Source: Candidatus Zixiibacteriota bacterium
Lineage (GTDB): Bacteria; Zixibacteria; MSB-5A5; GN15; FEB-12
NCBI GenBank assembly: GCA_019038695.1
Contig: JAHOYZ010000010.1
Span: forward strand, 186,001 to 250,000
Reading direction: 5' to 3'
DNA: 64,000 bases
How positions within the stretch are numbered: the stretch's first letter is position 1; the number at the start of each line of letters is the position of its first letter. The position numbers and the translations under genes were made by a program. Positions 1 through 64,000 of this stretch are shown one piece after another. Below the pieces are notes generated by a model. The model ran no database searches, was not told the DNA's origin, and saw only the letters and a program-made list of their open reading frames with translations.

Positions 1-1
1 G

Positions 2-220
2 CGGCTGATCGTATCCGAATCCAGCCGGGAGTCTGCCATTGCACAGCGCGATACTTTTCTTCTATGCTCCGAGTATCTGAGGTCCGCCGCAGATTGGGCA
101 GAGATTGAACAGGTCCAGAGTCTATGTTTGTCTGCAACCAACTTCATAATTCTGATCCTATCTGTCGCTATCGCAAATCTTTGCGCTATGTCAGATTCCC
201 TCGTCGAGCATAGTCGCTGA
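2..220 (+). CDS. Possible 3' end of an upstream gene (partial, doubtful)
   Basis: A plus-strand frame is open from the window edge for 72 codons and ends at a TGA at 218-220. The translated tail has a hydrophobic stretch around residues 48-62. No family is recognisable. A random open frame of this length is not unlikely when all frames are considered, so this may be chance. The rest of the stretch to 353 shows no gene, only the leader of the next one. Confidence 0.22.
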   Translation, partial: RLIVSESSRESAIAQRDTFLLCSEYLRSAADWAEIEQVQSLCLSATNFIILILSVAIANLCAMSDSLVEHSR

Positions 221-353
221 CACTTTCCCGCAGGCCAACCATCTGCCTTATTGCAACTTACGATCCTGTGAGAGTTGGTCTGCCAGCGTTCACAGATTCC
301 GGCACAGCCTCTGCATAACTGCCTTTCAGAAGACAAGCAGTTCAGGAGGCAGC

Positions 354-974
354 ATGTTAGACGGACGATATCATCGCGGTTTTTCTTCGGAACGCCTGAA
401 GGTGGCTAACGAGCCTAAGGTTCGTAAGGATGACAAGGGATATTTTATAATGTCTCTTTCGGAGAACACAAAAGTGTACTTCGAAGACTACTACGCTTTT
501 TTGGAAAAAACGTATGCCAATGCTCGGGCCGAGCGCTCCAGTATCAATGAGAAACTCTTTACAATCACGTCGGACAAAGTAGAGACACTCTCATACTACC
601 GGGCTCGTGGAGTTGTGATCGACCTTCTGATGAGGACAATAATCCGGTTTTACACCGATGGCGCCAACCTGGGCATTATCATGTCCCCCTGGTGTTTTGG
701 CACCGTCATGCTGGAAAAGATCGAGGTCTATCGGGACCGGATCAGCAAGGGTGAAGTGGAAGATCCCAACGTGCCGGATTACCCATACTATGTTATCAAG
801 TACATCGATGAGACCTACAAGAATACCCTGCTGGAAAAGTTTGATTTCCCGGAGAAGGCGTTCCAGATGCGGTGGCAGTACTCCGAACTACTCAAACGCT
901 ATTCTACAATCCTCAGCGACATAACCACGTCGCTGAATTCCGTACTTGTCACAATCAAGAATTATGGTGCCTAA
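354..974 (+). CDS. Hypothetical protein, 206 aa
   Basis: A soluble, charged 206-residue protein that I do not recognise. It has no signal peptide or membrane segment and is rich in Tyr, Arg, Lys and Glu, with alternating hydrophobic and charged residues suggesting a mainly helical fold. The ATG is preceded by a perfect AGGAGG at 344-349 with 4 bases between, which fixes the start. A rho-independent terminator follows within 40 bases of the stop, so it is probably transcribed alone. The next gene, an HD-GYP protein, lies on the same strand but beyond that terminator. No function is assigned. Confidence 0.75.
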   Translation: MLDGRYHRGFSSERLKVANEPKVRKDDKGYFIMSLSENTKVYFEDYYAFLEKTYANARAERSSINEKLFTITSDKVETLSYYRARGVVIDLLMRTIIRFYTDGANLGIIMSPWCFGTVMLEKIEVYRDRISKGEVEDPNVPDYPYYVIKYIDETYKNTLLEKFDFPEKAFQMRWQYSELLKRYSTILSDITTSLNSVLVTIKNYGA

Positions 975-1010
975 CGGCGCCCAATATCCTGCTTCACACC
1001 TCCTGCTACA

Positions 1011-1047
1011 CCCTTCGACCAATCGGGTCGGAGGGTGGTTTCTTTTT
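1011..1047 (+). terminator. Rho-independent terminator
   Basis: A 10-bp stem (CCCTTCGACC at 1011-1020 pairing with 1026-1035, one G-U pair) with a short loop is followed by a T-rich run at 1039-1047. It lies just after the hypothetical gene at 354-974 and before the HD-GYP gene. Confidence 0.8.
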
Positions 1048-1116
1048 AAGCTTCCCAGATATCTGTCGATAATCAAAGTATAGCTTTGATATACGGTTTG
1101 CTGTCCTGGGGACAAG

Positions 1117-2130
1117 ATGGACCAAACAGGTACGAAATTGGGAAACATGACAACTCTTACGACTGACAGAACAACCAAAGTAGAGTATATTCCCATCTTG
1201 CTAGACTCGTTACGAGTGGACTCGATTCTCGACTTCGACCTTTATATTGAGGTTGATACGCAACAGATTCTCTATCGTTCGGCCGATTTGCCGTTTACGG
1301 ATCGAACCCGACAGAGCCTGATGGATAACAAAGTCGAACGGTTGTTTATCACCAATACGAACCGGGCACGCTACCAACGCTATATTGAGTGCAACCTGCC
1401 AAAGATTCTGACTGATCCGAGCGTAAGAGAAGAGAAAAAAGCCAATATCCTCTACGACGCTTCTACCAACCTGGTACAGGATGTTCTGGAGAATCCGACC
1501 TATGGTGAGAATATCCAGCGCTCCAGTGAACTTGTTACAAGTACCGTCGGATACATTTTGCAGGGGCGTGATGCCTTCCTGAACCTCATGGCTATCTCAT
1601 CATTTGACTATTACACCTACACGCATTCTGTGAATGTCTGCACTTTCTCGGTGGCGCTGGCCCAGCAACTCGGGTGTAAGGACGAGCAATCTCTCAATCA
1701 GCTGGGGGTTGGAGCTCTCCTGCACGACATTGGTAAATCAAAAGTCCCGGACCGAATCCTGCACAAGCGAGCGCCGCTCAACAACACCGAATTTGAGATT
1801 ATGAAAAAGCACCCTCAATGGGGAACAGATCTTCTCGCCGAGTCAGACCACCTTGCCCCCACCAGTCACTACCCCGTCCTGCAGCACCACGAGCGCGGGG
1901 AAGGCCAAGGTTATCCCAATGGTCTTAAGCTTAGCGAAATGCACTTCTACTCCCAAATAGTGGCTATCTGCGACACTTTCGATGCAATGACCACCGTGCG
2001 TGTCTACCAGGGCGCTATCGATACCTTCCCGGCGCTCAGGACTATGTTTGCAATGCAAGGCGCCTACAACGAGAAGATCCTGCGAGCATTCGCCGCTCTC
2101 ATGGGGCCAACCGGCCTGGCTGACGTTTAG
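1117..2130 (+). CDS. HD-GYP domain c-di-GMP phosphodiesterase
   Basis: A 337-residue cytoplasmic protein with an N-terminal domain of about 130 residues (DUF3391-like placement) and a C-terminal HD-GYP domain (about 150-325). All expected metal ligands are present: H170, the HD pair H203-D204 in LLHDIGK, H232, the HH pair 257-258 and D286. The signature is GEGQGYP (261-267), where E replaces the common D of DGxGYP. Members of this family hydrolyse cyclic di-GMP. There is no receiver or membrane segment, so the input domain is the N-terminal region. An internal ATG at 1147 is an alternative start; 1117 has GGGGA upstream. A degenerate paralog lies at 48295-49272. Confidence 0.88.
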   Translation: MDQTGTKLGNMTTLTTDRTTKVEYIPILLDSLRVDSILDFDLYIEVDTQQILYRSADLPFTDRTRQSLMDNKVERLFITNTNRARYQRYIECNLPKILTDPSVREEKKANILYDASTNLVQDVLENPTYGENIQRSSELVTSTVGYILQGRDAFLNLMAISSFDYYTYTHSVNVCTFSVALAQQLGCKDEQSLNQLGVGALLHDIGKSKVPDRILHKRAPLNNTEFEIMKKHPQWGTDLLAESDHLAPTSHYPVLQHHERGEGQGYPNGLKLSEMHFYSQIVAICDTFDAMTTVRVYQGAIDTFPALRTMFAMQGAYNEKILRAFAALMGPTGLADV

Positions 2131-2194
2131 TAGGTCAAGCAGCAGGCCTCTTGACGGTCAGATCCATGCCAAGCCGACAGGCAGCTTGACCTAC
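2130..2194. repeat. Inverted repeat element GTAGGTC...GACCTAC
   Basis: A perfect 11-bp inverted repeat (GTAGGTCAAGC at 2130-2140, its complement at 2184-2194) encloses 43 bases. It starts on the last base of the HD-GYP stop codon and is the first of three palindromes in this intergenic region. Without a T-run it is unlikely to be a terminator. Confidence 0.6.
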
Positions 2195-2213
2195 ATGACT
2201 GCCAATTCGAGAT

Positions 2214-2243
2214 GGCGGAACCGCTAAGAGGGTTCCACCCTAC
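2214..2243 (-). repeat. REP-like palindrome, GTAGGG family copy 1
   Basis: GGCGGAACC (2214-2222) pairs with GGTTCC (2231-2236) and is followed by CCCTAC. Read on the minus strand it matches the element at 38700-38728: GTAGGG, then a GRAACC arm, a seven- to eight-base loop, and GGTTCCGCC. Two dispersed copies in 64 kb indicate a genomic interspersed repeat. Confidence 0.6.
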
Positions 2244-2258
2244 AAGACTATAATATTT

Positions 2259-2285
2259 GGCAGGAGCACAGGGCTCCTGCCCTAC
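2259..2285 (+). repeat. REP-like palindrome GGCAGGAGC...GCTCCTGCC
   Basis: A 9-bp perfect stem (2259-2267 with 2273-2281) and a 5-base loop, followed by CTAC. A longer, perfect version with 13-bp arms ending in GTAGGG/CCCTAC is present at 44853-44885, so this is a decayed copy of the same element. Confidence 0.65.
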
Positions 2286-2316
2286 CGAGCTTGGGGGCTA
2301 CCTACCATTACATGCA

Positions 2317-2351
2317 TAAAGAAACCGGGGACTGGATAACCAGTCCCCGGT
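2317..2351 (-). terminator. Rho-independent terminator of the large lipoprotein gene
   Basis: A perfect 12-bp GC-rich stem (ACCGGGGACTGG at 2324-2335 with 2340-2351, loop ATAA) is followed on the minus strand by TTTCTTT. It lies 33 bases past the stop of the minus-strand gene at 2384-7396. Confidence 0.85.
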
Positions 2352-2383
2352 GTGGGTAATCAGTAACGTGTACTTGCAGTCAC

Positions 2384-5300
2384 TTACGGAGTGACAGTAA
2401 GAGTCAAATCATCAGTGTCAGTACCGATACCATCATCAGCAATGATATCCAAGGTGAATACGACTCCATCGTCAGCACCATTATAGGTGTAGCTGAAATC
2501 AATGGTTCCATCAGCCTGGACCGTACCACTGAATGCACCTGTTGGCGTTGCACCATTCCAAGCCCATGATTGGTTAGGAAGCGTGGCGCTTACACCATCG
2601 GCATCAGTTACAGCAGCTGTAGACCAAGCAAGGTCAGAAGCAGAAGCCGTTACCTGATCCGCATAAGCAGGACACACAGGAGCAGCGTTTGTGACGTCAA
2701 ACGCCGCATCACTGACGTCAAGCACAGTAGTGGTAACGTTCTCTGTTATTCTAACCCAGCAGTTTGAGGAAACCGCCAAGTTAGCATCTGTGAACGCATT
2801 CATAACCCAGTTGAATGTTCCGCCAGCCGCTGCTACAGCGCCGCCACCAGGAACTGTGAAGTAAGTACCACCAACACCGTCGAGTGAGTACTCAAGCAAC
2901 AGTGTATTGGAAATAGTACCGGCTACGGTCCAGGTGATGGCATGAGTTGTGCCATTGGCCCATGTTTCAGCACCAGTGTTAGGCGCTGTTACTGTAGCGT
3001 CGGAGACCGTCAGGGTCATTACGTCCCGGGTAGCTGCCGTGTCATTAAGACCATCGTCAGCATAAACAATGAGAGTGTATACCGTTCCGTTATCAGCGGC
3101 ATCATAGGTATAGGCGAAGTCCACTGTTCCCGCGCCGTCATCGACACCGGTTATTACACCGGTCGGGGTGCCATTGACAATATCCCAAGCATACGAGACT
3201 GTCGGCAGAAGGCCGCCATCAGCATCCGCATAAGTAACAGCCCAAGCATCGTCGTCAGCCACTGTATTTCGGTTAGCAGGACAGGTCACAACAGGATCAG
3301 CGTTCGAGATTGTGAAAGCACCTGGGTTATTATCCCAAACTGTTCCCGTACCAATCTCAGAGATCTTAATCCAGGCTGTGACTGATGCCGCGAGATTAGG
3401 ATCTGTTTTTGCATTCAATGTCCATGCAAATGGACTTGAACCAAGAGCAACACTGGCAGCTCCAGGGACCGGGAAGTACGTACCGTCGGAGCCATCGAGT
3501 GAGTACTCGATCTTCAACGGATTCGTAATACCTGTGGCTGAAATTTCAGTCCACGAGATGTTGTTGGCAGTACCATTCTTCCACTCAGCACCAATGGCTG
3601 GGGTGGAGACTATGATACCGGCAATATCAAACAGCGCATTACTGGCATCTACGCCAAACAGAGTTCCAGCCTGTCTGATACGAACCATAGCCAGTTCGTC
3701 AGAGGTAATGTTACCGACTTCTTCCCAGGTATAGGAACCGTCGTTGGTCTCTGCAAGTGCGATATCAATCCAGTTACCACCATCATTGAAGGTGTAAGCG
3801 ATATCGACTTCATCAATGGTACCAACATTGTCCCAAGTGATTGTAGCAGAAGCACCAACGGTCCAAACATCACCACCATTAGGAGCGGTAACAGTTACAC
3901 CGCCTACGGTGAAGTCATCGGAAGTAGCATACACTGCCTGGTCAACACCCCAGATACGAATCTGAGTAGTCGCCGACGGAGGTGAATCTACTGTCCAGGG
4001 ATAGGTTCCGTCATTGGCAGTTGCACCACCGGAGATTTCGGTCGAGTCATCATCGGTGAAGCCAGAGTTTGACCACCAGATGCGGACATCACCGACATCG
4101 CCAGGATCGTCACAAGCCCAGGTAATGTTCTGGACGGTGCCAACCAGCCACTCGTCGTCAGCAGCAGGAGTCGTAACGGATAGACCGGTAATGGAGAAGA
4201 TAGCCGTCATGAAGAGCGAGTCACCTTCAGTATTAGTGACTCTCAACCGAGTCGCGGCCATCGGCGTAGTATCCGGTACCGCCCATGCTTCCGTACCATC
4301 GTTAAGATACGAAGACATAGTACATGGCGACCAGGTAGTGTCATCCGGATCGGCTGCAACATCGATAGCTGTAAGGTAGTCAAATACCAGTACGGCATCG
4401 GCAGAGCCGGCACCCACTGTCCATACGACATCATAGTCAGCACCACCGGCAAGCGTAGCGCCTACGGCAGGAGCAGTAACCGTGATGAAATCGTAAGTAA
4501 TATCAATACCTGTTTCGGTCATGGCGCCAGGACGCGAGTCACCAGCGGCAGGATTAACGTCGGTATCAGCATCGACCAACGCCAGCCAGGTACGATAGTC
4601 AGCATCCAGACTTGGCGCATGATAGTCGTACGAACCGGTGTTTTCGATCGTTGCGAGATAGATACCATCCGCTCCAAAATCAGACCAGTCTGGCTCAAGA
4701 CTGTCACCATCAGTATAGTAGACATCAAGACTCTCGATACCAACCGAGGTCCAAACCATCGGAATAGTAGTCGAGTCTGTGCCCAACTGGTCATAGACGA
4801 AGGTGGTATCATCATAGTCATGAATAGCATCAAGGTTGGTGAACTGGATACCAGCGACCATGAAGTAGTCACTCCACCAGACAACACCACCATTGGCATC
4901 CTGCAATCCGACGCGAGCCAGATTGTCAGACATCCAGAAGTCCTCAAGAGGAGCCGTCTCGGAACCATTACCGTTCCTGAAGTCCTCAATAGTATCAATC
5001 AGGACCGCACCGTCATCCAGAGTCAGCCAGTAGTCAACCAGGCCAATCGTCGGGATACCGGCAGCAGTCTGAGTGATAGTAAAGCTGACCGTGTGATCCG
5101 GAGCTTCAACCGTATCAAGCACTACAGGAGCTGTGTACGTGAAGTACGGCTGTACATAATTCAAGTTCAATGTGATAGTAGTGTCGTTACCCGAGTTGTC
5201 CTCGAAGGTCAACGTCAGGGAGTCACCAGCGGCACAAACGCCAGCCGGAACGGTGAAGAAGGCGCCAGTGGCGTCTACGTCAACAAGATCGGCGTTGGCG

Positions 5301-7396
5301 CGACTATCGTTGCGCCAGTCCCAGGAACCATTGGCTTCTGGAAGCACATAGCTCTCGTCGCCACCGGCTTCAATGAAGTCCCAGATAGGGCCAGTGCGAT
5401 CCATGTACTCAACCTGTGCATCCAACGAAATCCAGACAGTATCTTCGTCAGTGCCGACTGTATTGTCACCACTGCCATAGGTCTGGCTGAATGTAATGGT
5501 GTTGTTACCGCCGTCATCGGCATTACCGGCGCCTGGAGGCGTGGTATCCGAGAATTCAAGCGAAGCCGAGTTCTCTCCGTCACCGGCATCGTTGAAGGCG
5601 CGAATCATGAACCAGACATGGGTGCTATCGGTAAATGGCGTCTGAATACCGTCATTCTCATAGCGGTCAAACTGCACCGGAAGTGTTATATCCTCTTCCT
5701 GGTATTGTAGATAATCCGCAGGGGCGACGGTTGCAATCAGCACCCAGTCAGTGTTCGGGCGCTCATTGGCATTATCATAGGCATAGACATGATAACCTTT
5801 GGCCCGGTCGACCTTGTTCCAACGGAACTTGATCGTCTTGGTGTTCCAGTCACACCGCCAGCCAGTACCCTCAGCAAGGGACCAGCCTGTAACGGCCGCT
5901 GGTTCGTTGGGATCGATTTCAGTTGCGAATTCGATGCAACCTTCATCGTAGTCACCGGTTATGTCTGAGAAGACACCGTAGCAGACTTTATAGTCGTGGC
6001 TCATCTCAAGATCATCAACCGGGGTAATCGTTAGAACATTTCCGTCTACCGCGGAAGCAAAAGCGACCGGGTAATCAGGATCGACCGTGATATCAGTCAA
6101 GGTCAGAGTTCCATAAACCTGATCAAGAACCGGCTGCATGTTGAAAGTCAGCGTAATCGGGTCTTCAATCTGGAAATCATTGAACCAACCCGGAGCTGTT
6201 TCAACATTGGTAGCCAGCAGTCGGATACCGTCCATGGTACGGAAAGGCAGATATGTGAACTCGTTGCCTAACTGGCAACCAGACACAGACTGAGCCTGGT
6301 CGATTTCCACAACGTATTCGTACCAGGTTGACAGAGTCTGCCATGGATCGATAGTCAGCGTGGAGTCGTTTGTGCTCCAGGTGTAACTGACCGTAACCGG
6401 GGAGCCATCGGCCATAAGCTCAAACTCAAACGTCGAGGTATCCATCGGCTCTGAGAACCAGATGGTCATATTGGAGTCGTAGTGGAACTCCTGGGCCGAC
6501 GTAAAGTTCCGGAACAAGATGGTCGGGACGCTCCGGCAATCAACAATGCCGTAGATGTCCGGCACTGTCAGGGCAACGTCGCACATCAGGTCAATCGTCG
6601 TATCAAACATAGCGTACGACGAATCGCCATAAGCAAATGCTGGAATCGTCAGGCCAACTTCACCGTCATACACTGGCATGTCCGTGAAAGTATAGATACC
6701 TTCTGCATTAGTAAAGGTACTGAAAGTAACCGGCGCAAAAGGAAGAGTGGCCGGATATGACAGAATGACCTGGACATTGCCAATTGGCGAGATGGCATCA
6801 AGAGCCTGACCGGGATTGTTATCCTTCGGGGCTACGTCTCCTTCGTACTCGGGAAGAGCCGAGAAGAGCTGACCCGTGACAGTAAGGTCTTCCTCATACA
6901 GATTGACGTCCGGTCCGTCTTCACCAGTGGTGAAACGGTAGTAATAATTACCGGACGGGTTGACATCAATGTCACCCTTGAGCTGGTCGAGGGTAGGAAT
7001 GGTGGCAACGTAGAATGTAGTCGCGTATGTCTCATACTGCAGAGCCTGTCCGCCGATCTCACGATCGGAGGCACTCGCAACTTCGGTTCCTACATAAACA
7101 AAAGTCAGAGTGTAGTCGCCTGAGGGCAGAGGACCTTCGATGAGGAAATATCCTCTCGCGTCGGTGACTACGCTGTCGCGTACTTCGTCACTCATCCAGT
7201 GAACCCAGACGTTGGCGCCAACAGCACCGTCGCTGCATGCTCCCGCATTGGCGAGAACGACACCTTCAATTGAGCCGACTACCTTGTCAGCAATGGGGTT
7301 GTCTTCGACAGTTGTGTCATCACAACCGACAAAGGCGAATCCTACAACGCCGATCATCAGGGCCAGCATCATCAGGAGTTTCGAGTTTCGCATCAT
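2384..7396 (-). CDS. Giant modular surface lipoprotein, 1670 aa
   Basis: Begins with a lipoprotein signal peptide: basic MMRNSK, a hydrophobic run, then lipobox FVGC with the lipidated Cys about residue 25 followed by DD. Two carboxypeptidase-regulatory-like domains follow, then Big_5-type Ig-like domains (with FSEPMDTSTF) and fibronectin-III-like modules. Five KRE9/Ser-Thr-rich-type modules start near residues 972, 1073, 1168, 1262 and 1466, each opening with VTAP or a variant and an ITW motif. The last two are embedded in about 200-residue units that also contain a PKD/cadherin-like Ig domain, a clear tandem duplication. It is probably tethered to the outer membrane as an adhesin or scaffold; no catalytic motif is seen. 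AAGGAGA precedes the ATGATG start. Confidence 0.85.
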   Translation of the reverse strand: MMRNSKLLMMLALMIGVVGFAFVGCDDTTVEDNPIADKVVGSIEGVVLANAGACSDGAVGANVWVHWMSDEVRDSVVTDARGYFLIEGPLPSGDYTLTFVYVGTEVASASDREIGGQALQYETYATTFYVATIPTLDQLKGDIDVNPSGNYYYRFTTGEDGPDVNLYEEDLTVTGQLFSALPEYEGDVAPKDNNPGQALDAISPIGNVQVILSYPATLPFAPVTFSTFTNAEGIYTFTDMPVYDGEVGLTIPAFAYGDSSYAMFDTTIDLMCDVALTVPDIYGIVDCRSVPTILFRNFTSAQEFHYDSNMTIWFSEPMDTSTFEFELMADGSPVTVSYTWSTNDSTLTIDPWQTLSTWYEYVVEIDQAQSVSGCQLGNEFTYLPFRTMDGIRLLATNVETAPGWFNDFQIEDPITLTFNMQPVLDQVYGTLTLTDITVDPDYPVAFASAVDGNVLTITPVDDLEMSHDYKVCYGVFSDITGDYDEGCIEFATEIDPNEPAAVTGWSLAEGTGWRCDWNTKTIKFRWNKVDRAKGYHVYAYDNANERPNTDWVLIATVAPADYLQYQEEDITLPVQFDRYENDGIQTPFTDSTHVWFMIRAFNDAGDGENSASLEFSDTTPPGAGNADDGGNNTITFSQTYGSGDNTVGTDEDTVWISLDAQVEYMDRTGPIWDFIEAGGDESYVLPEANGSWDWRNDSRANADLVDVDATGAFFTVPAGVCAAGDSLTLTFEDNSGNDTTITLNLNYVQPYFTYTAPVVLDTVEAPDHTVSFTITQTAAGIPTIGLVDYWLTLDDGAVLIDTIEDFRNGNGSETAPLEDFWMSDNLARVGLQDANGGVVWWSDYFMVAGIQFTNLDAIHDYDDTTFVYDQLGTDSTTIPMVWTSVGIESLDVYYTDGDSLEPDWSDFGADGIYLATIENTGSYDYHAPSLDADYRTWLALVDADTDVNPAAGDSRPGAMTETGIDITYDFITVTAPAVGATLAGGADYDVVWTVGAGSADAVLVFDYLTAIDVAADPDDTTWSPCTMSSYLNDGTEAWAVPDTTPMAATRLRVTNTEGDSLFMTAIFSITGLSVTTPAADDEWLVGTVQNITWACDDPGDVGDVRIWWSNSGFTDDDSTEISGGATANDGTYPWTVDSPPSATTQIRIWGVDQAVYATSDDFTVGGVTVTAPNGGDVWTVGASATITWDNVGTIDEVDIAYTFNDGGNWIDIALAETNDGSYTWEEVGNITSDELAMVRIRQAGTLFGVDASNALFDIAGIIVSTPAIGAEWKNGTANNISWTEISATGITNPLKIEYSLDGSDGTYFPVPGAASVALGSSPFAWTLNAKTDPNLAASVTAWIKISEIGTGTVWDNNPGAFTISNADPVVTCPANRNTVADDDAWAVTYADADGGLLPTVSYAWDIVNGTPTGVITGVDDGAGTVDFAYTYDAADNGTVYTLIVYADDGLNDTAATRDVMTLTVSDATVTAPNTGAETWANGTTHAITWTVAGTISNTLLLEYSLDGVGGTYFTVPGGGAVAAAGGTFNWVMNAFTDANLAVSSNCWVRITENVTTTVLDVSDAAFDVTNAAPVCPAYADQVTASASDLAWSTAAVTDADGVSATLPNQSWAWNGATPTGAFSGTVQADGTIDFSYTYNGADDGVVFTLDIIADDGIGTDTDDLTLTVTP

Positions 7397-8006
7397 GCCT
7401 AAACTCTCCTTGTAAAACTTGTTAGTTTCTTGAATTTCATTTTCTGATTCACTTGCTCTCTTTCAAACTACGTCGAACGCGATCATTTTTCGAGAGCATC
7501 CTGATAGTCTCGGGGGCAACGCCCTCCCTTCGAGTTGTCTCAGTTACCTCCTTCATTTTTTGCATTTTGCTATCTATGTTTTCTATTCTGTTCAAAACTT
7601 ACACACTATTTTATCTTAACACTCTTATCGTCTCATGCGAGCAACTTCTAAACCCTTATCGCATAGCTAAGTTACTATACGGTAATATCTCCCATAAGTG
7701 GTCAATAAAATAAAAACCGACCCGAACAGTGTCAAGGATAAAAGACATCCTCGACATTACTCAAACTATGTGCTTAACAATCTTTAATAATCATCTTTCG
7801 AGGGCGCTGTTCTACAGTCTTCCAGAATAGCCATCCCACATTTCTCCCTTCATTACGGACAGAAACGTAAGATTGATTCGTTATAAAAGCAACCAAAAAG
7901 TGTATGTATTTCGCAAATGTAACCCCCTGTTATTGTTTGTGTTAGATTGATCATTAGCCCCTTTTTCAGGTTGCGAGCAACCTGACCTATTACTCTCCGG
8001 TTATTG
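7397..8006. other. 610-base AT-rich intergenic region
   Basis: No convincing gene. It is more AT-rich than its neighbours and holds the long leader and promoter of the minus-strand lipoprotein gene; its minus strand carries a small GGGCGTTGCCC hairpin about 130 bases before that gene. A 7-bp hairpin (AGGTTGC/GCAACCT, 7968-7983) lies just past the epimerase stop but has no T-run. I could not match a known riboswitch. Confidence 0.5.
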
Positions 8007-8939
8007 CTAGGCTTTCACCTCGCGGAAAAACTGTACCGTGCGGCGTAGTCCTTCCTCAAAACCGACCGTTGGATTATAGCCAAATTTGCCCAATTTATCG
8101 ATAGTAGCAAACGAGTGCTTGATGTCTCCCTGGCGTGTCTCTTCGTAGTTGGCCTTTGTCTGAGTGCCTATAATGTTGCGTAATTGATCGAGCAATTGAT
8201 TGAGTGTGAATTGGCCACCACAGGCAACATTGAACTGATCGCCGCGGATGCGATCATCGGTAGCGGCGAGGATATTGGCCTGGACACAGTTGTCGATGTA
8301 TGTAAAATCACGCGATTGCTCGCCATCGCCATAAACTGTCGGGGGGGTATTCTCAGCCAGAGCAATGATAAACTTGGGGATTACGGCGGCATACTCGCTA
8401 CCCGGGTCCTGACGAGGGCCAAAGATATTGAAATAGCGCAGTGCCACTGTCGGAAAACCATACAACTCCCAGTAGACATTCAGGTAGTATTCGGCGGTAA
8501 GCTTGGTGACAGCGTATGGAGAGAGCGGACTAGGGCGCAGTCCTTCGTGCTTGGGCAGTTCTTCCGATTCACCATAGACGGACGAAGATGATGCCATCAC
8601 GAACTTCTTGACGCCAGCCTGACGGGCAGCTTCAAGAACATTGAGTGTACCGTTGATATTCACTTCGTTGGAGGTTAGCGGATTTTTGATCGAACGCGGG
8701 ACCGACGGCAATGCGGCCTGGTGAAGAACGTAGTCCCTGCCATCGACCGCATTGAGCACGGTCCAATAGTCGCGGATATCTCCCTCGATGACTTCGATCT
8801 TGCCCTCCAACCCGGCTAAGTTTTCCTCATGCCCGGAGGAGAAGTTGTCCAGTATCCGTACATCGTCGCCGTTGGCTACGAGAGCTTCGGCAATGTTCGA
8901 CCCGATAAATCCGGCTCCGCCGGTGATCAGAAAACGCAT
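8007..8939 (-). CDS. UDP-hexose/UDP-N-acetylhexosamine 4-epimerase-like SDR (WbpP-like)
   Basis: Extended short-chain dehydrogenase of 310 residues. It has the NAD-binding GGAGFIG near the N-terminus (7-13), the SSSVYG strand and the catalytic YAVTK (YxxxK) about residue 142. The segment VPRSIKNP with NINGTLNVLEAA resembles WbpP/TviC-type UDP-GlcNAc(A) 4-epimerases; RYFNIFGPRQ and GDGEQSRDFTY are typical of the group. It probably supplies epimerised nucleotide sugars for surface polysaccharide in the cytoplasm. It is monocistronic-looking and 8 kb from the main polysaccharide cluster. The exact substrate (UDP-Glc or UDP-GlcNAc) cannot be fixed from the sequence. Confidence 0.85.
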   Translation of the reverse strand: MRFLITGGAGFIGSNIAEALVANGDDVRILDNFSSGHEENLAGLEGKIEVIEGDIRDYWTVLNAVDGRDYVLHQAALPSVPRSIKNPLTSNEVNINGTLNVLEAARQAGVKKFVMASSSSVYGESEELPKHEGLRPSPLSPYAVTKLTAEYYLNVYWELYGFPTVALRYFNIFGPRQDPGSEYAAVIPKFIIALAENTPPTVYGDGEQSRDFTYIDNCVQANILAATDDRIRGDQFNVACGGQFTLNQLLDQLRNIIGTQTKANYEETRQGDIKHSFATIDKLGKFGYNPTVGFEEGLRRTVQFFREVKA

Positions 8940-9036
8940 AGCGCTGTTTACCTGCCAGTAATTGGTTCTATTGCTTTAGTATCGGTTGCAACCGGAAGTT
9001 CGATTACTTTGACGTCTCATGATGTCTAATATGTTC

Positions 9037-10710
9037 TCAAATCAGATGACGTTTTTCGATTTCTTCATCTCCAATACCATTCATCTTCAAAATTGTTGTA
9101 ACCACTTCAGCGGCAGTTACGACTTCCGCCACAATCACATCTGCCGCACCAGCCTCCGATAGTCGATGGACATCCTGCAAATACCTTGTGCGCACAAGAA
9201 TATGCAGGTCTGACCTTACACTCCTGGCAGCTTTTACCGCTTGCTCAATGGCGCTCTGATCGTTCACAACAATCACAAATGTCTTAGCTTGCGAGGCACC
9301 AAGGAAACCCAGCACTTCAGGGCTGGTAATGTCACCAAAGAGGATCGGTTCACCCCTCTTGAGTCCAAGGCGAACATTTTCGGGGTTCATATCGACGATT
9401 ACGTATGGGATATCGAAGTCACTTAGAGCTTTGGCCAAATCATGTCCCGCAAGCCCATATCCTCCGATTATTATATGATTCTTCATTTCCGAAGAACGTT
9501 CAGAAGCTTCCTGGGCAGTGGTAACATCCAATAGGCGAGTGAGAACTCGAAACTTTCCTACTCCAGCCGCCAGGGCAGGTGCCAGAGAAAGAGCAAATGG
9601 TGTGAGAAGCATTGAAAACACTGCAGCAGCCATAAGATTGCTGGCGTGGGTTGGATCGATTAATTGGTATGTTCCAGCCACACCCAGCATAACGAACGAG
9701 AACTCTCCGATCTGGGCGAGGGCTGTACCGGCCATTGCGCTTACTCGCACCGGCATACGCATCGACAGTCCAGCAATGAACACGATCAGGAACTTGCCTG
9801 CCATTAGTCCTACGAGCAGAACAACGATACCAACAATATTTGGGATTATAGCTGCCATATCCAACAGCATCCCCACGGAAACAAAGAATATTGAAATGAA
9901 CACTTCTCTGAATGAAAAAATATCTGCCAACGCCTGATGCCGATATCCACTCCCACCTACTATCAGCCCCGCCAGAAAGGCTCCAAGTGCGAGAGAAACT
10001 CCAGCGCTGGCCGAAACCCAGGCTGTTCCAATACAGACGAGCAAGACGGTCATGATAAACAAATGCCGCTGCCGAGTTCGTGCGACCATGTCCATCAATT
10101 TTGGAACTACAAGTCGGGCCGCCACGAGTACGACGGCGATTATCACAAGCGATCGAGCCAAGGTTGCTATCATTCCAGTTGATATTCCCTCTGAGTCACC
10201 CAGGAGTGGAATTATCATAATCATGGGGACTACGCATAAATCCTGGAAAATGAGAATACCCATTGTAAAACGGCCGTGAGGGGCATCAATCTCACCGCGT
10301 TGCTCCAGTCCTTTGAGAACAATCGCTGTGCTGGATACAGCTACAATGAACCCGGTCAGTAGCGATGCTTCCCAGGAAAGACCCAATGATCTTGCAATCA
10401 GAAATGCAGTCCCTATGGTGAGTCCTACCTGGATAAAGCCGCCTATGAGGATAAGCTTCCAAAGACGCCGAAGTCTATCGAGAGGAAATTCCAGACCAAT
10501 TCCAAATAGCAGGAGAGTGACACCAATTTCAGCGAGGACTTCTACCTGGTGTATATCATTGACCAAGCCCAGCCCTTTGGGACCCACGAACATACCGGCT
10601 ACGATAAATCCTGCAATGGTGGGAATCTTGAGTCGATGGAAGATCGCAACAATGGCGACACCGAGTCCCATTATTACGACCAGATCTCTTAGATAACCCA
10701 ACTCATTCAT
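9037..10710 (-). CDS. CPA2-family cation:proton antiporter with TrkA-N/RCK domain (KefB/YbaL-like)
   Basis: A 557-residue inner-membrane transporter. Residues 1 to about 385 form some 12 hydrophobic segments of the Na+/H+ exchanger fold, and the C-terminal 400-557 is a Rossmann TrkA-N domain with IIGGYGLAG for NAD(H) or nucleotide binding. Family members (KefB/KefC, YbaL, RosB) exchange K+ or Na+ for protons under nucleotide control. GGAAA precedes the ATG. There are no ancillary KefF/KefG-type genes directly beside it, though the MdaB-like quinone reductase 1.6 kb upstream belongs to the same flavodoxin-like fold as KefF/G; a functional link is only speculation. Confidence 0.88.
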   Translation of the reverse strand: MNELGYLRDLVVIMGLGVAIVAIFHRLKIPTIAGFIVAGMFVGPKGLGLVNDIHQVEVLAEIGVTLLLFGIGLEFPLDRLRRLWKLILIGGFIQVGLTIGTAFLIARSLGLSWEASLLTGFIVAVSSTAIVLKGLEQRGEIDAPHGRFTMGILIFQDLCVVPMIMIIPLLGDSEGISTGMIATLARSLVIIAVVLVAARLVVPKLMDMVARTRQRHLFIMTVLLVCIGTAWVSASAGVSLALGAFLAGLIVGGSGYRHQALADIFSFREVFISIFFVSVGMLLDMAAIIPNIVGIVVLLVGLMAGKFLIVFIAGLSMRMPVRVSAMAGTALAQIGEFSFVMLGVAGTYQLIDPTHASNLMAAAVFSMLLTPFALSLAPALAAGVGKFRVLTRLLDVTTAQEASERSSEMKNHIIIGGYGLAGHDLAKALSDFDIPYVIVDMNPENVRLGLKRGEPILFGDITSPEVLGFLGASQAKTFVIVVNDQSAIEQAVKAARSVRSDLHILVRTRYLQDVHRLSEAGAADVIVAEVVTAAEVVTTILKMNGIGDEEIEKRHLI

Positions 10711-10797
10711 GGTGTTTCCATGTCACTTGTATTGACCGAGATGTCCATCTTTGACAGTCTGTTAACAACGTACTCTCACCGGTTCGACCACTGTGAT

Positions 10798-12102
10798 CTA
10801 TTCTAATGGCTTAGAGGGGGGCTTGTCCAGTTCAACTTTACGGTCTGGTTTTTGTTGTTTCCATTCAATAGTGTATTCTTGCAGACAAAAATTACCGTCC
10901 AGGGTATGAATGGGCGTTAAGAAAAGATGCCTGGAACTGGCATCTCCTGATGGCAGAATTATCTGTGGTCTTGTCAAACCGTATGGTGATTCGTCTGGAT
11001 CTCCTGTAATAGATAGAACCTTGAACCAGTTTGTGCCGCTTCTGGATATCCAGATATCAGTCGTTGCATCAGGGTTCATCTGTTTTGAGTATCTTGAGCT
11101 TGGCTCATATGTTGTACTAAATACAAGTGTTCCGTCTTCTAACTGTGTTGAGTAATAACTCGGTTTGCCAACACTTGCAAGTCTCTCTCGTTCTCCCGTA
11201 CCGACATTGTATCTATAAATATGCGATCCATCTCTATCATTGTCAGAACACCAGTAAAGGAAGTCCTCTGTAATCATGAGTGATACGATTCTCCATCCTT
11301 GATCGCCACCACCGAGAACACCGGGGCTGTGAGTATCTTCATCGATGTACATTAAGTTGCATTCATCATCCTCGTCACCGGTACAAATCAACACTCTATT
11401 TCGATAGTGATCATATTTCATAGAGTGAATGTGAAAAATCTGTCCTGCGGGGAACTCATAGTACACTCCAAAGTTAGCCCCATCCTCGGTACCCTTGAGT
11501 ATTTTAATTTTATGAGAATGCTCTTTGCAGTAGTATTCCCCAAAATACACGTTATCGTCAGCGTCTACAGCAACGCCCTTATTGAAAGGATCATAGGAGC
11601 CTGTCTCGCTGAAACTATAAACCGGATGAAATGTCCTGTCATCATAAGTTGAACGATAAACGTGATCATAGAAGGTCAGGAGTGTTTGGCTTTCCAGTAC
11701 TACATAGTTGTTTGCGCCAAAGGCTTTGCGATAATGACGTGAGATTCGCAAGCGAGCAACGAAATCCTTTATTCGGTCAATCATATCAGGATCACTCTTG
11801 TGGAAATGACCTAATGACTCGAAAGTGTCTGATTGAGGAGACTTCTCGTATACGTAGTGATCTTCTGTGGCATAAACAGAGCCATCCTTTATATAAGCCA
11901 CTGCCAATTGTTCGATTTCGCCCACTTTTTGAACTATAACATATTCGTTCTCAAATACGGTTAACTGACATTTAGTTATCGTTGGTGTTCTGGGATGGCT
12001 TTCAAACAAAACAAGAAGGAGTACAAGGAGGGCGAGGAATACGCCGATGAGGGTAATGATTTTCCCATTATTCTCTTTGCAGCAGATAACCTTGCCAAAC
12101 AC
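10798..12102 (-). CDS. Membrane-anchored protein of unknown function, beta-propeller-like
   Basis: A 434-residue protein with one N-terminal membrane helix (about 15-34) after a short basic, Cys-containing segment, so the bulk is likely periplasmic. The rest is rich in beta-strand patterns with recurring Tyr/Trp-Asp turns (DDNVYFGEYY, DNDRDGSHIYRYN) reminiscent of a beta-propeller or BNR-type sensor, with no catalytic motif. The start is GTG at 12102 preceded by GGAGGT at good spacing. It lies downstream of mdaB on the same strand, separated by a 230-base gap with a long palindrome, so co-transcription is uncertain. Confidence 0.7.
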   Translation of the reverse strand: MFGKVICCKENNGKIITLIGVFLALLVLLLVLFESHPRTPTITKCQLTVFENEYVIVQKVGEIEQLAVAYIKDGSVYATEDHYVYEKSPQSDTFESLGHFHKSDPDMIDRIKDFVARLRISRHYRKAFGANNYVVLESQTLLTFYDHVYRSTYDDRTFHPVYSFSETGSYDPFNKGVAVDADDNVYFGEYYCKEHSHKIKILKGTEDGANFGVYYEFPAGQIFHIHSMKYDHYRNRVLICTGDEDDECNLMYIDEDTHSPGVLGGGDQGWRIVSLMITEDFLYWCSDNDRDGSHIYRYNVGTGERERLASVGKPSYYSTQLEDGTLVFSTTYEPSSRYSKQMNPDATTDIWISRSGTNWFKVLSITGDPDESPYGLTRPQIILPSGDASSRHLFLTPIHTLDGNFCLQEYTIEWKQQKPDRKVELDKPPSKPLE

Positions 12103-12263
12103 TTGCTCACCTCCAATTCTTTATCTTTCGTCAATACGAAGTGTCTCGATTACCTTGAAACGACACAAGTGGTTTTTTGGGAAGGAATGTTTGTCAACCA
12201 CCTGTCGCCTACGGCAGGTAGAGTGCCGGTTCTGTTGGAATGTCACCCGACCAGGTAATAGCT

Positions 12264-12304
12264 GTCGGGTTCCCGGCAGACATGTTTGTCTGCCGAACGC
12301 CGAC
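12264..12304. repeat. Long imperfect palindrome between mdaB and the propeller gene
   Basis: Nested arms GTCGG, GTTC and GGCAGACA pair with TGTCTGCC, GAAC and CCGAC, giving about 17 paired bases with small bulges around a TGTT loop. A second hairpin (12200-12219, 8 bp) lies 45 bases away. Neither has a T-run, so both look like REP-type elements and not terminators. Confidence 0.55.
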
Positions 12305-12332
12305 TATTTCGGGCAGGCAAACTAGTTCTGTA

Positions 12333-12923
12333 TCAGAGTTCGTTGCTCAGGTGTTGTTTGAGACGCTTAAGATCGTTTTCTACCTCTGGGGCTTTCAATA
12401 CGTTATAGCAGGAAAAAGAAGGCACAATCTCTGCTCCACAGAACTTGTAAACCGTCGTATTGGCGACAAAAATTTCATCGATGGATTTGCCTTCAAACAG
12501 AATCTGATCTTTGTTGCCGAACGCTTCTTGCGGCGCATTCCAGGTCAATGAAAGCATGTGTTTCTTACCCTGCATTTTTCCGCCGGTGCCATATTGTCTG
12601 GCAGGGTCTTTGCGTGTTCTGCCATCATCAACCAGCAGACTCTGTTGAACCAGACTGGTAGTGAATACTTCGTCGATGTATTTCTTGTGAATCCATGGAG
12701 TACCGAACCAGTAGACCGGAGATTGTGTGATAATAAGATCGGCCCAGACGTGTTTTTCGATTTCTTCGTTTACGTCATAGCCTTTTTCGATGAATGTAGT
12801 TTTTACATCACACCCTTTTGCTTCGAGTTCGGCTTTCATGGTGTCGATCAATGTTTGGTTGAGTTTGCCTTCGGCAAAACCTTCATAGCGCTGATGGGCG
12901 TTTATCAATAGTACTTTCTTCAT
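12333..12923 (-). CDS. mdaB: NAD(P)H:quinone oxidoreductase MdaB
   Basis: A 196-residue flavodoxin-fold flavoprotein, the usual length for MdaB. Diagnostic stretches are WADLIITQSPVYWFGTPW, the DGRTRKDP segment and the GGKMQGKKHMLSLTWNAP block, all closely matching the E. coli protein as I remember it. MdaB performs two-electron reduction of quinones with NAD(P)H and FAD, protecting against quinone and oxidative stress. AGGAG sits just upstream of the ATG. It probably starts a transcription unit that may extend into the gene at 10798-12102. Confidence 0.92.
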   Translation of the reverse strand: MKKVLLINAHQRYEGFAEGKLNQTLIDTMKAELEAKGCDVKTTFIEKGYDVNEEIEKHVWADLIITQSPVYWFGTPWIHKKYIDEVFTTSLVQQSLLVDDGRTRKDPARQYGTGGKMQGKKHMLSLTWNAPQEAFGNKDQILFEGKSIDEIFVANTTVYKFCGAEIVPSFSCYNVLKAPEVENDLKRLKQHLSNEL

Positions 12924-13050
12924 GATGTACTCCTGTAACAGTATTGTCCGATAATGACTTTAATAGGTCTAACATAACCATAAGCGTCGCATATTGACAG
13001 CTATTTGTATGAGGGAATGATTTCCTATACTCTTATTAGTCTAAGATCGA

Positions 13051-15441
13051 TCAATGGATCTTCAGGAGTGGGTCCAATGCAGCCTCTTTAGGGGTCGGAC
13101 CATCGTGGTGTTGGTAGGCTTCCTCAAGACACTGCAGCGAGCGGGTTTCGTCACCAAGTATTGCGTAGGAGCGTGCCATGCAGTAGTGTACTTCGCCGCT
13201 GTGTTTTTCGGCAGAAGCTACTTCTTCAAGCAATTCTCTTGCTATCTCTGAATTACCCATTGATGCCATAGCCAGAGCTTTATAAGCCAGGAGATCAACA
13301 TTCCATTCTTCGCTCGGATCCTGTCCTTCAATACTGGCGAGACATTTTTCAAAACAGTTCTTGGCCTCGGATTCGTTGCCACAATGCCGTTCCACCATTC
13401 CCAGATAGTGCCAGGCGATAAAATCAAACTGACCAGCTTTGATTGATTCATTGAACCGAACTCGGGCGGAATCACAGTCATTCTTTATGAGATATATGTA
13501 ACCGGCATCATTATAGCAGTTCGGGTCGCCTTGGTACTTAATGGCTTCCAGCAGGTTCTCCAACGCAAGATCAGGGACACCCAGTCTCATGTATACTGTT
13601 CCCAGGAGATAGTAGGCGCGACCGTAATCGGGACCCAGCTCGATGGCTCGCTGTAGGGTGGCAAGAGCCAGGGTGAATTTGCGGGCATCCATGTGAGTCA
13701 AACTTATTAACAACAGAGTTTCGAGATCAGTGGGTGCCAATTGCAGTGCCTTGCCAGCCCATTTTAGGGCGGCATCCAGATCACCTTCCATGGATTTCAA
13801 CCAGGCAAGAGTGCGGTAGCCAACGGCATACTTGGGATTAAATTCAACAGCCTTCTTGAACGACTCTTCGGCGGCTTTCATATCACCGGTGAACATACAG
13901 CAGCGTCCAGTCGAACGATGTCCCTCGGGAAGCTGTGGATTGATCTGCAGGGCTTTATCAGATGCCTGACACGCGGCTGCAATTCGCTCCGGCGTACGTT
14001 CATAGTAGGCCATGTACTGAAAGGCGTACACGTCGGAGAGCCCGGTATGAGCGAGAGCAAAGTTGGGATCAATCTCCAGAGCACGTTGGAACATATCTTC
14101 AGCGAATTTAAGATCGTCCGGGCGGTTCGTCTGGTAGTAGCTATGTCCCTTGAGATAGAAATCATAGGCCGAAACGTCTGGGGTGACGCCTTCCGCAGTG
14201 GTAGTAGTGGAGGTGCCGGTTGCTTCTGCCAGCGCTTTCGCAGCTTCGTTCGCCGCCTCCGACAGCAGTCCAAAGAGCCCTTCGGCGGATCCCTCATACT
14301 TGCGATTTGAGACTACGTTTTCGCCCTGGTCGCCGAATACTCCCAGTGACAGACGTATTTGATCCTGCCATTTCAGAAGTGAACCGGTTATTACAAAATC
14401 GGACCGACAACGCTTAAACACTTCCCCTATATTACGGGGCATGGCGGTGGAAGGCTGGGCGGAAATGACCAAATCCGTACGTGCTGTCAGCTCGCCAATG
14501 ATTTCTTCGGTAAAACCAAGACAGAAGTAGTCCCATGATTCATCACCAGATAGGTTCTTCAGGTCAACGACTGTGACCGTGCGGTGCCGTCGAGATATTC
14601 CGACTGCTACATCACCGGCACCGCTGACACCCAGGTTGCGCTGAAACGCTTCCGCGATCTCATGGGCCGATTCGGGACGTTCATCTGGAAGTTTCTGTAG
14701 CAGGTGGACAATGAGGTCGCAGAGCCATTCTGGAAGGGTTGGATCGATTTCCTGGGGACCTTCCGGGGCTTCGTACAGAATCGAGTACATGATACTGGCG
14801 GAATAGGCTCCCTCGAATGGTCGACGTCCCGCAAACAGTTCATAGAGTATGACTCCAAAGCTAAACAGATCAGATCGCGCTGAAACGACCTCTCCCGAGA
14901 GTTGCTCCGGGGAAGCATACAGGACAGTGCCCTCTACGTCGCCAGCTGCATCGACGCTGTCCGTTTGTTCCACTGTTGCGAGTCCGAAGTCGAGGATTTT
15001 CGGGTCACCTTCGGTCGTGATGCGAACATTCTCCGGCTTTAGATCGCGGTGAACAACTGCCTTAAGATGGGCAGCGGAGATACCCTCGGCGAGCTTACGG
15101 GCAGTATCAACCTTCTGCTCAAACGACCAATCTCCACATACTTCACGAAACTCGTTTCCTTCAACGAATTCCTGCGCGATGAAGCACGAACCGTTGACTT
15201 CGACGAAGTCGTGGACTTTGACTATGTAGGGTGAATCGATCCGGGACGCCACCTCTCGTTCGTTGGCGAGAGTTTGGCGATATTCGGCTGATTCGGCAAG
15301 ATCTTCGTTTATGACCTTAAGGGCCACGACGGAATCATCCCGCAGATCACGAGCCTTATAGACAGTGCCGATCCCGCCCTGTCCGACGAGCGACTCTATC
15401 CGATATTCACCAAGTTTGTCCCCGGCGCTCAGCATTAGCAA
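13051..15441 (-). CDS. Soluble Ser/Thr protein kinase with TolB-like and TPR domains
   Basis: Hanks-type kinase at residues 13-270: glycine loop GQGGIGTV, catalytic Lys42 (VALKV), HRD 131-133, DFG 151-153, and SPEQ in place of APE. A FlgO/TolB-like domain follows (about 285-390, beginning VTVVDLKNLSGD), then a TPR array to the C-terminus (796 aa). There is no membrane segment, unlike two of the kinases at 27.6-36.5 kb. It diverges from a GAF-PP2C phosphatase whose start is about 110 bases away, a natural kinase/phosphatase pair. The TTG at 15441 has GAAGG upstream; an ATG two codons later (15435) is an alternative start. Confidence 0.9.
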   Translation of the reverse strand: MLMLSAGDKLGEYRIESLVGQGGIGTVYKARDLRDDSVVALKVINEDLAESAEYRQTLANEREVASRIDSPYIVKVHDFVEVNGSCFIAQEFVEGNEFREVCGDWSFEQKVDTARKLAEGISAAHLKAVVHRDLKPENVRITTEGDPKILDFGLATVEQTDSVDAAGDVEGTVLYASPEQLSGEVVSARSDLFSFGVILYELFAGRRPFEGAYSASIMYSILYEAPEGPQEIDPTLPEWLCDLIVHLLQKLPDERPESAHEIAEAFQRNLGVSGAGDVAVGISRRHRTVTVVDLKNLSGDESWDYFCLGFTEEIIGELTARTDLVISAQPSTAMPRNIGEVFKRCRSDFVITGSLLKWQDQIRLSLGVFGDQGENVVSNRKYEGSAEGLFGLLSEAANEAAKALAEATGTSTTTTAEGVTPDVSAYDFYLKGHSYYQTNRPDDLKFAEDMFQRALEIDPNFALAHTGLSDVYAFQYMAYYERTPERIAAACQASDKALQINPQLPEGHRSTGRCCMFTGDMKAAEESFKKAVEFNPKYAVGYRTLAWLKSMEGDLDAALKWAGKALQLAPTDLETLLLISLTHMDARKFTLALATLQRAIELGPDYGRAYYLLGTVYMRLGVPDLALENLLEAIKYQGDPNCYNDAGYIYLIKNDCDSARVRFNESIKAGQFDFIAWHYLGMVERHCGNESEAKNCFEKCLASIEGQDPSEEWNVDLLAYKALAMASMGNSEIARELLEEVASAEKHSGEVHYCMARSYAILGDETRSLQCLEEAYQHHDGPTPKEAALDPLLKIH

Positions 15442-15554
15442 TACAAGCCTTCACAAAAAAAACTGTCCCGACCATATATTTGATCTGGAATATACATATA
15501 TTTCTCGCTATATTCAACAGCACAAATCACAACTATGCAAGGAAAAGAACCTGC

Positions 15555-16835
15555 ATGCCTGAACAGTCGCCAACCGAGGTCGAACGATTGCGAGCCGTTG
15601 TTGCAGAACTGGCCAGCTTGAACGAAATAGCTACCGCAATCAGTTCTGCCATGTCGGTGCAGAAAATCACCGAAATCATGATTGATCGCAGCCTGAAACA
15701 TGTCAGGGCCAGTCAGGGTGCTGTCTTCCTGCTGCAAGATGAACAGCAGTCCGATTTGCTTAAAACATTTGTCAGGCGCTCTTCCAAAGACGATCAGGAA
15801 ATGCCTATTCATTTCAACATGAATCTGACAGGCTGGATGGTTAAGAATAAGAGGCCTTTGATCGTAAACGATGTGGTCAAAGATAATCCTCTGCCCAAGG
15901 TCGACCTGGGTAAACTAGGGATAAAATCACTTTTGGCTGCGCCCCTGCTAACTCGTAACGGTCTCATTGGTGTATTAGCCGCATTCAACAAGAACGGTGA
16001 CCTTGGCTTCTCACCCCAAGATGGTCGTTTTATGGGCATTCTCGGGACTCAGTGCTCGCAAGTAATCGAAGGTGCCCGACTGTATGAAGAGGAGAAAAGA
16101 CTAGCCGCAATTCGTGAAGAACTCGAGATTGCCAGCTCTATTCAGCAGAGTTTTCTTCCAGACGAAGAATCATTCAGTGACGATACCAAACTATTCGGGG
16201 CTAATGTTCCGGCTAAAGAAGTGGGTGGTGATTTCTTTGATATCGTTAACCTTGATGAGAATCGTATCTTCCTGTCAATTGGAGATGTGGTTGGCAAAGG
16301 TGTACCCGCTGCACTTTTTATGTCCAATGCAATTGCTGTTCAACGCGCACATCTGAGCAATCAGGATTCGCTCGATCTTAGTGCGCTCGCCATCAATCTT
16401 AATAAGCTGCTGTGTCAATTCAACAAACCCGGTCAGTTCATAACAGCCCTGTTCGGCATTCTGGATCTAAAAGCTGATCGTTTCGATTATGTCAATGCGG
16501 GGCACCATCCACCGGCCATTGTACACGAAGGTCAACTTATGCCTCATCTTGACGAGGCCGACATTGTTCTTGGAGTACTACCTGACAATCACTATGAAAT
16601 CCTCAGCGTAGCTGTTCCTAAGAATGCCATGCTATGCCTTTATACTGATGGTGTGACGGAAGCTTTCGACGAGAAGCAAGATGAGTATGGCGAGGAACGC
16701 CTCTATGAGTTTCTGATTAAAACCCATACCGAATCAGCCCGGGCCATTTTGTCCCAGCTGTTTGCAGAGCTGACTACATTCCGGGGTGCCGCACAACAGT
16801 CGGATGATGTGACGGTAGTGGTAGCTAAAACGTAG
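15555..16835 (+). CDS. GAF-domain PP2C (RsbU/SpoIIE-type) Ser/Thr phosphatase
   Basis: A 426-residue cytoplasmic protein: a short helical lead, a GAF sensor domain (about 10-150) and a PP2C-SIG phosphatase domain (about 200-425). The phosphatase carries VGGDFFD and IGDVVGKGVPAAL with the metal-binding aspartates, YVNAGHHPP, and LYTDGVTEA. Relatives dephosphorylate anti-sigma-factor antagonists or other phosphoproteins in response to a signal bound by GAF. I chose ATG 15555 because AAGGAAAAG lies 7 bases upstream; the frame is open to an ATG at 15480 with no ribosome site. It is divergent from the kinase at 13051-15441, which may supply its substrates. Confidence 0.88.
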   Translation: MPEQSPTEVERLRAVVAELASLNEIATAISSAMSVQKITEIMIDRSLKHVRASQGAVFLLQDEQQSDLLKTFVRRSSKDDQEMPIHFNMNLTGWMVKNKRPLIVNDVVKDNPLPKVDLGKLGIKSLLAAPLLTRNGLIGVLAAFNKNGDLGFSPQDGRFMGILGTQCSQVIEGARLYEEEKRLAAIREELEIASSIQQSFLPDEESFSDDTKLFGANVPAKEVGGDFFDIVNLDENRIFLSIGDVVGKGVPAALFMSNAIAVQRAHLSNQDSLDLSALAINLNKLLCQFNKPGQFITALFGILDLKADRFDYVNAGHHPPAIVHEGQLMPHLDEADIVLGVLPDNHYEILSVAVPKNAMLCLYTDGVTEAFDEKQDEYGEERLYEFLIKTHTESARAILSQLFAELTTFRGAAQQSDDVTVVVAKT

Positions 16836-16921
16836 CCGGATTCCGGGCTTCCAGATGACGGTGACGTAATGACCTTACTAAATATCAAATGCCAGGGCTC
16901 TCCGATTGACTCTTAGTTACT

Positions 16922-18445
16922 TCAGGGAGTGGTTTCGAGGTCGTTGATCTTGGCTGGAGAGATCAAATCGTCACCTCCTGTATACGGATTGGCTGCACTG
17001 ACATATACCTTCCCTTCACAGTATCGTATAGAAGCGGTGTTGGTAGTAGACGCCGACAGTGTGCCATCGTACTGAAGCTCATAGTAATTACCACCCAACG
17101 CAATGCTTGTGTCGGTGCTGAAGCCGGACGTACCATGCCGGTAAAACATCACCACCGGATTGCTGTTGGGTTGAGAATACTCACGCTTGTAACAGTTATT
17201 CCCTAGCGACGTACGTGAACCCGTCGGTTGACCAATGTTGTATTCAAAAGCCGGAAGCCACTTGATGAGTGTGTCAGTGACATAGAAATCATTGATCCCA
17301 ATTCCGCCCCCCGATCCGGTGAGCATCATATAAAAATGGCCGGTGTCGGCAGCCATTTGGTAGCAACAGTATCTTTCAAATGTTGCCCTACTCCAGCCTC
17401 CCAACGCAGTGGAATCTGATGTTCCAACCATCATCCAAACAATAGCATGGCCGTCAGAATAGGTCATTGTATCCATCATGCGCCAGCATTCGTATCGACC
17501 AGTGCCCGTAGAGGTTGGCCTTAGATCCCATCCCTCACCTAACAGCATCCCGGTTCCAGTGTTTTCTATTTGTGAGATGATATTTGTGTACACACCGCCC
17601 GTTTCAACCACACCATATGCAGCTGGATTTCCGAACCGAAGCTGGTTATGGGCCGACAGGGAGTCCTCTATCTCTTGTATATACCCTTCCTCAGACAATA
17701 TGATCATACTGTCAACAATGTCAGTCGTAGACATCCCAGCCCAGCCTTCAATTGCATTACGACTACCTGTTTGAAATGGGTCCGCCCCCCCAATGGGCCA
17801 ACCTATTCCATGTATACCCCAGTAATGTCGGAATATCTGCATCTCATCTTCCATGATACCATCGTAAGTTGATCCCATAGCGGTCGATACCTTCCACGCC
17901 AGGTACTCCCACACATTGGGATTCTGGAACTTTGGCATCCAGCGATGAGAGTTCCAACCGCAATAGCGAACAAGCCCGTTATCATCACACATGACCGCAT
18001 CATCCCCTGTACAAGGGAGACCGACCGCCTGTGCTGCCTTAATACAAACACTGGAATCCGGATATGTGAATGCATACAGCGAGTCGAGGTTGTAGCCGTT
18101 AGCTGTCGCAAAAGTACGGAGCTTCGCTGTATCTCCAGCACGGTAAGTGCTAATCGTCATGTATGCCAGAACCTTGATCGATGGATTAGCCGCTTTGATA
18201 GCAGTATAAAACGATCCGCCTGCATTTATCGACACATCATAATGACGCCCAACAAAATCAGCAGCACCTACCTGACTTCCAGAATAGGTAATAGTAGCAG
18301 TCCGAAAATGAGTGAATCTTGGCCACGTTGCTGTTCTTTCCCAGTTTGCCGAAACGGTCGCTGCGACAAACCAAGTCGTCAGGGTCAGGATTGCAAACAT
18401 CGAGAGAAAACCATTCTCAGTTCTGCCGATTATCTTCTTTGACAT
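16922..18445 (-). CDS. Secreted putative glycosidase-like protein (GHL15-like TIM barrel)
   Basis: A 507-residue exported protein with an N-terminal hydrophobic signal (about 12-32, SANW region for cleavage). The body resembles the putative glycosyl hydrolase family 15-like TIM barrel: VLAYMTIST, FQNPNVWEYLAW, then DGIMEDEMQIF where acidic residues would sit at the barrel end. The extreme C-terminus SPAKINDLETTP reads like the linker that opens a fibronectin-III domain but stops there, suggesting loss of a C-terminal domain or a tail. GGAGGAATGAGGAATA precedes the ATG. The substrate is unknown; the neighbouring polysaccharide cluster makes a surface glycan plausible. Confidence 0.72.
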   Translation of the reverse strand: MSKKIIGRTENGFLSMFAILTLTTWFVAATVSANWERTATWPRFTHFRTATITYSGSQVGAADFVGRHYDVSINAGGSFYTAIKAANPSIKVLAYMTISTYRAGDTAKLRTFATANGYNLDSLYAFTYPDSSVCIKAAQAVGLPCTGDDAVMCDDNGLVRYCGWNSHRWMPKFQNPNVWEYLAWKVSTAMGSTYDGIMEDEMQIFRHYWGIHGIGWPIGGADPFQTGSRNAIEGWAGMSTTDIVDSMIILSEEGYIQEIEDSLSAHNQLRFGNPAAYGVVETGGVYTNIISQIENTGTGMLLGEGWDLRPTSTGTGRYECWRMMDTMTYSDGHAIVWMMVGTSDSTALGGWSRATFERYCCYQMAADTGHFYMMLTGSGGGIGINDFYVTDTLIKWLPAFEYNIGQPTGSRTSLGNNCYKREYSQPNSNPVVMFYRHGTSGFSTDTSIALGGNYYELQYDGTLSASTTNTASIRYCEGKVYVSAANPYTGGDDLISPAKINDLETTP

Positions 18446-18798
18446 TATTCCTCATTCCTCCAGGTATGTTCAGATCATATAAGAATACAATCAAATCACT
18501 TGCCATCGAATCTGTCGAATCCATCTTCATAAGCAATGGTGATTCAACACATTACGATCCGAGCAAAGTTCCTTCCCAATCCCTTCTGTTCATAACTTAA
18601 ACCGTCAGAAGGCTCAAAAGTGCCAAACTTATCGTAAGAAGTTTGGTTACAACCGAGTAGCCTCTGTACCACAATGAAACAGGATAGCCATTCACCTAGC
18701 AAGCGAAACTTGACTGCCTGCTTACCCGCTTCATATTACAATTATCGACCTTAAGCAACGATTCTTCAAGAGGATTGGGGAAACTTGCTACGAGACTG
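18446..18798. other. Intergenic region, nothing recognised
   Basis: 353 bases between two minus-strand genes: the leader of the glycosidase-like gene and the region downstream of the glycosyltransferase. No ORF with a ribosome site, no RNA gene and no clear hairpin. Confidence 0.5.
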
Positions 18799-19992
18799 CT
18801 ATTGTTCCCTCTCGAGGATCTTCTGTGCAACCTTAGTCAGTAAGCTATCAAAAATGATCTTCCAGTCATGCTCTGGTAGCATTTGTTGAAGGCGGTCATA
18901 ATCCGGCTGGAATTTTCCTGTTATGCAATCATCAACGGCCGTAACAAATTGATCTTCGGTCCTGGCTATGGAAATAATCCCCTCAAGCGGCATTACTTCG
19001 GGCATATCAATTGACACAACCTTAAGGCCAGCGGCAAGGTACTCATACATCTTCAGCGGGTTGACTCGTTCTGCAATTCCTCTCCGGCAAAAGGGATTGA
19101 TACCGCAGTCAAAACCTTTTAGATAGCCCGGAAGAATCTCCAGCGGCTTCATGCCCAGGAAGTGTACGTTGGGAAGATTCTCAAGGACTTCCGGCTTGAC
19201 GCCCTTTTTCAGGGGTCCTACCAATACCAGATGATAATTCGGATAAGTCCTGGCAATTCGGGCCATGAGATCATAATCAATCCAGTCCGACAAAGCGCCA
19301 ACGAACCCGATTCTTGGGGAAGGAATCCTGGCTAAATCCTCCGGAATCCTGGTATGGTCCAGCAAAGCTTTCGAGAAGTGAGCCACGTCCACCCCGTTCG
19401 GAGAAAGATAGATGTGGTCTCCCAGGTGCTTTCTGTCTTCATACAGTCCGCGGGCAGTAACAAAAGCCACATCGGCGCGAGCTGTTAGATCGTAGTCAAC
19501 CTTCTTGACAAAATCATAGTTGTATCCTTCAGTCTCGGCATGTTCATCCACACAGTCATACACGAGAATTGAATAATCTATTTGGTCCAGCATATCCGCC
19601 ATAGCTGTGTTGGCATGAATTACGGGGAGGTAGGTAATAAGTATTGGTTTTTTTAGATTCAGAGTTGCTGCTACCCTTTTTACGCGGCGGACATAATGCC
19701 GAAAGTTGGCCCTGCGAATAAAGCCAAAACGGGCCAGCGGCCAGATGCCCCGAGGCCGAAGGATATGCAGTCCGGGTTGTTTCTCATAAGACAATTCTGA
19801 TTTGCCACCGGAGTGTCCACGGCGTGCATACATTGGAAAATTTGGTTCTACATACAAAACACGACAACCGCTATCAGCCAAAATTGTCATCAGCCTCTGT
19901 TTTCTTGTCCACATTCCTTCGTATGCCATCGACGAAATACACAATATATCTCTTCCCCTGAGAACTTCTTTCCAATCTGGTTGATCGTTCAT
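18799..19992 (-). CDS. Glycosyltransferase, GT4-like (TuaH-like)
   Basis: A 397-residue GT-B fold enzyme. The N-terminal half has ILCISSMAYEG and MWTRKQRL; the centre has YDCVDEHAE, typical of TuaH-like glycosyltransferases that build surface or teichuronic-type polysaccharides. The C-terminal half carries IGFVGALSDWIDYDL and the nucleotide-sugar-binding region MYEYLAAGLKVVS with the preceding ERVNPLK. It is cytoplasmic or membrane-associated. GGGAG just ahead of the ATG supports the start. It is the last gene on the minus strand of the polysaccharide cluster. Donor and acceptor sugars cannot be read from the sequence. Confidence 0.82.
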   Translation of the reverse strand: MNDQPDWKEVLRGRDILCISSMAYEGMWTRKQRLMTILADSGCRVLYVEPNFPMYARRGHSGGKSELSYEKQPGLHILRPRGIWPLARFGFIRRANFRHYVRRVKRVAATLNLKKPILITYLPVIHANTAMADMLDQIDYSILVYDCVDEHAETEGYNYDFVKKVDYDLTARADVAFVTARGLYEDRKHLGDHIYLSPNGVDVAHFSKALLDHTRIPEDLARIPSPRIGFVGALSDWIDYDLMARIARTYPNYHLVLVGPLKKGVKPEVLENLPNVHFLGMKPLEILPGYLKGFDCGINPFCRRGIAERVNPLKMYEYLAAGLKVVSIDMPEVMPLEGIISIARTEDQFVTAVDDCITGKFQPDYDRLQQMLPEHDWKIIFDSLLTKVAQKILEREQ

Positions 19993-20106
19993 TCTTACTC
20001 CCGAACTCCGTCAACTCTGCCTTTGTTGCTAATCATTGATCATTTCTATTTGCACATGCAGACCTATTGCTTCCTTGACTTCGATCCTGGGCCGGGCGCA
20101 AGAGCA

Positions 20107-20619
20107 TTATCCCAAGTATTCTGTGCTATTACGCAGGTCAATCTCATCCTGGGTCAATTTGCGAACTGGTCTGGCCGGGATACCAACCGCTACTGTGTAT
20201 GGCTCAATATCTTTGGTGACAAGGGAGCAAGTGCCGATTTGTGCATACTCACCAATTGTTACTCCCGGCATCACTATTACGCCCTGACCAAGAAAGGCAT
20301 GTTTTTTAATATGCACCGGTGCAACTGAGGGAGGCATCATCTGAGTATTATGGGCAATAATAGATCCTCGCCAACCTATAACAACACCTTCTTCGATTGT
20401 TATTAGCTCCGGGAAATTATCATCAATCCAGGTTTCTCGAGCCACATATGATCTAAGTGAGATGTTAACTCCCATCATCTTGTATAGACGATTGCGCAAT
20501 GATATTGCGAACACCCAATCACGATTGATCTTGTTCAATATTTTGTAAAGTCCGCCGAATAGCCTTAATTTTCTGGGACGTGTTTTCCGGTATTCCCGGA
20601 TTGGGCTATAATCAAACAA
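20107..20619 (-). CDS. Hexapeptide-repeat acyltransferase (LbH fold)
   Basis: A 170-residue left-handed beta-helix acyltransferase: hexapeptide repeats from about residue 58, with VIGWRG, the catalytic-type His region IAHNTQ, FLGQGVIVMPGVTIGEYAQIG and the closing VAVGIPARPVRKL. Family members O-acetylate (or otherwise acylate) sugars using acyl-CoA, and such genes commonly decorate polysaccharide repeat units. The TTG at 20619 is preceded by GAGGAACG, supporting an unusual start codon. It sits between two GT4 genes on the same strand with gaps of 114 and 316 bases. Confidence 0.85.
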   Translation of the reverse strand: MFDYSPIREYRKTRPRKLRLFGGLYKILNKINRDWVFAISLRNRLYKMMGVNISLRSYVARETWIDDNFPELITIEEGVVIGWRGSIIAHNTQMMPPSVAPVHIKKHAFLGQGVIVMPGVTIGEYAQIGTCSLVTKDIEPYTVAVGIPARPVRKLTQDEIDLRNSTEYLG

Positions 20620-20935
20620 CGTTCCTCACTTTCTTCTCGATATTGTCACCAGTTGGTCCAAAACCGTCCATTGCGCGTCGGGTCAAAACCGTTCAGGTTT
20701 ACATTCTGGCATCGCAATCATGATGCCGTTTTCTCCTCTTGACAAGTTTTATCTCCCCTGACCGTTTCATCTTCATTCTAATCTCCTCATTTCCTGCGAG
20801 TCAATTCAGTGATGAAGTCTCAGCTTGCAACAGGTTTCAATAGTGAGAGTTGATCAAAATTATCCAGACAATGATGGGATTTGGAGTAACTATTGTTCCG
20901 GGAAGTTTTTCTCTATCAACATGGTAGCTGTGGCT
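20620..20935. other. Intergenic region in the polysaccharide cluster
   Basis: 316 bases between the acyltransferase start and the preceding glycosyltransferase stop. It holds no ORF with a ribosome site and no terminator; it could carry an internal promoter. Confidence 0.4.
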
Positions 20936-22045
20936 TTAGTATGCCAGGGTACGATACAGGTCCTGATACTGGCTTACCATTGCAGTCAGTGACCAGTTAT
21001 CTACTACTGTTTGGTGAGCTATGATACCAATGGATCGGCGAAGGTTTCCGTCATCGACAAGCTTGCTCAGGCAGGACACATAGCTATCTATATCCCCTAC
21101 CGGCACAATAAATCCATTTTCCCCGGTCTGAATGATGGTCGGATTGCCACCTACATCGGTAGCCACAACCGGCAAGCCAAAAGACATCTCCTCCAGAATA
21201 GTCAGACTGATGCCTTCGCTATCAGAGCATAGGGTTGCGATATCAGCTCCGTCCAGAAGCCGGGGAACATCGGTTCTGTCTCCACAGAAGATTACGTTGC
21301 CGTCGATTCCCAGATTTGAGACCTGTGTCTGTAAATCTTGCCGAAGCTCCCCATCCCCGATAATCATCAGCTTCACATTTCCACGACCTTCTGACACCTG
21401 CTTGAACGCTCGCAAAAGAAAAGCGTGGTTTTTCACCTTTGCCAGCCGGGCCACCATTGCGATTACGATATCGCTATCGGCCAACCCAAATTCCTGTCGT
21501 ACCTCAGAGCGCTGGCCTCCCGGTCTGAATCTTTCTGTGTCAATGCCGTTTCTTATGGTAATTATCTTGTCTGATGAAAGACCTACAGTGTTTACCAGGT
21601 AGTCCCGCAGAGGGGTTCCAACTGCTACCATTTTGTCGGTGAACCTGGAAGCAATTCGATCAAGAAATATGAGTTGCTTCAGTTCAGGGTAAGAACGCCC
21701 GTGATCGGTATAAACCAACTTCACTTGTGGCAGAAGTGCGCAAGCAGAGGCTACCTTGCTCCAGCAACCTGAATGCGTATGGACAATATGACAACCTGAT
21801 TGTCTGATATAATTGATCAACCCGGGCGAATAGATCATCGACAAGCCTGGTATCATCCTGCCCATCAGATCAGACTTCACGCCAATTTTCAGTAACTTGT
21901 CAGACAACGGACCTATCGCCTGTAGACAAAGAAGTTTCAGATCAAATTGCGTACGGTCAATCCCAGTTGCCAGGTTATAGATGACATTTTCCATCCCGCC
22001 GGTTTCGGTGGATAGAACAATATGCAAAACAGATATTCTACTCAT
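20936..22045 (-). CDS. Glycosyltransferase family 4
   Basis: A 369-residue GT4 enzyme. The N-terminal domain begins VLHIVLSTETGGMENVIYNL, the classic GGxE loop, followed by VHTHSGCWS. The C-terminal domain has NGIDTERFRPG, VARLAKVKNHAFLLRAF, and the donor-binding EGISLTILEEMSFGLPVVA with the EX7E glutamates. It acts in the cytoplasm on a lipid-linked acceptor or nucleotide sugar. It lies 62 bases downstream of the deacetylase-like gene on the same strand, consistent with one operon. No good ribosome site is seen before the ATG. Confidence 0.88.
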   Translation of the reverse strand: MSRISVLHIVLSTETGGMENVIYNLATGIDRTQFDLKLLCLQAIGPLSDKLLKIGVKSDLMGRMIPGLSMIYSPGLINYIRQSGCHIVHTHSGCWSKVASACALLPQVKLVYTDHGRSYPELKQLIFLDRIASRFTDKMVAVGTPLRDYLVNTVGLSSDKIITIRNGIDTERFRPGGQRSEVRQEFGLADSDIVIAMVARLAKVKNHAFLLRAFKQVSEGRGNVKLMIIGDGELRQDLQTQVSNLGIDGNVIFCGDRTDVPRLLDGADIATLCSDSEGISLTILEEMSFGLPVVATDVGGNPTIIQTGENGFIVPVGDIDSYVSCLSKLVDDGNLRRSIGIIAHQTVVDNWSLTAMVSQYQDLYRTLAY

Positions 22046-22107
22046 CGCGTTCAGAAATCATTCCAGAGTATCGGTTCTTAAGATCAACGGCATAAACCAT
22101 CGTGTTT

Positions 22108-23088
22108 TTAACTGGTTCCGTATAACAGTTTTTCAATTAGCCAGCGCCATCCAACATATTTACGCTGGCGGGCGGAAATGTTGTCATCGGGGAGATTGCG
22201 CTCCATAAATGCCAATATTTCCGAAGCCGGCGCAAACCAGCCATTCTTGGACGCCAACCGACAGAGCAGTCTTTCGGTCTCGGCGTTCACCTTATCATGT
22301 TTGCAGAATCCCTTTCCAAAGTGCGTGTAGATCAGACAGACACCATTTTGCCGGACCAGTTTCTCTACGTTATCGTCGCTCAATAGCCGGTTGAAACTGT
22401 CCACAACACCACCATCGGATGTATGAAACCAGCGATTGACGAACTTGCGAGCAGGATCATAATACGGCATCATAGCGTTTATATTGGCCAGATTAGTTTC
22501 GTGGAAACTGTAATTGACCATGTATTTAATCTGTTTGAGAGCTATATCACCCCAGAAATATGGCGAGTCTGGGTCGTGTCCGCCGTAGTTTGGTTCGCTA
22601 CGGCAAATGCGATACATTAGTCTCCTCACTAGCCCATCGACCTTGTCTACTCCCCAGTAAAGGTTATCCAGATTGCGGTAGTGATTAATGTGAATCCGGG
22701 GAGGTTCGCCAATCAGCCGCTCGTATTCGGAAAGACCACGCTCAATTTCTTCTCTGGTGGAACTTCCTCCACGAACGCCATGCAGTGCGATTTCAAAGCC
22801 GTGTCTCTTGAGTTCAAGCACATAGTCCAGATATTCTGGATCCTGTAGACTGCTGCCGGTGGAAGGAATCTCCTCCGGTTCGTTGGTTGCCAATGGCCAG
22901 ACTGTTTTGGTTGAAAAAATACGCAGTTCACTCAGGAGGTTATAGATTGGTCGAATATTTGACAGCGTTGATTGATCGGTGTCATCGACAATACTGAACG
23001 CAAAATCGTGTCCGTTGGGCCAGTCCGGCAATTTGTTATTGGCAGGCCGAAACCAGAGACGAAGGAACTTGTCTATCACTGTCATCAT
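22108..23088 (-). CDS. Polysaccharide deacetylase-like (NodB-fold) protein
   Basis: A protein of about 326 residues with features of the glycoside hydrolase/deacetylase barrel: FAFSIVDDTD where the metal-binding Asp pair would sit, EIALHGVRGG and RIHINHYRN providing His residues, and FSIV...HTHFGK-like C-terminal elements. There is no signal peptide, so it may act inside the cell or be a non-canonical member. Upstream, the GT2 gene ends 3 bases before an ATGATG, chosen here; a GTG at 23112 would overlap it by 22 bases. Its place between two glycosyltransferases points to polysaccharide synthesis. Whether the active site is intact is unsure. Confidence 0.7.
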   Translation of the reverse strand: MMTVIDKFLRLWFRPANNKLPDWPNGHDFAFSIVDDTDQSTLSNIRPIYNLLSELRIFSTKTVWPLATNEPEEIPSTGSSLQDPEYLDYVLELKRHGFEIALHGVRGGSSTREEIERGLSEYERLIGEPPRIHINHYRNLDNLYWGVDKVDGLVRRLMYRICRSEPNYGGHDPDSPYFWGDIALKQIKYMVNYSFHETNLANINAMMPYYDPARKFVNRWFHTSDGGVVDSFNRLLSDDNVEKLVRQNGVCLIYTHFGKGFCKHDKVNAETERLLCRLASKNGWFAPASEILAFMERNLPDDNISARQRKYVGWRWLIEKLLYGTS

Positions 23089-23090
23089 AG

Positions 23091-24209
23091 TTATCGCTCG
23101 GTAGGTTCCCACATCGTTTCGCTCCGACCGGAGAAAGCTCTGGTCCAGGCCGCAAGTATAGACAGGTTGACCATGACGAAAAACAGTGGGATACGGACAA
23201 TACTATGTTTTGCTCCGGTCGGGGACAGGTGTCCAATCAAAGCCAGTAGATACATAACAATCTGACCAAACAAGGTAACTGCATATATGCTCCCCAGAGA
23301 TACCAGAAATGTGTTGCTAAGAAAAAGAGTAATTAAAAAATATGGCACCAGCCATCGACATAGCTTATGCGAAAACATTTGAAACGCAAAATGTCCGTAC
23401 ACGAACGGATTCAGGATCTGCCAAAACGTGGCAAGAACATCAAATCCATTCACGACAGTGCGGACTTTCCGTTTGAACTCAGCTGCGCTGTCCTGAGTTA
23501 CGTTGTAAGATCCGATGGCACTGCTCTGTTGAACGACCCTTTGGCCCTGTATGTGGGTCATGATTGGAAGGTAGAAATCAGACGTAAGCCCCGGGTACCA
23601 ATCCTGGCACAGCGATTTCCTGATCGCGAAGAAGCAACCGGATACAACCACAACTGAGCCGAGCGAGGATTCCAGTTCGCGCAGAGCCATTTCATATTTG
23701 ACATAAGCGCCTTCACCGGATTCCCCAACCGTCTTATCATTGCCAGACACGCATCCAACGTCGTCATCGGCGAAAGCTGAAACGATCTCTTCCAGAGCGT
23801 TCTCCTCAAGAAAGGTCGTGGCATCGGTGAAGATGATGATCTCTCCCTTCGCAATCTTGACTCCCTCCCCCTGGCTATAGTCCTTGCCGCGCCTTTCGTT
23901 CATCGTCAGAAGCGTGATGCCATTGTCGGCATAGGAGGTGATAATCTCATTGGTTCTGTCAGTTGAACCGTCAGAAACAAAGATAATTTCTCTCAATTGA
24001 GAGGGATAGTGAACAGACAGGCAATTCTCAATCTTCTCTCTTATGTGGCTTTCTTCATTGTAGACAGTCACAATTAGAGATACCTGAGGACTGATAGGAT
24101 TGGATCGGACTGGCTTGTTGGTGAAACCGTTACGGACTTTCAAGTAGATGAAATATCCGAAATAAGTCCAGAACAAGAAAAACACCGATATCCAAAAAAA
24201 TAACCTCAA
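23091..24209 (-). CDS. Membrane glycosyltransferase family 2
   Basis: A 372-residue GT2 enzyme. One N-terminal membrane helix (2-25) is followed by the GT-A catalytic domain with VSLIVTVYNEE, FVSDGSTDRT, the TDATTF metal-binding DxD-like site and the SGCFFAIR region. Three or four C-terminal membrane helices follow (about 270-355). This layout matches processive or polyprenyl-linked sugar transferases at the inner membrane. The likely start is a TTG at 24209 with GAGGT somewhat far upstream, so the start is uncertain. It is the first gene of the minus-strand polysaccharide unit and diverges from the epimerase at 24480. Confidence 0.85.
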   Translation of the reverse strand: MRLFFWISVFFLFWTYFGYFIYLKVRNGFTNKPVRSNPISPQVSLIVTVYNEESHIREKIENCLSVHYPSQLREIIFVSDGSTDRTNEIITSYADNGITLLTMNERRGKDYSQGEGVKIAKGEIIIFTDATTFLEENALEEIVSAFADDDVGCVSGNDKTVGESGEGAYVKYEMALRELESSLGSVVVVSGCFFAIRKSLCQDWYPGLTSDFYLPIMTHIQGQRVVQQSSAIGSYNVTQDSAAEFKRKVRTVVNGFDVLATFWQILNPFVYGHFAFQMFSHKLCRWLVPYFLITLFLSNTFLVSLGSIYAVTLFGQIVMYLLALIGHLSPTGAKHSIVRIPLFFVMVNLSILAAWTRAFSGRSETMWEPTER

Positions 24210-24479
24210 AACGGGGCGTACCTCACAGCTGAGCCGAAGGGCAAAATCATGATTCGTATCAGTTCAAGGTATTGGTTCATAATCTCCTATTTCAAGTTTT
24301 TTGTTTCCTGAGTTCCTGATGGACGGTGGTTTCGAACTGGTTCTCACTCAACGTTATGCACTACCCGAAAAAAGGGACTCTTCCTCTCTTGTCAATCCAC
24401 CGAAATAGACTATATTCCACTGTGCCCTGCAATAGTGCAGGGCTTCAGTATTGAAGAACAGAAATGACGGTAGGAACAA

Positions 24480-25538
24480 ATGAAAAATAAACGTGTCCTG
24501 ATTACCGGCGGTGCCGGATATCTTGGGTATCACCTGGCCCAGAATCTTCCTCATCGCGGCATAGCCTTTCTGGCCGCCAATGATATTGCCCCGTTCATTA
24601 AGTCCGACTATCCCGATGATGCCCTTCTGGTCAACCAGGATGTGCGTGACGCCGACGGTATGTATCGGCTGATCCACGATAACAAGATCGATATTATTGT
24701 TCATACCGCTGCCGCGTTACCGCTGTGGAAGCGGGAAGAAATATACTCGACCAATATATCAGGTTTGCGTAATACTCTCGAACAGGCCAGCAAGTGTGGC
24801 GTTGAACACTTCATATTCATCAGTTCAACGGCTGTCTATGGCGTCCCGGAAAAACACCCGTTGGTCGAGACTGATGAGATGGTCGGAGTTGGTGCCTACG
24901 GTGAGACGAAGATCGAAGGGGAAAAAATCTGCGCCGAGTTCCGCGATAAGGGAATGTGCGTCACGATTATCCGACCTAAGACATTCATCGGTACTGCTCG
25001 CCTTGGCGTGTTTCAGATTCTGTATGACTGGGTCGATTCTGGCAAACGAATTCCGATCATTGGCAAGGGGGAGAATCTTTACCAGCTTCTCGAAGTCACC
25101 GATTTGGTGGAAGCTATTTTCCTGGCGGCGTCTGTCGATCCGAAACTGGCCAATGATGTATTCAATATTGGTGCTCAGCATTTCGACAAGGTGAAAACCG
25201 ATGTCGGCGCGTTGTGTGATTACGCCGGCAACGGCGCCCGCGTACAGCCCACCAATGCCACTCTCGTCAAAGGGACACTGGCCATTTTCGAGTTCCTGCG
25301 TATCTCGCCGTTGTACAAATGGATATATGGCACCGCTGACAAGGATTCTTATGTCTCGACAGAGAAGATCGAGAAGCAACTTGGCTGGAAAGCGAAATTT
25401 TCGAACGAAGACGCCTTGATCTCTTCACATAAGTGGTATCTTGAGCACAAGGATGAAGTACAGCATCTTGATTCTGGCGTCACGCATCGAGTCGGCTGGG
25501 ATCAGGGCATTCTCAAGCTCATCAAGAAATTCCTGTAA
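24480..25538 (+). CDS. NAD-dependent epimerase/dehydratase (extended SDR)
   Basis: A 352-residue extended SDR: N-terminal VLITGGAGYLG nucleotide-binding motif, HTAAALP, the ISSTAVYG strand and catalytic YGETKIEGEK (Y about 143, K 147). RPKTFIGTARLGVF and the later QLLEVTDLVEAI are substrate-loop features of nucleotide-sugar epimerases and dehydratases. It is cytoplasmic. TAGGAAC lies 4 bases before the ATG. It is divergent from the GT2 gene and convergent with the secreted deacetylase, so it likely serves the same polysaccharide or lipid-sugar pathway. The precise substrate is undetermined. Confidence 0.82.
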   Translation: MKNKRVLITGGAGYLGYHLAQNLPHRGIAFLAANDIAPFIKSDYPDDALLVNQDVRDADGMYRLIHDNKIDIIVHTAAALPLWKREEIYSTNISGLRNTLEQASKCGVEHFIFISSTAVYGVPEKHPLVETDEMVGVGAYGETKIEGEKICAEFRDKGMCVTIIRPKTFIGTARLGVFQILYDWVDSGKRIPIIGKGENLYQLLEVTDLVEAIFLAASVDPKLANDVFNIGAQHFDKVKTDVGALCDYAGNGARVQPTNATLVKGTLAIFEFLRISPLYKWIYGTADKDSYVSTEKIEKQLGWKAKFSNEDALISSHKWYLEHKDEVQHLDSGVTHRVGWDQGILKLIKKFL

Positions 25539-25570
25539 GATTCCCCTGTGACTGACATCCTGCCAGGCAG

Positions 25571-25595
25571 TCCTGTGAGCGAAGTCGAAGGATGA
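25571..25595. repeat. Short interspersed repeat-like sequence (GAGCGAAGTCGAAGGAT)
   Basis: TCCTGTGAGCGAAGTCGAAG and the next bases match, from memory, a short sequence dispersed in many bacterial genomes. It lies in the 79-base gap between convergent genes and is followed by a 6-bp hairpin (25602-25616). Only one copy is seen in this window. Confidence 0.35.
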
Positions 25596-25617
25596 GATAA
25601 AACAGGCTACGCCTGTG

Positions 25618-26553
25618 TTACTGCGCCGGGAGGCGGTCGGGGTCGGACTGGTCAATCATGTCAAGGTACCCAATTCCACGGGGGCCAAAATAGGCCTGCG
25701 GCTGGATGTACACTTTGTCCTTCAAAGCCCGGTCAAGCGTTATGAACTCATAGCCAGCCTGTTCAATAGCGGTTAGCATCTCACCAAGAAACAGAGCGTT
25801 GAGCCGATTGGCGCGTAGCTGTAAAATATGACGGCAACTGCGTCCGTTGAGCTTTTTCGACAACGCTTCAGCGGTCTCAATCTGATCCAACACATGATTA
25901 ACATATTCGTTGAGTAACTGGTTAAGGGAGGAAGAATCCGGTCGCGATCCAAGTTTCTGCAACGATAGATTATATAGATAATCCTCAACAACAACAGTGG
26001 CATGGACCACCATAACGCCGCGATCCTCCAAATAGCGACTTACATCCTCACGAGAAGTAACTTCCTTGCCATAATGCAGGAACGGGTAGCGGAAAAACCG
26101 AGGTTTCTGCCCAAACCCGGAAAGCATTGTTTCCAGTGCCTCAAACCCTGCTTCGGTATCCCGAATAAACTGCTCAATGCTCATTTCATGAAGATCGCTG
26201 TGAGAGAAGGTCATACTACCCATACGGTGCCCCGAATTCAACCATTCACCAAAAAGATCGTAAGCCCGACCCATGCTATGCCCAACCACAAAACCAGCCG
26301 CCCTGACTTTGTGAGCATTGAGGGTGTCGAGAATGGGTCGCATGATCCGCTCTGGCTCCTCCTCAGCGAAAGATTCGGCCACCGGGAGTTCATCGAATGT
26401 GATGCAGATTTCCTTTGGCAACGCCTTCTTGCCGCTCTTTTTTCCTTTTTCGTCAGCCCCGATATCCACCGCCGATGCCGAGACAAGTAGGAGTATGAGA
26501 GCCAGAAGGCCTGAGATAGCTTTCACATGGTTCAGGATGTACTTCACTGTCAA
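25618..26553 (-). CDS. Secreted polysaccharide deacetylase (NodB domain)
   Basis: A 311-residue exported protein with a signal peptide (hydrophobic about 13-29, cleavage near SASA). The NodB-type barrel shows motif 1 ITFDELP (second Asp of the usual TFDD replaced by Glu), motif 2 FSHSDLHEM (HxxxH-type zinc ligands) and motif 3 RFFRYPFLHYG. Such enzymes remove acetyl groups from peptidoglycan or exopolysaccharide in the periplasm or at the surface. The TTG at 26553 is set by AAGGAGA 7 bases upstream. The Asp-to-Glu change in motif 1 may alter activity. Confidence 0.85.
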   Translation of the reverse strand: MTVKYILNHVKAISGLLALILLLVSASAVDIGADEKGKKSGKKALPKEICITFDELPVAESFAEEEPERIMRPILDTLNAHKVRAAGFVVGHSMGRAYDLFGEWLNSGHRMGSMTFSHSDLHEMSIEQFIRDTEAGFEALETMLSGFGQKPRFFRYPFLHYGKEVTSREDVSRYLEDRGVMVVHATVVVEDYLYNLSLQKLGSRPDSSSLNQLLNEYVNHVLDQIETAEALSKKLNGRSCRHILQLRANRLNALFLGEMLTAIEQAGYEFITLDRALKDKVYIQPQAYFGPRGIGYLDMIDQSDPDRLPAQ

Positions 26554-26921
26554 AACTAAATCTCCTTATCGTAAGCCAGGCATGAACGCAGACCACCTGC
26601 CATAATGACAGTTATATGGTCGATTTGTCTCCATCGACGCGATCCGATGATTGACCCAGGCAAGGATCGTCCTCATATGGCTGGAAATCAACTAAAAAGG
26701 AATTTGTCTCAATCGACCTGCTCTTTGGTGGTGATTACGGACAGGAAGGGCTTCTCGTAAGGTTCACTGTTACAGTATATTACGAGCAAGTTAGATCAGA
26801 ATCACTTTTTCATGTCAGAATATTTGCTTTTCTACTGAAATTCACTATATTAAACTCAGTCACATATGACTTGGAAGTTAGTAGTAAGGTGGAGGGTCTA
26901 CTAAACAACGGATTGAGGTAG
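26554..26921. other. Divergent promoter region
   Basis: 368 bases separating the minus-strand deacetylase from the plus-strand receiver-like gene. Promoters for both must lie here. The half near 26810-26890 is AT-rich. No ORF or RNA gene is supported. Confidence 0.5.
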
Positions 26922-27290
26922 ATGAGCAAAAAGGTAATTATCGCGGCCAACAATATGATCTTCACTTCAAAGATCATGACTTGTCTGGATAATTGGGAAG
27001 CTGACGGGATCAAGGCAGTCAAGTCGGAGGATATTTTCTCCAAGGCACAGGAGATGATACCTGACTTGATAATTATTGATCTGAATCTCAATGGCATTGA
27101 GGCACCGTCACTTATAAATAAGTTACGTTCTTATAGCGTTACTAAGGGAATTCCGATCGTCTGTTATTCGCCAAGTGTGCTGAAGGATCAGATGAAGGCG
27201 GCCCGGACTGCGGGAGCGACGGAAGTGCTTCTCAATACCAGGATGACTTCTCGAATGACTCAGATTCTCGCCAAGTATGTAGAGAACTGA
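26922..27290 (+). CDS. Degenerate response-regulator receiver-like protein
   Basis: A stand-alone 122-residue receiver-fold protein. Asp53 in DLIIIDLNLNG occupies the phosphoacceptor position, but the N-terminal acidic pair of true receivers is replaced (VIIAANNM in place of a VDDE-like motif), and the conserved Lys near residue 104 is missing (VLLNTRM). It is therefore a pseudo-receiver unlikely to be phosphorylated in the normal Mg2+-dependent way, more likely a binding module. GAGGT precedes the ATG closely. A strong terminator follows, so it is transcribed separately from the kinase array that starts 349 bases later. Confidence 0.75.
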   Translation: MSKKVIIAANNMIFTSKIMTCLDNWEADGIKAVKSEDIFSKAQEMIPDLIIIDLNLNGIEAPSLINKLRSYSVTKGIPIVCYSPSVLKDQMKAARTAGATEVLLNTRMTSRMTQILAKYVEN

Positions 27291-27308
27291 GTGATCAAAA
27301 AAACGACC

Positions 27309-27337
27309 GAAAAAGCCAGGCGTTGTCCTGGCTTTTT
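27309..27337 (+). terminator. Rho-independent terminator
   Basis: AAAAAGCCAGG (27309-27319) pairs with CCTGGCTTTTT across a 6-base loop, ending in six T's. It lies 19 bases after the receiver-like gene. Confidence 0.92.
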
Positions 27338-27638
27338 TGTTGTCTGATAGTCAGGTTAGTTATGTTATGGGCTGGACGCGCAATTGTCCCAGGATTTGTG
27401 AACCTGCACTCGCACGACGTTTCGAGCGGGTGACAAGTCGAACAATCCGTGCTGACCCTTCATGATTCCATAGAGAAACAACGTTAACAGGGGATTACCT
27501 GGGATAGGTACCGGGATCGGTTCTAATTTCCCAAGTGAGGAAACCTCTGGAGTTTACATTTGCAACCAAGGAACCGGTATGTTACCTTTTGAGTGAACTG
27601 GGAACTATAGAGTCAACACTAAGTAAGGCAAAGACAAC
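27338..27638. other. Leader of the kinase array
   Basis: About 300 bases between the terminator and the first kinase gene. No ORF is convincing. It must hold the promoter for the kinase operon; a loose inverted similarity exists between the stretches near 27511 and 27570, too weak to call. Confidence 0.4.
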
Positions 27639-30590
27639 TTGCCAAATCGTAGTCAAGATGACGACAGAACCCAGACCCATGTGATCCTGACCAAGGGCAC
27701 AATGGTGGCGCACTACCGGATCGTCGAGAAGATCGGTGCCGGTGGTATGGGCGAAGTGTACCTGGCTGAGGACACCAAGCTCAAACGCAAAGTCGCTCTC
27801 AAGTTCCTCCCCCCGCATCTCTGCCAGAATGATGACTGTCGTGAGCGTTTCAAGCGCGAAGCTCAAGCAACCGCCAAGCTCAACCACCCTAACATTGTCA
27901 CTATCCACGAAGTTGGCGAGTGTCAGGGACGACCGTTCTTCGCAATGGAACATGTAGAGGGGAAACCACTGCGCAGCTGCCTCAAGGAGCAAGAACTCGA
28001 TCAGGAAGAAATACTCGACCTGACGCTGCAGATATGTGAAGGTTTGAATAAAGCGCACGAGATGGGGATCACACATCGCGATGTCAAACCCTCGAACATT
28101 GTGATAGATGCTGATGGTCGCCCCAAACTACTCGACTTTGGTTTGGCGGCGATTCAAGGAGTGGACCGAGTTACCAAAACCGGATCGACCCTCGGTACCA
28201 TCGGTTACATGTCACCAGAACAGATACAGGCCAAGGAAGTGGACCAGCGGTCCGATCTGTTTTCGCTAGGTGTCGTATTGTACGAAATGGTAACCGGACG
28301 GCTGCCTTTCGTGGGAGACCATGAGGCGGCCGTCATGAACGCCGTGCTGAATGAGGCGGCAGAGCCTTTGTCGCGTTACAAAAGCGAGGTAGTGGATGGG
28401 CTGCAAAACATCGTGTCCAAGCTGTTGGAGAAGGACCGCGAACTTCGCTATCAAACCACTGGCGATGTCATAAGTGATCTGAAGCGACTGCGAAGAGATT
28501 CTGCGACATCAATCGTATCTCACACACCAAGAGCGCGCACAACCAAAACAACCAGGTATCTGGTTCCGGCGCTGTTCATTATAATTGTGGCGATCGTTCT
28601 TATCCTCAAGCCGTGGCAGTTTGAAGTAAGGTCCACACATGAAGCCGTGGCCGATGACAACCGCCTGGCCATAATGTATTTCGACAACCTGGCTGATCCT
28701 ACTGACAGCCAAAAGCTGGGAGAGATTGCGACTAATCTGTTGATCACTGATCTGTCGGAGTCACGCTATATACAGGTAGTGTCAAGCCAGCGGCTTTACG
28801 ATATTCTGAAGATGCTGGGACGTGAGGGGGAGAAAAAGATCGATCCCGGAGTCGCATCGCAGATCGCAAAGAAAGCAAAAGCCACGTGGATGCTTCAGGG
28901 TAGTATACTGCGAATGGAACCGAAAATCGAACTGACTGCACATCTGGTCGAAGTATCAACCGGCAACGCTGTAGCGTCGCAGCGTATCACCGGAGAGCAG
29001 GGTGAGACCATCTTCACCGTCGTAGACAAGCTGACAGTGGATCTGAGGGACGATCTGTCGCTTCCGGATGAGGCCAGGGCCGAGCTGGATCGCCCTGTGG
29101 CCGACGTCACAACGCGTTCTCCTGAAGCCTATAGGTACTACCTGGAAGGTGTCGACTATGGCTACAAACATTATTTCTCCGAAGCACGACAGAGCCTGAA
29201 AAAAGCAGTCGAGCTGGATTCAACCTTTGCCATGGCCTATTTCCGTCTGGCCGGTCTGAGCAGCGGGGCTGAGCTCAAGGAATATCGTCGTATGGCAATG
29301 AAGTACTCCGAAAAAGCCAGCCACAAAGAAAGATCGTATATATTGTGTTATGAGGTTTTCTATTCAGGTGAGCATTTACGAGCCCTGAAAATGCTGGAGG
29401 AGATCATTGATCGCTACCCTGACGACAAAGAGGCCTATTATTTCGCCGGCGTTATGTCTCAATACAATCAGGACGAAGACCACAAGGCCATCGAGTATTT
29501 CAGGAAGGCTATCGAGATCGATTCGCTCTACGGAACTGCTTACAATTCACTGGCTTATTCCTACAATGAGATCGGCGATTTGGAGAACTCAATCTGGGCT
29601 ATCAACAGATACATCGAACTCGCTCCTGATGAGGCCAACCCTTATGATACAAGAGCCGATCTTTATGCTCGCAACGGCGAGCTTGAAAAGGCTATCGAAT
29701 CATATGAAAAAGCACTTGAGATCAAGCCCGATTTTCATTCGTCGAGGCTCAAGTTGGCGTATTTGTACCTTTTTGCCAGACGATATGACATTGCGGAAAA
29801 ACTCTATCGCGGGCTCTGTTCTGACAGCAATGCTAATAGGCGGTCCCTTGGAAGGCTGCTGTTGACTTACATTCCGATATATCAGGGGAGACTGGATGCA
29901 GCTCTCAAGACATTGGACGATATGGTTATCGCAAGACGAGTTGAACAGGATAAGATGGGGGAATCGGATTTCCATCTTGTGAGGGCAAGTATATTCGAGG
30001 AAAAGAATGAGTTGGAGACGGCTCTGACAGAGATGGAAAAGGCCACGGAAGAATTCTTCAAGACCTATCCCGACGAACGGTATTATTCTCTCCATATCTA
30101 CATTCGACTGCTTGCAGAGAACGCTCATTTTGAAAAAGCCCGGTCAGAATGTGAGATGTTTCGCGACGAAATCGAGAGACATGACTCATCGGCGATCTGG
30201 ACCTACTGGTTTGCACTGGGTTGTGTGGAATTCGCACAGGAGAATTATGAGGAGTCTATAGCTCGTTTAGAAAAGGCGGCTGAAAATGAGGCCGATTTCT
30301 CGACTCAATATATGCTGGGCAGAGCCTACTTAATGTCAGGCAGGCTGGGTGAATCGGTGAACCAGTTTGAATCGACCCTGAACAGATATGAGGCCAGCAG
30401 GGCGGGATCAACCATTTGGTCGGTTAAGATCCATTATTACCTCGGTCAGGCCTACGAAGCATCAGGTTGGAACAAGAAAGCGATTGAACAATACGAGACG
30501 TTTCTTGACATTTGGAAAGATGCCGACGAGGGACTGAAATCAGTTGAAGATGCTAAAGAACGGCTGGCGCGATTGAAAAACGAATCGTAG
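27639..30590 (+). CDS. Membrane Ser/Thr kinase K1 with TolB-like and TPR domains
   Basis: A 983-residue kinase, first of four in tandem. Conserved leader DDDRTQTHVILTKG, kinase domain 26-284 with GAGGMGEV loop, Lys55, HRD 146-148, DFG 166-168 and MSPEQ. One membrane helix (about 307-325) places the rest in the periplasm. A divergent FlgO/TolB-like domain follows (about 335-450, AIMYFDNLADP), then a long TPR array (about 490-975) ending ERLARLKNES. It is likely a sensor kinase whose TPR part binds a periplasmic partner. The start is a TTG (27639) with AAGG upstream, supported by the shared leader in the paralogs. It is 7 bases from K2. Confidence 0.9.
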   Translation: MPNRSQDDDRTQTHVILTKGTMVAHYRIVEKIGAGGMGEVYLAEDTKLKRKVALKFLPPHLCQNDDCRERFKREAQATAKLNHPNIVTIHEVGECQGRPFFAMEHVEGKPLRSCLKEQELDQEEILDLTLQICEGLNKAHEMGITHRDVKPSNIVIDADGRPKLLDFGLAAIQGVDRVTKTGSTLGTIGYMSPEQIQAKEVDQRSDLFSLGVVLYEMVTGRLPFVGDHEAAVMNAVLNEAAEPLSRYKSEVVDGLQNIVSKLLEKDRELRYQTTGDVISDLKRLRRDSATSIVSHTPRARTTKTTRYLVPALFIIIVAIVLILKPWQFEVRSTHEAVADDNRLAIMYFDNLADPTDSQKLGEIATNLLITDLSESRYIQVVSSQRLYDILKMLGREGEKKIDPGVASQIAKKAKATWMLQGSILRMEPKIELTAHLVEVSTGNAVASQRITGEQGETIFTVVDKLTVDLRDDLSLPDEARAELDRPVADVTTRSPEAYRYYLEGVDYGYKHYFSEARQSLKKAVELDSTFAMAYFRLAGLSSGAELKEYRRMAMKYSEKASHKERSYILCYEVFYSGEHLRALKMLEEIIDRYPDDKEAYYFAGVMSQYNQDEDHKAIEYFRKAIEIDSLYGTAYNSLAYSYNEIGDLENSIWAINRYIELAPDEANPYDTRADLYARNGELEKAIESYEKALEIKPDFHSSRLKLAYLYLFARRYDIAEKLYRGLCSDSNANRRSLGRLLLTYIPIYQGRLDAALKTLDDMVIARRVEQDKMGESDFHLVRASIFEEKNELETALTEMEKATEEFFKTYPDERYYSLHIYIRLLAENAHFEKARSECEMFRDEIERHDSSAIWTYWFALGCVEFAQENYEESIARLEKAAENEADFSTQYMLGRAYLMSGRLGESVNQFESTLNRYEASRAGSTIWSVKIHYYLGQAYEASGWNKKAIEQYETFLDIWKDADEGLKSVEDAKERLARLKNES

Positions 30591-30597
30591 GACAGGC

Positions 30598-32901
30598 ATG
30601 AATAGCGATGACGACAAGACCCAGACCCATGTGATCCTGACCAAGGGCACGATGGTGTCACACTACCGGATTGTCGAGAAGATCGGCGCCGGTGGTATGG
30701 GCGAAGTGTACCTGGCGGAGGACACCAAACTCAAGCGCAAGGTCGCCCTCAAGTTCCTCCCCCCGCATCTCTGTCAGGATGACGATTGCCGTGAGCGTTT
30801 CAAGCGTGAGGCACAAGCCGCAGCCAAACTAGATCATCCGAACATAGTCCCGATTCATGAGGTAGGAGAGTTCAACGGACGGCCGTTCTTTGCCATGGCG
30901 CTTATTGAGGGTCAATCTCTCAGGGAAGTAATCAAAGAGGGCAAACTCACAGTTTCAGATGCGGTCAATCTGACCATGCAGATATGTGAGGGGTTGCACA
31001 AGGCGCATGAGTCTGGCATAGTTCATCGGGATATAAAACCTGCAAACATAATTATCGACAAAGAGAACAGGCCACGCCTGCTTGATTTTGGCCTGGCAGC
31101 CATTAAGGATACAGACCTACTCACAAAAACAGGCTCAACACTTGGCACTGTCGGTTACATGTCGCCAGAACAGGTTCAGGGGAGAGACACAGACCAAAGG
31201 TCCGATCTGTTTTCCCTGGGTATCGTTCTATATGAAATGATTGCCGGTAGATTGCCATTCAAAGGTGACACTGAAGCGGTCACCATGAATTCTGTTATTA
31301 ACGAATCTCCAGAACCGCTTTCACGATACAAAAGCGGAGTGTCGAGTAAGCTTCAGGATATCGTCTCGAAACTGCTTGAGAAAGACCAGTCATTGCGATA
31401 TCAAAGTGCGGTAGGAGTGATAAGTGATCTCAAGAGACTCGCAAAGGATCCCGTGTCCTATTCAGGAAACGAAGTCACTCCGCCATCCATTGCCGTACTG
31501 CCCTTCACAAATCTCAGCGCCGACCCTGAACAGGAGTACTTTTGTGATGGTATGGCGGAAGAGATTATCAACGCCTTGACCCGTGTTGAAGGACTACGTG
31601 TTGTTGCCAGGACATCGTGCTTTGCCTTTAAAGGCAAGAATGAAGATATTCGTAAGATTGGGCAAAAACTCAACGTTGATAATGTACTTGAAGGCAGTGT
31701 TCGAAAGGCTGGAAATCGAGTCAGGATCACCGGTCAGCTCATCAAGATATCAGACGGTTATCATCTCTGGTCCGACAAGTATGACCGTGATCTGGAAGAT
31801 ATATTTGAGGTTCAGGACGAGATATCCCTGGCCATTGTGCGAGAATTGAAGGTCAAACTGCTTGGTGATAGCCACGGCGAGCTTGTAAAACGCCCGACTG
31901 ACAACCTTGAGGCTTATAGCCTATATCTGAGAGGGCGTTTCTTCTGGAACAAACGTCTGGAGCCAGAACTCATCAAGGCGATTGAGTATTTCGAACAGGC
32001 TCTTCAATGCGACCCAGAGTTCGCTCTTGGCTGGGCAGGTAATGCGGATGCTCATGTTGTACTGGCAGATCACGACCATTTGACGAGAAAAATGCATCTG
32101 ATGCTGGCGGAGAAATCTGCACTCAAAGCTCTTGAATTGGATAATACTATTGCTGAGGCTCATACCGCTCTGGCGCAGGTAAGGTTTAATCAGTGGAAAT
32201 GGTCCGAGGCTGAGGCGGGGTACCTCAAAGCCATTGAACTGAATCAGCGTTATGCTACTGCCCATCATTGGTACGGTCTTTTCCTTGCGGTCAGTGGACA
32301 TACGGACCAATCACGAGAGCATCTGAAACTGGCGCGGGAGCTGGATCCGTTATCATTGGCTATAATCATGGGACAAGCATTTGTATTTATCATCTCTGGT
32401 CAAAGCGACAAGGCAATAGACGTATGCCACGAAGGCATTGAACTAACTCCGGATTTTCCTGCGTATCAAATGCTCATTGGATGGGCTCTCATAGAGAAGG
32501 GAGACTACTCCGCGGCAATAGAGCATTTCAATCTTGGTCTCAAACTTTCGGAAAAAGAAATGCCTGGAGAGAAGGATCCTCTGGTCATCAGACCTTATAT
32601 TGGAATGACCTTGGCGTTGATGGGCGAGGTTGAGAAGGCGAGAGAAATCCTCAAGGATTTGATTGAGGAAGCGAAAAACGGACACATTCCTTTTTTTGAT
32701 ATTGCGGCTATATGGATTGCTCTGGGGGATACGGAACAAGGTTTTGAGTGGTTGGAACGGTCTTTTGAAGATCGAGATGACTGGCTTCCAATATTCTGTG
32801 CAACACCATTCTTTGATAGCGTCAGGGACGATCCAAGGTTTGTGTCGCTGATGTCCAGGATTGGTATACAGGATAAATTTCCTGAGGTATCTGATGAATA
32901 G
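30598..32901 (+). CDS. Soluble Ser/Thr kinase K2 with TolB-like and TPR domains
   Basis: A 767-residue paralog. Leader DDDKTQTHVILTKG, kinase 23-280 with Lys52, HRD 143-145 and DFG 163-165. No membrane helix is present between kinase and TolB-like domain, which begins at about 297 with SIAVLPFTNLSADPEQE. TPRs run from about 440 to 740, and the C-terminus (WLPIFCATPFFDSVRDDPRF) is of the type found on TolB-TPR proteins attached to cyclases and regulators. It is thus predicted cytoplasmic, unlike K1 and K3. Its ATG lies 7 bases after the K1 stop. Its stop overlaps the K3 start, implying translational coupling. Confidence 0.9.
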   Translation: MNSDDDKTQTHVILTKGTMVSHYRIVEKIGAGGMGEVYLAEDTKLKRKVALKFLPPHLCQDDDCRERFKREAQAAAKLDHPNIVPIHEVGEFNGRPFFAMALIEGQSLREVIKEGKLTVSDAVNLTMQICEGLHKAHESGIVHRDIKPANIIIDKENRPRLLDFGLAAIKDTDLLTKTGSTLGTVGYMSPEQVQGRDTDQRSDLFSLGIVLYEMIAGRLPFKGDTEAVTMNSVINESPEPLSRYKSGVSSKLQDIVSKLLEKDQSLRYQSAVGVISDLKRLAKDPVSYSGNEVTPPSIAVLPFTNLSADPEQEYFCDGMAEEIINALTRVEGLRVVARTSCFAFKGKNEDIRKIGQKLNVDNVLEGSVRKAGNRVRITGQLIKISDGYHLWSDKYDRDLEDIFEVQDEISLAIVRELKVKLLGDSHGELVKRPTDNLEAYSLYLRGRFFWNKRLEPELIKAIEYFEQALQCDPEFALGWAGNADAHVVLADHDHLTRKMHLMLAEKSALKALELDNTIAEAHTALAQVRFNQWKWSEAEAGYLKAIELNQRYATAHHWYGLFLAVSGHTDQSREHLKLARELDPLSLAIIMGQAFVFIISGQSDKAIDVCHEGIELTPDFPAYQMLIGWALIEKGDYSAAIEHFNLGLKLSEKEMPGEKDPLVIRPYIGMTLALMGEVEKAREILKDLIEEAKNGHIPFFDIAAIWIALGDTEQGFEWLERSFEDRDDWLPIFCATPFFDSVRDDPRFVSLMSRIGIQDKFPEVSDE

Positions 32902-35900
32902 CGAATCCTTCGATAACGACAAGACCCAGACTCACGTTGTGCTGACCAAGGGCACGACGGTAGCGCACTACCGGATTGTCGAGAAGATCGGCGCAGGAGG
33001 GATGGGCGAGGTGTACCTGGCGGAGGATACCAAGCTCAAGCGCGAGGTCGCCCTCAAGCTACTATCTCCCCACCTGTGTCAGGATGAAGAATGTCGCGAA
33101 CGTTTCAAACGTGAAGCTCAGGCAGCGGCCAAACTCGACCATCCCAACATTGTCCCGGTCTTTGAGGTCGGTGTCTTCAAAGGACGGCCGTTCTTTGCCA
33201 TGGCACACATTGAGGGTCAATCTCTTGGGGAAGTAATCAAGGAGGGCAAACTCACAGTCTCAGAAGCGATCAATCTGACCATGCAGATATGTGAGGGGTT
33301 GCACAAGGCACATGAGTCTGGCGTGGTTCATCGGGATATAAAACCTGCAAACATAATTATCGACAAAGAGAACAGGCCACGCCTGCTTGATTTCGGTCTG
33401 GCGACTGTAACAGGTGCGAAGAAGCTGACCAAGACCGGCTCGACAATGGGTACGCTTGGTTATATGTCGCCGGAGCAGATACAGGGAGAGAAGACGGATC
33501 ATCGCTCTGACTTATTCTCAGTGGGTGTCATCCTGTACGAGATGATTGCGGGGAGGACGCCATTCGAGGGGGAGTATGAGGCGGCGATTCACTTCAACAT
33601 CGTCCATGAAGAGGCTGAGCCTCTTTCTCGTTACAAATCCGGCGTGAGCGGAGAACTACAGCAGATCGTCGGCAAGGCCTTGTCCAAAGATGTCTCGCTT
33701 CGTTACCAGCACGCTGATGGGATAGTAGCGGATCTGAAGCGACTCGAAGTTGGCTCCGGTCCGGCAAAGAAAAGCAAGCTTGGCCTGTGGGCAGCGGTGG
33801 CTGTTGTAGTAATTCTGGCTGGGTACTTCACGGTTGACCGATTCATGCATCCAGACATAGAAACGACCGAGGGGTGGACCAACTCTGTTGCGGTACTGGT
33901 TTTCCGTAATCTCAGCGGCGATCCCGAGCAGGACTATTTCTGTGAAGGTATGACCGATGAAATCATCGGACGGCTGGGCACGATAAAAGGTCTTAAGGTC
34001 ACCTCCATGCAGTCAATGTTACGCTTCAAGGGGACCGACCTTGATCTCAAGAAGATCGGCAAAGAACTAGGTGTTGAGAATATTCTTGAGGGGCGCATCC
34101 AGATTAGCGGTGACGATATACGTGTCCGGGCGCAGTTGATTCGAGTTGAAGACGATGCCCATATTTGGACCGAGAAATACGACCGTGAACTTAAGTCTGT
34201 CTTCGCTATTCAGGATGATATCTCGCGGGCAATCGCCAAAGTACTCGAGGCAACCCTCGTAGACAGCAAAGAGTCCTTCGCCTCTCGCCACGGCACTGAC
34301 GATATTGAAGCATACAATGCTTACGTTCGGGGTCGGCACTTCTGGCGTAAGCGAACTGACGAGAACCTCGTGAAGGCCATCGAGCAATTCGAGTTGGCGA
34401 TTAGCTTGGACGAAAACTATGCCCAGGCCTGGAGCGGTTTAGCTGACGCCTGGATGTTGCGCCCTGGGTACGGCAACGTAACTCAGAAAATTGCCTACCC
34501 CAAGGCTGATTCCGCTGCAAGAAGGGCACTCGAGTTGGGGCCGCATTTGGCCGAGGCGCACTCATCATGGGCGCGCTATCTCGGCCGTCGCGGTCTGCTT
34601 GAGAAAGCAGAACAGTCGTATCTCAAGGCTCTGGAGCTCAACCCGGGCTATTCCTGGGCACACATGTGGTACTATACATTTTTGCTCGGAATGGGCCGTG
34701 ATCCCGCATTGCAGTTCCACCACTTAAATACTGCCTATGAGCTCGATCCCGTTTCTATTCCCGTTCTCGGCAATCTGGCACACTACTACTACACAGAAGG
34801 TGACTTAGACAAAGCGGTTGATTTCTGTAGGCGCCAATTGGAGCTGGCTCCCACTTCATATCATGCCTACAGCACCATGGCATGGAGCTATGTGGCTCTC
34901 GGCGATACTATGATGGTCTATCGAACGCTTGACTCTCTGGAGCATTATGCGGCCGAGACCTGGCAGGCGCACACCTACAGGGCGGAAGTGCTGAACCAGT
35001 ACGATGAGAAACAAGAAGCAGAAGTCGCATACCGCAAGGCTATAGAGGTGGCCCCTGACAACTGGCAACCGTACGACCGGCTCGGCCGTTTCTATTCTGA
35101 ATCACAAAGGAAGTACCAGGAAGGGGAGGATTGTTTCTTGCGGGCTATTGCCCTCGACTCAACCCAACCCGCACCGCACTCCGGCTACGGCCACAACTTG
35201 CGCATGCAGGGGCGAATGGATGAGTCGATCGAGCAGAGTCGATTGGCTATGGAACTGGCTCCATACGACCCCGAGACTTTCCGGGCATATGGCTGGGCTA
35301 TAGGAAATGGTCTGCGCCGATACGACGAAGCTATCACGTATATGGAGAAGGCCCTGCATTTGAACCCCAGGCATTTGTTTACACTGACCAGCATATCACT
35401 CATGTATGCCAATGCAGGTCAGTTTGAGGAGGCGATACAAGCAATCAACGACGCCATTGATGTTGACAGAAGCTATACCTTCGCCCAGTTTCGGAAAGCC
35501 AATATCCTGGTGATGGCAGGAGAGTATGACAGCGCCGGCGCCTGCTACCGGACCTTGCACGACCTCCTGCCGACTGACACCTGGTCGCTGATCCGGCTCG
35601 GGCAAATCAGCGCGCAGCTCGGCGATTTCCAAACTGCCGATAGCTTCTTCACTATCTGTTGCAGTCTCTCCGAGCCTTGGAGCCGGGCTAGATGCAGATA
35701 CTATGCCCTCGATCCGCTTCTTCGCCAGGGTATGATCAGTGCTGCGATCGCGCAGGCAGAGAACGGCATCCGCCTCGACAGCGAGGAAGTTGGGGATCAC
35801 CACCTGATGCTCTGGAAGTACATTAGCATCATCGATGAGAGTCTCCGTCTTCTTAGTAACCATGCCAAGACTCTTCGGTATATCGAGCAAGCAGAAGCTT

Positions 35901-36451
35901 TGGTCGGTAGACTTGGGTCAGGTGGGTTGAGGGAGGATGCGTCATTGATCTCATTTAGAGCGACGATCCTGACCTACATGGGTGAGCCGGATAGTGGCTT
36001 GGCGATGCTTCGAGACGCAATGAAGGACCCCAAAGCGACGTCCAGAGACGTCGACGGCTTATATCGACTCACCCTCGCCGATCTTCTCGCGACATCGGGA
36101 AAGTTCGATGAGGCGGTCGATATCGTGCGAAAATTGACAGACGATGAACCGGATTTTCAAAATCAAGTACATCTTGGTTTCCACTACCTTCAGGCTGGTC
36201 GACATGATGAAGCTGTCACTGCACTGGAGGGAGCCCTGGCAACATGGGATGAGAATCGACTCAATAGCGCTAGAACTAAGCAGGTAATGGCTGTCTACTA
36301 CCTCGGTCAGGCTTACGAGGGCGCGGGGCGCACGGACGAGGCAATCGAACAATACGAGACCTTCTTGGACATTTGGAAAAACGCCGATGAAGGGCTGAAA
36401 TCAGTTGAAGATGCGAAAGAACGGCTGGCGAGTTTGAAACATGGAACCTGA
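32894..36451 (+). CDS. Membrane Ser/Thr kinase K3 with TolB-like and long TPR domain
   Basis: A 1185-residue paralog, the longest of the array. Leader NDKTQTHVVLTKG, kinase 26-284 with Lys55, HRD 146-148 and DFG 166-168. A membrane helix (about 296-315) is followed by a TolB-like domain from about 330 (AVLVFRNLSGDPEQD) and an extended TPR array to a C-terminus (ERLASLKHGT) nearly identical to that of K1. I use ATG 32894, which overlaps the K2 stop by 8 bases, has GAGGT upstream and restores the paralogs' common leader; an in-frame upstream GTG/ATG-type extension to 32861 would lie within K2. The stop overlaps K4. Confidence 0.9.
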   Translation: MNSESFDNDKTQTHVVLTKGTTVAHYRIVEKIGAGGMGEVYLAEDTKLKREVALKLLSPHLCQDEECRERFKREAQAAAKLDHPNIVPVFEVGVFKGRPFFAMAHIEGQSLGEVIKEGKLTVSEAINLTMQICEGLHKAHESGVVHRDIKPANIIIDKENRPRLLDFGLATVTGAKKLTKTGSTMGTLGYMSPEQIQGEKTDHRSDLFSVGVILYEMIAGRTPFEGEYEAAIHFNIVHEEAEPLSRYKSGVSGELQQIVGKALSKDVSLRYQHADGIVADLKRLEVGSGPAKKSKLGLWAAVAVVVILAGYFTVDRFMHPDIETTEGWTNSVAVLVFRNLSGDPEQDYFCEGMTDEIIGRLGTIKGLKVTSMQSMLRFKGTDLDLKKIGKELGVENILEGRIQISGDDIRVRAQLIRVEDDAHIWTEKYDRELKSVFAIQDDISRAIAKVLEATLVDSKESFASRHGTDDIEAYNAYVRGRHFWRKRTDENLVKAIEQFELAISLDENYAQAWSGLADAWMLRPGYGNVTQKIAYPKADSAARRALELGPHLAEAHSSWARYLGRRGLLEKAEQSYLKALELNPGYSWAHMWYYTFLLGMGRDPALQFHHLNTAYELDPVSIPVLGNLAHYYYTEGDLDKAVDFCRRQLELAPTSYHAYSTMAWSYVALGDTMMVYRTLDSLEHYAAETWQAHTYRAEVLNQYDEKQEAEVAYRKAIEVAPDNWQPYDRLGRFYSESQRKYQEGEDCFLRAIALDSTQPAPHSGYGHNLRMQGRMDESIEQSRLAMELAPYDPETFRAYGWAIGNGLRRYDEAITYMEKALHLNPRHLFTLTSISLMYANAGQFEEAIQAINDAIDVDRSYTFAQFRKANILVMAGEYDSAGACYRTLHDLLPTDTWSLIRLGQISAQLGDFQTADSFFTICCSLSEPWSRARCRYYALDPLLRQGMISAAIAQAENGIRLDSEEVGDHHLMLWKYISIIDESLRLLSNHAKTLRYIEQAEALVGRLGSGGLREDASLISFRATILTYMGEPDSGLAMLRDAMKDPKATSRDVDGLYRLTLADLLATSGKFDEAVDIVRKLTDDEPDFQNQVHLGFHYLQAGRHDEAVTALEGALATWDENRLNSARTKQVMAVYYLGQAYEGAGRTDEAIEQYETFLDIWKNADEGLKSVEDAKERLASLKHGT

Positions 36452-38696
36452 CGACGACAGAACCCAGACCCACGTGATCCTAACCAAGGGCACGATGGTG
36501 GCGCACTACCGGATAATCGAGAAGATCGGCGCCGGTGGGATGGGTGAGGTGTATCTGGCTGAAGACACCAAGCTTAAGCGGCAGGTCGCCCTCAAGTTCC
36601 TTCCTCCGCATCTGTGCCAGGATGACGATTGTCGTGAGCGTTTCAAACGTGAGGCACAAGCCGCCGCCAAGCTCAATCATACGAATATAGTACACATATA
36701 CGAAGTGGCGGATTTTCAGGGTCGTCCTTTCTTTGCTATGGAACACATTGAAGGCCAGTCGCTCAAAGACATGATCAAGACCGAAGAGTTGAGCCTGAAG
36801 CGCATCTTTGATCTGTCAATCCAGATTTGCGAAGGGCTTGCTGAGGCGCATGAAAAAGAAGTTGTGCACCGCGACATAAAGCCATCCAATATCGTTCTGG
36901 ATACGAAAGGTCGACCACGCCTGCTTGATTTTGGACTCGCCGTTGTCCGAGGTAAAGACCCCTTGACTCGGCCGGGTTCGACCATTGGCACTGTCCAATA
37001 CATGTCGCCCGAGCAAGCGGAAGGAAAGGAAGTCGACCATCGCAGTGACCTTTTTTCATTTGGTGTCGTTCTTTACGAAATGATAACGGGACATGGTCCT
37101 TTTGAGAGTGACAATGAAGCCGCCACACTGCATGCCATAACTCACATCACACCGCCTCAACTTGCCCGATACCGATCTGATGCAACCGATGCTCTGCAGG
37201 CAATTATAGACAAAGCACTGGAGCGTGATCCGGCCATTCGCTACCAGACCGCGGCTGGTCTAATCAGTGATCTCAAGAGAATTGCTCGAGGTACAAAAGC
37301 CCATGTCGTTGCAACGGCGCCCAAACCATCCATCGCCGTACTTCCTTTTGTGAACCTGAGTGCCGACCCGGAGCAAGAGTATTTCTGCGACGGTATGGCC
37401 GAGGAGATAATCAATGCTTTGACTCATATAGACGATCTCCGGGTAATAGCCCGCACATCCGCGTTTGCCTTCAAGGGAAAACAGGAAGATGTGCGCGAGA
37501 TTGGCCGCAAGCTCGACGTCGAAACCCTGCTTGAGGGCAGTGTACGCAAGGCGGGTAATCGTCTGCGTATCACTACACAATTGGTCAAGGTGGCTGATGG
37601 CTCCCATATCTGGTCCGAGCGGTATGATCGTGAGATGGAGGATGTTTTTGCCATTCAGGATGACATCGCCCAGGCCGTCGTAGATAAGATGAGAGTCAAG
37701 CTAGTAAGAAAATCCGGCGAGCCGGTGGTTCGGAAACATACTGATAACCTTGAGGCTTACAGCCTGTTCCTCAAGGGTCGCCATCACCTGTATCAGTTTA
37801 CGGCAGAAGGCTGGAAGAAAAGTTTGGAATGTCTGAACCGCGCCATTGAGCTTGATCCTGACTATGCTATGCCTTACGTCTGGAAGGCGATTGCGTATCA
37901 GAGCCAGGTCTTCTGGGGAGGGATGGCTCCTGACGAGGCTTTCGCAAACTCAACCGCGGCGATTGAGAAGGCTTTACAGCTTGATGATTCGATCGCCGAT
38001 GCCTACAACTTGCAGGCAGTGACCAGTTTTTCGCATGACTGGGATTGGGATAAGGCTGAGAGGACTTTCAAACGAGCGCTGGAACTTGCGCCAACTGTAG
38101 CTCTGATCCACACCAACTACTCTCTCTTTCTGATGGTCCTGAAGCGTTATGATCAGGCTCTCGAGGAAGCCGACATCGCCCGGAAACTTGATCCGCTTTC
38201 GAGTATGGTCAATACGTGGGCGGCAATCGTACCTCTGTTCGCGGGACAGGTTCAGGATTCCATTGACCAACTGAAGGCAATCATCAAGACAGACCCGGAT
38301 TACTGGCAGCCCAACTATCACATGAGCGTAGCCCTCCGGGAAATCGGCCGGATGGATGAAGCCATTGCATCGGCAAAACGAGCCTTTGAGTTGTCCGGGG
38401 GAGCGCCGATTACTCTCACTCAGATCATCTGTTGCTACTATCTGAATGGAGATGTGATCGAAGCAGAGAAGTCCTATGACGAACTCGTGCAATTGGCCCA
38501 AAAGTTATATGTCCCGCCTATGTTCTTCGCCTGGATAAGCTTCGTCAGGAACGACCTTGAGGAAGGCATCGCCTGGCTGGATAAGGCGGAACAGACTCAT
38601 GACTACTGGCTCTGCTGGGCGGCATCCTCGTCCTTTATTGACCGTGAAGCCGATCCGAGAATCGATGCCCTAATAAAAAGGATCGGGCTGACTTAG
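36441..38696 (+). CDS. Soluble Ser/Thr kinase K4 with TolB-like and TPR domains
   Basis: A 751-residue paralog, last of the array. Leader DDDRTQTHVILTKG, kinase 23-280 with Lys52, HRD 143-145 and DFG 163-165; the activation segment shows SRPGS-like divergence (LTRPGSTIGTVQYMSPEQ). There is no membrane helix. A TolB-like domain starts at about 296 (SIAVLPFVNLSADPEQE), then TPRs (about 430-720) and a C-terminus (WLCWAASSSFIDREADPR) of the same type as K2. The ATG lies 11 bases inside K3 with no clear ribosome site, so translation is probably coupled. A GTAGGG palindrome follows the stop at 38700. Confidence 0.9.
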   Translation: MEPDDDRTQTHVILTKGTMVAHYRIIEKIGAGGMGEVYLAEDTKLKRQVALKFLPPHLCQDDDCRERFKREAQAAAKLNHTNIVHIYEVADFQGRPFFAMEHIEGQSLKDMIKTEELSLKRIFDLSIQICEGLAEAHEKEVVHRDIKPSNIVLDTKGRPRLLDFGLAVVRGKDPLTRPGSTIGTVQYMSPEQAEGKEVDHRSDLFSFGVVLYEMITGHGPFESDNEAATLHAITHITPPQLARYRSDATDALQAIIDKALERDPAIRYQTAAGLISDLKRIARGTKAHVVATAPKPSIAVLPFVNLSADPEQEYFCDGMAEEIINALTHIDDLRVIARTSAFAFKGKQEDVREIGRKLDVETLLEGSVRKAGNRLRITTQLVKVADGSHIWSERYDREMEDVFAIQDDIAQAVVDKMRVKLVRKSGEPVVRKHTDNLEAYSLFLKGRHHLYQFTAEGWKKSLECLNRAIELDPDYAMPYVWKAIAYQSQVFWGGMAPDEAFANSTAAIEKALQLDDSIADAYNLQAVTSFSHDWDWDKAERTFKRALELAPTVALIHTNYSLFLMVLKRYDQALEEADIARKLDPLSSMVNTWAAIVPLFAGQVQDSIDQLKAIIKTDPDYWQPNYHMSVALREIGRMDEAIASAKRAFELSGGAPITLTQIICCYYLNGDVIEAEKSYDELVQLAQKLYVPPMFFAWISFVRNDLEEGIAWLDKAEQTHDYWLCWAASSSFIDREADPRIDALIKRIGLT

Positions 38697-38699
38697 TAA

Positions 38700-38728
38700 G
38701 TAGGGCGAAACCCCCTGGTGGTTCCGCC
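38700..38728 (+). repeat. REP-like palindrome, GTAGGG family copy 2
   Basis: GTAGGGCGAAACC (38700-38712), a seven-base loop and GGTTCCGCC (38720-38728) form a hairpin with one wobble. It matches the element at 2214-2243 read on the other strand. It lies 3 bases beyond the stop of the last kinase. Confidence 0.6.
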
Positions 38729-38873
38729 AGGCATCTGAGGACATACTCCCGAGGCCCGAGAATCTCAAGAATGTTTTTGAAGGATTTGAGCGGATGTTTG
38801 ATAAAGGTGAGTAAATGAGACATTTGATGCCGCATTACAGACTCAATCCTGAACTGGAGCCGAACAAAGCGTT

Positions 38874-39251
38874 ATGAAATTCACCAGAATCTATGCCGAC
38901 GAATACGGGGAGTCACACTTCGAGGATGTTGAGGTCAATTTCGATACGATTGATTTCGCTCCCCCTGCCCCACCATTGGGTGTCTCTCAACCGACCCCGG
39001 CCCAGCGGTACCGTTATCTGAGAGGGCCGGCCGGCTGGGTTGGGGACTGGCATCCCGCGCCGGAGCGCCATCTAATGATATACTTGTCGGGCGAAGTTGA
39101 AGCCGAAACCAGCGATGGAGAAATCCGTCGTTTTGGACCCGGTAGCGTGATCCTATTAGAAGACACTTTCGGCCGGGGGCACCGGAGCCGTGTGCTGGGA
39201 CTGACCGACGTGCTGGTGGCGGTTGTGCAGTTGGACGTTCCCCCGGAATAG
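38874..39251 (+). CDS. Cupin-fold protein
   Basis: A 125-residue single-domain cupin. The core shows WHPAPERHLMIYLSGEVE and then RRFGPGSVILLEDTFGRGH, matching the two cupin motifs with His and acidic metal ligands in place. Such small cupins can be isomerases, dioxygenases or ligand binders; none can be singled out. It is cytoplasmic. The ribosome site is weak (GGAG about 14 bases upstream of the ATG). It follows the kinase array by 177 bases, which hold only the palindrome at 38700; co-transcription is possible but not shown. Confidence 0.8.
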   Translation: MKFTRIYADEYGESHFEDVEVNFDTIDFAPPAPPLGVSQPTPAQRYRYLRGPAGWVGDWHPAPERHLMIYLSGEVEAETSDGEIRRFGPGSVILLEDTFGRGHRSRVLGLTDVLVAVVQLDVPPE

Positions 39252-39340
39252 CAGAACCTCGTTACCTGTTCAAGAAGACAGGCTTACCTGTGGCGGTTTT
39301 TGCCTTGCATCAATCGTAATCGACAGTTTACTTGCCTCGT

Positions 39341-40546
39341 ATGAAACGTGCTCTTCTGATCCTTATTGTTATTATGCTGGCAACCGGTGCTGTGGCCCAG
39401 GAAACGTTCTACTCTATGTTTTCCTACACCCACTATGTCCCCAGCGTGTTAATCAATGACAGGTCCGTGTCGCTTCAAAGTGACCTGTACCCGCAATGGT
39501 ACCACGAACACTCGGCGGTGCGAGACATGCGTTGGGTACGGCAGAACGATAGCGCCATTACTGCCTTCTGGGAGATTCAGGGAGACACAATCCTGCATAT
39601 CCTCTGCGAGTTGTCCGGTGTCGAGTGGCAGGAAAGTGACATCGACATTCACCTCGTACGGTATTTTCCGTCAATGGGTTCATCGGAGCCGCTTATCATT
39701 CCCCTCGGCGGAATCATGACCGGCGCATTAATTGAGGCGGTGCCCACCGACCGGCGCCTTAAGCTCAATCTTGTTTACCAACTGGCCAAGCGCATTCTGG
39801 CCCAGACGGTTCAGCCCCGTTTCAATGTTACCATGGGTATTGCCGGCCATCCCCTTATGCGGCCCGGTCCTTACCGGCGGGACAACCTGGCCCTGCTATT
39901 GGCTCTGGCCACCTGCGAGAATGTACTGGGCATGGATTCGACCTTTGATGCCTTCCAGTCTAACTGGTGGCAACGCCAGGCTCCGGGTCGGGAGATTCTC
40001 AAACGCCATTTCCTGCAGCAATGGATTCTTACCCCCGAACAGACACTGGCTGACTGGATTACACAGGAGCCGTACGGTTCACATTTGGTTGCCCTGACCC
40101 GACCGCCGAGACTACCCCAACGAACAACAGCAGAACCACCGAAGCACTTCGTCGAAGGCCTGCCGCTCAAGGGTCTCCTTGGTTTTTCGGTAAGCATAGA
40201 CAGTCAGGGATTCCTGGTAGTGGATTCAATGGATATTTATCGTCTTGGCTATGCCTGTGGGCTGCGGTCCGATGACCGTATTCGCACGGTTGATGCGGTT
40301 CGTGTGCGAAGCCATAAGACACTGGTCGAAAAGATATTCGAGACTTACTCCAACGGCGGTGCGACGCTTAGGGTAGTCCGCGATGACCAGACAATTTCAG
40401 TCATCATTCAGCCTATGCTCCTGCCGTGGTTGGAGGATGATGAGGAATACTATGACGATGAGTACTTCATGGACGACTACCCGATCGATCCAGACTCATT
40501 GCCTGTGACGACTGATTCTGTATCTTCCGACTACTTCGACGATTGA
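39341..40546 (+). CDS. Exported PDZ-domain protein, function unknown
   Basis: A 401-residue exported protein: signal peptide MKRALLILIVIMLATGAVAQ with cleavage after AVAQ, a region of unknown fold (20-270), and one PDZ domain (about 275-375, GFSVSIDSQGFLVVDSM, LGYACGLRSDDRI). A strongly acidic C-terminal tail follows (DDEEYYDDEYF). There is no serine protease triad in the remainder, so it is not a DegP-type protease. It probably binds peptides or partner proteins in the periplasm. I chose ATG 39341; a TTG three codons earlier is also open. No clear ribosome site. Confidence 0.75.
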   Translation: MKRALLILIVIMLATGAVAQETFYSMFSYTHYVPSVLINDRSVSLQSDLYPQWYHEHSAVRDMRWVRQNDSAITAFWEIQGDTILHILCELSGVEWQESDIDIHLVRYFPSMGSSEPLIIPLGGIMTGALIEAVPTDRRLKLNLVYQLAKRILAQTVQPRFNVTMGIAGHPLMRPGPYRRDNLALLLALATCENVLGMDSTFDAFQSNWWQRQAPGREILKRHFLQQWILTPEQTLADWITQEPYGSHLVALTRPPRLPQRTTAEPPKHFVEGLPLKGLLGFSVSIDSQGFLVVDSMDIYRLGYACGLRSDDRIRTVDAVRVRSHKTLVEKIFETYSNGGATLRVVRDDQTISVIIQPMLLPWLEDDEEYYDDEYFMDDYPIDPDSLPVTTDSVSSDYFDD

Positions 40547-40699
40547 TTCGGGGTGTAGACCGATAATCCCACGCCCGCAGATAGACCATCCATCCCATAC
40601 CGAAACCTATAGCGTTTTCAAAACCTGTTAGTTATAATTCCGCCCAAATAAGCAAATTATCCGCCTTCTCAGGCGGCGAATTTATCGGAGTGATACAAG

Positions 40700-41233
40700 A
40701 TGAAAGAACTGGTTGTCAACCTCCTGCCCGAGGTTAAAGAAATCAAGGATCAGAACCTGCGGGACAAAGTAATCGCCTGCTGGACAGACGCCATTGAGTT
40801 TCGTGGCTGGTCCGAAGAATTGCTGCGCAGCATGCCGTTTACGCTGTTGGCAGAAAATGTAGAGATTACATTCATTGACCATGTCCGGGCTGTGTGCCGT
40901 ATGTGTATGGCTTGTGACGATGTTTTAATCAATGTCCACGAAGATCGCCGCACTAAAGTGAACCGTGATTATCTCATAGCCGGAGCATTGGTCGCCGATG
41001 TCGGCAAACTGATGGAGTTCGAGATCGTTGACGGCAAGCCGGTCAAATCCGACTATGGCAAACATATCCGTCATCCGTTCAGTGGTGTCGGACTGGCTTT
41101 TAAGCACGATATGCCCTCGGAAGTAATGCACGTCATCGCGACTCACTCAAAAGAAGGAGCCGGCGAGAAACGTCTACCGGAGAGCATCATTTTCCACCAC
41201 TGTGATTTCATTGATTTTGATTTGGTAAAGTAG
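40700..41233 (+). CDS. HD-superfamily protein with modified metal site
   Basis: A 177-residue HD-domain protein. H61 (FIDHVRAVC), D100 (LVADVGK), H125 (IRHPFSG), H149 (ATHSKEG), and H166-H167 with D169 line up with the HD-domain ligands, but the His of the HD doublet is Ala99, which may weaken metal binding. HD proteins are typically phosphohydrolases of nucleotides or related substrates; none can be named here. GGAG precedes the ATG by about 9 bases. It is followed by an unrelated gene and then by homoaconitase, all on the plus strand, suggesting it originally headed that metabolic unit. Confidence 0.75.
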   Translation: MKELVVNLLPEVKEIKDQNLRDKVIACWTDAIEFRGWSEELLRSMPFTLLAENVEITFIDHVRAVCRMCMACDDVLINVHEDRRTKVNRDYLIAGALVADVGKLMEFEIVDGKPVKSDYGKHIRHPFSGVGLAFKHDMPSEVMHVIATHSKEGAGEKRLPESIIFHHCDFIDFDLVK

Positions 41234-41243
41234 GGGAACTGAT

Positions 41244-41909
41244 ATGAGTGAGGGTATAGAGGGACTTGTTCCAACCAATGATGACAGCTCAAAGGTCATT
41301 GAGTTGCTTTCCTTGATTTCTAGCGCCGTACCTTACCTTGGTGGACCGCTAAGTAACATCCTTTCGGGTCAGTTGGTCAAAAGGCGATTCGAGCGCGTAG
41401 ACGGATGTCTCCGGAACTTGGCAACTCGGCTAGATAGGCACCAATCCGATGTGACTGAGAATTACGTTAAAACGGAAGAGTTCGATGAACTGCTTGAACA
41501 AACGCTTAGGCGGGTTTCCGAAGAGCGAAACGAAGAGAAGAGGAAACTGTATCAGTCGTTCTTGTATCACGACATTTCTTTACCTCAGGGGCAATATGAT
41601 GATAAGATGAAGATGCTTAGGCTAATTGAGCAGGTGAGCCCCCGTGGCATCATGCTGCTCAAGGCATTGAATTATCCACCTGATCCCAATCCACCCGGGT
41701 GGGGTGGATCACCCGGTGACACTCTGAGAAGGCGTCTTGACTCCGGTATCCACCAATACATTCCCGAACTCTTAGCAGAGTTGAATCGACTTGGAATGGC
41801 GAGGGCAGGCGGACTGAACACGATGATGACATCAGGCGGCGCGGAAGAGTTGCATAACTGGATACAGCCTCTCGGGACCGAACTTCTAAGATTCATCGAA
41901 AGCCCATAG
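41244..41909 (+). CDS. Hypothetical protein, 221 aa (probable accessory gene)
   Basis: I do not recognise this protein. It has a hydrophobic, Gly/Pro-rich stretch near residues 24-45 (AVPYLGGPLSNILSG), a charged helical centre rich in Arg and Glu (about 50-105, coiled-coil-like), and a C-terminal region resembling a winged-helix-like tail. AGGGGA precedes the ATG. It sits 10 bases after the HD gene and 56 before homoaconitase, and is unrelated in character to both, so it looks like an insertion in a metabolic cluster. A defence or stress role is possible but unsupported by a motif. Confidence 0.6.
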   Translation: MSEGIEGLVPTNDDSSKVIELLSLISSAVPYLGGPLSNILSGQLVKRRFERVDGCLRNLATRLDRHQSDVTENYVKTEEFDELLEQTLRRVSEERNEEKRKLYQSFLYHDISLPQGQYDDKMKMLRLIEQVSPRGIMLLKALNYPPDPNPPGWGGSPGDTLRRRLDSGIHQYIPELLAELNRLGMARAGGLNTMMTSGGAEELHNWIQPLGTELLRFIESP

Positions 41910-41965
41910 CTGCGACGGACTAGCCGATATGTTCGAAGAGTGCACCAAACATACGAGACACACTT

Positions 41966-43939
41966 ATGACACAAAACCTGGTTGAAAAAATCACCCAGCG
42001 CTTCGCCCTTGATCTGCCTGAGGGGTACATTGTCCGGGCGGGAGACTATGTTTCCATTCGTCCGGCCCATATCCTTACCCACGACAACACCGGCGCAGTT
42101 ATGCCGAAATTCAAAGCTATTGGTGCGACAAAGATAGCCAATCCGCGCCAACCAGTCTACGCGCTGGATCACAACGTTCAGGATACGAGCGAAGCCAACC
42201 TGGCCAAGTATGTCCGGATCGAAGCCTTCGCCAAGGAAATGGACGTCGATTTCTACCCGGCCGGACGAGGTATCGGCCATCAGATTATGTGCGAGGAGGG
42301 TTACGCCTTTCCGGGCACAATGGTGGTCGCATCCGACTCCCATGCCAACATGTATGGCGGGCTGGGTTGTCTGGGTACACCGGTTGTACGCACCGATGCC
42401 GCCGCTATCTGGGCAACCAGTCGAACCTGGTGGCAGGTGCCGCCGGTAGCTCGATGCACCCTGACGGGCAAACTCAAACCGGGCGTGACGGGCAAAGATG
42501 TGATCATTACGTTGTGCGGTTTGTTCAACAATAACGAAGTACTCAACCATGCCGTCGAGTTCGCCGGACAAGGAGTGTCTTCTCTATCTGTTGACGAGCG
42601 ACTGGCTATTGCGAATATGACCACCGAATGGGGCGCGTTGGTGGGGTTGTTCCCGATAGATGGCATAGCCATTGATTGGTTGAAGCGTCGTATAGATGTA
42701 GTGGCGCGGCGCGGTTTGGCGGGAGTGCCATCCGATGTCGATGGTGGTGGAACCACCCATCCTCGTTTGAACAGGCAGCGTCTGAGCCAACTACAGGGCG
42801 AGAACCTCGCTGCAGATGAAAGCGCTGTGTACGCCCGAGTGGTCACGCTTGATTTGTCTACGGTTACACCTCACGTGGCAGGACCGGACAACGTCAAGAC
42901 GATGTCCTCGGTGGCTGAGATGGCCAAGCAGAAAATGACAATCCACAAAGCGTATCTGGTTTCGTGTGTAAACAGTCGCCGCAATGATATTGCCGAAGCT
43001 GCCAGAGTCGTGAAAGGCAAGAAGGTGGCCGATGGAGTTGAGTTCTATGTGGCTGCTGCATCCAATGAAGTACAGGCCGACGCTGAAGCTGACGGGTCAT
43101 GGAATGATCTTTTGGAAGCGGGCGCTATTCCTCTCGCACCGGGGTGCGGACCTTGTATAGGATTGGGTGTTGGTCTCCTGGGCGAAGACGAAGTCGGCAT
43201 TTCAGCCACAAATCGCAATTTCAAAGGCCGAATGGGCGCACCAAGCGCCAAAGCATTTCTGGCCTCACCCGCTGTAGTGGCGGCGTCAGCTGTCGCCGGG
43301 TTTATAACCGGACCAACCGAGTTTGAACAGGTCGAAGCGATTCGCTCCTATAAAGAGAACGCGCCTGTAGAAACAAGTGATGATGTCACCGTTTCAATCG
43401 TCGATGGCTTCGCTGAGAGAATAACCGGACGTATCATCTTCTGCCATCAGGATAATCTCAACACTGATGGTATCTATCCCGGCAAGTATACTTACATCGA
43501 TGATTTCACGCCCGAACAGCAGGCCGGGGTCGTGATGGAAAACTACGATCCTGAGTTTACGAAGCTGGTAGATAAAGGTGATATCGTAGTTGGCGGGTTT
43601 ACATTTGGATCGGGTTCCTCACGCGAACAGGCCGCGACGGCGTTCAAGTATCGCGGTATCAGCATGGTGATTGCCGGATCGTTTTCCCAGACCTATAAGC
43701 GCAACGCGATCAACAATGGTTTCCTGGTGATTGAATGTCCGGAACTGGTAAACGAACTTCGTTCGACCTATGGAACCGACAAGCTGACAGTGGTCACTGA
43801 GTTGACCATGACAGTAGATTTCGCTAAGGCAAAGATAACAGTTGGAGACAAAGTGTATAAGATAGCTCCGTTGGGGGCAGCGGCTCAGGAATTGGTCGTC
43901 ACGGATGGTTTGGAGAATTGGGTGAAGGCGAGGTTGTAG
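41966..43939 (+). CDS. Homoaconitase-like aconitase-family hydratase (fused large and small domains)
   Basis: A 657-residue aconitase-superfamily enzyme with both LeuC-like and LeuD-like (swivel) domains in one chain. [4Fe-4S] ligands are Cys near 334 (SCVNSR) and the CGPC pair near 394-397. DFYPAGRGIGHQIM, NMYGGLGCLGTPVVRTDAA and IANMTTEWGALVGLFPIDG strongly resemble fungal Lys4 homoaconitase; the swivel domain has FTFGSGSSREQAATAFKYRG. Lys4 hydrates homoaconitate to homoisocitrate in the 2-aminoadipate route, but this bacterial enzyme may act on citrate, methylcitrate or another 2-hydroxyacid. Its partner downstream is a PrpD-family protein, separated by an inserted HEPN-like gene. Confidence 0.82.
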   Translation: MTQNLVEKITQRFALDLPEGYIVRAGDYVSIRPAHILTHDNTGAVMPKFKAIGATKIANPRQPVYALDHNVQDTSEANLAKYVRIEAFAKEMDVDFYPAGRGIGHQIMCEEGYAFPGTMVVASDSHANMYGGLGCLGTPVVRTDAAAIWATSRTWWQVPPVARCTLTGKLKPGVTGKDVIITLCGLFNNNEVLNHAVEFAGQGVSSLSVDERLAIANMTTEWGALVGLFPIDGIAIDWLKRRIDVVARRGLAGVPSDVDGGGTTHPRLNRQRLSQLQGENLAADESAVYARVVTLDLSTVTPHVAGPDNVKTMSSVAEMAKQKMTIHKAYLVSCVNSRRNDIAEAARVVKGKKVADGVEFYVAAASNEVQADAEADGSWNDLLEAGAIPLAPGCGPCIGLGVGLLGEDEVGISATNRNFKGRMGAPSAKAFLASPAVVAASAVAGFITGPTEFEQVEAIRSYKENAPVETSDDVTVSIVDGFAERITGRIIFCHQDNLNTDGIYPGKYTYIDDFTPEQQAGVVMENYDPEFTKLVDKGDIVVGGFTFGSGSSREQAATAFKYRGISMVIAGSFSQTYKRNAINNGFLVIECPELVNELRSTYGTDKLTVVTELTMTVDFAKAKITVGDKVYKIAPLGAAAQELVVTDGLENWVKARL

Positions 43940-43970
43940 AAAGAGTTATTAGGAAGGGACAAACAATGTC

Positions 43971-43997
43971 TGTCATTCCTGCGAAAGCAGGAATCTA
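43971..43997. repeat. Short palindromic repeat (ATTCCTGC-GAAA-GCAGGAAT)
   Basis: A perfect 8-bp stem (43975-43982 with 43987-43994) with a GAAA loop, in the context TGTCATTCCTGCGAAAGCAG. This sequence is, from memory, a very common interspersed palindrome in bacterial genomes. It lies just upstream of the HEPN-like gene, inside an otherwise metabolic cluster. Confidence 0.55.
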
Positions 43998-44035
43998 GGG
44001 AGATCGAATGGACATCATACTTTGTGAAGTAGTCT

Positions 44036-44842
44036 ATGGGCAAAGATAAGCCACCTTTTACACCTACTATTGAGGGCTTTAAGTTCTCAGATATTTTTGA
44101 AAATTTCATGGCTCAGGCAGGGATGGCTAGACTATTCCTCACGGTCGTTTCCTCAGGTATCATACACGGGGGGGACCAATACAGGAAGAGTCTGTCAGGC
44201 ACTTTTGAAGAAATGCGACCGGGAGGACCGCTTGCACATCTGCTGGTAGACGCCAAGGAATTCTTTAAGTCTGGTGAAGCCAAGATCTTGCTTGATAAAG
44301 CCGTCGCAGGTGCTATGGAAACATCTCAGCAGGCGACGGCCAGTGCTGCGCTCGTCTACGCTCACTCAGCGTTGGAGGCGCTAGTTGATGCCTTTCTGTC
44401 TCTAGCTTCTGAGGTCGATCAGACGGTCTTCGAGAGGATCATTGCGAAGAAACAAGTGAAGGTGGGCGAGGTGGTTGATAAAGGTATTGATCGTATTCTG
44501 TCTGAATGTACCCGTGATTATGTCTGCAAGCAGAAGAAGGAATCTCTGCGAAAAAAGACAAGTCTGCTGAGTACAATTTGCGCACCAGCACAAGCTGACT
44601 TCAACACGGGAAAGTACAAGTACTCCCAGAATACGATTGATGGCATTGACAGGAAGCGCCATGCAGTGATCCATCAACTCGATTTTTCGATCACCATTAA
44701 GGAGATAGAGACCGACATGGACTACTTCTATTGGCTTGGACTGTACTTCATGATTCTGATGTCCAAGAAGTTTGGCCTTAAGCATATTCCTGGCCGCGAT
44801 GCTCGCGAGCGAGTTGCGAAAGCATATGGTATTGACTACTGA
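44036..44842 (+). CDS. HEPN-like domain protein (probable accessory gene)
   Basis: A 268-residue soluble, helical protein. Near residues 206-213 the sequence RKRHAVIH provides an Rx4H-type motif, the signature of HEPN nucleases, placed at the end of a helix-rich region with an earlier ALVYAHSALEALVDAF helix typical of HEPN folds. HEPN proteins are often RNases in toxin-antitoxin or abortive infection systems; no antitoxin partner is seen beside it. No ribosome site precedes the ATG. It is bracketed by a TGTCATTCCTGC palindrome upstream and a GTAGGGCAGGAGC palindrome downstream. The family assignment rests on this motif only. Confidence 0.55.
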   Translation: MGKDKPPFTPTIEGFKFSDIFENFMAQAGMARLFLTVVSSGIIHGGDQYRKSLSGTFEEMRPGGPLAHLLVDAKEFFKSGEAKILLDKAVAGAMETSQQATASAALVYAHSALEALVDAFLSLASEVDQTVFERIIAKKQVKVGEVVDKGIDRILSECTRDYVCKQKKESLRKKTSLLSTICAPAQADFNTGKYKYSQNTIDGIDRKRHAVIHQLDFSITIKEIETDMDYFYWLGLYFMILMSKKFGLKHIPGRDARERVAKAYGIDY

Positions 44843-44852
44843 TAAAGGACTC

Positions 44853-44885
44853 GTAGGGCAGGAGCCCTTAGTGCTCCTGCCCTAC
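44853..44885. repeat. REP-like palindrome GTAGGGCAGGAGC, perfect copy
   Basis: A perfect 13-bp inverted repeat (44853-44865 with 44873-44885) with a 7-base loop. A decayed copy lies at 2259-2285. It begins 10 bases past the HEPN-like stop codon. Confidence 0.72.
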
Positions 44886-44945
44886 AGGAGTGACATATAG
44901 AGAGAATACGATAACACAAATAGCAAAACACATAAGGCGAAACCA

Positions 44946-46316
44946 ATGACCGAAAAACCTATCTCCCAACGAATCGCTGAGTTCGCTGTCGGACTCAAAT
45001 ACGAAGACCTTCCAGCTGAAGTCGTCAACGAAGTCAAACGCTATCTCTACGACTCCATTGGCTGCTCCTACGGCGGCTACCACACCAAGGATGTGAATAT
45101 CCTCCGCGGCATTTACACAGGCATGGGCGGCACCGAAGAGGCTACTTTGCTCGGATTCGGCGACAAAATGCCGGCTGTCAATGCTACGCTGGTCAACTCG
45201 TTAATGATCCGCGCTCTCGATTTCAACGACATCTATTGGAAAGAAGACCCCTCGCATCCGTCCGACCTTATACCGGCCGCGCTGTCGGTCGGTGAGTTGG
45301 TCGATGCGTCGATGAAAGATATCATTGTCGCTATCGTGCTGGCCTATGAGTTTGAACAACGGTTGTGCGAGTTTGGCAAACCGGGTGTCCGCGAACGCAA
45401 ATGGCATCACGCCACATTGACCCAGTTTGTCTCGCCCATCGTAGCCGGCAAATTGCTTGGTTTGACTGTCGAACAGATGGTCAATGCCATAGGCATCAGT
45501 GGTTCCCACAATCACACTATCGGATGTCCGACTGCGGGCGCGTTGACGATGATGAAAAACACAGTCGATCCGATGGCGGTCCAGAGCGGCGTTTTTGCGG
45601 CGCTGATGGCGCAAAAAGGTTATACCGGCACCGTAGCCGTGTTCGAGGGCAAAGAGGGGTTGATGGATTGTTTCGGAGATGCCTGGGCGCCGAAGGCTCT
45701 TTTAGGAGGGTTGGGCGATTCGTATAGAATTATGCAGTGCAGCATGAAGGCGTTCCCGACCGAGGCGTTGACGCATACGCATATCTCTGCCACGCTCAAG
45801 AATGTCGTTCCTAACAAAATCACGTCTGACCAGATCGAAAGTGTTACAGTGACGACTATTGCCCGGGCCTGTGATATCCTGTTTGATTCCCACAAATATC
45901 GTCCGGAATCGCGCGAAACAGCCGACCATTCTTTGCCGTACTGTATTGCTGTGGCGCTGGTGGATCATAAGATTTCGGTCCAGTCGTTCTCCGAGGAAAA
46001 GCTCAAAGACAAGGCTATCTGGGAAGTGATTGACAAGATCAAGGGAGTGGCATCGGACGAGTTTGAGAAGATGTTCCCCGAGAAGCAGCCCTCGAAAGTG
46101 GTTGTGAAAACCAAGGACGGCAAAGAATACTCGGAGTATCTTGAGTATCCGAAAGGTGATCCGCGGGAGCCGATGACTATTGACGACCTGAGGTCCAAGT
46201 TTGGTGGCAATGCTGCTGGTTTGCTTGATGAAGCGCGTCAGAAAAGTGTCGAGGAGATGATTTTCTCCTGCGAGAAAATTTCCTGCCGCGAGTTCATGGC
46301 GAAGCTGGTGGTGTGA
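44946..46316 (+). CDS. MmgE/PrpD family protein
   Basis: A 456-residue MmgE/PrpD-family protein, normal length for the family. Typical elements are the N-terminal LKYEDLPAEVVNEVKRYLYD, ALDFNDIYWKEDPSHPSD, then GISGSHNHT and KAFPTEALTHTHI, and the late SLPYCIAVALVD. Members include 2-methylcitrate dehydratase and related dehydratases acting on tricarboxylic acids in the cytoplasm. AAGG lies 10 bases upstream of the ATG. It follows homoaconitase on the same strand, with the HEPN-like gene and two palindromes in between. A bidirectional terminator separates it from convergent pruA. Confidence 0.87.
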   Translation: MTEKPISQRIAEFAVGLKYEDLPAEVVNEVKRYLYDSIGCSYGGYHTKDVNILRGIYTGMGGTEEATLLGFGDKMPAVNATLVNSLMIRALDFNDIYWKEDPSHPSDLIPAALSVGELVDASMKDIIVAIVLAYEFEQRLCEFGKPGVRERKWHHATLTQFVSPIVAGKLLGLTVEQMVNAIGISGSHNHTIGCPTAGALTMMKNTVDPMAVQSGVFAALMAQKGYTGTVAVFEGKEGLMDCFGDAWAPKALLGGLGDSYRIMQCSMKAFPTEALTHTHISATLKNVVPNKITSDQIESVTVTTIARACDILFDSHKYRPESRETADHSLPYCIAVALVDHKISVQSFSEEKLKDKAIWEVIDKIKGVASDEFEKMFPEKQPSKVVVKTKDGKEYSEYLEYPKGDPREPMTIDDLRSKFGGNAAGLLDEARQKSVEEMIFSCEKISCREFMAKLVV

Positions 46317-46345
46317 GTTAGAGTAAATAAGTTGAGCCAACAGAA

Positions 46346-46386
46346 AAGGCCGCCGGATTTTCATATCCGACGGCCTTATTCTTTTT
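46346..46386. terminator. Bidirectional rho-independent terminator
   Basis: AAGGCCG plus CGGAT (46346-46358) pair with ATCCG plus CGGCCTT (46365-46377), with one internal mismatch. T-rich sequence follows on the plus strand and A-rich sequence precedes, so it can stop both the PrpD gene and the convergent pruA gene. Confidence 0.88.
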
Positions 46387-46412
46387 ACGAATATCCCTGG
46401 GGGCTAATAAGC

Positions 46413-48026
46413 TCACCCCATGAACGGGTATTTGTAGTCTTTCGGTGCCACAAAGGTTTCTTTCACGCTCCGAGGTGAGGTCCACCGCAGCATATTCTGA
46501 ATACCACCCGCTTTGTCGTTAGTACCTGAGGCACGACCGCCGCCAAATGGCTGTTGCCCTACTACGGCACCGGTAGGTTTGTCATTGATATAGAAGTTGC
46601 CGGCCGCATGACGCAGTGTCCGCTCGGCCAATGCAACCGCTTTGCGATCGACGGCGAAGATAGCGCCGGTCAGTGCATACGGCGATGTCTTGTCGCAAGT
46701 GTGCAACGTCTCAGCGAATTTCTCATCATCGTAGACATAAATTGTCACTACCGGACCAAAGATTTCCTCTTCCATCAACTTGAAATGCGGATCGGTGGTC
46801 ACTACGACAGTTGGGTCAATGAACCAGCCTTTGGAATCGTCGTACTTTCCACCACACAGAATCTCGGCGTCTTTGTGATCTTTAGCGTAATCGACATACT
46901 CAACAATTGAGCGATAAGCAGACTCATCTATAATGGCATTGAAGAAATTCGTAAAGTTTTCAGGGTCGCCCATCTTGATCGAATTAACCTGGGCTACGAG
47001 TTTCTTTTTGATCTCCGGCCAGAGCGATTTGGGCAGATAGCAGCGCGACGAGGCCGAACATTTCTGACCCTGGAACTCGAATGAGCCACGTGTAATGGCA
47101 GTTACCAGCATGTCAACATTGGCAGAGTTGTGGGCTACGATGAAATCCTTGCCGCCCGTCTCACCGACGATGCGCGGGTACGCTTTGTACTTGGCTATGT
47201 TTTCACCGACCGTTTTCCACATCATCTGGAACACACCGGTTGAACCAGTGAAATGGATGCCTGCCAGATTTTCGTTACGCAAGACTGCTTCACCAATTGC
47301 CGCCCCGCGAGCGAAGATCATATTGACTACGCCATCGGGAAGACCAGCTTCGCGGAGTATCTTCATCAGAAAATGCGAAGTGTAAACTGCGGTAGAGGCT
47401 GGTTTCCAGACGGATACGTTACCCATGATGGCCGGAGCCGTCGGCAGATTACCGTTGATGGAAACGAAGTTAAACGGCGTCACCGAAAACACAAAACCTT
47501 CCAGCGGACGGTGATCCATGCGGTCCCAGATCAGGGGAGCACTCTGGGGCTGGATGTCCGCTATCTGTTGTCCGTAGTGACAATTGAACCTGAAGAAATC
47601 GGCCAGTTCACAAACGGCATCGATCTCCGCCTGATAGATTGTCTTTGAATGAGCCAGCATTGTGGCCGCGTTGATCACATAACGATAGGGGCCAGCCAGC
47701 AAATCAGCGGCTTTTAGAAACACAGCGGCGCGTTGTTCCCAGGGCATAAACGCCCATGTCTTCTGAGCCTCCAGTGCTGTTTTGACGGCCATCTTAACTT
47801 CCGTCTCGCCGCCCTGGTGGTAGTATCCCAGGACCAATTTGTGATCGTGAGGAGCGGTGATCTTGATTCTGTTGCCGGTGGTGACTTCCTTCCCGTCGAT
47901 TACCATTGGGATATCGATCGGGTTGGCTTTCAGCTCCGCCAGAACTTTCTCAACACCGGCGCGCTCGGCTGAACCGGGAGCGTAGTCAAGAATCGGTTCG
48001 TTCTTCGGAATAGGGACTCGGTACAT
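46413..48026 (-). CDS. pruA: L-glutamate gamma-semialdehyde (1-pyrroline-5-carboxylate) dehydrogenase
   Basis: A 537-residue aldehyde dehydrogenase of the stand-alone P5CDH group (ALDH4A1-like). The catalytic Cys is in GQKCSASSR and the general base Glu in VGETGGKDF. The Rossmann motif GSTGVFQMM, the N-terminal start IPKNEPILDYAPGSAER and the C-terminal PFGGGRASGTNDKAGG are characteristic. It oxidises P5C to glutamate with NAD+, the second step of proline breakdown. No proline dehydrogenase gene lies within the window, so the putA/prodh partner is elsewhere. It is convergent with the PrpD-family gene and shares its terminator. Confidence 0.9.
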   Translation of the reverse strand: MYRVPIPKNEPILDYAPGSAERAGVEKVLAELKANPIDIPMVIDGKEVTTGNRIKITAPHDHKLVLGYYHQGGETEVKMAVKTALEAQKTWAFMPWEQRAAVFLKAADLLAGPYRYVINAATMLAHSKTIYQAEIDAVCELADFFRFNCHYGQQIADIQPQSAPLIWDRMDHRPLEGFVFSVTPFNFVSINGNLPTAPAIMGNVSVWKPASTAVYTSHFLMKILREAGLPDGVVNMIFARGAAIGEAVLRNENLAGIHFTGSTGVFQMMWKTVGENIAKYKAYPRIVGETGGKDFIVAHNSANVDMLVTAITRGSFEFQGQKCSASSRCYLPKSLWPEIKKKLVAQVNSIKMGDPENFTNFFNAIIDESAYRSIVEYVDYAKDHKDAEILCGGKYDDSKGWFIDPTVVVTTDPHFKLMEEEIFGPVVTIYVYDDEKFAETLHTCDKTSPYALTGAIFAVDRKAVALAERTLRHAAGNFYINDKPTGAVVGQQPFGGGRASGTNDKAGGIQNMLRWTSPRSVKETFVAPKDYKYPFMG

Positions 48027-48294
48027 TTCTGGAAATCCTCCTTACATATCTATTTTCATCACATCGCTTACACAACAATATGTCAACCAGGCTCAGGCAA
48101 AGTACTGCCTTATGAGAGACCGGTTCATCCCGCCAAGACAAAGAGCCCTGACCGGGATTGCATGATAAAGAGAAAGCGAGCTTTGGGCAAGACTAAGGCA
48201 ACTTATTTCGGAGTGATTCCCTGGGCAAGAATACGAATATTTGATCGATAAATGAACTCGGTCGGGACCTCATGCAACCCGAATGCAGCCTAAT

Positions 48295-49272
48295 TCAGAC
48301 TTGGGTTTTTTCGAGAGCCAGTCCAGAACCGAGGAGGTGGATGAACTCCACCAGGATGCGTCGGTCGAATTTGCCGGTATCTTCTCTCATTTTCATCAAA
48401 ACCTGGAAAGGGGTTGGCTTCACCATAAACCCGTCACTGGAATGAAGAGTCTCATCATAATGATCACAGATAGCCACTATACGCCCCGCCTTGCTGATCT
48501 GGGATGCCCTCAATTCGTGGGGGAAACCGGAGCCGTCCAGCCGTTCCTGATGTTCGAGAATGGGAAACAGAGCACTTCGAGGTACAACTTCAACACTCTT
48601 AAGCATATCAGTTCCAATGACCGGGTATCTCTTCAGGCGTGAGTTCGAAACATGCGTTTTGTTGTCAGCCCGGAAATAGTAGTTGGGGTCAATGATCCTC
48701 TTTCCGATCTCATGCAGGAGAGCACCTACACCCAGTCCATGCAGCAAATCACCGTCCTCAATGCCACAACGAAGGCCCAGCAGTATCGCAAGGTTGCCTA
48801 CGTTGATGGCGTGAGCTATTGGGAATGTAGTTGTAGGTCGGCTACTAGTCATGACCCGTTGGGTCTGGTCACCCTGAACAGCCAGGGCGACGTGGTTACG
48901 ACATTGATCAACAGTTCCTCGTATCGCAGCTTCTGATCGGGGATCAGTAAGAACCTGATCCAGAACACCTACTGATATCTCGGTCAGACTCTCAAGCTTG
49001 GTTTCAACCGACACTGATTCGTCCCGAAGTAAGTAGGGTAATCTCCTTATCATGAATTCCTGAAGCTTGCCCTTCTGCGATGCCGGCACATAGAGTGTTT
49101 CTTGCCCCTTGGTCTTGAGGTTATCGAGGTCTTTCTGGGCTATGCTGACGTTACTACGTCGAAATAACCTGAGAGAATCAGCCATTTCTTGGTACAGGTC
49201 AAATTTGCAAACCGAATCTGCCGTAATTGAATCAAGACCGATGGCGAGGAAATCGGGGCTATTGAGAGGCAT
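48295..49272 (-). CDS. Degenerate HD-GYP paralog, probably inactive
   Basis: A 325-residue paralog of the HD-GYP protein at 1117-2130, with the same N-terminal domain (FDLYQEM matching FDLYIEV) and a C-terminal HD-GYP-like domain. Key ligands have changed: HD is H187-E188, the following His is Tyr216 (RYPVIG for HPxxG), and the HH pair is H241-Q242. GYP has become GSGFP (247-251). Loss of three ligands suggests it does not hydrolyse c-di-GMP and may bind it or act as a regulator. Weak ribosome site. It lies 0.25 kb from tRNA-Glu on the same strand. Confidence 0.82.
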   Translation of the reverse strand: MPLNSPDFLAIGLDSITADSVCKFDLYQEMADSLRLFRRSNVSIAQKDLDNLKTKGQETLYVPASQKGKLQEFMIRRLPYLLRDESVSVETKLESLTEISVGVLDQVLTDPRSEAAIRGTVDQCRNHVALAVQGDQTQRVMTSSRPTTTFPIAHAINVGNLAILLGLRCGIEDGDLLHGLGVGALLHEIGKRIIDPNYYFRADNKTHVSNSRLKRYPVIGTDMLKSVEVVPRSALFPILEHQERLDGSGFPHELRASQISKAGRIVAICDHYDETLHSSDGFMVKPTPFQVLMKMREDTGKFDRRILVEFIHLLGSGLALEKTQV

Positions 49273-49524
49273 TGGTCTCTTTCAACTCTCCAGCCCCCAT
49301 ATATTTAGACAACCAGTCGGGCCACGTCGGGTACTGATGAGTGTTATCACCTCCGACCGTGGCTTTCTGCAACTACACAAATTATCGGCATCATCCGGCC
49401 GGACTTGACAGGCGAGCTCACTGATAATCTCATCAGCAACACACCTAACGAATAGACCATGATCTATGTTAATGTTGGACAATGACATTTCATCAAATGG
49501 AGATCAGTAGAAAGTGACAAAAAA

Positions 49525-49600
49525 TGGTGACCCCAACGGGAATCGAACCCGTGTTTACGCCGTGAAAGGGCGTCGTCCTAGGCCACTAGACGATGGGGTC
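49525..49600 (-). tRNA. tRNA-Glu (anticodon TTC)
   Basis: Read on the minus strand, acceptor arm GACCCCA pairs with TGGGGTC, followed by discriminator A and encoded CCA. The anticodon loop CTTTCAC within an ACGCC/GGCGT stem gives TTC (Glu). The T-arm has GGGTTCGATTCCC. A run of T's follows the CCA, consistent with transcription termination. Confidence 0.95.
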
Positions 49601-49754
49601 ACATAATCTCGTGGCGGCACATATTATACCCTTTTCGGCTGATCTGTCAAGAAGATAAACACAACAGGTCAAGCCATCTCCAATCTTAATCCCAGAATAA
49701 CTCCGGTTGGCTATCTGGCCTGAGAATATGTCGTTATGATGCACCGACTACAGA

Positions 49755-51191
49755 TTAGAATACTTCGGCGCTGAAACGATATATTTCGACGTCGTCCTTC
49801 TTGTAGCTGTTCATGGGCAGGCCCGCTTTCAGGCAGGTTTGCTGAAGAAATTCAGTTACGCCCCAACCATTTTCGGTAGCTACTTGCGGGAGAAGTAATC
49901 CGGTGTGCAGTTCGAGCTTCACCAAAAGTCCATCCCGTCCGACCTTAATCTCGCCGAAATCATGTACTCGCTCAAGGTGTGACAAAACCGAAATCTCGAT
50001 TTTTGCGTCCAGAAATTCGACCGGTGTTAGTTTTGGGAATCGGGGATCCTCAAATGCCGCCGCCACAGCCATCCCGGAGATAGTCTTATAGAGTGGCTGT
50101 ACTGCCCGGATCTGGCCAATACACCCTCGCAGTTTACCATTGAGAGTGATCGTAACAAAAGCACCCTTGTTGTCCTGCAAAGATTCGTATGGGGTCGGTT
50201 CGTACTCCCTTCCAGACAGGTGAGAGGCGATAGCATCTTTGGCAATCTTCAGCAGGCATTGCCTGTCTTCGTCAGTGAGTCCGGGTTTTTTCATTCGGGC
50301 TGGCATGGCACCCATCGTAGGCGAGGTCGATACGGCTTTCTTTTCCGCCACCATCACGGCTGATAGATATCCAACGACATCATCAAAATCACCGGTTGTC
50401 TCGCCCGAGGTAGTATAATGCAGGAACTGCATTGTACCGGCTCCCAGTCGTTTGGCGGCTATCATTGCGGCGGCCATCGGCCCCCCGCCACAGGCTTCTC
50501 CGCGACCGGATTCGAGAGTATCTATCAGCATCTGTGGGTCATATTTTTCAATAGCTGTCCGCACCGTACCATCCATCCGGTTGGCGATTTTCACGGGATG
50601 CTGGTGGGACAGATCGCTGGATGCAACTATGAGGCTGTTGGTGCCTTTCAGAGCCGACGCCAGCGTTTCGCCGAGGCCGCGGATGTTGTCCCCTTCCTGT
50701 TCACCCATAACAATTGCGACCAGTTTGAATTGGCCTAACACTACCTGAAGAAACGGTAACTGAACTTCCAGGGCGTGCTCACCGCGCGTACTGCCACTGG
50801 CGTGCCCCTGGTTGGAGAGATAGACTGAGGGGTTGATGTCGGCAATTCGGGCCGACAATTCAAAGTCGGTAGCGATCTCGCCCAGCGGAGTTCGGTAGCC
50901 GCCGCCGTCATATACCGATGAACCACGGAAAAACACATAGTGCGAAGGGGATATGATAACGACGGTGTCGAACTGCTCACCCTCAAGCATTTTGTAGGCG
51001 TGGGCGGCAGTGTTACCGGAATAGATATACCCGGCGTGGGGAACGATAAGCGCCCGGGGGTGTCCCTGGACGGGAGCTTTCTTTGTTTCCGAGAACATGG
51101 TGGCTATTGTTTTTGTAAGCTCACCCGGAGATTTGGGGTAGAACTTTCCCGCCCAGGCGGGGGGTCTGATATCGAATCGACTGTCACTCAT
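49755..51191 (-). CDS. MEMO1-AMMECR1 fusion protein (AmmeMemoRadiSam B plus A)
   Basis: About 478 residues from the preferred ATG. The N-terminal two-thirds is a MEMO1-family domain (IVPHAGYIYSGNTAAHAY, SSDLSHQHP), and the C-terminal third is an AMMECR1 domain with the hallmark LRGCIGQI. Both are components of the AmmeMemoRadiSam system, which normally includes a radical SAM protein; none is seen in this window. The function is still undefined in the literature I know, and fusion of the two supports a physical partnership. AGAGGA lies upstream of ATG 51191; an extra in-frame TTG at 51221 is less likely. Confidence 0.87.
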   Translation of the reverse strand: MSDSRFDIRPPAWAGKFYPKSPGELTKTIATMFSETKKAPVQGHPRALIVPHAGYIYSGNTAAHAYKMLEGEQFDTVVIISPSHYVFFRGSSVYDGGGYRTPLGEIATDFELSARIADINPSVYLSNQGHASGSTRGEHALEVQLPFLQVVLGQFKLVAIVMGEQEGDNIRGLGETLASALKGTNSLIVASSDLSHQHPVKIANRMDGTVRTAIEKYDPQMLIDTLESGRGEACGGGPMAAAMIAAKRLGAGTMQFLHYTTSGETTGDFDDVVGYLSAVMVAEKKAVSTSPTMGAMPARMKKPGLTDEDRQCLLKIAKDAIASHLSGREYEPTPYESLQDNKGAFVTITLNGKLRGCIGQIRAVQPLYKTISGMAVAAAFEDPRFPKLTPVEFLDAKIEISVLSHLERVHDFGEIKVGRDGLLVKLELHTGLLLPQVATENGWGVTEFLQQTCLKAGLPMNSYKKDDVEIYRFSAEVF

Positions 51192-51279
51192 GTTTTTTCT
51201 TTGTCCTCTGGATACACTCAACCACTTCTGTACTCATGGTACGACGGGGAAGAGGAAAAGTCAAATAGGGGGTGAGGGG

Positions 51280-52245
51280 CTAGAACGGAAGGTCTACATG
51301 TTCGTATTTACCCTTGTAAGCGATGTGCCCATCAATCGTGTGAATGATTGTATAATTCCTTTGCGGAGATTCAAACGAAAACCCATTTTGTGGCTCGGTG
51401 TAATCACGTGAAATAACCCCCTTTGAGAAACAGAACTCAAACATGTATTGGTATTGCTCCTCACTCATCTTGTTATAGCTAATACTCAGACCGTTCTCAC
51501 GTAAATTGACGCTTGTAACGAACTGTTGCCTTCTATGAAAACAAAGAGGTCCAAACTTCGTCCGACCTCCATATTTTGCTCGTAGCACGGGATCTAGTAA
51601 ATTCAGAAGTGTTACACGCTCAGCGTCGGAGCGACAAACCAGATATGCCAGGTGATCATCCAACGATAGTCTTCTCGGTATAACTACTTCTGCACACCGA
51701 CTCGCAACTATTGTACGCTTGAACTGAGGATCAGACATCCCGGTACCATCATCGTGATATATCTTTGAAAAATCCAACATAGATAGATCAGCTGTATCGT
51801 CATAGGTTTGAGAACTCTGCAGAGCGAGGTTCTGTTCGCTAAACCTCATATCGGGGATTGAAAGAACACTCTTTGACGAAAACAACAGGTACACCGGTAC
51901 AGGGCAATGAGCGTCGTGCTCAGTCTTGAGATTGCCACCTAAGGTAAAACCCTCAATATGCCATAATGGTGGGGTTTTTGGACGAAAATACAATCTCACG
52001 AAATCCCCGATCCAGTCCGGTGAGTTCTGGAGTACGCTCTGGCTGGCCGAATCACACTTAAGTAACGAACCGCTCTTAGCATTATTCCGGCTGAGTAGGT
52101 AGCCATTCATCAGAATCGCGGGGATATTATCTATGTCGGTGTAGTGAAATAGAAAATTCGGCCAGAAGCGTTTGTTCTTGTATTTAACTCGCAAGTTGTC
52201 AATGAATTGTCGAACATCATCTTTGATTGGAAAAGACGTGTTCAT
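51280..52245 (-). CDS. darT: DarT-like DNA ADP-ribosyltransferase toxin (DUF4433)
   Basis: A 321-residue DUF4433 protein, longer than compact DarT toxins. Characteristic elements are the NAD-binding LFHYTDIDNIPAILMNGYLL, VRLYFRPKTPPLWH, and CAEVVIPRRLSLD with the catalytic-type Glu about residue 187. DarT enzymes transfer ADP-ribose to bases in single-stranded DNA, blocking replication, and act in toxin-antitoxin and phage defence. Its ATG overlaps the stop of darG by 4 bases (ATGA), so the antitoxin gene is upstream. The C-terminal 100 residues (FCFSKGVISRDY region) are extra relative to the minimal toxin. Confidence 0.85.
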   Translation of the reverse strand: MNTSFPIKDDVRQFIDNLRVKYKNKRFWPNFLFHYTDIDNIPAILMNGYLLSRNNAKSGSLLKCDSASQSVLQNSPDWIGDFVRLYFRPKTPPLWHIEGFTLGGNLKTEHDAHCPVPVYLLFSSKSVLSIPDMRFSEQNLALQSSQTYDDTADLSMLDFSKIYHDDGTGMSDPQFKRTIVASRCAEVVIPRRLSLDDHLAYLVCRSDAERVTLLNLLDPVLRAKYGGRTKFGPLCFHRRQQFVTSVNLRENGLSISYNKMSEEQYQYMFEFCFSKGVISRDYTEPQNGFSFESPQRNYTIIHTIDGHIAYKGKYEHVDLPF

Positions 52246-53153
52246 ATTTGAAGGCGGTTGTTCGGTCGCACTTCACTGCTGAATAGGTCCCGCTCTATCT
52301 TGACCGGCCGGAGCTGCAGAGCCGGGGAGGACTCTGTACCCAACACTATCAACGGCCTTACATACTCAAGCTTCAGCATCAGCGAAATTACGGCATCAGA
52401 AAGACTGAAACCCATTTGCACAAGGTCTTGCGTCTGGCACACTCCCTTATCTCTAATGAATTGCCAGAGCTCCAGCCAACCAGTCGCTACATCGTCACCT
52501 CTCCAGGGCGCTGATAATAGCACACCATGTTGCCTGATACAGAACCGATCACCTTCCTCGAATACCTCGAAGGCCTCGCCCGTTGAATCCTCGAAGTGCT
52601 TTGAAGCTTTACTGAGTCCCAACAAGTCAGTCTTGAACTCTTCAAACGGCAAGGATACCGGTTCCGAAATCAGCCACAACCGCATTTCCTTGAGTTCCTT
52701 GTGCTCAGGAGACACAAACCGGTCGATTTCGTATACGAAGATGTCAATCGGTAGCTTCCTGAGATGTTTCTCCATCAATGGTTTCACAACTTGCCATTCC
52801 AATTCGCCATTACCACAACCCAATTGAGGGAAGGCCACCGAGCGAAGACCAAGACGTTCGTAATTGGCCACAAAGGTTGCCAATCCACGTTCGATCCACT
52901 CAAGCCTTGAGGGTTGTCTCCAATGCTGTTTCGTGGGGAAGCTGAGCACACTTTTGTTCGGTGTATGGTAGATCCAGAGCTTCCCAGTTGTGAACTCCCC
53001 CCGTTCGCAGAGCTGCTGGTATTCCTTGAACATCTCGGGGAAAAGCCGCTTGAACTCCTTGGCCAGCCCTTTGCCCATGGCCCCGACGGTGTTGACTGTA
53101 TTCACCAACGTTTGGGCCGGAGAGTTAAAGATATTTCCTTCGACAAACAGCAC
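52242..53153 (-). CDS. darG: DarG-like macrodomain antitoxin
   Basis: A 303-residue protein with an N-terminal macrodomain (1-150: GNIFNSPAQTLVNTVNTVG, GKGLAKEFK, AFPQLGCGNGELEW) and a C-terminal region of about 150 residues with a probable winged-helix segment (CQTQDLVQMGFSLSDAVIS). DarG macrodomains remove ADP-ribose from DNA and the C-terminal region can bind the toxin. The start is GTG at 53153 with AAGGAG about 7 bases upstream. It is followed directly by darT with a 4-base overlap. The antitoxin-first order differs from the darT-darG order I recall for described operons. Confidence 0.85.
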   Translation of the reverse strand: MLFVEGNIFNSPAQTLVNTVNTVGAMGKGLAKEFKRLFPEMFKEYQQLCERGEFTTGKLWIYHTPNKSVLSFPTKQHWRQPSRLEWIERGLATFVANYERLGLRSVAFPQLGCGNGELEWQVVKPLMEKHLRKLPIDIFVYEIDRFVSPEHKELKEMRLWLISEPVSLPFEEFKTDLLGLSKASKHFEDSTGEAFEVFEEGDRFCIRQHGVLLSAPWRGDDVATGWLELWQFIRDKGVCQTQDLVQMGFSLSDAVISLMLKLEYVRPLIVLGTESSPALQLRPVKIERDLFSSEVRPNNRLQI

Positions 53154-53264
53154 TGGGTACTCCTTACTTGCTATCTTGCATCAATAGAATATAAACTCAC
53201 AAGCCAATTGGCTGTACGCTGATAGTAACTCAACTCAGTAATGTACGCAATCACTTTCCCCCTC

Positions 53265-54095
53265 CTACATCCTCTCGACACAACCGGCGATGAGTTCGCG
53301 GAGTTTTGGTTCGGCTTTCGTTGCGTTGCCGATTACGTCATCAAGCGAACAGGGTTTCATCGCATCCGGTAAACCCATATCCGTTACAATCGAGAAGCCC
53401 AATACTTTGTTGTGTTGATGATGCGCTGTGATTGCTTCCGGTACGGTTGACATCCCGACCGCGTCCGCACCAAAACCACGCAACATCCGATACTCAGCGG
53501 CTGTCTCAAGGCATGGTCCTGTCAGGCCAACATAAACCCCTTCCTGCAAGCGAAGGTTCTGCTCCATCGCGACATCTTTGGCAAGTTGCTGGTATTCACG
53601 ATTGTAGACCTCGAACATATCCGGGAAACGGTCGCCCCAGTTGTCATCATTGGGACCGATCAGCGGGTTGCCGGGGAAGAAATTGATATGGTCCTTGATG
53701 AGCATAATATCCCCCGCCTTGAAATTGGGATTCATACCCCCGCAGGCATTGGAAAGAATCAGCGTTTCGATGCCAAGTTTCTTGAGGGTCCGGACGGGAA
53801 AAGCAATCTGCTGGAAACTGTATCCCTCATAGAAATGAAACCGCCCCTGCATACAGACTACAGATTTGCCGCGCAGTTTGCCAAAAAGCAAACGTCCGGC
53901 ATGGGATTCTACTGTCGAGACGGGGAAGTGGGGGATTTTGTCGTAGTCGACAGTGCCGACCATCTCGATTCCATCAACGAGCGAGCCAAGGCCGGTACCG
54001 AGAATGATCCCGATCTGGGGTTTGAAGTCTATTTGGCTTTTTATGTAATCGGTCGCTTCATCAAGCATACGATGCATGTCTTCTATGGTCTGCAC
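53265..54095 (-). CDS. punA: Purine nucleoside phosphorylase, class I
   Basis: A 276-residue trimeric-type PNP. Signatures are the phosphate-binding GIILGTGLGSL, ESHAGRL, MQGRFHFYEGY, LSNACGGMNP, and GLTGPCLETAAEYRML with GADAVGMSTVPEAI carrying the base-contacting region. It cleaves inosine and guanosine with phosphate to the free base and ribose-1-phosphate in the cytoplasm. GTG start with AAGGAG at ideal spacing. It is on the same strand as divIVA but separated by that gene's terminator at 54175-54222. Confidence 0.9.
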   Translation of the reverse strand: MQTIEDMHRMLDEATDYIKSQIDFKPQIGIILGTGLGSLVDGIEMVGTVDYDKIPHFPVSTVESHAGRLLFGKLRGKSVVCMQGRFHFYEGYSFQQIAFPVRTLKKLGIETLILSNACGGMNPNFKAGDIMLIKDHINFFPGNPLIGPNDDNWGDRFPDMFEVYNREYQQLAKDVAMEQNLRLQEGVYVGLTGPCLETAAEYRMLRGFGADAVGMSTVPEAITAHHQHNKVLGFSIVTDMGLPDAMKPCSLDDVIGNATKAEPKLRELIAGCVERM

Positions 54096-54174
54096 AAGTC
54101 AGCTCCTTCCGATGGATAGCATTTCGTTGTTTCTGGCAGGAATATAAGGCAGGCGTAGCTGTAGGAAAAGGCAC

Positions 54175-54222
54175 AAAAAAAAGAACCGGCCAGGGTAGGG
54201 GAGTCGTCTGCGGCCGGTTCTT
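54175..54222 (-). terminator. Rho-independent terminator of the DivIVA gene
   Basis: An 11-bp perfect stem (AAGAACCGGCC at 54181-54191 with 54212-54222) and, on the minus strand, a run of eight T's. It lies 22 bases past the stop of the DivIVA-domain gene. Confidence 0.9.
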
Positions 54223-54243
54223 CTTATCGAGTGGGTATGTTAT

Positions 54244-55263
54244 TTAGCTATCTTGAGTAGCCTTGTCCATCTCCTCTTCAAACTTGGCGGCAACTTTATC
54301 GAGTTCGCCAGCGAGATCATCAGGACTCAAGGCCGGTTTTCGATCAATGTCCACTGCGTTAGGTTCGACCGAATCAGATTGTCCATATTCCTCAGTCGGT
54401 ACTTTATCAGTGCTGGATTTGTCAGAGCTGTCATCGCCCTCGACCACAAAACCTTCCGGGATATCTGTGGACAGAGCGGTTGTCTCGACAAGTTCACCGA
54501 CTTTCGGAATTGCAGGCTCCGTCGATCTCGGCGGCTGAGTCTCATCATCACTTGATCGTGGTTGATCGGTTCGGTAGCTCTCGAGCGCAGCAGCCAACTC
54601 CGGATCGACTGGCTTGTCAGCATCTTCTGCTTGTTCGGGTTCTTCCTCATCGGTCGTTGAGGAAGCTGGATCTATCGTATCGTCGGCGTTTGCCTCTTCG
54701 GACCGGATCGGGTCTGGTGAAGGCGGTTCGTCGCTGATTATCTCCATCTTTTCTCGAGTGACATCAGATGATTCGGTAACTTCGACACGATCTTCCGGGT
54801 CCGAGACCTCGGATTCGTCACTGGACAATTCCTCAATCATCTCCAAATGAGACTGGATCAAATTCCGGAGCTTAGCCAGATAGGATTTCTTGGTCAACTG
54901 GAGCTGGTTTATCTGATCTTCGAAATGAGCCACTTTGCTGGCTCTCGAACCAATGATTTCGTCGGCCTCGGTCTTAGCTCTGGTGACAATCAGCTCGGCC
55001 TCTTTCTTGGCGTTATCGACTGTGAGGTCAGCGTTCCGACGAGCGTCGATAGCAGCACTCTTAATAGTGTCCTCAAACTGACGAAGCCCTGAGAGTTGTG
55101 TCTTGAGTGAGTCGATCTCCATGGACAGCTTCAGGTCCTGCTGTTTCATGCCCTCAAGAACAGTCGCCACATCCTCCAGGAAACTCCGTACATCTTCCTT
55201 GTCGAATCCACGCATCTGGGTATCAAACTCGTAGTTGCGTATATCATTTGGTGACAGATCCAT
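54244..55263 (-). CDS. DivIVA-domain protein
   Basis: A 339-residue coiled-coil protein. The N-terminus (PNDIRNYEFDTQMRGFDKEDVRSFL) is the DivIVA membrane-binding head, followed by a long coiled coil (about 30-150) with Ala/Arg/Glu heptads. Residues about 155-339 form a low-complexity acidic tail rich in Asp, Glu, Ser and Pro with no fold. DivIVA proteins sense curved membrane and organise poles, septum or cell-wall growth; the tail could be a binding platform. It stands alone with its own terminator, between purA-type metabolism and clpC. Canonical DivIVA organisms are Gram-positive, so its presence beside a Lol system is notable. Confidence 0.85.
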   Translation of the reverse strand: MDLSPNDIRNYEFDTQMRGFDKEDVRSFLEDVATVLEGMKQQDLKLSMEIDSLKTQLSGLRQFEDTIKSAAIDARRNADLTVDNAKKEAELIVTRAKTEADEIIGSRASKVAHFEDQINQLQLTKKSYLAKLRNLIQSHLEMIEELSSDESEVSDPEDRVEVTESSDVTREKMEIISDEPPSPDPIRSEEANADDTIDPASSTTDEEEPEQAEDADKPVDPELAAALESYRTDQPRSSDDETQPPRSTEPAIPKVGELVETTALSTDIPEGFVVEGDDSSDKSSTDKVPTEEYGQSDSVEPNAVDIDRKPALSPDDLAGELDKVAAKFEEEMDKATQDS

Positions 55264-55478
55264 ATTGGTATCTCTCGTTCTTAGGGTTTCTCATGCTCAT
55301 TGGCCGTGCTAACTCTACGAAGAGGCGGCACGGTTTAAGAGCAGTTTCATTTCGATACACTCCATTAATTATATCGGGACATTCTCCGGAATATTGAGCC
55401 CAATTGGAATGGTGTCGATTATTACCGTTCTTCCGTACTGGACAGCAAGGAATCAGGAGTTTAGACGGTTGTGCCATG

Positions 55479-55514
55479 AAAAAACGACCGAATCTCCTAG
55501 AGATACGGTCGTTT
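55479..55514 (-). terminator. Rho-independent terminator of the clpC operon
   Basis: AAACGACCG (55482-55490) pairs with CGGTCGTTT (55506-55514), with an inner ATCTC/GAGAT stem; the minus-strand transcript ends in TTTTTT. It lies 31 bases after the clpC stop. Confidence 0.9.
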
Positions 55515-55544
55515 GTATTTTCGACTGACTATCTATCAAAAATG

Positions 55545-58022
55545 TCAGCTATTCACTTCTTCCTCCGATGGTTCTTCCTTCGATTCCTCGGAGTCCTCAT
55601 CCTTGGCGTTGAAGGTGAACGTCAATTCGGTGTCGTTTGCACCGATGGTCAGCTCACAGTCACCGGCAAATTGACCCCGGAGAATCTCCTCGGCCAATGG
55701 ATCATCGAGATACCGACGCAGAGCACGGGCCAGCGGACGAGCACCAAACTCAGGCTCATAACCCTTTTCGGTCAGGAAGCCCCTGGCCTGCTCAGTAAGA
55801 TTGAAGCTGATACCGCGCTCCGCCAGTTCTTCGGCGGTATCGGCTATCATAATATCTATGATCTGAGCGATATGTTCGCGTTCGAGAGAATGGAAGATGA
55901 TGGTCTCATCAAGACGGTTGAGAAGTTCGGGACTGAAGGTCTTGCGCAGTTCTTCTTTGATCTTCGACGACATGCCGTTAAACGAGAGATCAGTTGCCGA
56001 AGCAGCAAAGCCGACCGTTTTGTCATCACGTAGTTGTCGGGTTCCTAGATTCGAAGTCATAATGACAACAGTATTTTTAAAGTCTATCTTCCGCCCGAAC
56101 GAGTCGGTCAGTTGACCATCGTCGAACAACTGGAGTAAGATATTGAAGACATCTGGATGAGCTTTCTCGATTTCATCCAACAGAACTACCGAATATGGTT
56201 TGCGCCGGACTTTCTCGGTAAGCTGCCCGCCTTCTTCGTAGCCGACATACCCCGGAGGTGCGCCGATCAGGCGAGAGACAGCGAACTTTTCCATGTACTC
56301 CGACATGTCAATGCGAATCAGGGAGTCAGTATCTTCGAACAGGAAGGCCGCCAACTGGCGCGCCAGTTCGGTTTTCCCAACGCCGGTAGGACCGAGAAAT
56401 ATGAAAGTGCCGATTGGACGTCGACGATCACCTAGGCCAGCTCTTGCCCGTCTGATGGCTTTGGCAATGGAAACGATTGCCTCATTCTGGCCGATGATTG
56501 TCTTCTGGATTTCTTCTTCCATCCGCAACAAGCGTTTGGACTCATTTTCTTCCAGACGGAACAAGGGAATACCGGTCATTTTGGCCAGCACAGTAGCGAC
56601 GTCATCAGTCGACAACGTGATCTTGTTGTTCTCGCGGGCTTCCTCCCACTCTTTCTGTAGCTTGGCCAGTTCGTCCTTTTTTACTTTGATTTCGTCACGG
56701 AGTTGCGCCGCTGTTTCAAAAGCCTGGCTTTTGACGGCATCCTCTTTAGTCTTCACCAAGTCGGCCAGATCGGTCTCAATCTCTGAGAACTTTGGTGGCC
56801 GGGTGAAGGTTGAAAGGTGAGCGCGCGAACCAGCTTCATCGATCAGATCAAAAGCTTTGTCGGGCTGGAACCGGCCGGAGACATAACGATTGGAGAGTTT
56901 GACGGCCGCCTCAATGGCCCCGTCGGAAATAATCAGTTGGTGATGTTCTTCGTACTTGGGCCGCAGACCTTTGAGAATAGCAATGGTGTCTTCTTCCGAT
57001 GGCGGATCAACCATCACGGTCTGAAAACGACGTTCCAGCGCTCCATCCTTCTCGATAAATTTGCGGTATTCATTCATAGTGGTGGCGCCGATACAACGTA
57101 GTTCGCCACGTGCCAGAGAAGGCTTGAAGATATTCGAAGCGTCGAGCGATCCTTCCGCTCCACCCGCTCCGACGATCGTATGGATCTCATCAATGAAGAT
57201 GACCACATCGGTAGCATTGATGATTTCGTTCAAAACTGCTTTAAGTCGCTCTTCAAACTGACCGCGATACTTTGTACCAGCCACCAGTGAAGCCATGTCG
57301 AGCGTGACCAGACGTTTATTCTCAAGTGTCTGCGGTACACGGTTCTCGACGATACGCTGGGCGAGTCCCTCGGCGATAGCTGTCTTGCCCACGCCTGGTT
57401 CTCCGATGAGGACCGGGTTGTTCTTTTTGCGACGTGACAGAACCTGGGATACACGCTCGATTTCGTCGGTGCGTCCTATGATCGGATCGAGCTTACCGCG
57501 CCGTGCCAGTTCGGTCAGGTCGCGTCCGAAATGATCGAGGGCGGGGGTTTTTGATTTCTTGCGCTTCTGCTTGAACGATGAAGGCTGCCCGTTCTGGATG
57601 TTCTTCAGTTCTTCGTAGGCTTCTTTGTAGTCAATATCATAAGTAGACAGCACTTGAGCGGCCACACCTTCTTCATCCTTGAGCAGGGCCAGAATAATAT
57701 GCTCGGTGTCGATATCCTTTGACTTCAAAGCCCGAGCTTCCTGCCCGGAGACCTCAAGAGTCTTTTTGGCACGAGCGGTCAGGGGTAACTGGCCCATAGT
57801 CATGGTTCCACCAGAAGGCTGCACAACTTCTTCGATCGACTGCCTGAGGTCATCCGATTCGAGACCAAGGTTGGTAATGATTTCCAGACCCCGTCCTTCG
57901 CCAAGACGGATAAGACCCAGCAGCAGATGTTCGGTACCAATATAGTCATGGCGCAGACGCGAGGCTTCGTCTCGGGCGAATTCAATGGCCTTACGCGCTC
58001 GCTCGGTAAACATTTCGTTCAT
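55545..58022 (-). CDS. clpC: ClpC AAA+ protease ATPase
   Basis: An 825-residue Hsp100 ATPase: N domain with two Clp-repeat halves (1-145), AAA-1 with Walker A GEPGVGKT near 208, UVR-containing middle domain (about 420-460), and AAA-2 with Walker A GPTGVGKT near 552 and GAPPGYVGY. The C-terminal tail is acidic. ClpC unfolds substrates for ClpP; in Bacillus it recognises phospho-arginine placed by McsB. AAGGA precedes the ATG. It is downstream of mcsA and mcsB on the minus strand, with a terminator after it. No clpP gene is in the window. Confidence 0.95.
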
Positions 58023-58085
58023 AGCCTGCTGTCCTTCCCGATTTCGTCCGTGTTATAAAGTCCGTGTTGCAACATCATATCGGCC

Positions 58086-59144
58086 TCAGTTGTTTCTCAG
58101 TTTCTCACGCACCATCTGGGCACGCACAAAATCCCGTCGATTGGGATCCATTTCCGAACCATAGAATTTCTGCAAATGGGCTGGCTGCGATAGCAGCAGA
58201 ATATCATTAATTAGGGCTACATCCAGAGAATCGATAATCTTCATGGCGTGACCGAGTCGTACCGCCGACAGCAGGTTCATCACCTCCTCAGAGGTGAGTA
58301 CCCTGGCAGTCTTGAGAATACCATAGGCGCGCCAGATCTTATCTTCGATCATATCCCCGGCTTCGTCAATCAAACGTTGCCGCGCTTCGGCTTCCTTGTC
58401 GATAATCTCGCGGGTGATTCTGGTGATGTGGTTCAGCACCTCTTCTTCGCTAATACCCAGCGTATTCTGATTGGAAACCTGGAACAGGTTTCCCAGCACA
58501 TCCGAACCTTCTCCGTAAAAACCTCGGACGATCAAACCGCTGCGAGTGATGTGCGAAATGACGAGGTCAATATCTTTGGTCAGAACCAGCCCTGGCAAAT
58601 GGATCAGAACCGAGGCTCTCATACCGGTACCGGCGTTGGTGGGACAGGCGGTCAGATAGCCGAAATCCGGATCGTAATCATACTCAAGATAGCGACCCAT
58701 TTCAGCATCATACTTTGTTACCAACTCATATGACCCGTTGGGGTCAAGGCCGGATGAGAGCGCCTGAACGCGCAGGTGGTCCTCTTCGTTGACCATGATT
58801 GAGACTCGTTGCTGAGGGCCGACATACAGAGCTTTGGACAACTCGCCGTTGAGAAAGGCAGGCGAGATAAGATGCCGTTCGACCAGGAAGTTGCGGTCCA
58901 GCTCAGAAATATCGGACGCTTTGAGATACTGGCCTTCCTGGAGAAGACTTGATCGTTCCACCGTCGAATCGACGTATCCAACAATCCGTTTCCTTGTCTC
59001 GGCATCAGCCGATGGGGGAAACTTACAGCCGGCGACATTGCGGGCCAGGCGCACCCGGGTAGAGAGTACTACAAGTGCATCTTCGCCCTGACCGGAAAGC
59101 CAAACGGCCGGTGATGTGGCCATTTCTTCGAACATCGTTCCCAA
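58086..59144 (-). CDS. mcsB: Protein-arginine kinase McsB
   Basis: A 352-residue guanidino-kinase-fold enzyme. LSTRVRLARNVAGCKFP, NEEDHLRVQ, and CPTNAGTGMRASVLIHLPGL match McsB, and the C-terminus has the NRRDFVRAQ region near the allosteric phospho-Arg pocket. McsB phosphorylates arginines to mark proteins for ClpCP. The TTG at 59144 has AGGGG 8 bases upstream; an ATG three codons later (59135) is an alternative. It lies 17 bases after mcsA and 63 bases before clpC. Confidence 0.93.
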   Translation of the reverse strand: MGTMFEEMATSPAVWLSGQGEDALVVLSTRVRLARNVAGCKFPPSADAETRKRIVGYVDSTVERSSLLQEGQYLKASDISELDRNFLVERHLISPAFLNGELSKALYVGPQQRVSIMVNEEDHLRVQALSSGLDPNGSYELVTKYDAEMGRYLEYDYDPDFGYLTACPTNAGTGMRASVLIHLPGLVLTKDIDLVISHITRSGLIVRGFYGEGSDVLGNLFQVSNQNTLGISEEEVLNHITRITREIIDKEAEARQRLIDEAGDMIEDKIWRAYGILKTARVLTSEEVMNLLSAVRLGHAMKIIDSLDVALINDILLLSQPAHLQKFYGSEMDPNRRDFVRAQMVREKLRNN

Positions 59145-59161
59145 CTTTCTTACCCCTATTA

Positions 59162-59692
59162 CTATTGATCGAGAGCCAAGCTCTCTCTCATTGCTTTCAG
59201 TTTGTCGCGAATCTCGGCCGCGCGCTCAAAATCTTCGCCTTCAATTGCTTTGATCAACTCCTCTTCAAGGCGTTCTTCTTCCCGAACCGGCAGTACCTGC
59301 GGAGTTTCCGGAGTAGATGTGTCGAGGATTACCGGACTACGACCGCGATGCAGCGAGGCACCGTGGATTTTACGCATGATTGGTTCCAACTGTGTGCGGA
59401 AGGCTTTGTAGCATTCACCACAGCCGAAACGACCCTGTCCGGTGAATTCCTGAAAGGTCAATTCGCAGTTGGGACAAGCGATCTGCTCAACCTGTTGCTT
59501 TTCGGCGCTGGGCATAGCCGATCCCAATCCGGATAGAAGCTCAGCCAATGGAAAGGGTACATTGTCCAATGGCGAATGAAATCCCCGCGAGGCAGCACAC
59601 TCTTTGCATAGGTTGAGCGTCGTTTTCTCGTTGTTAATGATCTGCGTCAGATGAACCTGAGCTTCCCGATTATTGCAATCCTGACATAACAT
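59162..59692 (-). CDS. mcsA: McsA activator of McsB
   Basis: A 176-residue protein with two CxxC-type zinc modules (CQDCNNREAQVHLTQI, LCKECA, and CPNCELTF with CGECYKAF) and a C-terminal UVR domain (about 140-172, EDFERAAEIRDKLKAM) of the type that contacts ClpC. McsA activates the arginine kinase McsB. The ATG has GGTAGA upstream and lies 9 bases after the lolD stop. There is no ctsR gene, unlike the classical Firmicutes order ctsR-mcsA-mcsB-clpC; here lolD stands in that place. Confidence 0.93.
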   Translation of the reverse strand: MLCQDCNNREAQVHLTQIINNEKTTLNLCKECAASRGFHSPLDNVPFPLAELLSGLGSAMPSAEKQQVEQIACPNCELTFQEFTGQGRFGCGECYKAFRTQLEPIMRKIHGASLHRGRSPVILDTSTPETPQVLPVREEERLEEELIKAIEGEDFERAAEIRDKLKAMRESLALDQ

Positions 59693-59701
59693 ATCTTCTA
59701 C

Positions 59702-60397
59702 CTAACTCGATTGGTGTTCACAAATACAGCCATCGATAATCTCAAGTTGACGATTGCACATTTGAGCCAGTTCCTGATTGTGAGTCGCGATCAGAAAAGT
59801 CGTGGCTCGGTCCCTGTTCAGCCTGAGGAGAAGATCGTGAAGTCGGCGTCCGGTTGAGGTATCCAGATTGCCCGATGGCTCATCAGCCAGGACAATCCGG
59901 GGCTCATTGGCCAAAGCACGGGCTACTGCAACGCGCTGTTGTTCACCACCCGACAACTGATTCGGGCGGTGATTCTTTCTATCACTTAAACCCACGAACT
60001 CCATTAGGAGTTCCCCCCTGTCCAGAGCTTCACGTCGCTTGCGACCGGCTATCAACAAGGGAATCATAACATTTTCCAAAGCGCTGAAGTCTTCCATAAG
60101 GTGGTGCATTTGGAACACGAAACCAATCTGTTGGTTTCGGAAGCTTGCCAACTCTTCCTCCGATTGTGGGCCAAGGCTGGTTCCGCCGATTCGCACTTCG
60201 CCGCTGGAAGGTCTGTCCAGGCCGCCCAACAAGTGTAGCAGAGTGGATTTGCCCACTCCCGATGCTCCGGTAACCGCCACCATCTCCCCTTTGTGCAGAT
60301 TCAAGGTTATTCCCTGTAACACCCGAACGGTTGCCTCTTGTGTACAAAATTCTCGGTAGATGTTGTCGGCCTCAAGAATCCAATTGTTGTCGTTCAT
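59702..60397 (-). CDS. lolD: Lipoprotein-export ABC transporter ATPase LolD
   Basis: A 231-residue ABC ATPase of the LolD/MacB group: Walker [11 protein letters not shown]-loop [18 protein letters not shown] (typical of LolD), signature LSGGEQQRV, and Walker [10 protein letters not shown] with NLD. It powers removal of lipoproteins from the inner membrane, handing them to LolA. It lies 96 bases after the LolC/E permease gene and 9 bases before mcsA, so it links the export and proteolysis genes in one unit. GAGATAGG precedes the ATG. Confidence 0.9.
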
Positions 60398-60493
60398 ATG
60401 CCTATCTCATCGTGCGTACACAATGCACGCCCGTATAATAACATTTTCGCCAGATTTCGAGAAACGTTTAGTCGTTATTAGAATATCAGTCAT

Positions 60494-61720
60494 TTAACGC
60501 CTCAAAACATCGATTACCGAAAGACGCGCCGCCTGATATGCTGGATATAACGCCGCGAGGAAGCAGATACCATAGGTGAGAGCACCAGCGATGAGAAAAT
60601 CGAGCGGGTGTATTTCGATAGGCAGATAGCTAATAAAATAGATATCTGGTGGCAATGAAATGATCTCATAGCGGTTTTGCAACAAAGCGGCAATAATAGC
60701 CAACCCCCAGCCAAGTACTACGCCATAGGTCGCAATTACTAATCCCTTGTATACAAATATTTTACGGATCGAACTTGGTGTCGAACCGATTGTTTTCAGA
60801 ATCCCAATTTCGGTTCGTTTTTCCATCGTCAACATGACCAGGGTGGAAATTATTGAGAAGGCGGCCACCAGCACAATCAGGATAAAGCCCAGAAACAGAA
60901 TCTTCTTCTCCAGGGCGATCCAGGTGAAAAGATTGCGATGCAGTTCATTCCAGGGCACTACGTCGTATCTGAAACCCAGAGCAGAGTCGATCATCGGGGC
61001 TAACCCTTCGGCTAGATAGACATCACTCAGCTTCAGATGGACCGTAGTAACGGCATCACCGGTGCGAAAAAGTTTCTGGGCGGAGGTCAGAGAAATATAC
61101 GCCATCTGAGCGTCGAACTCATACATGCCGGTTTCGAGCAGACCGGAAATATAGAACCGGGCTACCCGAGGGCGGGCACGACGATGGAGATCTTCTCCTC
61201 GTAGTGAGTACAGAGCCACCGAGGAACCTAGAAAAACGCCCAGCCGTTCGGCCAGGTTAGCACCAATAATCATGCCCGGAATGGAGTCACCATCTTCAAC
61301 AATGGGGCTGAAATCGTAATCACCGATGGTGACATTTTGGGCGACAGATGATGTTCGACGTTCCATTTCGGGATCGATGCCACGCAGAACTATGCCGTCT
61401 CCGGCTGAGGCCGATGCAATAGCCGCTTTATAATAAATAAACGGCGAAGCTGCCACCACCCCGTCAATGTTCTCCAGAGTATCAATCAGCTCACCGTAAT
61501 TATCGATGAACGGTTCCCCCAGAGGGAAAACAGAGATGTGGGAAGTGGTACCCAGTAAACGGGAACGAATCTCAGATTCGAAACCGTTGTGCATCGACAT
61601 CACAAAACAGACCACTGCGACCCCCAGCATTACACCAAGAATGGTGATCCAGGTTGACACCGAGACAAAGTACCGGCCGGAATGTAAATAACGACGAGCA
61701 ATGAATGTTTCGTACCGCAT
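60494..61720 (-). CDS. LolC/LolE family lipoprotein-releasing permease
   Basis: About 408 residues from ATG 61720. One N-terminal membrane helix (about 25-45), a long periplasmic domain (50-265) and three C-terminal helices (about 270-295, 315-340, 375-400) follow the LolC/E/MacB topology. FIARRYLHSGR near the start and TEIGILKTIGSTPSSIRKIF in the loop are family signatures. With LolD it forms the lipoprotein release complex; a single permease gene suggests a LolF-type homodimer or a second copy elsewhere. A TTG at 61753 could extend it by 11 codons. Start site poorly marked. Confidence 0.87.
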   Translation of the reverse strand: MRYETFIARRYLHSGRYFVSVSTWITILGVMLGVAVVCFVMSMHNGFESEIRSRLLGTTSHISVFPLGEPFIDNYGELIDTLENIDGVVAASPFIYYKAAIASASAGDGIVLRGIDPEMERRTSSVAQNVTIGDYDFSPIVEDGDSIPGMIIGANLAERLGVFLGSSVALYSLRGEDLHRRARPRVARFYISGLLETGMYEFDAQMAYISLTSAQKLFRTGDAVTTVHLKLSDVYLAEGLAPMIDSALGFRYDVVPWNELHRNLFTWIALEKKILFLGFILIVLVAAFSIISTLVMLTMEKRTEIGILKTIGSTPSSIRKIFVYKGLVIATYGVVLGWGLAIIAALLQNRYEIISLPPDIYFISYLPIEIHPLDFLIAGALTYGICFLAALYPAYQAARLSVIDVLRR

Positions 61721-61885
61721 GCTGCCATGAGTATACGGAGATATTGTACACAATCACAACCACTTTCCGCTCACCAGCAATCACCACACCCGTTGAAATG
61801 GCGAGACACTCCAAATGGAGCCGGGTTTAGCCTGTCTATGTGGGGTCAAGGCCAGCACGAATCATCAAGAGGGCGACGTTGTGGT

Positions 61886-61927
61886 AATGAAAACGAATGG
61901 CCACCCGTCGATACCGAGGGTGGCCAT
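61886..61927 (-). terminator. Rho-independent terminator
   Basis: ATGGCCACCC (61897-61906) pairs with GGGTGGCCAT (61918-61927); on the minus strand it is followed by a T-rich stretch (TCGTTTTCATT). It lies 28 bases past the stop of the dockerin protein gene. Confidence 0.85.
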
Positions 61928-61954
61928 CCGAATCTGTCATCGTGCTAGTACGAG

Positions 61955-64000
61955 TTACGGGCACGCCACCGGTGGTATACCACCAGTGAATAGGTATGCC
62001 ACCAGATGAGTCAGGTCGCCGATATTGATCTCGCCATTGCCATCTATGTCACTTTCCTCTTCGCATGGTGGCTCCGATCCTCCGGTGAATAAGTACGCTA
62101 CAAGGTAAGTCAGGTCAGCAATATTGATCTCGTCGTCGATATCACCGTCAACATTGCCACGCATTCCGTCACCATTGCAACAATCACATGGATTGGGTTC
62201 ACAGGGTTCACCATCGCCTGCGTATACACGCCCCAGTACGTCTACACAATACCACTCAGTACGCTGTAGACACTGGCCATCATCTTCCCTACAACAGGCG
62301 CCAACCGGACTACAGGGATTGGGATCGCAGGTTGTCCCATCGCCAATATAGAGATGATCCAGCGCCTCGCAGTCGGCTTGAGTTTCGATCGAGCAGCCGC
62401 CATTGCGGTCGCAGCAGGCACCTACTGGCTGAACTATGTCGAAACAAAGTGGGGCAAAACCGGGTTCGATTTCAGTATCAGGTGCTTGTCCCATGAAATC
62501 GGGAGGAGTGCCATGGGTACCGGTTTCATCCGAAAAAGTCCATGTTGCTGCCTCGGGATAGAATATCGGTGTGATACACACCCCGCCAGAAGTTGGTGCT
62601 TCACCTTCGGGGATGTAGAACTTCAGGGTATATATGTGTTCCGCGTTACCAGCAGGAAGTCCACTACCCATCATCATTGTAGCTCCACCCACCATGATAC
62701 TGTCAGGTGAACTATTATCAATTGCTTCTAAGCCCCTGAATAAGAAATCAAAATAGGATGTTGGAGAAGGCAGAAGAGCATTGATGTAATCATAAGAGCC
62801 ACTGCCGTGAGTGGGATCAAATACATAGTTGGTGGCAATGCCGATTTGGAGGTTAATTGTAAAACCAGAGAGATCATCCGAGGGATTCAACAACTGGATC
62901 TCAAGCACGTTAGTATCACCGATATTGGCAACACCAGAGCCGCCATTAAGCTCAACTATCACGTTTCCTTCGAAATCGGGGGTGAGGGTCTCTGTCTCGT
63001 CGCAGCCAACAGGTAGCGGACCACCTCTAAACAGGCGGTGCGAAAGGAACTGTAAGTCGCTTATGTTGATATTTCCATCCGTATTACAATCGGCCTGTTC
63101 CAAGCAGGGTGGTTGCGGGCTTCCTTCATAGAAGATATATTGCATCAAATAGACCAAATCGGTTACGGTTATTTCAAATGTAGACTCAACCTCATTGTCA
63201 ACATTCCCGCGGGTGACACAACAGGTGTTGTCGAGGATTACTTCTATCTCAGGACAAAGGGAAGGGTTATTCAGGAAGAAATCAGGATCGTCCGAGCACA
63301 ATGTTATGTAGAACTTGACGGTGTCATCATCCGGAATCAGGCTGGTATCAAGATCCAGAATCAAGTCCATCGAATCACCTGGACTGATGGTGCTTGAAGC
63401 CAATGGTAAATCTATGCTCTCAAGGTATGGCGGCACACCTCGGCTACCGTAGCTGTCCGATTGTGAGCTTCGAACAGAAACTGTGAATTCATTGATTTCT
63501 CCATCCTGCTCAACACTAAATCGAGATTTCCCAGAAGAAGGCTCTTCGGGAATGTTCACGTAGCCTGTGTTCTCATCCCCTGTGACCGAACTGAAGGTCA
63601 GAAGATCACAGCCGGTGTTTGTAAACACATTCGGGAAAGTGACTATGCCGTTTTCATCGGGATCATATAAAACCTTGATGGCGGGGTGATAGTTCTGAAT
63701 CTCCAGGCGAGGGCGGTCGGACTGGATGGTTAGATCAAACAGTGCTCCCCAGTAAGCAGCAAACAGAACATGAAGATCACCGTAACTGTCTTCGGCAATA
63801 GCTCCACTCAGCCCCATATTACTGGGGAAACCACCAAACGAAATCCGTCTGCGAAAGAGCTCAGTTCCATCATCAGCTTGATAGCAACTGAGGAAACCAT
63901 CATCATCAAAGATCAGGAGTTTGTTGGGACCGCTGGTTTCAGTGGTCAAAATACCCTCACCATAAAAAGCCCCTCCCGAATACGAGGAAGATGTCCATTC
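61955..64000 (-). CDS. Dockerin-like secreted protein, C-terminal part (runs off window)
   Basis: The frame is open to the right-hand edge, so this is the last 681 or so residues of a larger protein. Order from the edge: the end of a beta-propeller-like region (LLIFDDDGFLSCYQADDGTE), an Ig-like stretch, a dockerin-like calcium-binding pair (about residues 250-320), a cohesin-like domain, then two Cys-rich repeats (GACC...GDG...C..NPC), and a second dockerin-like pair at the C-terminus (DIDGNGEINIGDLTHLV). Dockerin loops have the DxDGxGxINxxDL pattern. It is presumably exported and part of a surface or extracellular complex. The N-terminus and signal lie outside the window. Confidence 0.85.
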   Translation of the reverse strand, partial: EWTSSSYSGGAFYGEGILTTETSGPNKLLIFDDDGFLSCYQADDGTELFRRRISFGGFPSNMGLSGAIAEDSYGDLHVLFAAYWGALFDLTIQSDRPRLEIQNYHPAIKVLYDPDENGIVTFPNVFTNTGCDLLTFSSVTGDENTGYVNIPEEPSSGKSRFSVEQDGEINEFTVSVRSSQSDSYGSRGVPPYLESIDLPLASSTISPGDSMDLILDLDTSLIPDDDTVKFYITLCSDDPDFFLNNPSLCPEIEVILDNTCCVTRGNVDNEVESTFEITVTDLVYLMQYIFYEGSPQPPCLEQADCNTDGNINISDLQFLSHRLFRGGPLPVGCDETETLTPDFEGNVIVELNGGSGVANIGDTNVLEIQLLNPSDDLSGFTINLQIGIATNYVFDPTHGSGSYDYINALLPSPTSYFDFLFRGLEAIDNSSPDSIMVGGATMMMGSGLPAGNAEHIYTLKFYIPEGEAPTSGGVCITPIFYPEAATWTFSDETGTHGTPPDFMGQAPDTEIEPGFAPLCFDIVQPVGACCDRNGGCSIETQADCEALDHLYIGDGTTCDPNPCSPVGACCREDDGQCLQRTEWYCVDVLGRVYAGDGEPCEPNPCDCCNGDGMRGNVDGDIDDEINIADLTYLVAYLFTGGSEPPCEEESDIDGNGEINIGDLTHLVAYLFTGGIPPVACP

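Follow-up and report, generated by a model that had tools for sequence, protein, structure and literature searches.

A permissive gap in a homoaconitase–PrpD operon of Zixiibacteriota that probably gains and loses accessory genes, including a HEPN-like gene

Introduction

Does a conserved bacterial operon repeatedly take up accessory genes at one place, and are the palindromes beside such a gene the ends of a moving unit? These questions are raised by a metabolic cluster in a stretch of 64,000 nt, here called the window; all coordinates are positions within it. Genes for an HD-domain-like protein (HD), a homoaconitase-like protein (ACO) and an MmgE/PrpD family protein (PrpD) are accompanied by two extra genes, u221 and a HEPN-like gene. 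The preliminary description regarded both as foreign-looking and the site as a repeated insertion spot for small accessory or defence genes. Accessory-gene hotspots are usually studied at integrase landing sites in well-sampled species.

Results

The gene order was HD, u221, ACO, HEPN-like and PrpD, all five on the + strand as first described (Table 1). The HD profile matches were under both curated cut-offs (19.9 versus 22 bits; 21.2 versus 27.6), and the HD protein was 75–92% identical across the 13 retrieved regions where it was found next to ACO. ACO scored 843 bits for TIGR00139 homoaconitase (cut-off 530). The PrpD protein carried MmgE_PrpD_N and MmgE_PrpD_C, yet scored under the prpD equivalog cut-offs. 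The hairpin and T-run after PrpD is likely the end of the transcription unit. The same hairpin also sits at the end of a convergent aldehyde dehydrogenase gene. The Rfam scan of 38000–48500 gave no family reaching the gathering threshold.

Table 1. Features of the cluster in the window
Feature	Position	Strand	Basis
HD-domain-like protein, 177 aa, conserved upstream gene	40700..41233	+	HD profile match
u221, accessory gene in HD-ACO gap	41244..41909	+	patchy homologs, structure model
Homoaconitase-like protein (ACO), 657 aa	41966..43939	+	TIGR00139 over cut-off
TGTC-ended palindromic repeat, CGTC/TGTC REP superfamily	43971..43995	+	exact pattern match
HEPN-like accessory gene in ACO-PrpD gap, 268 aa, R-x4-H motif (R208, H213)	44036..44842	+	weak PF18735
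GTAG-ended palindromic repeat, GTAG REP superfamily	44853..44885	+	palindrome scan
MmgE/PrpD family protein, conserved downstream gene	44946..46316	+	PF03972, PF19305
Hairpin then T-run after PrpD	46346..46377	.	-23.5 kcal/mol, z -3.7

The foreign look of the two extra genes was modest. Their codon adaptation (u221 0.60, HEPN-like 0.67) was lower than that of HD, ACO and PrpD (0.73–0.78, these three being within the reference set), but their GC (0.50 and 0.48) was near the cluster values of 0.49–0.54. Two further window genes (0.66 and 0.66) matched the low codon adaptation of the HEPN-like gene.

The u221 protein (221 aa) was found in 1 of 54 family genomes, with no match in the other 53, and the HEPN-like gene in 3 of 54 family genomes and 3 of 132 phylum genomes. 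Neither gene was therefore conserved at the site in relatives. Judged from this distribution, u221 is a species-specific accessory gene. It had no match in Pfam and PADLOC at E up to 1 or in NCBIfam at E up to 0.01; its PHROG matches were weak and of unknown function (best E 0.0029), and the searches made gave no named family. Homologs 38–47% identical were patchy across phyla (Deltaproteobacteria, Bacteroidales, Desulfobacterales, Nitrospirota and one unclassified MAG). Several of them neighbour defence genes (type I R-M, SIR2-like, HepT), whereas the window u221 stands alone in an operon. No homolog was present among the viral contigs or plasmids searched, and a single 30%-identical stretch lay on an unverified phage scaffold. 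The structure model (pLDDT 85) predicted an uncharacterised helical protein with a hydrophobic N-terminal part and matched nothing among PDB and viral models at E 0.001 or better. Residues 132–221, when re-aligned, gave middling Z scores to MarR-type winged helices (best 7.4, a score shared by a designed protein). The C-terminus may be winged-helix-like, or the resemblance may merely reflect a common arrangement.

The only Pfam match of the 268-aa protein was RiboL-PSP-HEPN (PF18735; E 0.0049) and the only PADLOC match was HEPN (E 0.012), both weak. Because the Pfam score of 17.2 bits was below the curated cut-off of 28.4, the protein was called HEPN-like and was not filed under PF18735. The R-x4-6-H catalytic motif was present as R208 and H213, and both residues are the same in all three aligned HEPN-like relatives. 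That the gene encodes no HEPN RNase but some unrelated helical protein, its R-x4-H arising by chance, is an unlikely but serious alternative. The score under the cut-off is consistent with it, as are the lack of an NCBIfam match at E 0.01, the solved-structure search, which gave no relative (nothing below E 0.17), and the structure model, which was almost entirely helical with a mean pLDDT of 39 and too poor for a fold search. The agreement of the two profile matches and the invariant motif residues argue against it, and the first naming of the gene as HEPN-like was kept with the reservation of the score. The G027 homolog had no Pfam match at E 0.1. No homolog was found in the GTDB genome contigs, viral contigs, plasmids and phages searched. 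No fused partner domain was found, nor a toxin-antitoxin arrangement; no antitoxin gene is adjacent, the neighbours being ACO and PrpD.

The ACO-PrpD gap was compared across the family. It was at least 639 bases in 9 of 29 measurable genomes and 30–266 bases in the other 20; clean junctions are found in many relatives. ACO had no match at E 1e-60 in 14 of the 54 genomes. From the remaining 40, G001 (PrpD a remnant), G008, G030 and G066 (PrpD missing from the retrieved stretch), G003, G015, G034, G072 and G074 (contig ends), and G005 and G065 (junction not retrieved) were left out. Small genes were looked for in gaps of at least 500 bases.

Five other conserved junctions, all tight operons, served as controls, taken from the best 30 of 49 McsB genomes and the best 30 of 47 PNP genomes with a match. 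Within these best-matching loci, more than 500 bases occurred in 1 of 144 junctions (Fisher p 2.9e-7 against ACO-PrpD), and in 1 of 26 for the loosest control, DivIVA-PNP (p 0.013; best 30 of 47 PNP loci); occupancy counts are not independent because the genomes are related. The lengths of two larger DivIVA-PNP gaps (459 and 471) are overestimates, as a second alignment piece brings DivIVA closer. The ACO-PrpD site thus combines conserved flanks with variable cargo above the control rate (9/29 versus 1/144 among the best-30 control loci). The HD-ACO gap was occupied in only 2 of 30 genomes (p 0.021 against ACO-PrpD). The idea of a repeated insertion spot therefore held for the ACO-PrpD gap, with mostly different genes, and failed for the HD-ACO gap.

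The ACO-PrpD cargo comprised eight mutually dissimilar gene families, including HEPN-like, AbiJ, Mrr nuclease, PD-(D/E)XK-like and phosphoesterase. AbiJ fills the gap in G031 (PADLOC 9.7e-22; Abi_C 1.7e-18). Other matches were Mrr_cat (8.8e-7), PDDEXK_5 (8e-4, under cut-off), Metallophos and Transglut_core. The cargo was indeed of varying accessory genes, but defence-like in just 4 of 9 inserts. Occupied gaps span seven genera. Two species of genus g9 (G009 and G033) have different cargo, and occupied and empty gaps stand side by side inside g4, g20 and g29. Inserted genes lay in the operon direction in 11 of 11 cases, both gaps together.

Could each accessory gene instead be ancestral at the gap, lost many times and surviving in few lineages, with little or no insertion? 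G029 and G075, from separate genera, have a common cargo family (33% over 106 aa), possibly a single old insertion that other lineages lost. A transporter-like gene, named by eye, follows ACO in 7 of 7 order-level relatives with the ACO region retrieved (24 searched), and the HEPN-like gene is decaying in the sister species G001. These observations favour ancestry with loss. Against it, about eight unrelated families would all need ancestry at one gap, both u221 and the HEPN-like gene have homologs elsewhere in other genomes, and the search gave no u221 even for the sister species. This history was considered improbable.

At the ACO-PrpD site, only two genomes have the HEPN-like gene: the window genome and G001, where a decayed 3' fragment is left. 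In G001, a slightly altered copy of the TGTC-ended palindrome is retained at the same site, followed by the in-frame final 95 codons of the HEPN-like gene and then by a PrpD start remnant. The GTAG-ended palindrome is absent at that site. The HD-ACO junction of G001 is 14 bases. As the sister species has the first palindrome only, the two probably arrived at different times. The possibility that the two sister species had recently exchanged the HEPN segment was also considered and rejected, the 95 shared codons being too short to carry the argument. Over this short segment, dS was 0.43–0.85 versus 1.0–1.8 in HD and ACO, and dN/dS was 0.12–0.31 versus 0.03–0.07. Third-position identity in same-residue codons was 49/76 for the HEPN segment, 93/160 for HD and 287/552 for ACO.

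Both palindromes described earlier beside the HEPN-like gene exist. The one at 43971 matched the search pattern exactly, and the expectation from shuffles was none. The one at 44853–44885, described as perfect, is 33 bp long with 16-nt arms that are 94% complementary and perfect over the outer 13 nt. Each is more stably folded than any of 200 shuffles (z -5.2 and -4.0). The 11-mer GTAGGGCAGGA had 35 matches at 33 genome places (reversed control 0), these being 11-mer matches and not all confirmed palindromes; the TGTCATTCC palindrome had 18 genome matches with at most 3 mismatches (reversed control 0). The repeat at 44853–44885 has the features of GTAG REPs (20–40 bp palindrome tagged GTAG, many dispersed copies) and that at 43971–43995 those of CGTC/TGTC REPs (palindrome tagged CGTC, TGTC or CCTC, dispersed). 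The GTAG-REP is terminator-like on the minus strand only.

The HEPN-like gene might then be the cargo of a composite element with REPs at its ends, for whose movement either a RAYT-type Y1 transposase or recombination between REPs would be responsible. In the strict scan, palindromes lay on both sides of the cargo in G000 and G031, and a palindrome was present in 6 of 9 occupied versus 3 of 20 empty ACO-PrpD junctions (p 0.010); the greater room for REPs in longer spacers could by itself produce this association. Across the genome the two REP types occur close together: of the 18 TGTC-REP matches, 5 were within 200 bp of a GTAG-REP 11-mer. The genome has five Y1_Tnp proteins, of which just the C13 one is flanked on both sides by GTAGGGCAGGA, about 1.3 and 0.7 kb off. 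The Y1_Tnp family also takes in IS200 transposases. Several results speak against such an element. The two palindromes belong to different dispersed families, and G001 has the first without the second, the gene remnant lying between that place and PrpD; on these grounds the palindromes were rejected as ends of an inserted unit. The occupied gaps of G069, G029 and G075 and the surroundings of u221 have no palindromes, and the empty junctions of G036, G071 and G032 have one. Of the proposed target-site duplications, no long one appeared: no direct repeat of at least 9 bases brackets the whole HEPN-like gene, and a 10-base repeat pairs 43980 with 44815, the latter inside the gene. REPs in general are mostly downstream of genes, as described in the part of PMC3733652 consulted. 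A REP-bounded element was judged very doubtful. No recombinase family appeared when the two window genes and nine cargo proteins from relatives (G075 remnant left out) were scanned with Pfam.

Discussion

The observations are patchy presence, clean junctions, mostly unrelated cargo, one orientation and decay in the sister species. They suggested that the operon has a permissive ACO-PrpD gap in which accessory genes come and go repeatedly, mostly singly, that the copy in the window is HEPN-like, and that u221 entered separately (rough probability 0.62). Under this reading, the gap in the window genome would hold a probably RNase-type defence or conflict gene, and u221 would have entered the tight HD-ACO gap in its own event. 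The cargo may be transcribed by read-through from the operon, which would account for the persistence of inserts in the operon direction only. The promoter scan gave no operon-strand site between 40550 and 45000, which weighs little on read-through because none was found before HD either. From the R-x4-H motif and the published superfamily, the HEPN-like protein may act as an RNase in abortive-infection style. REPs would gather in the spacer independently, and the hairpins they form in RNA may protect the transcript or lower expression of the gene that follows.

A more specific proposal makes the ACO-PrpD gap a dedicated one-gene slot, in which REPs, as landing or recombination sites, allow lineages to exchange single defence-like genes without an integrase, always under housekeeping read-through. 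This is a long shot; if true, the cell gains a swappable, constitutively expressed defence gene.

As a permissive gap, a mostly one-gene, co-directional site with no recombinase found, in a metabolic operon of an uncultivated phylum, bears on the question of how defence genes travel singly and come to be expressed. Uncharacterised conflict genes may also be present at this gap in other Zixiibacteriota, and u221 represents a concrete protein family, so far uncharacterised, that has defence genes nearby in several genomes. Within open-licence PubMed Central, no paper was found on the ACO-PrpD gap, on it among 15 of the 25 Zixibacteria defence papers (by title), on REP together with defence systems and anti-phage, or on HEPN together with RiboL-PSP.

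The following comparisons refer to the parts of each source consulted. Like the GTAG REPs of PMC3733652, the window copy is a GTAG-ended 33-bp palindrome, dispersed and downstream of a gene; like the CGTC REPs there, the other palindrome is TGTC-ended (a variant named there) and downstream of a gene. GTAG repeats are listed for Proteobacteria, Cyanobacteria, Chloroflexi and the PVC superphylum. Unlike the REPs of that source, the two types occur together here in one genome of Zixiibacteriota, with a loose link to RAYT.

The window protein resembles the HEPN superfamily, RiboL-PSP-HEPN and the Abi families (PMC3710099) in its R-x4-H, weak profile match and accessory distribution. It differs from the HEPN families there in having no fused partner domain found and a best score under the curated cut-off. 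AbiJ, the occupant of the G031 gap, is a HEPN family in that listing.

The site is like the 41 E. coli defence hotspots (PMC10121019) in its conserved flanks, variable cargo including Abi and restriction-type genes, and mostly empty state. The E. coli hotspot islands are mostly well characterised mobile elements. In contrast, the ACO-PrpD insert is mostly one gene, without an integrase or transposase found, and the gap lies inside a co-directional metabolic operon and is filled on the operon strand only. The E. coli survey scored hotspots of three or fewer genes as empty, and a slot like ACO-PrpD would therefore escape it.

Organization of the gene cluster

The cluster with two extra genes put forward in the preliminary description was real, and five genes were confirmed on the + strand, from a small HD-domain-like gene (HD) through homoaconitase (ACO) to MmgE/PrpD (PrpD). 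The extra genes are u221 and a HEPN-like gene. In a consensus scan, the operon strand lacked sigma-70-like promoters both from 40550 to 45000 and before HD. Two were found on the opposite strand of this region (4.5 expected in shuffles), and terminator-like sites numbered 7 (4.0 expected). The simplest reading would be that HD to PrpD form one transcription unit. HD lay 5' of ACO in 30 of 30 family genomes with both genes in the fetched stretch.

Elsewhere in the window, a DarTG-type module lay between Memo/AMMECR1 and a PNP-family phosphorylase, co-directional with them; of 30 PNP loci retrieved with 1.5 kb flanks (best 30 of 47), only the one in this genome (G000, with the window on its contig 10) had it. 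Two tandem Ser/Thr protein kinase-TPR genes, identified by eye, overlapped end to start.

Features of the cluster, of the rest of the window and of two other loci
Feature	Position	Strand	Size	Remark
HD	40700-41233	+	177 aa	first gene of cluster
u221		+	221 aa	between HD and ACO
ACO	41966-43939	+	657 aa	
TGTC palindrome	43971-43995			
HEPN-like gene		+	268 aa	between ACO and PrpD
GTAG palindrome	44853-44885			
PrpD		+	456 aa	last gene of cluster
Hairpin and T-run	46346-46377			3' of PrpD
Kinase-TPR genes	32861-38696		1196 and 751 aa	
DarT-like and Macro-domain pair	51280-53153	-		PF14487, E 1.1e-20; PF01661, E 1.6e-17
Y1_Tnp gene with inverted GTAGGGCAGGA copies	L203 (G000 contig 13), 191-2518			copies at distances of about 1.3 and 0.7 kb
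u221 relative	L204 (MT836525.1), 3953-4666		237 aa	

Occupancy of the junctions in related genomes

Gap sizes were taken as the distance between alignment ends in the fetched ACO regions of family genomes. The ACO-PrpD gap could be measured in 29 genomes of 20 genera; it was 30-266 bases in 20 and 639-1715 bases in 9. The HD-ACO gap was unoccupied in 28 of 30 genomes, the exceptions being G000 (u221) and G032 (two genes).

The nine ACO-PrpD inserts fell into 8 families without mutual BLAST similarity. Two species of genus g9 carried different genes, and empty and occupied species stood side by side in genera g4, g20 and g29. One G032 gene was distantly related to the G033 cargo of the other gap (E 1.7e-10). 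Across both gaps, 11 of 11 inserted genes ran in operon direction, the strand being assigned by Pfam match for six (one below cut-off) and by longest open frame or homology for the others.

Cargo of the occupied ACO-PrpD gaps
Genome	Cargo	Support
G000	HEPN-like	
G031	AbiJ	PADLOC 9.7e-22; Abi_C 1.7e-18
G069	Mrr-type nuclease	8.8e-7
G009	PD-(D/E)XK-like	8e-4, below cut-off
G021	calcineurin-like phosphoesterase, then more non-conserved sequence	
G029	transglutaminase-like lipoprotein	
G004	202-aa protein	
G033	245-aa protein	
G075	no frame >90 aa; remnant related to G029 gene	

Five other conserved co-directional junctions from McsB and PNP loci (30 each; best 30 of 49 and best 30 of 47 genomes) served as controls. 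Only 1 of 144 control gaps exceeded 500 bases: DivIVA-PNP in G077 (849 bases), in which the open frames were all short (65-129 aa). Comparison with 9 of 29 gave a Fisher p of 2.9e-7 (0.013 against DivIVA-PNP only; 0.021 against HD-ACO). These values are optimistic because the genomes are related, and tight operons make an undemanding control.

In 7 of 7 fetched order-level relatives (L038, L039, L040, L045, L046, L049 and L050; 24 searched), the place of the family's variable gap after ACO was taken by a gene of about 420-450 aa that looked transporter-like (MFS-like by eye).

History of the site

In the sister species G001 (locus L031), HD and ACO were 14 bases apart, without u221. The 3' side of ACO carried a slightly altered copy of the TGTC palindrome, then a HEPN-like remnant of the last 95 codons only, in frame and 80% identical (a second alignment gave 67% across 119 residues, one stop included). 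After 18 bases, in which the GTAG palindrome was absent, came a segment that corresponds to the opening codons of PrpD, followed by unrelated genes. This order and the missing palindrome suggest that the HEPN-like gene probably already occupied the ACO-PrpD site in the common ancestor of the two species and later decayed in one of them, and that the GTAG palindrome most likely came after the gene. Either u221 arrived later in G000 or it was cleanly lost in G001.

Palindromes at the site

In PMC3733652, two REP superfamilies are described, GTAG repeats and CGTC repeats, the CGTC tag being altered to TGTC in many. The GTAG-tagged palindrome and the one starting with TGTC fit these superfamilies as described there. 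Both types were dispersed in G000, with 35 GTAG-REP and 18 TGTC-REP matches (reversed controls 0). Five of the 18 TGTC-REP matches lay at most 200 bases from a copy of GTAGGGCAGGA, an 11-mer of GTAG-REP (e.g. C28:61195-61251, C32:44424-44470 and C7:212831-212935); the calculation assumes that the repeats could lie anywhere in the genome, and restricting it to intergenic DNA would give a less extreme value. Five Y1_Tnp genes were found in G000, and the one on contig 13 with its GTAGGGCAGGA copies is a candidate loose REPtron.

A strict scan of the ACO-PrpD gaps detected palindromes in 6 of the 9 occupied ones and in 3 of the 20 empty ones (p 0.010), but longer spacers leave more room for palindromes, and none was found in the occupied gaps of G069, G029 and G075. 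That scan placed palindromes on both sides of the cargo only in G000 and G031; inspection by eye added G009 and G033. No direct repeat of at least 9 bases bracketed the HEPN-like gene. According to PMC1525189, some IS elements use REPs as insertion targets; by analogy, REPs may have been landing sites at this gap. The earlier claim of a repeated insertion spot held for one gap, through comparative occupancy, and not with palindromes as the reason.

Distribution and proteins of the two extra genes

Neither gene was conserved. Among 54 family genomes u221 was present in G000 alone, and the 132 genomes of the phylum added three with homologs, each from the order to which G000 belongs (one at 44%, one at 29% and one a fragment). 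The u221 model, built from eight aligned sequences including its own, was confident (pLDDT 85) and helical, with a C-terminal part predicted to be winged-helix-like; the fold had no structural match at E 0.001. Conflict genes lay near u221 homologs at three of six public loci (one of the six, L198, being that of the same-order relative G040), in a neighbour scan covering 8 proteins from L193 to L196 only: type I restriction subunits together with an HNH nuclease adjoining it (L196), a SIR2-like protein about 2.4 kb away and just below cut-off (L195), and HepT at 1.2 kb (L194). The odds that u221 is an accessory conflict gene are about even. A relative encoded by a human faecal phage scaffold, itself unverified, had 30% identity over 59% of its length.

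The HEPN-like gene was found in 3 of 54 family genomes (G000, G001 and G027), with no further genome among the 132 of the phylum. The G027 homolog, 33% identical, lay at a different locus among co-directional acyl-CoA-metabolism-type genes, named by eye. The sole Pfam lead was PF18735 (E 0.0049, below cut-off) and the sole PADLOC lead CARF_HEPN (E 0.012). R208-x4-H213 was invariant in three relatives, the decayed copy among them. The structure model of the protein was of low confidence (pLDDT 39). In PMC3710099, Ribo L-PSP-HEPN is entered as 'Yes' in what appears to be the motif column, and is a distant relative of AbiF and AbiD; AbiJ is counted there among HEPN families. Provided that the HEPN-like assignment is correct, the nine inserts thus include two HEPN proteins, each from a different family.

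The ACO-PrpD gap is an accessory-gene hotspot, a kind already known. Compared with known hotspots it is unusual in being mostly single-gene, in that no recombinase was found, and in carrying its cargo in operon direction.
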